From a virus: a stretch of 31,163 nucleotides of DNA. Location of the stretch: IMG/VR virus record IMGVR_UViG_3300010392_000660, positions 1 to 31,163 of that record, one strand, 5' to 3'. Below are positions 1-31,163 of the stretch, one piece after another (within the stretch, counting starts at the first letter, position 1; each line of letters opens with the position of its first letter). The translations under genes were made by a program, and so were the position numbers. Under the pieces are notes generated by a model that saw only the letters and a program-made list of their open reading frames with translations, searched no databases and was not told the origin of the DNA.

Positions 1-1872
1 GAGAATTGGGACGCCTTCCGAGAGGGCCGGGAGCTAGGCTGCCCGGTGGCTGAGACCCCCACGGGCGGACGACACCTAGTCCTCCGCTGGCGTGGCAATT
101 TGACCTCTTCCTCTGGGAAGCTGGCTCGCGGCGTGGACACTCGTGGGGGTGACGGTAGCCCCCGATCGCACGTCGTGGCATGGCCCTCACGCACAGAAGA
201 TGGTACCTACAGTTGGATTGAAGGCGGAGAAATACCGGAAACACCACAGTGGGTCAGCGATGCACTTGGGGTCCCGTGGTCGTCTAAACCCGGGCGCGGC
301 AATGAAGAGGTCGGAGAACAGGATGAAGAGTGGAAATATGAGCTGCATCAAATTGCAGCCATGCTGGACCATGTTAACCCCGATATTTTATCGTACGAAG
401 AATGGCTATTTGTGGGACAAGCGATCAACAGTCAACACCCTGACCCAGATGGACTCCAACTTTGGGACACGTGGTCTGCTAATGGTGAGCGTTATGTACA
501 GGGCGAATGCGAGAAACGCTGGACTGGGTTCAATCCCGGGGGAACCATTCGAATGGGGTCGCTCATCTATTTCGCAAAACAGGGCGGATACGACACAACT
601 GCTGATCCAGCTAGAACGGGTGACTTCGAAGAATTAGTAGACAGGATGAATGAAGATAATGCCATCCTGCTGACCGGGGGTAAAGTACGAATCGTACACC
701 GGGATAAGCGGGGCGGCATCCATATAATGGGGACCAATGACTTTAACACCCTGATGTATAACCGAACAATTACGATACCTAATGCCAAGAAACGAACCAC
801 TGAGGCCGATATTTGGATGGGCCACGAGCTTCGCAGAGAGTGCATTATGGGCATGGGCTTCTTCCCAAGTGAGGAGTTTTGGCACGATGGTTACGTCAAC
901 ATGTGGCAAGGCTGGGGGGCAGACCCCAAAGAAGGCGATTGGACCATGTTCGATAATCACGTGAGAGATGTCTTATGCGCTGGGGATAAGAAACTTTATA
1001 CTTTCGTCCTCGATTGGGTGGCCGACATACTACAAGACCCAATGAACCCCAAAGGGACCGCAATCGTAATGCATGGCAAGGAAGGCACCGGTAAAGGCAC
1101 CTTCTGCGAGATTGTGGGCAAGATCATGGGTAAGCAGCACTATAAACACGTAACCAATGACCGTCATTTGACTGGTAATTTTAACTATCACCTAATGGAT
1201 GGGCTGTTAGTATTTGCAGACGAGGTAGTTTATGGCGGGTCGCGCAGCACAGCAGGTATACTTAAGTCTATGGTCACAGAGAAAATGCTTGTATGTGAGC
1301 GAAAAGGCGTGGACTCTTTCATGTACGAAAATAGAGCAAGGCTTGTTGTGGCCTCGAACGAGGATTGGTTCATCCCGGCTGGACCTGAATCCCGGCGATG
1401 GCTTGTACTGGAGGTAAGCGATAAGTACGCAAATAAACGATCCTACTTCGATGCCCTTTACGCCCAAATGGAGGACGGGGGATATGAAGCAATGATGCAT
1501 GACCTATTGGCCCGGAAGATCACGAGCAATCTAAATAAGGCACTTGAGACGAAGGCGTTAGAGCAGCAACGTGCAATATACCGATCCACTGGCGATGCGG
1601 TTGATCAATGGATGGACCGGTGTATCGCCAAAGAGGACTTGGGAGTCCCCGACGAAGGTGAAGGGGGTTGGCCAAGTGATGTAGATAGAATGGACTTATA
1701 CGAAGCCTTTGACAGTTGGGCGGACAATAAGAAGATAAGAACCAAGGGCGTAGCCCACTTTTATAAAAAGGTAGAGAGTTATGGTTTCATTAAACACCGC
1801 CCTCGAACAGAGGGTGTCAGAAAATGGCGTTACAAGGTCCCACCGCATGACAAGTTTGATACCGAAAGTTGA
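1..1872 (+). CDS. Primase-helicase (prim-pol C-terminal part, PriCT-2, DUF5906/SF3 helicase), 5' partial
   Basis: Replication protein that primes and unwinds phage DNA. The frame is open to base 1, so the gene starts outside the window; a GTG at 46 is probably internal. Up to about base 260 the product matches the end of an archaeo-eukaryotic prim-pol domain (ETPTGGRHL, then GVDTRG and a VVAWPS block). Bases ~330-600 fit a PriCT-2 domain (LQLWDTWS, ECEKRW). Bases ~1040-1420 fit the DUF5906/SF3-type helicase: Walker A GKEGTGKGT at 1075-1101, LLVFADEV as Walker B near 1204, and ASNEDWFIPAGPESRRW as the sensor and arginine-finger region. G+C falls sharply near base 300, in the linker between prim-pol and PriCT-2. 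The 3' end overlaps purZ by 26 nt. Family assignment is firm; the missing N-terminus cannot be judged. Confidence 0.9.
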   Translation, partial: ENWDAFREGRELGCPVAETPTGGRHLVLRWRGNLTSSSGKLARGVDTRGGDGSPRSHVVAWPSRTEDGTYSWIEGGEIPETPQWVSDALGVPWSSKPGRGNEEVGEQDEEWKYELHQIAAMLDHVNPDILSYEEWLFVGQAINSQHPDPDGLQLWDTWSANGERYVQGECEKRWTGFNPGGTIRMGSLIYFAKQGGYDTTADPARTGDFEELVDRMNEDNAILLTGGKVRIVHRDKRGGIHIMGTNDFNTLMYNRTITIPNAKKRTTEADIWMGHELRRECIMGMGFFPSEEFWHDGYVNMWQGWGADPKEGDWTMFDNHVRDVLCAGDKKLYTFVLDWVADILQDPMNPKGTAIVMHGKEGTGKGTFCEIVGKIMGKQHYKHVTNDRHLTGNFNYHLMDGLLVFADEVVYGGSRSTAGILKSMVTEKMLVCERKGVDSFMYENRARLVVASNEDWFIPAGPESRRWLVLEVSDKYANKRSYFDALYAQMEDGGYEAMMHDLLARKITSNLNKALETKALEQQRAIYRSTGDAVDQWMDRCIAKEDLGVPDEGEGGWPSDVDRMDLYEAFDSWADNKKIRTKGVAHFYKKVESYGFIKHRPRTEGVRKWRYKVPPHDKFDTES

Positions 1873-2830
1873 TCTAGTAGTGGACCTGCAATTCGGATCA
1901 ACTGGGAAGGGTCTAATTTGCGGCTATCTGTCTGAGACAGGGGATTACGATACCGCAATATCGGCTAATATGCCGAATGCAGGGCACACTTATATAGACA
2001 AGTATGGGTCTAAATACATGACCAAGGTGCTGCCAGCTAGCTTCATCGGTAAGAATATTAAGCAAATTCTGATCGGTCCCGGGGCCGTGTTCAGTGTCGC
2101 AAGGCTCATGGAGGAAATGGCGTGGCTTCGAACAGATCAGGTATTGCGCATTCATCCGAACGCCACAGTGCTTGCCGATCATCACAAGGTTGCCGAGTCC
2201 CACCTGATGGAAAAAATCGGAAGTACGGCACAAGGATCGGCGGCAGCAGTAATCGACAAGATGCTGCGGATAGAGCACATAACAGCTAAGCAGGTGTTTA
2301 AAGGTACCAAGTGGGAGTACCTTGTCGCCAGCCACGACGAATGGATAATTCGCCTTGAATCTAGTCAGGGCATACTTGCAGAAGGGTCGCAGGGCTATAG
2401 TCTTGGGATTAACACCCAGTTCTATCCCTACACCACCAGCCGCGATTGTGGACCTGCGGCCTTTCTCTCTAATTTAGGCATACCTTTGGGGATGCTTGAT
2501 ATGGTAATTGGCACTTGTCGTACCCTACCAATTCGGGTTGGGGGAGCAAGTGGTAATTGTTACGCGGATCAGGAGGAGTTATCTTGGGAGGAGTTGGGCC
2601 TAGAACCCGAGCGAACTACCGTCACCAACCGCATACGCCGCATCTTTACTTATAGTAGGATGCAAATCGAGGAGGCTTGTTGGTGGTGCCAACCTGATCT
2701 AGTTTTCCTCAACTTCGCCAATTATGTCGATAAGCAGCAGGTCACAGAAATTGTGGCCCACATCGACGATTTTAGTAACGTGCGGTGGGTCGGATTTGGA
2801 CCCGCGTACCAAGATGTGGGATTAGTATGA
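1847..2830 (+). CDS. purZ: PurZ, phage adenylosuccinate-synthetase-like N6-succino-2-amino-dAMP synthase
   Basis: 327 aa. Known PurZ enzymes join aspartate to dGMP using ATP or dATP, giving the precursor that host PurB converts to dZMP. Start ATG 1847 has AAGG 9 nt upstream. PurA-family landmarks are in order: QFGSTGKG at residues 15-22 (P-loop), PNAGHT with His47, IGPGAVFS, IGSTAQGS, LAEGSQG, YPYTTSRDCG and the arginine-rich NRIRR. Two departures mark it as PurZ and not PurA. Ser18 sits where E. coli PurA has catalytic Asp13 (GDEGKGK), and the guanine-binding KxD near the C-terminus is replaced by NFANY. It is also about 100 residues shorter than bacterial PurA (~430). It shares an ATGA overlap with mazZ. 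Archaeal-type short PurA is the main alternative, but the neighbours settle it. Confidence 0.93.
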   Translation: MTSLIPKVDLVVDLQFGSTGKGLICGYLSETGDYDTAISANMPNAGHTYIDKYGSKYMTKVLPASFIGKNIKQILIGPGAVFSVARLMEEMAWLRTDQVLRIHPNATVLADHHKVAESHLMEKIGSTAQGSAAAVIDKMLRIEHITAKQVFKGTKWEYLVASHDEWIIRLESSQGILAEGSQGYSLGINTQFYPYTTSRDCGPAAFLSNLGIPLGMLDMVIGTCRTLPIRVGGASGNCYADQEELSWEELGLEPERTTVTNRIRRIFTYSRMQIEEACWWCQPDLVFLNFANYVDKQQVTEIVAHIDDFSNVRWVGFGPAYQDVGLV

Positions 2831-3141
2831 CAGACTTTAACGTAAATGAACTACGGGTAGTGACCCGGGCCATTTGGAAATGGGCCAATACAATTATGCC
2901 GGATCGAACACCAGCGGACGCTATCAAGAAGCTTTCGATGGAAGAGGTACCGGAATTATGGAGGTCGTTGAAGGAGAATGGTGAAGTGGACGAGGGCGAA
3001 ATTGCCGATGTCCTGATCCTTGCCTTGGACATCTGCGAAATGTCAGGAATCGATCCCCTAACCGCAATCCACCAGAAAATGGCTACGAACATAGGCCGTA
3101 AGTGGAAATTTGAGTACGGAGTACTACAACATGAAGATTAA
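2827..3141 (+). CDS. mazZ: MazZ, MazG-like (d)GTP pyrophosphohydrolase
   Basis: 104 aa, all-alpha MazG-like NTP pyrophosphohydrolase. In Z-genome phages MazZ cleaves dGTP/GTP to the monophosphate, feeding dGMP to PurZ. The metal-binding signature is visible as E40-V-P-E43 and E58-I-A-D61 (ExxE...ExxD), and the C-terminal KMATNIGRKW matches the usual family ending. The start ATG at 2827 lies inside the purZ stop (ATGA), so the two are translationally coupled. The longer frame opening at 2785 is rejected because it would run into purZ without a ribosome site. On its own the domain could be any phage MazG house-cleaning enzyme; the dGTP role rests on its position between purZ and datZ. Confidence 0.9.
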   Translation: MTDFNVNELRVVTRAIWKWANTIMPDRTPADAIKKLSMEEVPELWRSLKENGEVDEGEIADVLILALDICEMSGIDPLTAIHQKMATNIGRKWKFEYGVLQHED

Positions 3142-3631
3142 TGACATTCTCCGGGCATCCGGCGTCACCCGGTGGCATATAGTCCGGACCGTACGCCCCC
3201 AGAGTCTAGCGGAGCATACGTTCGATGTAGTGATGATTGCCCGGGCTGTGGCTAAGATTGCAGGAGTCGACGATTATGAAATCATCAAAGCTGCTCTCCT
3301 TCATGACTTGGATGAAATTGTTACCGGGGACATTCCTACGCCGACTAAACAGAAGGCAAGGGATAATGGGTGGGAGCTTAATGACCTATACAAGACTGTC
3401 ACGGGACGTGAACTTAGTCCAGACGAGTCGCTCATCATCCAATTATCGGACAGGATGGCCGATCTTTACTGGTTGTGGTTGCATGCGCTTGGACCCCATA
3501 GTAACAGAGTATATGAGGTTATGGCCGAGCAGTTCAATGAATTTGTGCGGTCCGACGCGGTACCGGACAACATCAAGGAGGCAACGCTCGATGTTCAAGT
3601 GCAAATGCTTTCTGAGGAGTTTGTAATATGA
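3131..3631 (+). CDS. datZ: DatZ, HD-domain dATP triphosphohydrolase
   Basis: 166 aa HD-domain phosphohydrolase of the YfbR/DatZ type. Known DatZ removes dATP as deoxyadenosine plus triphosphate, clearing adenine from the pool so that Z is incorporated. The family core is visible: RWHIVRTVRPQSLAEH with His29, LLHDLDE with His58-Asp59, TGDIPTP immediately after, and QLSD with Asp107 as the fourth metal ligand. ATG 3131 is chosen because GGAG lies 9 nt upstream (3118-3121); an in-frame TTG at 3110 would add seven residues. It overlaps mazZ by 11 nt and shares ATGA with the next gene. Substrate preference (dATP versus general dNMP) is inferred from the operon, not from the motifs alone. Confidence 0.9.
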   Translation: MKINDILRASGVTRWHIVRTVRPQSLAEHTFDVVMIARAVAKIAGVDDYEIIKAALLHDLDEIVTGDIPTPTKQKARDNGWELNDLYKTVTGRELSPDESLIIQLSDRMADLYWLWLHALGPHSNRVYEVMAEQFNEFVRSDAVPDNIKEATLDVQVQMLSEEFVI

Positions 3632-4125
3632 GTAATCGTGGTGAGGCGAAGATGTGGAAATATCTCGCCCCTAAACTTAAGGTATATGGCCATTTTGAGA
3701 GGATAGAAGCCCATGAAACAGCTAACGGAACTCCTGATGTCGAGTATTGTATTGAGGGATATACGAACCGTATTGAACTCAAATTTACAGATAGTTTCAA
3801 GAAAGGATTTCGTCTCAGACCTTCACAATGCGGATGGTTCAGAAAAAGAGTTAAAGCTGGAGGACAGCCGTGGTTGCTGGCACAAAGTCTCATTCGCGAC
3901 AAGCGGGGCTACGTATTGGTTGCGGGTGATAACGTACCGGACCTTGTCCACACAACTAAAATTACCACTTGGTACGAGGCCGGGGTAAGGGTATGGGAAG
4001 ACAAGATCGACATAGAGGAGCTTGTACTATACCTCAGCACCTACTTGATTGTGGACTCACCAGAGCCAGTTTCGACGGAAGAGTCCTCGAAATTGATATT
4101 ACCTTCACATCTGTCGAAGACCTAA
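3628..4125 (+). CDS. PD-(D/E)XK nuclease, VRR-NUC/resolvase-like
   Basis: 165 aa. A restriction-nuclease-fold active site is visible: Glu6 in the first helix, Pro36-Asp37 (GTPDVEY), then E50-L-K52 (IELKF), followed by RPSQCGWFRKR and a GYVLVAG strand. This order is typical of VRR-NUC and phage Holliday-resolvase-like nucleases that process branched or damaged DNA during recombination and packaging. The start ATG overlaps the datZ stop (ATGA), so it belongs to the same operon and is presumably made with the Z enzymes. It would have to act on Z-containing phage DNA. The exact substrate cannot be told; an endonuclease against host DNA is an alternative. Confidence 0.75.
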   Translation: MSNRGEAKMWKYLAPKLKVYGHFERIEAHETANGTPDVEYCIEGYTNRIELKFTDSFKKGFRLRPSQCGWFRKRVKAGGQPWLLAQSLIRDKRGYVLVAGDNVPDLVHTTKITTWYEAGVRVWEDKIDIEELVLYLSTYLIVDSPEPVSTEESSKLILPSHLSKT

Positions 4126-4364
4126 GTGACATCATATACGGGGATTGGATTAAGCAGTTCGATCCCTGTATTGTCCTAGAGGTAATGGACATGGGTAAGT
4201 TTAAGACCCACTTCGCCGGGGCACTTGTTGACGGAGTATATTGTACTAGTGGAATCAGTCAGTTTGTATATGACCTTATGACTTCTTCACATCAGTCCGT
4301 GAAACACCAAGTCTCTTCTCGTAGGTCCGAAGGCCACCAAGACCTAACATCCCCATTAGAATAG
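3993..4364 (+). CDS. Possible small protein at the end of the Z operon
   Basis: The stretch between the nuclease stop (4125) and the end of the convergent lysis genes (4276) is covered only by this frame. Its middle part looks protein-like: VLEIDITFTSVEDLSD, GDWIKQFDPCIVLEVMDMG and FAGALVDGVYCTSG. The only in-frame starts are TTG 3969 and ATG 3993, both deep inside the nuclease gene, so the first ~25 residues look like shadow sequence. The last ~30 residues overlap the holin gene tail to tail. Possibilities are a genuine long overlap, a frameshifted extension of the nuclease, or an unusual start near 4075. No family was recognised. Confidence 0.35.
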   Translation: MGRQDRHRGACTIPQHLLDCGLTRASFDGRVLEIDITFTSVEDLSDIIYGDWIKQFDPCIVLEVMDMGKFKTHFAGALVDGVYCTSGISQFVYDLMTSSHQSVKHQVSSRRSEGHQDLTSPLE

Positions 4365-4707
4365 TCATTAGCTCTCCGATTTCGAGGGCGGGGGCACCTG
4401 AAAGATCGGGTCCCCCGGGCCAGATGAATGCGCCCCAAGCGATCAATGGCTGAATCACAAAATTCCAGGCCAATCCAGCGCCGCAAATCCAACCAATTGC
4501 CGGTCGCCACCCGGCTACAAATATGCTGGCATGTTCTGCTTCTTTGGCATTTACTGCCAATTGGCCCTGTACTAGCGTAGTCAGGGCAACCAACATTTGG
4601 CCCTCGAATTGCTCCTGCGCTTCGGCCCGTTTATTTTTGTCAGGGATGAAGCGTAATACCCCCTCCAGAATGGGTCCCAGTGCCTTATTCAGTAGATCAC
4701 CTAACAT
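4276..4707 (-). CDS. Holin, three-helix (GTA holin/3TM type)
   Basis: 143 aa. Members of the 3TM holin family form holes in the inner membrane and time lysis. The N-terminus is amphipathic and charged (LNKALGPILEGVLRFIPDKNKRAEA). A hydrophobic hairpin follows (IFVAGWRPAIGWICGAGLAW with FVIQPLIAWGAFIW), then a third segment (IGELMTILMGMLGLGGL) and a basic tail. The GWRPAIGW motif is characteristic of the family. The start overlaps the endolysin stop (TAATG), with a GAGGGTGG ribosome site. It is the last gene of the late block; no clear U-tract terminator follows it, and the plus-strand operon ends against it. Confidence 0.8.
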   Translation of the reverse strand: MLGDLLNKALGPILEGVLRFIPDKNKRAEAQEQFEGQMLVALTTLVQGQLAVNAKEAEHASIFVAGWRPAIGWICGAGLAWNFVIQPLIAWGAFIWPGGPDLSGAPALEIGELMTILMGMLGLGGLRTYEKRLGVSRTDVKKS

Positions 4708-5162
4708 TATACCACCCTCAGGCCCAAATCGTAATGTACACCTTTGTCGTCACGATAGGCCGTTAATTCCTGTGATCGGACATTATCTTCTTCCCTTGAT
4801 ATTCCAACATGAACCCACTGCCCGAATTCGTGGATTACTTGGTCATAGGGAAGTCCTAATTCCCTGATAAGTTCAGACACTTCCAATGGGGTTAGACCAT
4901 TGACGACTATATCCGCTGCCCTACCATAAGGATGGGCGGAAGTGGTGGACCCACCTATGAGTCTATTGAGTTCAGGCGGTCTATAACCGGAACTGATTGT
5001 AATGGATAGGCCCATCGCGTTCCTTAGTGGTTGAAGAATATCAACACACAACCGCCGTAAGTTATCAATAACCTCTATAGGCGGGTCCATTGTGATGCCA
5101 TGTCTGGCCGCTGTTTGCGATCGTAAAAATTCGTATAAAGAAAAATTATCTGTTAGCTTCAT
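4707..5162 (-). CDS. Endolysin, peptidase M15 family
   Basis: 151 aa zinc peptidase of the M15 family (D-Ala-D-Ala carboxypeptidase / L-Ala-D-Glu endopeptidase type), which cuts peptidoglycan stem peptides at the end of infection. The zinc site is visible: SSGYRPPELN, then SAHPYGRAAD with His77 and Asp84, and HEFGQWVHVG with Glu112 and His118. There is no signal peptide, so export would depend on the adjacent holin. It overlaps the upstream membrane protein by 17 nt and is coupled to the holin by TAATG. Length and motif order match single-domain phage enzymes. Confidence 0.92.
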   Translation of the reverse strand: MKLTDNFSLYEFLRSQTAARHGITMDPPIEVIDNLRRLCVDILQPLRNAMGLSITISSGYRPPELNRLIGGSTTSAHPYGRAADIVVNGLTPLEVSELIRELGLPYDQVIHEFGQWVHVGISREEDNVRSQELTAYRDDKGVHYDLGLRVV

Positions 5163-5448
5163 TTCTTAGGTACTCCATAAAGATTTCTTCGAAGCGTTGC
5201 TGATTTTCAATAGCAGTATCCGTCTTACCATCTATGGCATCGACAGTGGCCCTGATTGATGCTACGTCGGTTGTAAGTTCAGCGGCAACATCCATTGATC
5301 CTGTCATATCCCGAACATGGTCATCAAGTTGTGATGCAACTTCCGTGTGTATCCAAAATTGAGCCGCCATTCCGACGACAGCAAGTCCACCTACCGCGCC
5401 TCCTGCGGCTATAATCCAACTGGTTATCGCTTTACTCTTCGGGGTCAT
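5146..5448 (-). CDS. Inner-membrane coiled-coil protein of the lysis cassette (spanin- or holin-like)
   Basis: 100 aa. One N-terminal membrane segment (SWIIAAGGAVGGLAVVGMAA) is followed by a polar helical tail (VASQLDDHVRDM... to RNEANR) that would sit in the periplasm. That topology suits an i-spanin (Rz-like) protein, but small holins look similar. ATG 5448 is chosen because GAGG lies 8 nt upstream; a TTG two codons earlier is also open. It lies between a secreted protein and the endolysin, overlapping both, so a lysis role is inferred from context. No nested Rz1 lipoprotein frame with a lipobox was recognised. Confidence 0.65.
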   Translation of the reverse strand: MTPKSKAITSWIIAAGGAVGGLAVVGMAAQFWIHTEVASQLDDHVRDMTGSMDVAAELTTDVASIRATVDAIDGKTDTAIENQQRFEEIFMEYLRNEANR

Positions 5449-6010
5449 TTTCAAGCCTCTTTATAGTGTGTTTAGCATATTCCCGGCGTTCCTCTGCTTT
5501 CTGGGCCGCGATTTGACTGCCCCGCTCCACTCTGGCGACTCTTTGTTCTAATGATTCGTACTCTTCTACTGTTTGGGCTACCTGCATTTGGGTAATTGCT
5601 ATTTCTTCTTCGTGATCACACTCAATGCAGGGTCCCGATGCCGGGACTACTTGTTCTATAGTAAATACATCAATACAATTGTCCCGGGAGCCGAATACCT
5701 CAGAAGCTAATGGGTCGCTGCACATTATTATTATTGAGTTCGAGGTATGGAACTCGGGAGTTTGTGCCCAACGTACAAACTCTTGCCGTTCACAAAATTT
5801 ATTGCGTTTCGGGAAAGTGATAATCAAAGCGGACCAGTGAGCCATGCAGTCGTTAATATCAACATCTGGCCCATAGCTCAGTGCATTGGTATCGGACCCA
5901 CTAACTCCGACGACGTTTGATGTGTCTATAACATCGCCGCCAGTATTGTGATGCTCTTTGTCGGCTAGCGCAATGCCAGACAGTAACAGTAATATGATTA
6001 TCCTGTACAT
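5432..6010 (-). CDS. Secreted cysteine-containing coiled-coil protein
   Basis: 192 aa, not assigned to a family. The N-terminus is a signal peptide (MYRIIILLLLSGIALA, likely cut after ALA); there is no lipobox cysteine. The middle has spaced cysteines (DCMAHW, FCERQ, MCSDP, NCIDVF, CIECD), suggesting disulfides in the periplasm. The C-terminal ~60 residues are a charged heptad-like helix (YESLEQRVARVE onward). It has one of the best ribosome sites in the window (AAGGAGGT, 7 nt spacing). It heads the lysis cassette and overlaps the membrane protein that follows. A role in the periplasmic step of lysis or in superinfection blocking is possible; neither is shown. Confidence 0.7.
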   Translation of the reverse strand: MYRIIILLLLSGIALADKEHHNTGGDVIDTSNVVGVSGSDTNALSYGPDVDINDCMAHWSALIITFPKRNKFCERQEFVRWAQTPEFHTSNSIIIMCSDPLASEVFGSRDNCIDVFTIEQVVPASGPCIECDHEEEIAITQMQVAQTVEEYESLEQRVARVERGSQIAAQKAEERREYAKHTIKRLENDPEE

Positions 6011-6021
6011 TTTATACCTCC

Positions 6022-7014
6022 TTAGGTGGTGGTATCGAATTTAGCCATTTGAATTTGTTGTGATCCGGTATCACCCATTACCCAAACGTATCTCGTATTA
6101 TTAGGGTCGATCCAAACGGAGTCGATATCCCATTGACCGGCTGCCGAGTTGAATTGGGACCCTATATCCCGGTCAGGCCCATAGCTCACGGTAGAAACAT
6201 CGGTAGCTGTAGTCAAGGTAACAAGCCTAATCCCGTTTGTTCCCTTGCACAGGTAAAACGACAATTCATCTTTACTAAGGTCCGACAGGTGTCCGCCGAT
6301 GGCAGGCTCTTGAGCCTCAATATCCTCTGATGCCTGCAAAGTAAAGGCGCTAAGATCACCCCCCGGCGTGGTGATGTAATGTAAAAAATTGTGAAATGGC
6401 GAGCTACCGTCAGGGGCATGCCAAAGAATATAGCTCAAATTTGGTGGAGCAGTCCAAAACCCATCAGACGACCCGGTGTAGCCAATATCCGCTTTAGAAA
6501 TGGTGCTATGCCGACCACCAATGGGCTGCCCTTTCACAGCATAGGCCGAGCTAGATGGGTAACGGTCGATATTGTCACCAGCCCGAAGGAACGCATACGC
6601 AAGACCACTAAGATAGAATTTGGCATTACCGGGATTGACGTCACCATCAGCAGTTAGAGCCGTTGCTGTCTCAGGATCGAATGGCGTCGAGCAGGTAAAG
6701 GTCGTGAGTTGATCATCGGACGCGTTGCATATCGTCAACAGCGTACCAGCAGAATTCCAATATATCCCATGGCCTCGAGGGAATGTGTAATATGCATCGA
6801 TGCTGGACAAATCGCCATCAATACCAGTACCATCTCGAGTGTCCCATTCACCAACTAGGGTCCAGCCCGAAGGATCAGTGAATGTAGTTGGGGGGGCATT
6901 TTCGAAAGTAGGCGCATAGGCGGTTAAAGCAATATTAGCACTCGGCAGTTGAGATACCTGCAAATCAGAACGCAATAACAACGCTGGCGCTATTTTTCCT
7001 CCGGGAAATGGCAT
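6022..7014 (-). CDS. Receptor-binding cluster protein: one fibre repeat plus propeller-like domain
   Basis: 330 aa. ATG 7014 is chosen because it lies 2 nt after the stop of the upstream gene; the longer frame from 7050 overlaps that gene. After a short MPFPGGKIAPALLL leader it carries one copy of the repeat found 22 times in the 934-aa fibre (VSQLPSANIALTAYAP). About 280 residues of beta-rich sequence follow, with recurring short strands (GIYWNSAGTLLTI, IRLVTLTTATDVSTVSYG, TRYVWVMGDTGSQQIQMAKF) that look like propeller blades. It is probably a tail spike or fibre tip contacting the host surface. No enzyme motif was seen. It is the last virion gene before the lysis cassette. Confidence 0.7.
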   Translation of the reverse strand: MPFPGGKIAPALLLRSDLQVSQLPSANIALTAYAPTFENAPPTTFTDPSGWTLVGEWDTRDGTGIDGDLSSIDAYYTFPRGHGIYWNSAGTLLTICNASDDQLTTFTCSTPFDPETATALTADGDVNPGNAKFYLSGLAYAFLRAGDNIDRYPSSSAYAVKGQPIGGRHSTISKADIGYTGSSDGFWTAPPNLSYILWHAPDGSSPFHNFLHYITTPGGDLSAFTLQASEDIEAQEPAIGGHLSDLSKDELSFYLCKGTNGIRLVTLTTATDVSTVSYGPDRDIGSQFNSAAGQWDIDSVWIDPNNTRYVWVMGDTGSQQIQMAKFDTTT

Positions 7015-7016
7015 TG

Positions 7017-7715
7017 TTATAGCTCGGTTATTTCGCCAACCACCATCCATTCATTAGGGTCTTGCTTAATGAATGTGACAGTGCCATAGCGACGTGAAAT
7101 TGAAGACCCAGCTGGACTTTCGATAACGACACCACCTTCTGCTACCCAATCAACCGCCGCTGTGCCTTTACGAAACACCGATATTTGGGTACCTCTTTCA
7201 TGGTCAATGGTGGTATCATTTGGTACTGTAATAGTTTGCAGGGCGGGGGTTGGGGCCATACCCGTAGCTCTCAACATTCTAGACTTATCGGAAAATTGCA
7301 AAGTACGGTCTGCACCGAAGTCGGCAAAATTCCACAACTGATCGGCTGCTGTGGCGATTGAATCAACTACCCCCGTGAGTCTGTTATTCACATCTTGGAT
7401 TATTGAGGTAAGTTTATCCAAATTGTCCTCGTTAGTCAAAGAATCAAATGGGTCATGCCTTTCGTAGTCCGTTTCTTGTGTGATTGGAGTCACACGCTCA
7501 ATATGAATGTCCTGTAGGTTGGGGGGAGCTACCAAATATTCAACCGTTCCGCCGGGGTTAAGGTCCTGATCAACATTCAAGACTACTCCGCTAATGTCGT
7601 CAGTGAAATCGATAATGACCCACGTCACATCGGCTACCCTAAAATTAAAGGCAAATGAAGTTTGCGCCCCATTACCGATGTAATCGATAAAGTTTGTTAC
7701 GTCTAGTATGGTCAT
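7017..7715 (-). CDS. Tail fibre adaptor protein with T7-fibre-like N-terminal domain
   Basis: 232 aa. The first ~110 residues (TSFAFNFRV, then LNPGGTVEYLVAPP, TQETDYERHDPFD and LDKLTSIIQD) match the N-terminal adaptor of podoviral tail fibres and spikes that plugs into the tail. The same order occurs in the 229-aa protein at 11923-12612. The C-terminal half (DADRTLQFSDKSRML-like, then VVIESPAGSSISRRYGTVTF) resembles the small beta domain that ends many phage fibre adaptors. Its position between the repeat fibre and the 330-aa spike suggests it anchors one of them. RBS AGGA lies ~7 nt before ATG. Confidence 0.75.
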   Translation of the reverse strand: MTILDVTNFIDYIGNGAQTSFAFNFRVADVTWVIIDFTDDISGVVLNVDQDLNPGGTVEYLVAPPNLQDIHIERVTPITQETDYERHDPFDSLTNEDNLDKLTSIIQDVNNRLTGVVDSIATAADQLWNFADFGADRTLQFSDKSRMLRATGMAPTPALQTITVPNDTTIDHERGTQISVFRKGTAAVDWVAEGGVVIESPAGSSISRRYGTVTFIKQDPNEWMVVGEITEL

Positions 7716-7723
7716 AACTTATC

Positions 7724-10528
7724 CTATGTTATTATGATCACTCGGTTTTTCAATTCCGGTATCACTGTTAGTGGTGCATATGCAGTTAAAGTTAACCCTG
7801 CACTTGGTAGTTCAATTATGTGCTTTTCAGTGACTACCGCTTGTGGAGCGAACGCTGTTAAAGTAATAGCAGCATTTGCCAGTTGACTGAAGTTATTGTC
7901 GGTTGATACAGCCTGCGGAGCAAATGCCGTTACTGTTAATGATGCACTTGGCAGTTGACTCGTATTAGGGTCAAATGTCTCAACGGTCGGAGTAAACGCA
8001 GTAAGGGTCAGCGCTTGACTGGGCAACTGGCTAATGTTATGCTCAGTTGTGACGGCCTGTGGAACAAATGCCGTTAGGGTTAATGCCTGAGTGGCCAACT
8101 CACTTATATCACCAGCCCCACCTTCGGTTGTAACAGCTTGCGGAACAAATGCCGTTAGGGTCAATGCCTGAGTGGCCAGTTGACTGATGTTCGGGTCAAA
8201 AGTTTCTGCCGATGGAGCAAATGCTGTTAGAGTCAGCACCACTGATGGCAATTGGCTAATGTTCGGGTCAAATGTTTCAACGGTCGGGTCAAATGCTGTT
8301 ACTGTCAATGTTGCACTTGGCAATTGACTCGTATTAGGGTCAAATGTCTCAACAGTCGGAGCAAATGCCGTTAGAGTAAGCGCTACTGATGGCAACTGAC
8401 TCGTATTGGGATCAAATGTTTCAACGGTCGGGGCAAATGCCGTTAGGGTCAATGCCTGAGTGGCCATATCAACAAATTGATTATCGCCCTCAGTTGTAAC
8501 GGCCTGTGGAACAAATGCCGTTAGGGTCAATGCTTGAGTGGCCAACTCACTTATATGTTTCTCAGTTGTAACTGCCTGTGGAGCGAACGCTGTTAGGGTC
8601 AATGCCTGAGTGGCCAATTGGCTAATATTCGGGTCAAATGTCTCAACAGTCGGGGCAAATGCCGTTAGGGTCAATGCCTGAGTGGCCAATTGGCTGGTAT
8701 TATCTTCCCCCTCAGTTGTAACGGCCTGTGGGACAAATGTCGTTAGGGTCAATGCCTGAGTGGCTAACTCACTTATATGTTTCTCAGTCGTAATGGCCTG
8801 TGGGACAAATGTCGTTAAAGTTAGTGCCTGAGTGGCTAACTCACTTATATGTTTCTCAGTCGTAATGGCCTGTGGAACAAATGTCGTTAAAGTTAGTGCC
8901 TGAGTGGCCAACTCACTGAAATTATTGGCCGCAACCACCGCATCCGGGGCAAATGCCGTTAGGGTCAATGCCTGAGTGGCCAACTCACTGAAATTATGCT
9001 CAGTAGTAACGGCTTGCGGGGCAGACCCACTGAACGTGAGGGTAGCGCTGGGCAACTCACTTATGTGTTTTTCGGTCGTGACTGTTTGTGGGTCATAGGA
9101 CGTTACAGTAAGCGTAGCACCCGGTAGTTGACTAAAGTTGTTATCGGTTGATACGGCCTGTGGCGCATTGGCCGTTACGGTCAGTGTAGCACTTGGTAAT
9201 TCACTGACATTTGGATCAAATGTTTCTGCTGATGGGGCAAATGCCGTTAGCGCAATAGCCGCAGACGCTAATAGGGAAATATTCTTTTCAGTGGTTACTG
9301 CCGATGGCACATACGCAGTAACAGTTAAATTTTGTTTGGGTAACTCACTTATCTCACCGCCACCAGCGATAATGACTTTTTCGTTATATTTTTGGTCGGT
9401 GGCATCGTCATAAAAATAAGCAAGAACAGTGTCGCCATCACGTACATAAATATTGGATGAAAGATGGTTACAAGTAATACCATCAATTTCTTCATTTAGC
9501 CCCGACCATGTATCTCCATCATCGGTACTGGTTTTATAATAAATATCCTGATCATCGCCATTTGTCCCGCCACCTGAATATAAAATATGAAGATCGCCAT
9601 CAAGTTCAGCAATGCTGGTAATTGCATCCTCGCCATTTACATATGGATCTGTAATCGATTCAACCGTAGAAAATGTGGGGGTAGAAATATCATCTGAACC
9701 ATCTTCGGTTGATTGGTATACCCGTAAATGGTAATTAGAAGCACTTGATGATGCTCGGACGAAAGCACCAATTATGCGTTGAGTGCCGGCATCGTCGTAC
9801 GACACCATATTTGCATGGCCTCGCAGGGCAAAACCCGGAGCAGAACTAGAAAGATTTACGACCGTTGATAAACTGTCTGAGGGATCAACAGTTCTACCTT
9901 GTGTGTGTGCAGCAGTAATGGGCGGATCGTCGGCTACCGACGTTTGCTCCCACCACAGAATGTGCATATCGTCAGTAAGTGGCCCCTTGACAACATTTGG
10001 GTTGGCGTAATGGATATCACCAGCAGCGTCAAGCGCAACGGCCCCACCCCACGTTCCAGCAGGCGATGTACCAATTGTTCTTATATTTACATCGACGCGC
10101 TCTTTGGCGTCGCCCATAACCCGGTCAGTATCGCCAGCATATACAGCAACAACATCGCCATCAGAGCGAACATCAATAGAAATCCACCACTGATCGGGAT
10201 CATCGGCAACACTATCAATCTGTTCATCAGTAATGACCCAAGTTTTACTGCTTGTGTCAAAACATGAATAAGAATAAATAGCGCCATTACAATGAGCGAC
10301 ATGGATTAAGTCTCCACCATCATTTGCTGTCGCAAGGACTATTGATACATTAGAGGGCGAACCTGCAACATCACGCTGCGTCCATGAATCAGTGGGATCA
10401 GTTGCTTCCCATGCTTGTGGACCACCGGTAAAGTTGCGGGAGATAACCCAAACAGAACTACCAATCAAATAAGGCGGATGGTGGCCCGGCCCTCCTGTCT
10501 CAGTGCTAACTGTAGTTGGCAGCGCCAT
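7724..10528 (-). CDS. Giant repeat-containing tail fibre with N-terminal sialidase-like propeller
   Basis: 934 aa. Residues ~1-390 look like a sialidase-type beta-propeller, with an Asp-box STDDGDTWSG near residue 335 and other blade-like strands. Residues ~393-928 are 22 tandem repeats of 24-27 residues (core ISELATQALTLTAF, then a P-rich joint and a TTEKH or ETFDPN end), followed by a six-residue tail. The repeats are probably a stacked beta stalk. The order head-then-stalk, without an N-terminal adaptor, implies attachment through another protein. TAATG couples it to the methyltransferase-like gene. It is likely part of host recognition; catalytic sialidase residues could not be confirmed. 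Confidence 0.8.
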   Translation of the reverse strand: MALPTTVSTETGGPGHHPPYLIGSSVWVISRNFTGGPQAWEATDPTDSWTQRDVAGSPSNVSIVLATANDGGDLIHVAHCNGAIYSYSCFDTSSKTWVITDEQIDSVADDPDQWWISIDVRSDGDVVAVYAGDTDRVMGDAKERVDVNIRTIGTSPAGTWGGAVALDAAGDIHYANPNVVKGPLTDDMHILWWEQTSVADDPPITAAHTQGRTVDPSDSLSTVVNLSSSAPGFALRGHANMVSYDDAGTQRIIGAFVRASSSASNYHLRVYQSTEDGSDDISTPTFSTVESITDPYVNGEDAITSIAELDGDLHILYSGGGTNGDDQDIYYKTSTDDGDTWSGLNEEIDGITCNHLSSNIYVRDGDTVLAYFYDDATDQKYNEKVIIAGGGEISELPKQNLTVTAYVPSAVTTEKNISLLASAAIALTAFAPSAETFDPNVSELPSATLTVTANAPQAVSTDNNFSQLPGATLTVTSYDPQTVTTEKHISELPSATLTFSGSAPQAVTTEHNFSELATQALTLTAFAPDAVVAANNFSELATQALTLTTFVPQAITTEKHISELATQALTLTTFVPQAITTEKHISELATQALTLTTFVPQAVTTEGEDNTSQLATQALTLTAFAPTVETFDPNISQLATQALTLTAFAPQAVTTEKHISELATQALTLTAFVPQAVTTEGDNQFVDMATQALTLTAFAPTVETFDPNTSQLPSVALTLTAFAPTVETFDPNTSQLPSATLTVTAFDPTVETFDPNISQLPSVVLTLTAFAPSAETFDPNISQLATQALTLTAFVPQAVTTEGGAGDISELATQALTLTAFVPQAVTTEHNISQLPSQALTLTAFTPTVETFDPNTSQLPSASLTVTAFAPQAVSTDNNFSQLANAAITLTAFAPQAVVTEKHIIELPSAGLTLTAYAPLTVIPELKNRVIIIT
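7745..9352 (-). repeat. 22 tandem ~72-bp coding repeats in the tail fibre gene
   Basis: Twenty-two in-frame units of 72-81 bp encode the stalk of the 934-aa fibre. Each unit combines one of two first halves (ATQALTL or PSATLTV type) with one of two second halves (APQAVTTE or APTVETFDPN type). Three units carry a 2-3 residue insertion after TTEG. Units near the middle are almost identical at DNA level, while units at both edges are diverged, as expected from repeated unequal recombination. Confidence 0.95.
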
Positions 10529-11214
10529 TACGGTAGGTATTCCTCGCCATCAGGACTGATAACTTCAGCGCCGAGGGTAATGGTTTGAATATCCGCCAAC
10601 GAACGTGCCAGTGTTGGCCGAGCAATAAAAATTAAACGCTGAGAACCACCAAACCCATTGCCAGCATTTCTGGCATTAAGTATGTCCTGATCTGTCCACG
10701 TATCATCAATGATGTCTTCGAACACAACAATAGATGGCCAATTACCACCAAGCGCTGTGCGAATTTCTTGACGTTGTGGACCACTAGAAGCATCGTTCTC
10801 AAGAATAGTTACATTTGAACGGGGTTGCCCGTCATAAATACCGGCAAGTACAATTGCGCCGTGACCCGAATCGGGGTCATGACCTGCCGCCGTTACCGCA
10901 GCACGTAATTCAATTTCCTCGGTATTGGTTTGTTCGGCAGCAATATACTCAGAAATGTCAATGCCAACCACAGTAGCACCTGTCTCAACAACTACTGCAT
11001 CGACTCCCCAACCAAATCCTGCACCGACAACACAGACATACTCCGTAGAGGTAATGCCTAAAATGGGTACAAGCCTACCCCACATCTTCTGTAGGATAGG
11101 CTGCATAGCCCATTTATGATAGTTACACCGAATTTGATTCGGGTCTCCACCAAAATGACGACTAACCCTGATTGAGTATGACGCATCATAGTCGGCTTTT
11201 GTCCAGCCAGCCAT
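10528..11214 (-). CDS. Class I SAM-dependent methyltransferase-like protein in the fibre cluster
   Basis: 228 aa. A Rossmann-type SAM site is visible: VCVVGAGFGWG (motif I, residues 60-70), then VVGIDIS with Asp86 as the ribose-binding acid, and a later IVVFEDIIDD acidic strand. The first ~50 residues (NYHKWAMQPILQKMWGRL) resemble the N-terminal cap seen in small phage and bacterial methyltransferases. No DNA-methylase motif (DPPY/NPPY) was seen, so protein, sugar or small-molecule methylation is more likely. It sits among receptor-binding genes with a 5-nt gap upstream and a TAATG overlap downstream, so it is expressed late. Target unknown. Confidence 0.65.
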   Translation of the reverse strand: MAGWTKADYDASYSIRVSRHFGGDPNQIRCNYHKWAMQPILQKMWGRLVPILGITSTEYVCVVGAGFGWGVDAVVVETGATVVGIDISEYIAAEQTNTEEIELRAAVTAAGHDPDSGHGAIVLAGIYDGQPRSNVTILENDASSGPQRQEIRTALGGNWPSIVVFEDIIDDTWTDQDILNARNAGNGFGGSQRLIFIARPTLARSLADIQTITLGAEVISPDGEEYLP

Positions 11215-11219
11215 GAGTA

Positions 11220-11678
11220 CTAAACTCCAGGCATTGCTGCTTCGGTGTAACCGCTAGCATTAACCTGTAGTGTCAAAGTGTTGGTGTCGGTCGTTGTGAC
11301 ATCTGCTGGGGCGTTGTCCAACAGGCCGTAGAAACACAGCATGTCAAGCGGTGACGTCGCAGAGTCATTGTACAGGAACCAGAACCTCGCAACAATCGAC
11401 CCACCAGATGCAGTAAATACTGCGTCCTCAGAATCAAAGCGCCATGTACCGGCAACCGGCTCCGTCAGTGTGGCAGAGACAAGCGTATCACGGGCATAGC
11501 CGTTACCTGTAACTTCGTTAGTGATGTCAGCCAAGGCTTCGTGGGTCGCCTTATTTGGCACGTATGAGCTAGTAGTAAGACCAACGATAAACACATCGCT
11601 GTCGACATCGACGTTTTTGTTGTGCAATTCCCTGCCGTAGGAATCATAAACGTTTAATGTTCCAGTAGTTGTAGCCAT
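11220..11678 (-). CDS. Phage structural protein, fibre-cluster type
   Basis: 152 aa. The order (KATHEALADITNEVTGNGYARDTL, SEDAVFTASGGSIVARFWFLYND, LDMLCFYGLLD) matches a short beta-rich protein family common next to tail genes in podoviruses and siphoviruses, of unknown exact role. It has GAGG before ATG and TAATG overlap with the 81-aa gene. It is probably a virion component or fibre partner. No enzyme motif was seen. Confidence 0.65.
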   Translation of the reverse strand: MATTTGTLNVYDSYGRELHNKNVDVDSDVFIVGLTTSSYVPNKATHEALADITNEVTGNGYARDTLVSATLTEPVAGTWRFDSEDAVFTASGGSIVARFWFLYNDSATSPLDMLCFYGLLDNAPADVTTTDTNTLTLQVNASGYTEAAMPGV

Positions 11679-11923
11679 TAGAATTTCCTCAGTTCAGTTG
11701 CGTTAGTATCAATCATGGTGGCCCCGTCCCATTGGTACGCCCAAGCCCACGTATCTGCGGCCTTGTCCTTCATTACCGAAAAAGGGGCGGACAGGATTAG
11801 CTGTTCCTCTTTCGGCATTTTATCAATAGCTTCCCGATCTTTTGGCGAGAGGAGTATTGCTATGGCTTGCTTCGTTGAGTCGAACTCATACGTCTTATCG
11901 TTATGTTTAATTTTAACTAACAT
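11678..11923 (-). CDS. Small hypothetical protein
   Basis: 81 aa, unrecognised. ATG 11923 is chosen because it overlaps the stop of the upstream gene (TAATG) and has GAGG 11 nt upstream; the frame opening at 12001 would overlap that gene. The product is mixed charge: a short beta start (MLVKIKHNDKTYEFD) and a helical, lysine-rich centre (SPKDREAIDKMPKEEQ). Position suggests a fibre-associated or late accessory protein. Confidence 0.6.
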   Translation of the reverse strand: MLVKIKHNDKTYEFDSTKQAIAILLSPKDREAIDKMPKEEQLILSAPFSVMKDKAADTWAWAYQWDGATMIDTNATELRKF

Positions 11924-12612
11924 TATGGTAATACCTCTGTGTATCTTATTGTTATATGAATTGTATTGACGGTACCGCTCTGTGCGGTGGTTTCCAGCCA
12001 AATAAACGAATCAGCTGGGACGGAAGGATTGTCCATTACGGTTATGTCGTCTCCCGTGGTTATATTGGTAGTAACAGTACCACTAGTTATGATTTCTGTG
12101 CCTGCGGCATCCCTATCAGGACCATAACGAAGAGTCCATGTAACCGAAGGCAACGATGCTCCTCTTAATACAGCCCGGATTTCCGATACTTCCAATGCTA
12201 CCGGGGTAAAAAATAGGGTAACATCCTCCACACTGTCTGGGTTTTCAAGAGTAACTGACTTAGACTTCTGGGCTGTGTTCTTGTCCCGGTCTTGAATGGC
12301 CATGGTCAGTTTATCAAGTGCACCCTCATGGGATTCTGAATCGAATGGTCCATGCCTTGTATAATCCTGCAGTTGAGTTAGGGGCACATTCCTTGTCAGT
12401 ATGATCTGTTGGTCTAATGGCGGAGCAACGGTATAATCCACAGACCCACCGGGGTTCAACTCTTGATCACCGTTCAGAGTGATCTGGTCGAAACTAACCA
12501 AGTAGGATAGTGACAACCATGCCACATCATCGCACCTAAATACAAACGGGAAACTGACAGTCACCGCATTGCCTTGGAATGATATTTCCGATGTTACGTC
12601 TTGTACTGTCAT
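11923..12612 (-). CDS. Tail fibre adaptor with C-terminal beta-sandwich
   Basis: 229 aa. Residues ~1-115 share the T7-fibre-like adaptor (SFPFVFRCDDVAW, LNPGGSVDYTVAPP, TQLQDYTRHGPFD, LDKLTMAIQDRD) with the protein at 7017-7715. Residues ~120-229 form a compact beta domain (VEDVTLFFTPVALEVSEI, TWTLRYGPDRDAAGTEI, SFIWLETTAQSG) of a kind often found at phage fibre ends. It couples to the 1529-aa internal virion protein by ATGA and opens the receptor-binding cluster. Likely role: the structural connector between tail and side fibres. Confidence 0.8.
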   Translation of the reverse strand: MTVQDVTSEISFQGNAVTVSFPFVFRCDDVAWLSLSYLVSFDQITLNGDQELNPGGSVDYTVAPPLDQQIILTRNVPLTQLQDYTRHGPFDSESHEGALDKLTMAIQDRDKNTAQKSKSVTLENPDSVEDVTLFFTPVALEVSEIRAVLRGASLPSVTWTLRYGPDRDAAGTEIITSGTVTTNITTGDDITVMDNPSVPADSFIWLETTAQSGTVNTIHITIRYTEVLP

Positions 12613-15600
12613 GGCTTAAAGAACTCCGGTCCTTCAACTGGTTTCTTGATGATGTATTGTTTCTCTTCATCAGTGAGTTGATAACCCTCTCTGCGTACGG
12701 CCTCACGTAATTCTAAGTACGTGTCAACACTAACCGGGTGCTGAATAAGGTATGATACTTCTTTACCATCCGGTCCCATGCGCTTGTAGGTGTTGTTATC
12801 CCCACTGTGTTCGATCAAAAAGTTCAACATTTCCAATCTGCCAAACTTACTGCCCATACCAAGGGCTGTACGTAATGCCATATCGCCATCTGAGCCGGGG
12901 CCGATTTGGCCCTCTTCCACATACGAGTTCCAAAGACGAGTGTCCATCAAGGTAGTTACTGCTAAATCACGATTTTTGCCCATAAACTTTAGATATTCAT
13001 CGTACACAAACCCTTGACCGTTGTCCATGGCAAATAAATCAATCCCATCCCCTAAGCCACCCGGCCATGCTATAGTCTTATTGGGAGTAGATACTGGAAT
13101 TCTAGCATAGGCTAAGGCCATTGACTGATCATCAGCCGCTAGTGGGTCCCTGACATTGAATGGCACTACCGCACGATGATAAACATTACCATAGTAATTC
13201 TTAGGCTCCCCCCTCCAATCACGGGATGGGGGCAAGTCAGACGAATGTCCTTGACCAATATCAAGAAAACTAGGGGTTGCATTCATCATTTGTTTGTGCA
13301 TCTGGTCCAGTAGGTTAATACTAGTGGTACTGCGCATTTGTTTATCTTCTGGGCGACGTAAATCGCGTATGAAGTTAGGCACAAATACCGAAGTAACCAT
13401 ACTAGACGACACTGAGCGAATTCGGGATTCCTCTTTCGAGGATATGGCAGTTACCACATCCATCGCTGTAGACAAATAGGATTCGTCAAGGATCATATCG
13501 GAAGTATACAATAAACCCGCACCAATCCACTCCATGGCAGGTTTCTCTTGCTGTTGGGTCATGGCATAGTAGTCAAATACTGATGCTATAGTGGATAATG
13601 ATTGCCCAGCCGGGGCTGCACGATCCATGGAGTACCACTTGCCGTGAATTTTTATGGAGTTAGGTTGCCATCCCGCAGCTTCCCAAACTTTGCGCTCTTC
13701 CCAATTAGTCGGGCCGGTACCAGTAATGTCCCCATTTTGGTGCATTTCCGCTACCGTTAGCCATAGTCCCGCAGCTATGGTAAGACGGGCTAGAGCTTCC
13801 TGACTTTCTTGTGCTGTGCCATTCATGATGGAATGATAAGTTTTGGTCGGAGTCAGTAATTGCTGTCCGCCGATCATTTCCATTGAATAGCTGAGTAAAT
13901 TAGCCGGGGTACGTACGAATGGGATAATCATATTGACCGATAGATGCTTGTTCTGCATCTTGGCCGCAGATTCGGCTAGTGAAGACAATATGCCCCCGTA
14001 TATGTTGGGGTCATTAGTGTAAGTTTGTTTTTGTGCAAAAGCTCTAGCTTCACGTTCAGCAGCCCCGCCTAGTTCATCGGGGTTGTTGATATAATGCTGG
14101 TACCGTTCTTTATAATCCTTTTGCATGTGAACTTCTTCATACCTAGCTTTCATGCTGGCAATTTCATGCATCTTGGAATTATAGTATTGGTTCTTGAAAA
14201 AGGCATCGCCTGCCTCAAGTGCTCGAACCGGGGTAGTTAACGATTTGCCAACTCTCGATTCGGGTATGTTGAGCACGTTATAGCGAAGGCCGAGTTCATT
14301 CCAAACTTTACCCTCGCCAATATCACGGCCCATCAAAATTTCTTTGGCCAGCATCCAACTATCCCGCGCACCGGCATAATGACCTCGCCATTCGGCAGCT
14401 AATTGGTGTCTAGTCAACCGGTCAGCCGGGTCAGGCGCTTGACCATACTTGGCCCTTACGGATTCGGGGAAAGGCTTCATTAGCTGTTCCCACGCCAATT
14501 CACGGGCATACTGAACGTTATTGATACCCATTTTCACTGGGCTGACCATCAAATGTTGGTAAACACCGGAGGCTGAGTTACCGATAAAGTTAAATGCATG
14601 GGTGCGCCAACTTGACAGCATCATGTTATATCGTATGTTCAGCAACATCGCCGCTGTTGGATTGCCCCATATACTCTTACTAAGTTGAGTAAGAGTCTGA
14701 ACCTTGCCTTTTGTTCCTCGGGTATGCTTCTTATGCGCAAAGTCGGCCATCATGGTGATGGCCCGTTCCGTATTAGCACGACCACCCTGTATTCCGATTG
14801 AGTCCATCAGGGATTGATTGAAATCGTACACCCCACTAGCGGGCTTGGATCGTAGGATATTTAGTTGACGGGCAGCATTGCCTGATACACCATAAAATGT
14901 GTCCCGGGTAGTAACAAATATGGAGTGGGCGTTGTTGAATCTAGCCATATCACTATCAAGCAGTCGACCCTCGTTCCGCAATTTAGACTCTAACTGACGG
15001 GCCAAATCTAACATTCCATTTGCCTGCTTCTCGTAGATGTTTCTAAGTGCCAACAATTCAGCTGGTGACCAACCGCTATAGATTGGTTTCCTAGTTACAT
15101 CTATGCCTATTTCTTCCAACTCTTTAGCTATGGCGGCTTGTTCTTTATGAGTTGTCTCAACCTTTTTGAGTCTATTGGCCGGGTCTAGCGCTCGTTCATT
15201 CATTTCGATAATTTTGGCGGCGGTAGCGCCAAATGGGTCTAATTCCATTGGGCCAGCATTACGTGGGGCTGGAGCTTTATCGACTACTTCGAAACTTTTA
15301 CGTCGTGCATTTGACTCACGGCCAAGACTATCACGTAACTTGTACCAGCCATTCTTGGTGCGACCCACCACTTCGTGATGCTCGCCCATTTCGTCCACAA
15401 CTCGGCTTCCCGGGCGACCCTCAGATTTAATGACTATATCGCCACTTTCCAATTCCTTCATTTCATAAATTTTATTGGCGAGTCTTTGGGATTCTGGGTC
15501 AGAAATATCGGGTATAAACTCTTCGTTAGCTCCTTCCCTGCCCTTACGATCCGAGGCGCGATTCCAAGGAATAGGCTCCGATTTTCCAGCCAATTCACTA

Positions 15601-17198
15601 GCAAACTTGGCCATGGACTCTTCATCGCCGCGAACCACAACCTGTTCTGACACGTCAATTTGGTCGCCCTTGGAGTTAGGGAAAGCATCGCCCTCAACCC
15701 TTACGCCGGATGCGTCAGCCGCTGATTGAATCCTATCAATCTGGGCGTCGGGCATTCCCGCTAGATCAAACAATATGTCGCCTTCTTCACCGAGAGTGAC
15801 CTTGTAGCCACTATGCTCAATCGAACTAACAACAGCCCGGGATTGTCCTGTTGAATAATTGTCTACTGTCCCCGCTTTACGACGAACCGCCAATTCTTCC
15901 GCAGCATACTCAGTTTTAACTTCTTCTATTCGCTTGATTATGGTTTCAAAATCCATACTACCGTCTTCCAGCCGAGGAATCTTGCCATCCTTACCTAAAA
16001 TACGCTTAGCTATCCTAGCATCTAAATCTATCTTTCCGGTTCCCTCGACAGCTTTGGATGATTCCTCGAGCATTTGCAATAATTCTTTTTCACCAAGCTC
16101 TTGACCGGACCTTTCATCAAGAAAAACGTCCCGGGCCTTATTCTCGGCCTTGTAATCAGCGATGAGCTTTGCAATCTTATCCGCTTTCCGCCCGACCCAA
16201 GCACCACCGGCTCCGCCAAGAAGTGAGCCTAATCCGACACCTGCGCCAGTTGCTACCCCAGCCCTACCATAATCAAGGTCCTCTCTGGCCCCAGCTTCTT
16301 GTTCAACATTCTGTACAGTAAGATCGAATCCACCGGCAAGCATGCCGCCCTCAATAGCGCCAGCCGTTCCGCCGACAATCACGCCCTGTAGCCACTTCTT
16401 GAGACCGGTCTTAGCAACAGTCTTGGATGCACCCTTGGCTACAACACTACCTGCCCCAAGTCCGAGGTAAGTGGTGGGATCACTGGCAACTTCACCCAAT
16501 GCCCCCGCAAAATCCATCATTGACCCGTCTGAATGATCATACATATTGGACAAATTCAAGAATGCCACAGCTATCTTAGGATCGGCCCCTTCGCTCGTGA
16601 GCTTATGGGCGTAATTCATGGTGTTTAATACGTTCCAATTAAATCCGCTCAGTTCATTACGCGCCCATTCCCCAACTTCCTCATCAGAAAGCTCCGGTTC
16701 AACCGCATAATCACCGGACACGAAAACATTGTCTTTTTCTGGATTCATAAATTCGTGCAATACTCGAGCGTTTTCAACCCACTCGGCAGAGCGACTCATC
16801 TTGTATGTCGAAGGCTCCTCGTAATTTTCCGATTCGGCTTCCGGGGGCGGTGTCCACATGCCCTCCATAAGTTTCAGATCGGTGTCCCGGTCCTCCCCGC
16901 CTTTCGATGTATCTCCGGCCTCATCGGGACTATCTCCCTCGCCATCGGGACCGGGGGTCGGTATATCGGTACCACCATCTATCTCCGCCCCGCCCGTGGA
17001 CACGGAGACACGCCCCTGTTGAGCAGCCTCCTCAGTTAACTGAGACTGAATAAACAGGTTATAAGCATCCCCGTCAGTTGTCTCCGGGGGCAAAGCCTCT
17101 TTCCACAGATCATATTGTTCCGCAAGACCAGCAGATTCTAGTCTAGAACGGCGTATTTGCCGCGCTTCTTCTTGAACTTTATCGCCTGCGCTACTCAT
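12609..17198 (-). CDS. Large internal virion protein, T7 gp16-like ejection protein
   Basis: 1529 aa. ATG 17198 is chosen because it overlaps the stop of the preceding gene; the open frame begins at 17261. The N-terminus is acidic and disordered (GGAEIDGGTDIPTPGPDGEG). Glycine-rich hydrophobic stretches follow at about residues 260-360 (VIVGGTAGAIEGGMLAGG, GVGLGSLLGGAGGAW), fit for membrane insertion. The central region (residues ~1010-1200) has the ARAFAQKQTYTNDPNIYGG and VNMIIPFVRTPANLLSYS blocks common to podoviral ejection and polyvalent proteins. No transglycosylase motif was recognised. It is the longest gene in the window and should form the DNA-translocating core injected into the host. 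Confidence 0.82.
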   Translation of the reverse strand: MSSAGDKVQEEARQIRRSRLESAGLAEQYDLWKEALPPETTDGDAYNLFIQSQLTEEAAQQGRVSVSTGGAEIDGGTDIPTPGPDGEGDSPDEAGDTSKGGEDRDTDLKLMEGMWTPPPEAESENYEEPSTYKMSRSAEWVENARVLHEFMNPEKDNVFVSGDYAVEPELSDEEVGEWARNELSGFNWNVLNTMNYAHKLTSEGADPKIAVAFLNLSNMYDHSDGSMMDFAGALGEVASDPTTYLGLGAGSVVAKGASKTVAKTGLKKWLQGVIVGGTAGAIEGGMLAGGFDLTVQNVEQEAGAREDLDYGRAGVATGAGVGLGSLLGGAGGAWVGRKADKIAKLIADYKAENKARDVFLDERSGQELGEKELLQMLEESSKAVEGTGKIDLDARIAKRILGKDGKIPRLEDGSMDFETIIKRIEEVKTEYAAEELAVRRKAGTVDNYSTGQSRAVVSSIEHSGYKVTLGEEGDILFDLAGMPDAQIDRIQSAADASGVRVEGDAFPNSKGDQIDVSEQVVVRGDEESMAKFASELAGKSEPIPWNRASDRKGREGANEEFIPDISDPESQRLANKIYEMKELESGDIVIKSEGRPGSRVVDEMGEHHEVVGRTKNGWYKLRDSLGRESNARRKSFEVVDKAPAPRNAGPMELDPFGATAAKIIEMNERALDPANRLKKVETTHKEQAAIAKELEEIGIDVTRKPIYSGWSPAELLALRNIYEKQANGMLDLARQLESKLRNEGRLLDSDMARFNNAHSIFVTTRDTFYGVSGNAARQLNILRSKPASGVYDFNQSLMDSIGIQGGRANTERAITMMADFAHKKHTRGTKGKVQTLTQLSKSIWGNPTAAMLLNIRYNMMLSSWRTHAFNFIGNSASGVYQHLMVSPVKMGINNVQYARELAWEQLMKPFPESVRAKYGQAPDPADRLTRHQLAAEWRGHYAGARDSWMLAKEILMGRDIGEGKVWNELGLRYNVLNIPESRVGKSLTTPVRALEAGDAFFKNQYYNSKMHEIASMKARYEEVHMQKDYKERYQHYINNPDELGGAAEREARAFAQKQTYTNDPNIYGGILSSLAESAAKMQNKHLSVNMIIPFVRTPANLLSYSMEMIGGQQLLTPTKTYHSIMNGTAQESQEALARLTIAAGLWLTVAEMHQNGDITGTGPTNWEERKVWEAAGWQPNSIKIHGKWYSMDRAAPAGQSLSTIASVFDYYAMTQQQEKPAMEWIGAGLLYTSDMILDESYLSTAMDVVTAISSKEESRIRSVSSSMVTSVFVPNFIRDLRRPEDKQMRSTTSINLLDQMHKQMMNATPSFLDIGQGHSSDLPPSRDWRGEPKNYYGNVYHRAVVPFNVRDPLAADDQSMALAYARIPVSTPNKTIAWPGGLGDGIDLFAMDNGQGFVYDEYLKFMGKNRDLAVTTLMDTRLWNSYVEEGQIGPGSDGDMALRTALGMGSKFGRLEMLNFLIEHSGDNNTYKRMGPDGKEVSYLIQHPVSVDTYLELREAVRREGYQLTDEEKQYIIKKPVEGPEFFKP

Positions 17199-18951
17199 TG
17201 TCTGGTATCGCCTGTTGGAATTGCCTATACAAAGGATCATCTGGTTCCAGCATAAGTGCACCGTTGTTAGGGGCTATACCCTGACCTCGGTAATACTGGC
17301 GAAACATAGATGACATTCGTGCATACTTCTCAGGTCCTAACGATGCCGCGTTATCGTTCATCCACAGGATAAAGTTTTCCTGCTGTACTGCAGTAAACTC
17401 AAACTCCTTAGCGGAAATTACAGTCATGAACGGCTTAACCGATGGCCACGCCGCTAGATAACTTCCATTGACCCCATCAGTGAAGTTCCGTGGGTCATAG
17501 GCATCTTTATTGGCCTCAAAGAAATCAACCGGTTTAGCGTCTGCGCCATACGTGTCCATGTAATTATCAAGCGCATTCTTGAATGCCACCGCTGCTTCGA
17601 CTTGGTTTTGATCACCACCAAATGCCGTAACAATTTGGCCCTCAAGATCGAGCTTGGATCGAGTCCACAAAAGTACGTTTTGAAAAGCGTTCTTATACTC
17701 TTCATTTTCCGTTGCGGTTTTAACCGCTAAATCGATTTCTTTGCCCAGAGTAAGGGCATCCACGCCACTGATTGTCGCCGGTACCCCCGTGGGCATACCT
17801 TGAGGCGTTAGGCCCATGGACCCACGCGTGACTATCAGTTTTAGCAATTTAGCCTTATCCGTTACCCGTAAATTGCCTTCACCGCCCGTGTACTGGAGTC
17901 TGTTAATCTCACCCCTGTATCGACTCAATGACCACTGATCGCTAGCCTTGGTGGTACTGCCACTCCTTAGACCATTGATAAAGGTCCAGCCAGCTTCCCG
18001 GGTAATTTGTTGTGACTGAACCGCTGAGGCTACGTCCATTTCATTCACGGGGATGTCAGGATTGTGGTAACTCAAAAACATGTTATCAGCGTTGGTATCC
18101 TGTCGCTTCTTATCCTCAGCCAAGAAATCTCTGCGCCTTGCGTCCATCTGGGACGACATAGTGCGCATTTGCTCTGGGGACATACGATTGCCATCAGTCC
18201 ACATGTCTTCTTCAATTTGGTCAATTTCGTCGACAGAACTGGCAGCTAATACGCTGTTATGTACATCAAGCTGGTCTATAGTGGGACCTACAGCCCTCAA
18301 TTGTTTCTCGGCCCATTCCGGGTCTGCACCAAGGAGTACTTGACGGGAAATAACTTCTCTGATCTGTTCCTCACGAACTTCACTTGGGGCATTAGAAGAG
18401 GAAATTCCTTCAATTGTACGTTCCGCACGTGCTTGTCCATATGCTCTACTACGTTCAACATTGGCTGCAGCAACAGCTAAGGTTCCTGGCACAACATACC
18501 TAGTACGTATTTCTTCTTCGAATTTATCACGAGCCTCTTTGTTCTTGATCGTACCAGTGTAATGGCCGATAATTTCTTCTATGCCCTGATCCCACATTTG
18601 TTCGGCAACATCATGAGTAAATACGACAGGTGATTCAACTCCTTCCCTGCCGCCTTTGCCATCGGGGACCATGATTTCAAATTCAGTTTCGAGTCCCTCT
18701 GGGATATCATCAAGAGATAAAGTGTTATTGTTAACTAGCTTGGCCCGAAGATCAGTAATCTCTTTAGCCGCTTCTCCAGTAGCTTCATCAAGATCACCAA
18801 CTAACTTCTCATTATAAATTTGTGCGCCCAACTTTCCAGCTTCGGATAAAACACCCGCTAAAGCCTGACCTTGACGAGCATAGTTAGGCTTTTTGATATT
18901 CCCCAGTGCAAATTCACCTACTGGCTGTTGCGCTATGTCAGGTAACCTCAT
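17191..18951 (-). CDS. Internal virion protein, T7 gp15-like
   Basis: 586 aa, mostly helical and charged, no membrane segment. It sits between the 133-aa and 1529-aa proteins in the order gp14-gp15-gp16 typical of podoviral ejectosomes. The start (MRLPDIAQQPVGEFALG) resembles short assembly tags at the start of such proteins. TAATG couples it to the 133-aa gene. Assignment is by size, order and composition; sequence motifs specific to gp15 were not recognised. Confidence 0.7.
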   Translation of the reverse strand: MRLPDIAQQPVGEFALGNIKKPNYARQGQALAGVLSEAGKLGAQIYNEKLVGDLDEATGEAAKEITDLRAKLVNNNTLSLDDIPEGLETEFEIMVPDGKGGREGVESPVVFTHDVAEQMWDQGIEEIIGHYTGTIKNKEARDKFEEEIRTRYVVPGTLAVAAANVERSRAYGQARAERTIEGISSSNAPSEVREEQIREVISRQVLLGADPEWAEKQLRAVGPTIDQLDVHNSVLAASSVDEIDQIEEDMWTDGNRMSPEQMRTMSSQMDARRRDFLAEDKKRQDTNADNMFLSYHNPDIPVNEMDVASAVQSQQITREAGWTFINGLRSGSTTKASDQWSLSRYRGEINRLQYTGGEGNLRVTDKAKLLKLIVTRGSMGLTPQGMPTGVPATISGVDALTLGKEIDLAVKTATENEEYKNAFQNVLLWTRSKLDLEGQIVTAFGGDQNQVEAAVAFKNALDNYMDTYGADAKPVDFFEANKDAYDPRNFTDGVNGSYLAAWPSVKPFMTVISAKEFEFTAVQQENFILWMNDNAASLGPEKYARMSSMFRQYYRGQGIAPNNGALMLEPDDPLYRQFQQAIPDNE

Positions 18952-19352
18952 TAACTGCCCATCCCATAAACACTTGCACCAGTCGATATGCCAGATTTAA
19001 TTGCGGCCATTCTATTGGTCTTGTAATCAACACTAGCACTTTCAACGCCCAAGTTTCTGGCCTCCTTAGCGTATTTCTTCATCCAATCCAGCTCTCTCTT
19101 GAACTCAGTGGCCATGACGTCAAGGTAACCTTGTGCAGTAGACCCACCGTGGTGGGTAACGCCTGCATTTTGACTAAAAGCTTGAGCAATGCCCTGAGTT
19201 TGATCTTGCTCAAATTTACGGCGACGAATCTTCTCAAGATTATCCTGATAAGTCAATTCCACCATATCCAGATCGATGCCGTATTGTTCGCCAGCACCTT
19301 CATGTCCAGCGGCAGCGACTCCGAAACCGATTGCGGCTGCTACAAATCCCAT
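18951..19352 (-). CDS. Internal virion protein, T7 gp14-like
   Basis: 133 aa. It starts with a hydrophobic glycine/alanine segment (MGFVAAAIGFGVAAAG) that could insert into the outer membrane, followed by helical charged sequence (LTYQDNLEKIRRRKFEQDQ, TEFKRELDWMKKYAKEA). This is the layout of the small ejection protein gp14. It is coupled by TAATG to both neighbours. Assignment comes from layout and gene order. Confidence 0.68.
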   Translation of the reverse strand: MGFVAAAIGFGVAAAGHEGAGEQYGIDLDMVELTYQDNLEKIRRRKFEQDQTQGIAQAFSQNAGVTHHGGSTAQGYLDVMATEFKRELDWMKKYAKEARNLGVESASVDYKTNRMAAIKSGISTGASVYGMGS

Positions 19353-19942
19353 TATCTTGTCCTCGCGCCAGTAAGCCTGCTACTCTTAATGACCTCTGTT
19401 CTACCTTGACTGCCATCGGCATACATGGCCTCACTTAACTTGGCCTCGTATTTGGCCTCCATTTTCTCTTCCAATTTTATGTTCTCAGTGAAAACAATGG
19501 CTGTATCCGCCGCCATTCTAGCGGCTAATGCGTGTACGAAGGAAGGAGGGAATAATGCACTATCCGTAACCCGCATGATAAAATGCGCCCATAGTACATC
19601 CGCATTAGATATGATGTATTGCCCCTCACGAACCCACTTGGCTGACGTAAACAAATCCGCCTGTGCGGTATTACTGGCACGATAAACCCGGTATACCCGT
19701 AGCACATTGTTCGGGATCAAAAACTTGTTGCCTGCACCAAAAACTGGCGCATCGACAATTGGGGACAAAGTTTCCCTTTTCAAGGCAAAAGTCCATGCCG
19801 CATCGTTTAACACTTTATCCCGGGCTAAAGCATAATTAGCATTCATGATAATCGCTTCATTTTGATTATCAGTGAAAGAGTTAATTTGGTTCTGGCCCAT
19901 CCAAGACAGAGCTAGATTCGCAATTTGTACCGGATTAGACAC
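19352..19942 (-). CDS. Tail tubular protein A (gp11-like)
   Basis: 196 aa. The opening IANLALSWMGQNQINSFTD, then ARDKVLNDAAWTFALKRETL and a VLRVYRVYRAS strand match podoviral tail tubular A / head-completion proteins, which form the ring between portal and nozzle. The start is GTG 19942, overlapping the TAG of the nozzle gene, with GGAGAG 5-6 nt upstream. Transcription order is B before A, reversed relative to T7. Confidence 0.88.
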   Translation of the reverse strand: MSNPVQIANLALSWMGQNQINSFTDNQNEAIIMNANYALARDKVLNDAAWTFALKRETLSPIVDAPVFGAGNKFLIPNNVLRVYRVYRASNTAQADLFTSAKWVREGQYIISNADVLWAHFIMRVTDSALFPPSFVHALAARMAADTAIVFTENIKLEEKMEAKYEAKLSEAMYADGSQGRTEVIKSSRLTGARTR

Positions 19943-22440
19943 TATATCTCTCCACTAGTGATCTTACCAAAGATAGCCAAAATTTCTGTGCGTAGTGGCT
20001 TGTCTTGGGTTACTACAAGTTCGCCCTGATCCGTTCCGAGTTCCGAATACTCCCTATCAACCGATTCAATAGGTTCACCAGTTCCCATTGGGGTCGATGG
20101 TGACCTATCCTTTGGGTATTCGCCGTTGACAAACGGAACAGCTGATTCATTCAAACGAAGAACAACTTTGTTCCACCGTCGTTTAGTTATTTGTGAAGTT
20201 CCCCTGTTGGACACATTTTCAATGGGCAATAATTTTACCTCATTGTCATAAAATATTCCAACATGCGCAATATTGCCTTCAGCAATCGCCCAGTCCTCAA
20301 ATTCAGTGGACACGCCAGCAACAGCCGTGATATTGGGGTGAACTGTAAAACTTATAACCCCTGTAGTCGGGTCAGTACGTTCAATCACACAATTTATACT
20401 TTGATCCGTTAGATGGTCAATGTCACTGATCTTTTTGGTGACAGGATCAATAAGTCTAGTAGCAAATGAATCTAGCAATGGCACCCTAAGTGTGTCAAAT
20501 GCCACTACCTCATGCCCGGGCAATGTTGTACCTGAAAACCCGGTCCGATTAACAATCATCCACAACTTAGCTCCTTGTGACGTATTGATTTTGGTGATAT
20601 CCATAATCTGATTTGAAAGTTGTTGATTCAAATTAGGACCCTGACCCGGCTCCCCCGGCTTAGTTTCATCACCAGAATCACGATTTCCATTGTACGCAGT
20701 CACATACGTCCACCACCCAATAACATTTTCTGGGTAAAAGTACGTAGCCATGGCCAACGTACCATCTTCAAGGAGAAAACATGCTTGGTATGCTGGTTCA
20801 TCCAGATAAATCATCCTACGGACTTTTGACCTGAATAATTCCTGCGCCAATAATGACAATTCCTGGCCATCCCAACCACCGATAGAATCGCCACCATCTT
20901 GAAAAGTGCGCATCCTTTGGCGGCTATTGGATGTAAAGATCATATCGCGGCCAACCACCACAGGTTGTGTGCAAGTTGATCCCCAATCTGTTTGTTTTGG
21001 GAAAGAAAAGTCATCAAATGCTATTACACCGAGTTCAGATGTTCCAATTACCTCAGATATATCGGTGTTAATGACTAAAACTTTACGACTAGTGAGGGAT
21101 TGAATTTGACCCGTCGATGAAAGTGGGAATAGTAGAGGGTCTGCCTTATCAGCGGGGGTAACATTATCAAAATTTTGATAATCTCCCGATTCCGAAGCCC
21201 ACAGCGTGGATGGGTTAATAGGCGATCCTGCCAACCATAATCGACCTTCGTGAAAAGCACCGGCTGCTGGGTAATTATCCGTTGTCCAATTATTCGGCGT
21301 CGGAGCCTGAAAAGCCGATGGCACAGTAATAGACGATAAAGCTTCAAGGGTCCATTCCCCCGTTGCTAGCCTCAATCTCTGCGTTTCAACCTCCGGATGG
21401 AAAAAATACGCCACTTGTTCGCCGGGGTCCATATCGTACTGTAAACAGTCTAATTGTGCCCTGGTATAAGGTGAGGTAAATTTAACATCTGTCCCTGACC
21501 CACCAGCCAGCGGCGCTCGCCAATCCAAATTCTCTATGAATACAGTAACACCTTTACCACTATCCCCATAGCCACCCAATGATGGTACAACCCCTGTCGT
21601 CCACACAAACCCAACAGTAATATATAATTCGTTATTGCTGGCTCCCGGAGTAAAGCTTAAGGTCACAGGAGTTCTAACGTTAGCAGACCCTAATGATATA
21701 TCGGTTGTGTACACATCACTAGCGCCCTGAGTAGTGCCAATATCCACTCTAACTTTGGGGTTTGTTGGGTTGTCCCCCAAGAAAAATGAAGTAACATCAA
21801 GTGATATTTCATTCAATAAGAGTTCTGATCCTGCAGGCAGTATGATAGGAAATCCATCTTGTAACTCTCCGGCGGGACCGTGCCAACCATCAGTTGGGGC
21901 ATTATCAGTTTCGGCGTTGAGCATAAAACCAAATATATTAGCAATGCCAAACCAACCGGCAGCATACCCACCTTCAAGGCCATGAATAATAAATCGACCG
22001 GGATCGGTGTTGTGAATCTGATAATCTCTGTTTGGACCCCATTCCGCCGCTGGCGTACCAAAACCGAAGATATTGTATGCGTTCCATGCTGGGGGTATAA
22101 GATTATCAGTAACACCACCAACAACCACCGTACCCGTTTGATCTAAAGCAACAATGTTGGCATCACCTACTTCAATAATTACATCTTTATCAAGACCACG
22201 CTGAAAAGTGAATACGCGTACACCCTTATTACCAGCCTGTCCCGATGTCCAATTGGTCGTGTCTACCGGTTCAACGTACTCAGAACCTTCACGCATGCGT
22301 ACTGGACCTTGGACTAACGGGTACCAATTTTTACAAGTAGCTAAAGCTTTCCTGTACGTATCTGTGCTTACACGACCGCGTACCCGTCCTCCAACAACGC
22401 CAGCGTTAAAAGATTCTTGTATGGGGGATAAACGGGCCAT
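19942..22440 (-). CDS. Tail tubular protein B (gp12-like nozzle)
   Basis: 832 aa. The start (ARLSPIQESFNAGVVGGRVRGRVSTDTYRKAL, with NWYPLVQGPVRMREGSEYV) is the typical opening of podoviral nozzle / stabilisation proteins. The C-terminus (ITKRRWNKVVLRLNES, then STPMGTGEPI) also fits. It builds the distal tail tube. ATGA overlap couples it to the upstream 234-aa gene. Length is in the family's usual range. Confidence 0.9.
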   Translation of the reverse strand: MARLSPIQESFNAGVVGGRVRGRVSTDTYRKALATCKNWYPLVQGPVRMREGSEYVEPVDTTNWTSGQAGNKGVRVFTFQRGLDKDVIIEVGDANIVALDQTGTVVVGGVTDNLIPPAWNAYNIFGFGTPAAEWGPNRDYQIHNTDPGRFIIHGLEGGYAAGWFGIANIFGFMLNAETDNAPTDGWHGPAGELQDGFPIILPAGSELLLNEISLDVTSFFLGDNPTNPKVRVDIGTTQGASDVYTTDISLGSANVRTPVTLSFTPGASNNELYITVGFVWTTGVVPSLGGYGDSGKGVTVFIENLDWRAPLAGGSGTDVKFTSPYTRAQLDCLQYDMDPGEQVAYFFHPEVETQRLRLATGEWTLEALSSITVPSAFQAPTPNNWTTDNYPAAGAFHEGRLWLAGSPINPSTLWASESGDYQNFDNVTPADKADPLLFPLSSTGQIQSLTSRKVLVINTDISEVIGTSELGVIAFDDFSFPKQTDWGSTCTQPVVVGRDMIFTSNSRQRMRTFQDGGDSIGGWDGQELSLLAQELFRSKVRRMIYLDEPAYQACFLLEDGTLAMATYFYPENVIGWWTYVTAYNGNRDSGDETKPGEPGQGPNLNQQLSNQIMDITKINTSQGAKLWMIVNRTGFSGTTLPGHEVVAFDTLRVPLLDSFATRLIDPVTKKISDIDHLTDQSINCVIERTDPTTGVISFTVHPNITAVAGVSTEFEDWAIAEGNIAHVGIFYDNEVKLLPIENVSNRGTSQITKRRWNKVVLRLNESAVPFVNGEYPKDRSPSTPMGTGEPIESVDREYSELGTDQGELVVTQDKPLRTEILAIFGKITSGEI

Positions 22441-23144
22441 CAGGAAGTTGATCTCATTGAGAAATTTTGCACATCAAAATTAAACAAGGTATTACCATTA
22501 TCGGTATATACAACAGGACGAACATTCTCGGTGATGGTGACATCCCAAAAACCCTGAAAAGTGTGGGGTGGGTCGACACTATTGTTGGGGCCAACGATTA
22601 CAACACGGTCTGTAGTGCCAATCTCGTCCGCCATGCCTATTCTAATTGGCTGAACTGGGCCAGCATCCGATACGGTTATTTGTAAGGTATACTGTTGCCC
22701 ACTTGTTACTGCTATGAACCCGCCCGGGTTAACAGCGATTGCACCCCTACGTGCACCATTGACAGTAGTCCCACAGACCAATGTGCCTACAGGGCTAACA
22801 AGCACAGTAGAACTGGGGAGAGTGGTCCAATTAGCTAAATTTGGGAAATCACCATCAACGATTAAATCAGCTCCCAAGGGAGCACCAGCCGACCAAAAGG
22901 CCAATTGGCGATCATTTAACGTACCGGTGAATCCAAGGGTACCCAACCACTCGAACAGCATATCGTTGAAATGACCAGCTGTTATGCCCTTTGATACAAG
23001 CATAGACCGCCAACGATCACTCATGGTATTGCCAGTGCCCCCATTCTGGAGCAACCATGCAAATAGCATATCATTGGTCGTTGGGGGCGCTGTAGGTACA
23101 ATTGCTCGGAGCGCGTCGTACCGCGCATCGGTAAGAGTAGTCAT
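22440..23144 (-). CDS. Virion protein with N-terminal NDMLFxW repeats and beta-sandwich
   Basis: 234 aa. Residues ~20-85 hold three copies of a short motif (NDMLFAWLLQNG, NDMLFEWLGTLGFTG, NDRQLAFWSAG) seen in several phage head/tail proteins. Residues ~90-234 look like a carbohydrate-binding-type beta-sandwich (LIVDGDFPNLANWT opening, TSGQQYTLQITVSDAG, TLFNFDVQNFSM ending). RBS GGGAG before ATG. It lies between capsid genes and the nozzle gene, so it may be a head fibre or tail appendage that binds sugars. Function inferred. Confidence 0.7.
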   Translation of the reverse strand: MTTLTDARYDALRAIVPTAPPTTNDMLFAWLLQNGGTGNTMSDRWRSMLVSKGITAGHFNDMLFEWLGTLGFTGTLNDRQLAFWSAGAPLGADLIVDGDFPNLANWTTLPSSTVLVSPVGTLVCGTTVNGARRGAIAVNPGGFIAVTSGQQYTLQITVSDAGPVQPIRIGMADEIGTTDRVVIVGPNNSVDPPHTFQGFWDVTITENVRPVVYTDNGNTLFNFDVQNFSMRSTS

Positions 23145-23153
23145 TAGTACTCC

Positions 23154-23447
23154 CTACGCTTCTTCGGACTCTTCTTCTTCCGACGTTTCCTCTGAGTCGA
23201 CACCATTCGGGTCCTCATACTTAGCCAGTCTCGCGGTCAATTCCGCATTTTCGATTCGCAACTTATTGGCTTCTGGATTAGCATCCAGTATCAAAGTGCG
23301 TTCTTCCCGACCATCAAGGGCTGCAAGAATTTTCTCCAAGGATTGATCCGTAATTTGGATCGTCTTGGCGATAATCGGTGCGGCTATGCCTTCCGCATGC
23401 ATTTTCTTGATTCTGGCAAATTGTCTTGCGTTTGCTCCAACTCTCAT
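23154..23447 (-). CDS. Small helix-turn-helix/coiled-coil protein with acidic tail
   Basis: 97 aa from ATG 23447, which has AAGGAG 9 nt upstream. An ATG 39 nt earlier (23486) overlaps the previous stop as ATGA but lacks a ribosome site; either may be used. Residues ~8-45 (ARIKKMHAEGIAAPIIAKTIQIT) read like a helix-turn-helix of the resolvase type. A helix (NKLRIENAELTARLAKYED) and a poly-acidic end (SEETSEEEESEEA) follow. Function unknown; a DNA- or capsid-binding accessory protein is possible. Confidence 0.62.
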   Translation of the reverse strand: MRVGANARQFARIKKMHAEGIAAPIIAKTIQITDQSLEKILAALDGREERTLILDANPEANKLRIENAELTARLAKYEDPNGVDSEETSEEEESEEA

Positions 23448-23482
23448 GGGAGTTTTCTCCTTATTTTGGATGTACTTGGGGA

Positions 23483-23902
23483 TCATGTTAACTTCAGAAC
23501 TTTCTCCTGAAACGTTTCGATCATCCGGTCAATTAGACCGATGAATATTTGTGTGTTACCCGCCGGGTAAAAAGTATTGCTGTATGCAATACACGCATCA
23601 TCCTCTGTCAAAACAGGCACACCAGCACCAGCAACAAGGCCTATTGCCCCACCCGGTACGGCTCTCTCGGCAGAGATAACAGCCCCACCTATACTGTTAA
23701 ATCCGCCAGCTACTTCCCTCAACTTATCCTTCAATTGATGCAAAGCTGATACACATTGTTGGTTGTTCGCTGCAACTGCATCAGTACCAATAAATATGCC
23801 AAGTTCACCCGCACCGATAGTGAGGGTAGCCGCCGCTTGAGTAGCTACTACGTGACTAGCCTTGCCTTCGTCTTCATTGGTGATCGTAATTTTATGTGCC
23901 AC
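23483..23902 (-). CDS. Hypothetical protein following the major capsid gene
   Basis: 139 aa, unrecognised. GTG 23902 is chosen because AGGAGAA lies 5-7 nt upstream and the longer frame would begin inside the terminator hairpin. Sequence alternates small residues and strands (TIGAGELGIFIGTDAVAANN, GGAIGLVAGAGVPVLTEDD) and ends in a helix (FIGLIDRMIETFQEKVL). The position directly after the capsid gene suggests a head decoration or minor head protein. Expression depends on read-through of the terminator or an unseen promoter. Confidence 0.6.
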   Translation of the reverse strand: MAHKITITNEDEGKASHVVATQAAATLTIGAGELGIFIGTDAVAANNQQCVSALHQLKDKLREVAGGFNSIGGAVISAERAVPGGAIGLVAGAGVPVLTEDDACIAYSNTFYPAGNTQIFIGLIDRMIETFQEKVLKLT

Positions 23903-23916
23903 GAAACTTCTCCTGT

Positions 23917-23944
23917 AAAAAAGGGGTCCCGACATCGGGACCCC
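23917..23944 (-). terminator. Rho-independent terminator after the major capsid gene
   Basis: Perfect 10-bp stem GGGGTCCCGA/TCGGGACCCC with a 2-nt central loop, followed in the minus direction by six T. It lies 26 nt past the capsid stop and a few bases before the ribosome site of the next gene, so capsid mRNA should end here with partial read-through. Confidence 0.93.
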
Positions 23945-23970
23945 AACTCACACTTCGCCAGAAGTACGGG

Positions 23971-24855
23971 TTAAATCGTGTCAGCTAGCTGCAACCAAAC
24001 GAGATGCTCGTCCTCAACGCGAACTGCGCCGATTGTCATGTACGAGTAAATACGCCATGCGAAGCTAAATGACGGGTCCTCGGCAATCCGTGACGTTACA
24101 TCACGATCGATCATTAGGCCAATAGCCTTCTTCGTCATTGCGAAGCAATCGATATCAGTGCCGGGGGCGGTTGGGTGGTTCAATCGTGTGGAGACAATCC
24201 ACTGATATCCCATCCAATTGTCCACGTAGCCCATTTCACCGAGGGCCTTCGCGTAGACGTAATCACCACTGGTCGCTTCCGTTAGCTGCAAGAGCTTACG
24301 GGCCTGAACAGGACCAATTACAATACACTTGGGTTCATCGGGATCGATATCGTTGTCAAGGAACTTCTCGGTTACCTGGGTTACGAGATCGAAATTGAGG
24401 GCGGTGTCATAAACGTCAACCGTTGCGCCAAAGACTTTCTGGGCAGCGGGGACTGCATTAGTGGCACCCAACCCATCGAGGGCTGTACCTGTTGCGGCGG
24501 CGATGATTTCGTCGTCGTACGCCCGTTTCATTGCATAGCCTTGCGACTGTGCGAGATTCGAGTTCGGATCAACGATCATCTGTACGATGTCTTCTTGCTC
24601 GGTAGAATCACCGGTATCGTACGTTACTGGGACGCTTACACGTCTAGACCACGGCCAATCTTGAGCCGGAGTGATTTGTAAGCGAGTGGATTTCACCTGC
24701 GCTTCCGCTGTGCCTAACCGTTCCCAGTTATGCTCTTCGGAATTGACGCCACGTTCCGTAACTTTGCTACGAAGCCTGGATGGCGTCTGTTGCGCTAGGT
24801 GACGAAGGATGCTTTCGTAAGTGCTTACAAAAACATTGTCGACTGTATTAACCAT
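23971..24855 (-). CDS. Major capsid protein
   Basis: 294 aa, HK97-fold-type capsid protein of the podoviral 'phage capsid protein' family. Features include the N-terminal STYESILRHLAQQTPSRLRSK arm, QDWPWSRRVSVPV, a KRAYDDEIIAAATGTALDG spine region, PKCIVIGPVQARKLLQL and the late DCFAMTKKAIGLMIDRDV. The start has AGGAG ~6 nt upstream. It is a single-gene transcription unit between a consensus promoter (24997-25025) and a strong terminator, which fits its need for hundreds of copies. Assignment is supported by family resemblance, size and scaffold just upstream. Confidence 0.88.
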   Translation of the reverse strand: MVNTVDNVFVSTYESILRHLAQQTPSRLRSKVTERGVNSEEHNWERLGTAEAQVKSTRLQITPAQDWPWSRRVSVPVTYDTGDSTEQEDIVQMIVDPNSNLAQSQGYAMKRAYDDEIIAAATGTALDGLGATNAVPAAQKVFGATVDVYDTALNFDLVTQVTEKFLDNDIDPDEPKCIVIGPVQARKLLQLTEATSGDYVYAKALGEMGYVDNWMGYQWIVSTRLNHPTAPGTDIDCFAMTKKAIGLMIDRDVTSRIAEDPSFSFAWRIYSYMTIGAVRVEDEHLVWLQLADTI

Positions 24856-24996
24856 TAGAGGCTCCTACGCACATTAAAAGAAAAGTTAGCGCTTGGAGCT
24901 ACCCGGATTTCCGGACCCGCAGCTTAGGGATTCCGTCCCTCACTGGAGGCGATATAGGACCCTTTCGAGCTACCCCACATCCTTCTCATTCCCGCG
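24856..24996 (-). promoter_or_regulatory. Structured 5' leader of the capsid mRNA with a possible 21-aa leader ORF
   Basis: About 135 nt untranslated leader. It can form hairpins at 24926-24940 (AGGGA/TCCCT) and 24903-24914 (CCGG/CCGG), and carries direct repeats GAGCTACCC at 24896-24904 and 24967-24975. A 21-codon ORF (ATG 24989, TAA at 24924-24926) begins about where transcription should start. Role unproven: mRNA stability or translation control. Confidence 0.5.
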
Positions 24997-25025
24997 AGTA
25001 TACCACACCCGGGCGTCCGTGTCAA
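24997..25025 (-). promoter_or_regulatory. Consensus sigma-70 promoter for the capsid gene
   Basis: On the minus strand TTGACA (25025-25020), 17-nt spacer, TATACT (25002-24997), with an extended -10 (TGG before TATACT). A 17-nt block around the -10, CGGGTGTGGTATACTCG, is identical in the promoter at 30317-30345. The -35 includes the stop codon of the YkgJ-like gene. Confidence 0.93.
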
Positions 25026-25294
25026 CCCCTCGCAAGTCTGATGTCCCGTCTTATCTCTTGCTCTTGTACCTGCGTTTCCCAATTTTTTTCTTGGTGCCTG
25101 CAAAATTTTTCCTGTAATAGGGGCGGCACCTTGGGGTCAAGTCGACAGAAATCAGGTCTAAAAGCATAAATGGCACAGGACATATCCTCTTGCAAATGTA
25201 TACAGGCTCGATCCCCCCTATCCAAGGAGGGATCGACAAAACCCACAAACCGGCAGCATGCTCCGCATTGCCAGCATTTGAACTTAGCGGCCAC
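25022..25294 (-). CDS. YkgJ-like cysteine-cluster (zinc/iron-chelating) protein
   Basis: 90 aa. Cysteine pattern C7-C10-C13-C14 (CWQCGACC), then C31, C40 (SCAIY), C50 within FRPDFCR, and C65. This is the YkgJ/YcgN metal-cluster signature. The start is GTG 25294, overlapping the scaffold stop by 11 nt. The family occurs in many phages; its role is unknown, with metal binding expected. Placement between scaffold and capsid genes is unusual for a metabolic gene and suggests a late function. Its stop codon lies inside the -35 of the capsid promoter. Confidence 0.85.
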   Translation of the reverse strand: MAAKFKCWQCGACCRFVGFVDPSLDRGDRACIHLQEDMSCAIYAFRPDFCRLDPKVPPLLQEKFCRHQEKNWETQVQEQEIRRDIRLARG

Positions 25295-26099
25295 CCGCCG
25301 CAGCAGCCCTATTTAGGTCGACGACCCGTTGCACATATTCAGCATGCTGTGGATGGCTGGCGTCCCAATATGGACCTTTACGATCATTCATGATTTCGGC
25401 AGACCGGGCTTTAGCTTCGGCAGGGGTAACACGACTCGAGAATTCATCTTTATTAAAGTTAATTCCCTCGGTACCAAGCTGTTCACCAATGTTATGGAGC
25501 CACTTGATCGCGTCTGCTCCCAATTTTCCATTGGCTGCTAACTCAAGCATGCTCTTTGGCGCACCAGTGCCTTTCATCACGGAATCAACCAACTGCATGT
25601 TATCCTCGTAAACGATTCCCCAATCTTGCTTAAGCGCCCTCATGCCGGTGTTGAATTCTTCGCTAGCTGCCTCCTGCTGAGTTGTAGTGAACTCTTGCAA
25701 CGCCCCTACCATTTTGGTGTACTGAGAACCGGTTAGCCCTAGACTGTGGGCAAGTGTGGCAAAATCCGCCATCTTGGTTGCATCAACACCCTCAGGGTGT
25801 TCATACCCAATGGCATCATCCGGTCGCCCCATCTGCTTAAACAGGGCATTCATCTGATCCTCATTGTCCTTATCGGGAGTGGGGATTAGACCTGGCACTT
25901 TGTCCGACAGTTTGGTATGAAACGCTTTTAGCGCTTCGTCACCCGCATCCGGACCCGGAATACGGATCGAAGTGCCAAGTGCTGATTGTCCGTCGAGAAA
26001 TTGTTGGGCCAATGACCCTACATCCTTGACATCCGTGAGGCCCTTATGCTCTTTTAGTTCTTCTGGAAGGCTATCCCTCCAATTCGGTTCGTCTGACAT
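25284..26099 (-). CDS. Capsid scaffolding protein
   Basis: 271 aa, acidic, helical. The order (NWRDSLPEELKEHKGL, GSLAQQFLDGQSALG, IPGPDAGDEALKAFHTKL, GYEHPEGVDATKMADFATLAHSLGLT) is typical of podoviral scaffold proteins, and the gene sits between portal-side genes and the capsid gene. It would direct procapsid assembly and leave before DNA filling. It overlaps the Bbp19-like gene by 29 nt. Confidence 0.85.
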   Translation of the reverse strand: MSDEPNWRDSLPEELKEHKGLTDVKDVGSLAQQFLDGQSALGTSIRIPGPDAGDEALKAFHTKLSDKVPGLIPTPDKDNEDQMNALFKQMGRPDDAIGYEHPEGVDATKMADFATLAHSLGLTGSQYTKMVGALQEFTTTQQEAASEEFNTGMRALKQDWGIVYEDNMQLVDSVMKGTGAPKSMLELAANGKLGADAIKWLHNIGEQLGTEGINFNKDEFSSRVTPAEAKARSAEIMNDRKGPYWDASHPQHAEYVQRVVDLNRAAAAGGR

Positions 26100-26331
26100 T
26101 TTCTTTATACCTTATCATCTGGCGAATGTATATCACAACGTCTCTACCGCCGACCTTGTAGTTTGTTTCCGCGTCCGTTTCCCCAATTAAAACATCAGGG
26201 TTGAATTCCTCTTCCAGAGCTTGGAGAACCTTCACGCCTACTGGCGAAGTGAAAAGTTTGTGAAAGTCTCCTGCCTTCTTTCCAAGGGCCTCTATTGCAG
26301 CTTCCTTAGGCTGCTTGTTGTCCTGCTCCAC
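26071..26331 (-). CDS. Bbp19-like small head-region protein
   Basis: 86 aa. FHKLFTSPVGVKVLQALEEEF, a variable middle and a VGGRDVVIYIRQMI end match the short Bbp19-type domain found right after portal genes in podoviruses. The start is GTG, overlapping the portal stop by 26 nt. Role unknown; probably an assembly accessory. The assignment is by pattern and position. Confidence 0.65.
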   Translation of the reverse strand: MEQDNKQPKEAAIEALGKKAGDFHKLFTSPVGVKVLQALEEEFNPDVLIGETDAETNYKVGGRDVVIYIRQMIRYKENVRRTELEG

Positions 26332-27973
26332 CCGTTACTCCTTGTATAGCTGTTTCACCTTTACCCAAAGCTTCCATGCCCTTGCCCACTTGTTCATCCT
26401 CTAAGCCCTGCTGCATGGCCGCTTGAGCCTTCTCGCGATCCTTGCGTTTCTTCTTAATTTCTGTGTTGCTGTTCATCAATTTGGCTGGCACACCTTCCAA
26501 TGAGCCGAGTTCCTTACCAATAGCATCCCAATCCGGGATGTCAAGAACCTCAGGAGCAACTTCCCCCAACTCGGCAAGACTGGCCACCCATCGTGAGACA
26601 CCCTGAGCAATATCTGCTCTTTGCGCCCGTACCAACGGCCCTGTGTAAATAATGTCAAGCTCGCCATTACCGTCCTCTGTGACAGATGCAGGGAGTTCCC
26701 CGAATTGGCCTGCACGGTACAAGATATTAAACGTACGCTGCACGAGTGGGTCCAAGTAATCCGATTGGAGTCGTCCAAGCGTCGGACCCAAAAGCCGTTG
26801 CATGAGTTCATAACGGGTTTGAACCTCCGTAGCAGTCATAGCTGGGCTTTCTTTAAGCTCCAACTGATCCACGTAAAAGATCGACCTGATGCTCTGTTTC
26901 AACTGTTCACGCTGAAGTTGTGATACGTCGAAGCGCGCACCAGACTCATAAGGTTCCATCGAATCCATAGTGCGCACAACGGTCATGCCAGCAGGTTCCA
27001 AGTCGAGGTCGGACAACAAGCCCCTTTCAGTCACTTTAGTCGGAGGGTCGACAACCTTCTCTGTCGCTTTAAGTATAAGCTCCACGAGTTGATTGATTGT
27101 CAGTATATCCGGCAGCGCAATCATTGCTGGACCGTGGCCCCACATCGACTTGGAAGTTTTACGCCATCTGGGGATAAAGGCTGGGTTCTCATAATACCCA
27201 CCCTCATCCCCTAGCTCAAAGCTGTCCTTGTGCAGGACATACTTCATTCCCCATGGCCGCTCTTTGGGCGCGAGCACTTTGGAGACATCGGCATCTAATT
27301 TGTCGTCCCGTGGATAAATACACAGAATGACTTTGTGTTTCTTGTCCATGGATTGGGGATTACCCGCCATGTCCTTCATGGAATCCGGCAATGATTCCAC
27401 ACCGAATTTGGTGACAATCTGATCAACCGTCCACATATAACGCCGATAGGAGCGGTTAGCTTGGCCGGTATGATCCTGCTCAAACCAAGTCTCCTCAACC
27501 GGGACAGATTGAAAATTGAGTCTCTGGAATACACCATTTTTCTCTTCCACTTCCTCGATTATCATTGAAGTACCATACGATACTAAGTCAATGTAAGTTT
27601 CGTTGGCTTCGAGGTTGAAATTTGAGTCTTGGAGGGCTGTAAAGCACATATGTGCAGCGTTTTCCAGCCATGCTCGTGCATCCTTTTCGTCGTTAAGCCC
27701 CGCGTCTCTGAAAGCCAACTCAAACCAACGTATAGCGGGGCTAGTAAGAGAACCGTGTATACTAGCAGCAAGAGTACCAGCAGCGTCAACCGCAGTAGAG
27801 TCGAAGATTTCACGGTTATCCCTCCACGTAACTGCATGTTCCGACGAAACATCCCGAAAGAAATCGCCACGAAATGGCACAACTAATTTGTTAATTATAT
27901 CCCAGACATCTTCAACAGTTTTCCGTTGAGATACCAGTACGTCATACCGTTTTGTGATATCGCTAGCGTCCAT
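26306..27973 (-). CDS. Portal protein, T7 gp8-like head-tail connector
   Basis: 555 aa, twelve-fold portal through which DNA enters and leaves the head. Typical segments are the WDIINKLVVPFRGDFF opening, REIFDSTAVDAAGTLAASIHGSLTSPAIRWFEL, the DILTINQLVELILKATEKVVDPP region and ELKESPAMTATEVQTRYEL. The C-terminal basic helix region (KKKRKDREKAQAAMQQGLED) is also typical. ATG overlaps the large terminase stop by 11 nt. Length fits the family. Confidence 0.93.
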   Translation of the reverse strand: MDASDITKRYDVLVSQRKTVEDVWDIINKLVVPFRGDFFRDVSSEHAVTWRDNREIFDSTAVDAAGTLAASIHGSLTSPAIRWFELAFRDAGLNDEKDARAWLENAAHMCFTALQDSNFNLEANETYIDLVSYGTSMIIEEVEEKNGVFQRLNFQSVPVEETWFEQDHTGQANRSYRRYMWTVDQIVTKFGVESLPDSMKDMAGNPQSMDKKHKVILCIYPRDDKLDADVSKVLAPKERPWGMKYVLHKDSFELGDEGGYYENPAFIPRWRKTSKSMWGHGPAMIALPDILTINQLVELILKATEKVVDPPTKVTERGLLSDLDLEPAGMTVVRTMDSMEPYESGARFDVSQLQREQLKQSIRSIFYVDQLELKESPAMTATEVQTRYELMQRLLGPTLGRLQSDYLDPLVQRTFNILYRAGQFGELPASVTEDGNGELDIIYTGPLVRAQRADIAQGVSRWVASLAELGEVAPEVLDIPDWDAIGKELGSLEGVPAKLMNSNTEIKKKRKDREKAQAAMQQGLEDEQVGKGMEALGKGETAIQGVTGGAGQQAA

Positions 27974-29372
27974 TTCTTAGGCTTCCGTCGTCATTGTACA
28001 TCCAAGGATAGATGTCTTGGTAAGATTGCTTCTGGCGATTTCCACGTGCTACAGCCCCTTTAACGTTATAGTTGGCGGAGCCGGTTCTTGTTCCGGTACT
28101 ACTGTGCCACCCAACGCTGAGATAGCGCATAGCATCTGCGGGGTGGGACGCCCAATCATGATATGGTTTGTCCCGGAACATTTGAAGTCTATCATCGTAT
28201 TCACGTCGATAGGAGTATAGCCCATCAAGTAGCCTTCCAACTTTTGGTTCATTGAAACGCGCAGTCCGAATGAGTGCCCGGGTTGCATCTATGCCATCCT
28301 GAACCGGGATTTTCGATACAATGTCGAACGCAAAGCCAAGCGCATCTGCGAATTCCCTTCTTGTCTTTCCGGTCGTGAAATCGGTGTTTTCAAGGTCGTG
28401 CGGCCCGTTGTGTTCATTGAAGTCATACGGTAGGGATCGGACGTCTCTAATCCACTGGTCAAGAGCTTTGTTCCTTCCCTCGGCATAGTCGATGATAATC
28501 GGTTTCCCATCGTCGCCGCGTTGTGTGAAGATAATAGAAGTCGCATCTCTAAATCCTATGTCCCACCATGTTTGGACTTGCTTGCCGGGATCGTGGGGGA
28601 AGATTCCGATCCGGCCTTCATCGGCTGCGAGGTTAAGTTCTGAGGTATAGAACGCTCCTTCCATACCCGCGTCAAAGCTGCAGAAATACTCTTGAAGAAT
28701 CTTCTCCTCAGCCATGCCTTCAGCTCGTTCCTCGGCAATAATTTCAGGACTAATAACGTGCGTCCCGTCTGGACGAAATGTGTCTTCGATCGTAAGCAGG
28801 CTGGAGTACCACCGAGGATTAGCCTCAGCCATATCATAAAGTTTCTTACCGTGATTCTTTCCGCGAGGGGTGTATATAAATAATGCCCACCCGCCGTTCT
28901 CCGCCAAGATGGGGCGAATATAGTCCCAGGCTTTGGGGTCCGCAACTGCGAATTCACTAAAGATAACCCCAACGGGATTGGTTCCGACAAGGCTATCATA
29001 GTTGTCTGACCCCACCACTTGGTATATGGAGCCGTTCCGCATGCGTATTTGCATGTCGGAGTTGTTTATTGGATTCTCGACCTGACGCATTTCCTTGGGA
29101 AACGCTTGATCGATCATGCGTCTTCCGTCCCTGTCGATACCGTCCCATATTACCCTGCGTCCCTGCTTGAGGGTGGGAAGCATATGCCATATGGTCCCAA
29201 CCCGCATTTGACTGGCCACCGCCGAAAGTTGGAGACAGCAGCTGTCCTTACCGCAGCGTCTGTGCCAAACAACGGCTGCACGTTTGCGCTCAAGGCCACT
29301 CTCGAACAAGTACTGAAAGAGGGGAGACTGATAATCACGGGCGACCCACTCATTTGGAAGACTTAGGGCCAC
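27963..29372 (-). CDS. terL: Terminase large subunit (packaging ATPase-nuclease)
   Basis: 469 aa. Walker A-type WHRRCGKDS at residues 36-44, a Walker B-like GVIFSEFA after NYDSLVGTNP, and a coupling strand ALFIYTPRGKNHGK. The RNase H-fold nuclease follows with WWDIGFRDATSI, IIIDYAEG and HDWASHPADAMRY carrying the acidic residues. GTG 29372 is the start, AGGGA 7 nt upstream. It drives packaging of the (predicted Z-containing) DNA into proheads with TerS. It overlaps the 73-aa gene and the portal gene. Confidence 0.95.
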   Translation of the reverse strand: MALSLPNEWVARDYQSPLFQYLFESGLERKRAAVVWHRRCGKDSCCLQLSAVASQMRVGTIWHMLPTLKQGRRVIWDGIDRDGRRMIDQAFPKEMRQVENPINNSDMQIRMRNGSIYQVVGSDNYDSLVGTNPVGVIFSEFAVADPKAWDYIRPILAENGGWALFIYTPRGKNHGKKLYDMAEANPRWYSSLLTIEDTFRPDGTHVISPEIIAEERAEGMAEEKILQEYFCSFDAGMEGAFYTSELNLAADEGRIGIFPHDPGKQVQTWWDIGFRDATSIIFTQRGDDGKPIIIDYAEGRNKALDQWIRDVRSLPYDFNEHNGPHDLENTDFTTGKTRREFADALGFAFDIVSKIPVQDGIDATRALIRTARFNEPKVGRLLDGLYSYRREYDDRLQMFRDKPYHDWASHPADAMRYLSVGWHSSTGTRTGSANYNVKGAVARGNRQKQSYQDIYPWMYNDDGSLRNGR

Positions 29373-29571
29373 TGGCTTTCCCTGCTAGGTTCTTTTCCAG
29401 GGTACCTCTAAGCAGGAGTCTTATTCCATCCCTGCCAGCTGCTAATCTGTTTTGGCGTTCATTCCACGCGTCACTGGTGCCTTGACGCTTAAGGGGTGCG
29501 TTAGCTATCTCCATGAAATGTGCACCCATTTTCAGTGCAGCTTCCCCGGGTTTTGATTTATTCTCCGGCAT
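29350..29571 (-). CDS. Small hypothetical protein between terminase genes
   Basis: 73 aa, basic, helical (EAALKMGAHFMEIANAPLKR, then RDGIRLLLRGTLEKNLAGK). It overlaps terL by 23 nt and a 41-aa candidate gene by 14 nt. No family recognised. Conserved-looking placement suggests a packaging accessory protein; the frame is otherwise free of competing genes over 29373-29557. Confidence 0.55.
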   Translation of the reverse strand: MPENKSKPGEAALKMGAHFMEIANAPLKRQGTSDAWNERQNRLAAGRDGIRLLLRGTLEKNLAGKASGPKSSK

Positions 29572-29683
29572 CGGTTTCGGCTACAGGCTCGTCTTCAGCT
29601 GGATCCGGGATTGTCTCCGGGTCTTGTGGCTCAACCGGTAGCTCATGTTTTGCTGCTTTCCGCGCTCTGCTTGCTTTGCTCAC
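29558..29683 (-). CDS. Possible 41-aa protein bridging terS and the 73-aa gene
   Basis: A short frame starting GTG 29683 with a strong GAGGGAGA site 5-6 nt upstream and ending TAA at 29558. The product is basic first (SKASRARKAAKHEL) and then acidic and proline-rich (VEPQDPETIPDPAEDEP). It fills the gap between the terS stop (29643) and the next start (29571) and overlaps both genes. Supported by the ribosome site and gap filling only. Confidence 0.45.
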   Translation of the reverse strand: MSKASRARKAAKHELPVEPQDPETIPDPAEDEPVAETDAGE

Positions 29684-30200
29684 TGAATTCTCCCTCGACG
29701 ATTTCGCCTTTTGATACGCCTAACTTTCCGAAGTCCACGTTGATGGTAAGGCCACCTGCAACGACTTCGGGGACTGTGAAACCAGAATGTTTGGACATGA
29801 GATCGAGAGCTTTGCCGTAAGCGGCCATATTTGTGACCTTGGCATTGAAGGCGACTCCATCCCGATCAACTCCTTGTATTGCCATATCACCTCTTGCCCT
29901 CGGGAGATAGCCATGAAGAAGCTCATATTGAACCATATCACGAGTAATAAGAGATTCAGCAGCCAACTCATCACTAAGGAGGTTAATAAATCGGGCAATT
30001 TCTGTTTTACGGAGGAGCCGAATCCCAGCATCAGCGCTACGGTCAACAGCAACTGCTGCCCTACGATGATCGTAGTCAGTAAGGTATTCATAACAGAACA
30101 TACGCTCCTGCGGCTCAAGTGCCTGTTCGGCTAATCTCAGTTCGCTCGGTTCGGGTTGCTCCGATGATCCGTTGGTCGATTCTAACTCTTGCCCGGCCAA
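29643..30200 (-). CDS. terS: Terminase small subunit
   Basis: 185 aa. The QERMFCYEYLTDYDHRRAAV segment followed by ADAGIRLLRKTEIARFINLL is the N-terminal helix-turn-helix region of Terminase_2-type small subunits, which recognise the packaging site. The central helices (RDMVQYELLHGYLPRARGD) and GKALDLMSKHSGF fit oligomerisation. TTG 30200 is used as start (AAAGGG about 9 nt upstream) because the next ATG would cut into the DNA-binding domain. If packaging is on Z-DNA, its recognition site contains Z. Confidence 0.82.
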   Translation of the reverse strand: MAGQELESTNGSSEQPEPSELRLAEQALEPQERMFCYEYLTDYDHRRAAVAVDRSADAGIRLLRKTEIARFINLLSDELAAESLITRDMVQYELLHGYLPRARGDMAIQGVDRDGVAFNAKVTNMAAYGKALDLMSKHSGFTVPEVVAGGLTINVDFGKLGVSKGEIVEGEFSEQSKQSAESSKT

Positions 30201-30309
30201 TTTGCTTAACCCTTTCGTTTAGGATGTAAGTACGTTCCTCCAAGGACATTGGCTTACTTGCTTCTTCCCTTGTGAGCGGAGGAAGATTCTTGAAGAATGA
30301 TTCTCTCAT
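30115..30309 (-). CDS. Possible first small gene of the late operon, leaderless start
   Basis: 64 aa (MRESFFKNLPPLTREEASKP start, basic helix ERVKQIGRARVRID). ATG 30309 lies seven bases after the TATACT of the late promoter, so the transcript would start at or next to the AUG, with no ribosome site. It overlaps the first 86 nt of terS in another frame. No family recognised; it may be an untranslated leader instead. Confidence 0.42.
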   Translation of the reverse strand: MRESFFKNLPPLTREEASKPMSLEERTYILNERVKQIGRARVRIDQRIIGATRTERTEISRTGT

Positions 30310-30316
30310 ACGACCG

Positions 30317-30345
30317 AGTATACCACACCCGCGCTTTTCTGTCAA
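30317..30345 (-). promoter_or_regulatory. Consensus sigma-70 late promoter driving the terminase-portal-scaffold genes
   Basis: Minus strand TTGACA (30345-30340), 17-nt spacer, TATACT (30322-30317), extended -10 TGG. Shares the 17-nt block CGGGTGTGGTATACTCG with the capsid promoter, suggesting common control. Confidence 0.93.
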
Positions 30346-30636
30346 GTCCCGACAAGGGAATCCCTAGGGAAAAACGCCCGTGCGCGCGGAAAAAGAAGAA
30401 TCGCAATGGCGCTGAGGAAGAAGGACTTAAGCCCGTGTGCTCCCCCTATGAACGCGGAACAGCGGGTCCTCCGCCTCGGGGTGTACTCCCCTCACAATCG
30501 CGGTAAAAACCGCGTGTCACGCGTCTTCCTTTTTCTCGACAATAGCCACCCCCCACCCGGCTTGCGCGGCGCGGCGGGGGAACGGGCCAAGCCGATCAGC
30601 CCAGACCCCGCGAGGAACGGGTTGCCAACGCGATAC
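30346..30636. other. GC-rich divergent intergenic region
   Basis: No gene is supported here; plus-strand frames stay open only because the region is GC-rich. It holds a 10-bp palindrome TCCCTAGGGA (30361-30370), a 6-bp-stem hairpin CGCGGT/ACCGCG with AAAA loop (30499-30514), and two copies of GGAACGGG near 30580 and 30614. It separates late (minus) from early (plus) transcription, so operator sites, an origin or a packaging site are plausible but not shown. Confidence 0.5.
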
Positions 30637-30665
30637 TTGTGCCGAGCGCCGAGCTGTGGTACAAT
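30637..30665 (+). promoter_or_regulatory. Probable sigma-70 promoter, plus strand (early)
   Basis: TTGTGC (30637-30642), 17-nt spacer, TACAAT (30660-30665) with TGG directly before the -10, like the two late promoters. It lies about 67 nt upstream of the ATG at 30733. The -35 is weak; the extended -10 may compensate. Confidence 0.68.
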
Positions 30666-30732
30666 GGGGGTCGTTGGGCGGCCAACGGCTCGGATTCCCC
30701 GACCCACCCGCCCCGCGACACAGGAGCCAATC

Positions 30733-31125
30733 ATGGCGAACGACAAGAGCACGACCACGGAAGCAGAGACCACGGAAGTGGAGGGAACACCAAAGCGGAG
30801 CAAGAGCGAACAGCTCAGGGCGTACAAAGCAGGGTACGAGACGTACCAAGCGCCGAACGGCAACCTCTCGATGGACAACGGCGACGAAGTTGCTCTGGCC
30901 CTGAGGGGAAGCAGCCCGGAAGCGGTGATGAGGGCAGCTGAGAAGCTCAAGGGGCTGGAGCCGGGAACGCTGGCAACGCGGTACATCGACCGCAACCCGG
31001 GAGCCAAGCGGATGAACGCTGGCAACGTGATCCGGGGCTGCGTGAAACGCGGCGACGCGACACCGGCGGCGGTAACCAAGGCGCTGAAGGCCGCAACCAA
31101 GGAGCTGAACGCGGTCAGCCACTAA
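30733..31125 (+). CDS. GC-rich small protein, probable first early gene
   Basis: 130 aa, unrecognised. ATG 30733 is chosen: AGGAG sits 6 nt upstream (30722-30726) and a promoter ends 67 nt upstream, although the frame is open back to 30406. The N-terminus is Thr/Glu-rich (STTTEAETTEVEGTP) and likely disordered. The rest is basic and helical (SKSEQLRAYKAGYETYQAPN, SPEAVMRAAEKLKGLEPG, TPAAVTKALKAATKELNA), suggesting nucleic-acid or protein binding. G+C is well above that of the late genes. Transcribed away from the late block; it could begin the early operon that leads to the replication genes. Confidence 0.75.
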   Translation: MANDKSTTTEAETTEVEGTPKRSKSEQLRAYKAGYETYQAPNGNLSMDNGDEVALALRGSSPEAVMRAAEKLKGLEPGTLATRYIDRNPGAKRMNAGNVIRGCVKRGDATPAAVTKALKAATKELNAVSH

Positions 31126-31132
31126 CCGGAGC

Positions 31133-31150
31133 GGGGGGCGCAAGCCCCCC
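31133..31150 (+). terminator. Strong GNRA-loop hairpin after the early gene
   Basis: Seven-bp stem GGGGGGC/GCCCCCC with GCAA loop, 8 nt past the stop codon. No T-run follows (AACCCCCAACCCC to the window end), so it is not a standard intrinsic terminator; it could protect the mRNA 3' end or attenuate transcription. The bottom strand of 31144-31163 has three G-runs, a possible G-quadruplex part. Confidence 0.5.
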
Positions 31151-31163
31151 AACCCCCAACCCC

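Follow-up and report, generated by a model that had tools for sequence, protein, structure and literature searches.

Do three adjoining genes at one end of a phage contig, purZ, mazZ and datZ, belong to a pathway that replaces adenine by 2-aminoadenine (Z) in the phage genome, or do they serve other ends? The window, i.e., the whole stretch of DNA that was analyzed, comprises IMG/VR virus record IMGVR_UViG_3300010392_000660 from end to end (31,163 bp, classed as linear), and its left edge falls within a primase gene. With a probability of about 0.9, the window carries the purZ-mazZ-datZ part of the standard Z genome system of a phage with a short tail whose relatives include Alteromonas phage ZP6 and Vibrio phage phiVC8. 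Gene identities and order, catalytic residues, phylogeny and the DpoZ features of relatives were computed here.

The biochemistry of the Z pathway is established (PMC8342488, PMC8065100, PMC8599892). By analogy with the characterized families, MazZ would convert (d)GTP into (d)GMP, PurZ would join dGMP and aspartate into dSMP, and host PurB and kinases would turn dSMP into dZTP. DatZ would destroy dATP, DpoZ would copy the genome with Z replacing A, and the resulting Z-DNA would resist many host nucleases. The same analogy predicts these enzyme activities for the window proteins, a DpoZ in this phage and Z in its virion.

The left end of the window reads as follows:

1-1872, plus strand: primase/helicase with its 5' end cut (PriCT_2 and DUF5906, Pfam 1.4e-24 and 2.7e-17; PHROG 1156, DNA primase, 1e-71)
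1847-2830, plus strand: purZ, predicted N6-succino-2-amino-2'-deoxyadenylate (dSMP) synthase (327 aa, ATG start)
2827-3141, plus strand: mazZ of MazZ-1 type, predicted (d)GTP pyrophosphohydrolase giving dGMP (104 aa)
3131-3631, plus strand: datZ, predicted HD-family dATP triphosphohydrolase (166 aa)
3628-4125, plus strand: PD-(D/E)XK-like nuclease gene (PHROG 2165, 4.9e-21; 37% identical to phiVC8 p23, 33% to ZP6 gp20)

The three central open reading frames are intact, and their database matches lie far beyond chance. Neighboring genes overlap throughout: the purZ start (1847) lies within the 3' end of the primase gene (1872), which is 45% identical to the ZP6 and phiVC8 primases, and the next three junctions overlap by 4 nt (purZ/mazZ), 11 nt (mazZ/datZ) and 4 nt (datZ/nuclease gene). 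Three consecutive, overlapping genes with Z-pathway identities had been called in the initial annotation, and coordinates, family models, structure matches, residues and phylogeny agree with that call. The PHROG label for the family of the last gene is "DNA helicase"; its reading as a putative PD-(D/E)XK-like nuclease follows the HHpred annotation of the ZP6 gene and the position of such a gene after datZ in Z-podoviruses.

A family A polymerase was looked for within the window and none was found; the contig breaks off within the primase gene that precedes purZ. Relatives with contigs that extend beyond the primase all have a PolA gene immediately upstream of it, and in nine of nine PolA proteins checked, the three insertions and the L455/F459/G548 residues characteristic of phiVC8-like DpoZ (PMC8599892) are present. 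For the nearest relative, the best polymerase matches are those of Z-phages (39-50% identity), with the next group at 27%. The window is collinear with a 37-kb relative that includes PolA (G001; primase 93%, portal 88%, capsid 91%), and the missing polymerase is thus most simply a matter of the contig edge; the phage probably encodes a DpoZ-type family A polymerase just upstream. Replication by PrimPol only, as in cyanophage S-2L, is an unlikely mode given the DpoZ directly upstream in the relatives. Phage phiJL001 is a case of a DpoZ-like polymerase in a phage that lacks Z genes.

MazZ has a weak Pfam match, and its best PDB match is S-2L MazZ (7ody, 1.4e-11). All of the S-2L residues E34, E35, E38, E50, D53, I56, D60, K76, N80, R83 and W85 are kept, among them every residue that binds the three metals, as well as I56 and D60, which contact guanine, as defined for S-2L (PMC8342488); N20, unique to S-2L MazZ according to the same study, is Met in the window. 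The MazZ proteins of phiVC8 and ZP6 are of the MazZ-2 type and lack equivalents of I56, K76, N80 and W85, whereas the window protein has all four, which rules out the phiVC8-like type and identifies it, by its residues, as MazZ-1.

DatZ matches PHROG 7076 (dATP triphosphohydrolase, 1.8e-31) and, in the PDB, S-2L DatZ best (6zpa, 1.5e-13). It keeps S-2L R19, W20, I22, Q29, A32, H34, H66, D67, E70, G74, P79, K81 and D119, which include the HD metal ligands, phosphate contacts and adenine-pocket residues such as the adenine-selecting Ile22 (roles from PMC8065100). The initial annotation had all visible catalytic residues intact; this holds for the residues checked in PurZ and MazZ and fails for DatZ, in which the equivalent of the phosphate-contacting S-2L Lys116 is Gln, as it is in four relatives, while another relative with 86% identity (L009) has Lys. 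Close DatZ homologues are reported to keep Lys116 without exception (PMC8065100), so full dATPase activity is less certain, with family placement unaffected.

The datZ gene itself varies. L005, L008 and L042, relatives of 29-41 kb from the same clade as the window, carry purZ, mazZ and polA, and a search for an HD-family gene across their whole records found none. The slot in which datZ would stand (11250-11500, 6350-6850 and 4283-4534, respectively) holds a small membrane protein of Pfam family DUF7220 in L042 and similar open reading frames in the other two. These phages have likely lost datZ, with the proviso that the records may be incomplete; the cassette is therefore not always complete in this group.

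What, then, is the 327-aa protein? All three proteins share Pfam families with cellular enzymes, so that it could be taken for a cellular-type PurA making dAMP/AMP, beside unrelated MazG and YfbR neighbors. Against this, the protein scores 309.5 bits with the curated NCBI PurZ model NF038379 (cut-off 300 bits), while the PurA equivalog models score far under their cut-offs. It has Ser (GSTGKG) at the position of PurA Asp13 and keeps His41. Compared with phiVC8 and S-2L homologues, as the initial annotation had proposed, the three proteins find Z-pathway enzymes as their best structural matches: S-2L MazZ and DatZ for the two neighbors, and for the 327-aa protein the phiVC8 PurZ (6fm1/6fko, 8e-103) followed by S-2L PurZ (7odx, 7e-53). 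A maximum-likelihood tree of 60 rows sets the PurA rows, 14 of 14, apart from the rest with support of 100/100; since a scan of genome contigs returned only four PurZ-like matches, all in MAG contigs and with no informative cellular relatives, the PurA sampling is bacterial throughout (E. coli, Acinetobacter, and sequences related to one gammaproteobacterial MAG), with no archaeal row. Four PurZ0 rows form a group of their own (94/94), and the window sits among uncultured viral contigs on the phiVC8/ZP6 side (100/99), its nearest row being L002 at 84% identity. A grouping with cellular PurA had been named at the outset as the result that would count against a Z cassette; the tree was run and places the protein inside phage PurZ instead. 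Tree and residue test together refute the PurA identity, to which we give almost no credence, and support a phage PurZ, with dSMP synthase activity predicted from characterized families.

An authentic triad might still serve auxiliary metabolism, with the three enzymes tuning nucleotide pools in a phage whose genome contains little or no Z, e.g., owing to an unselective polymerase or a weak DatZ. The Gln at the Lys116 position, the three relatives that lack datZ and the location of this phage's polymerase off the contig all fit such a role, and Z substitution could be partial if dATP were removed poorly or the polymerase chose less strictly. However, the DpoZ-specific insertions and substitutions are found in the PolA of all nine relatives checked, and dozens of contigs share a replication operon in which purZ is flanked by the primase gene and mazZ. 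Moreover, phiVC8, which has the same layout, has Z-DNA (PMC8599892), and E. coli given no more than the S-2L triad incorporated Z into its DNA (PMC8342488). We consider pool tuning improbable and favor the standard Z genome system.

The structural genes lie on the strand opposite to purZ-mazZ-datZ:

26306-27973, minus strand: portal, podovirus head-tail connector (PF12236, 1.6e-107; 50% identical to ZP6 portal, 88% to G001)
23971-24855, minus strand: major capsid protein (PF19821, 3.5e-49; PHROG 3437; 50% identical to ZP6 capsid protein)
19352-22440, minus strand: two tail proteins of tail tubular A/B type, short-tail module (PHROG 394, 4e-42; PHROG 376, 1e-77)

The first of the two tail proteins has a further match, to PHROG 9239 ("tail tubular protein"), and the PHROG search returned an internal virion protein match. 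The PF12236 portal, the short-tail genes and synteny with ZP6 thus make this a podovirus, as judged from genes alone. The podovirus layout noted initially is borne out by these genes; as a distinction it falls away, with the Z-podoviruses phiVC8 and ZP6 already published (PMC8342488, PMC8515928).

Several other features of the window were recorded. A 934-aa protein (7724-10528, minus strand) with a long imperfect 72-bp repeat array (TRF 8141-9023) and weak BNR-like similarity is probably tail fibre or adhesin-like. Next to it in the tail region, a 228-aa protein (10528-11214, minus strand) shows by eye a methyltransferase-like GAGFGWG motif and has no match in Pfam or PHROG. Two tail proteins (7017-7715 and 11923-12612, minus strand) align to shared regions in both the 37-kb relative and ZP6, a sign that a tail-attachment domain may have been duplicated. 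A small Cys-rich protein whose CxxCxxCC domain (PF03692) is putatively metal-chelating is encoded at 25022-25294 (minus strand), flanked by the capsid gene and gene 25284-26099. Palindromes of 6 nt occur at 0.81 of expectation and those of 4 nt at about 1; palindrome avoidance, which might indirectly reflect restriction pressure, says nothing about Z content and was set aside.

Among named phages, ZP6 (Mareflavirus, a podovirus; PMC8515928) resembles the window in the order polA-primase-purZ-mazG-datZ-nuclease, after which come structural genes transcribed in the opposite direction, with identities of 50% (portal), 50% (major capsid protein), 45% (primase) and 47% (PurZ); it differs in its phiVC8-type MazZ-2, where the window has MazZ-1 with S-2L-type residues, and in its tail-end genes. 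The Enhodamviruses phiVC8, VP2 and VP5 have nearly the same order, interrupted only by a small additional gene that separates datZ from the nuclease gene. The phiVC8 PurZ, whose structure is the best PDB match, is 52% identical to that of the window; by contrast, its MazZ is a MazZ-2, its DatZ is only 34% identical, and the window shows no counterpart of its polymerase. S-2L shares the purZ-mazZ-datZ order and the MazZ and DatZ active-site residues (PMC8342488), but it is a siphovirus, its PurZ is only about 37% identical, and it replicates with PrimPol and lacks DpoZ (PMC8065100). Stenotrophomonas phage BUCT555 has the same layout (some of its genes identified by position) and likewise joins a phiVC8-like backbone to a MazZ-1-type (DUF550) gene, although its PurZ (47% identity) falls in another clade of the tree; the pairing of MazZ-1 with a phiVC8/ZP6-type podovirus backbone, found in BUCT555 and many contigs, is therefore not unique. 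The PurZ0 of Arthrobacter, Gordonia and Microbacterium phages belongs to the same superfamily and has Ser at the Asp13 position, yet it forms a separate clade, and these phages carry DutZ/DmtZ/DUF5664 in place of DatZ/MazZ (PMC12884076).

How common is the arrangement? Among 80 IMG/VR purZ loci, polA-primase-purZ-mazZ-datZ-nuclease is the commonest, with full MazZ-1 sets in this order at 19 of the 80 and further examples truncated or of MazZ-2 type; DatZ is present at 72. As the survey profiles were built from the same family set, these counts cover known-type genes only, and loci with no MazZ call may hold a divergent MazZ. One viral contig with a phiVC8-like purZ (L063, IMGVR_UViG_3300033696_000004, 119,931 bp) has no polA, primase, mazZ, datZ or nuclease gene within 3 kb of purZ, and its full length yields no HD-family gene. 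The remark in the initial annotation that Z-phages are rare finds no footing in the sequence data: IMG/VR holds at least 577 PurZ-encoding stretches, and 211 phage records have a PurZ match, with PurZ0 and some PurA-like sequences counted among them. Z-podoviruses have been in the literature since 2021 (PMC8342488, PMC8515928, PMC8599892), and a 2026 survey distinguishes at least seven Z-phage groups (PMC12884076).

The finding of a Z cassette is correct and well supported, and the window is a good but ordinary further example of a known system. Its wider meaning is that uncultured podoviruses commonly carry the Z-genome operon, which is not confined to a few isolates. A bolder and less probable reading is an uncultured Z-podovirus clade with swappable accessory enzymes, in which S-2L-type MazZ-1 takes the place of MazZ-2 and datZ is sometimes absent, with a small DUF7220 membrane protein in its slot; DpoZ might in that case do most of the selecting of Z over A, and the removal of dATP might be optional. 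The clade of the window offers natural comparisons, MazZ-1 against MazZ-2 and datZ present against absent, that bear on which enzymes are needed to exclude adenine.
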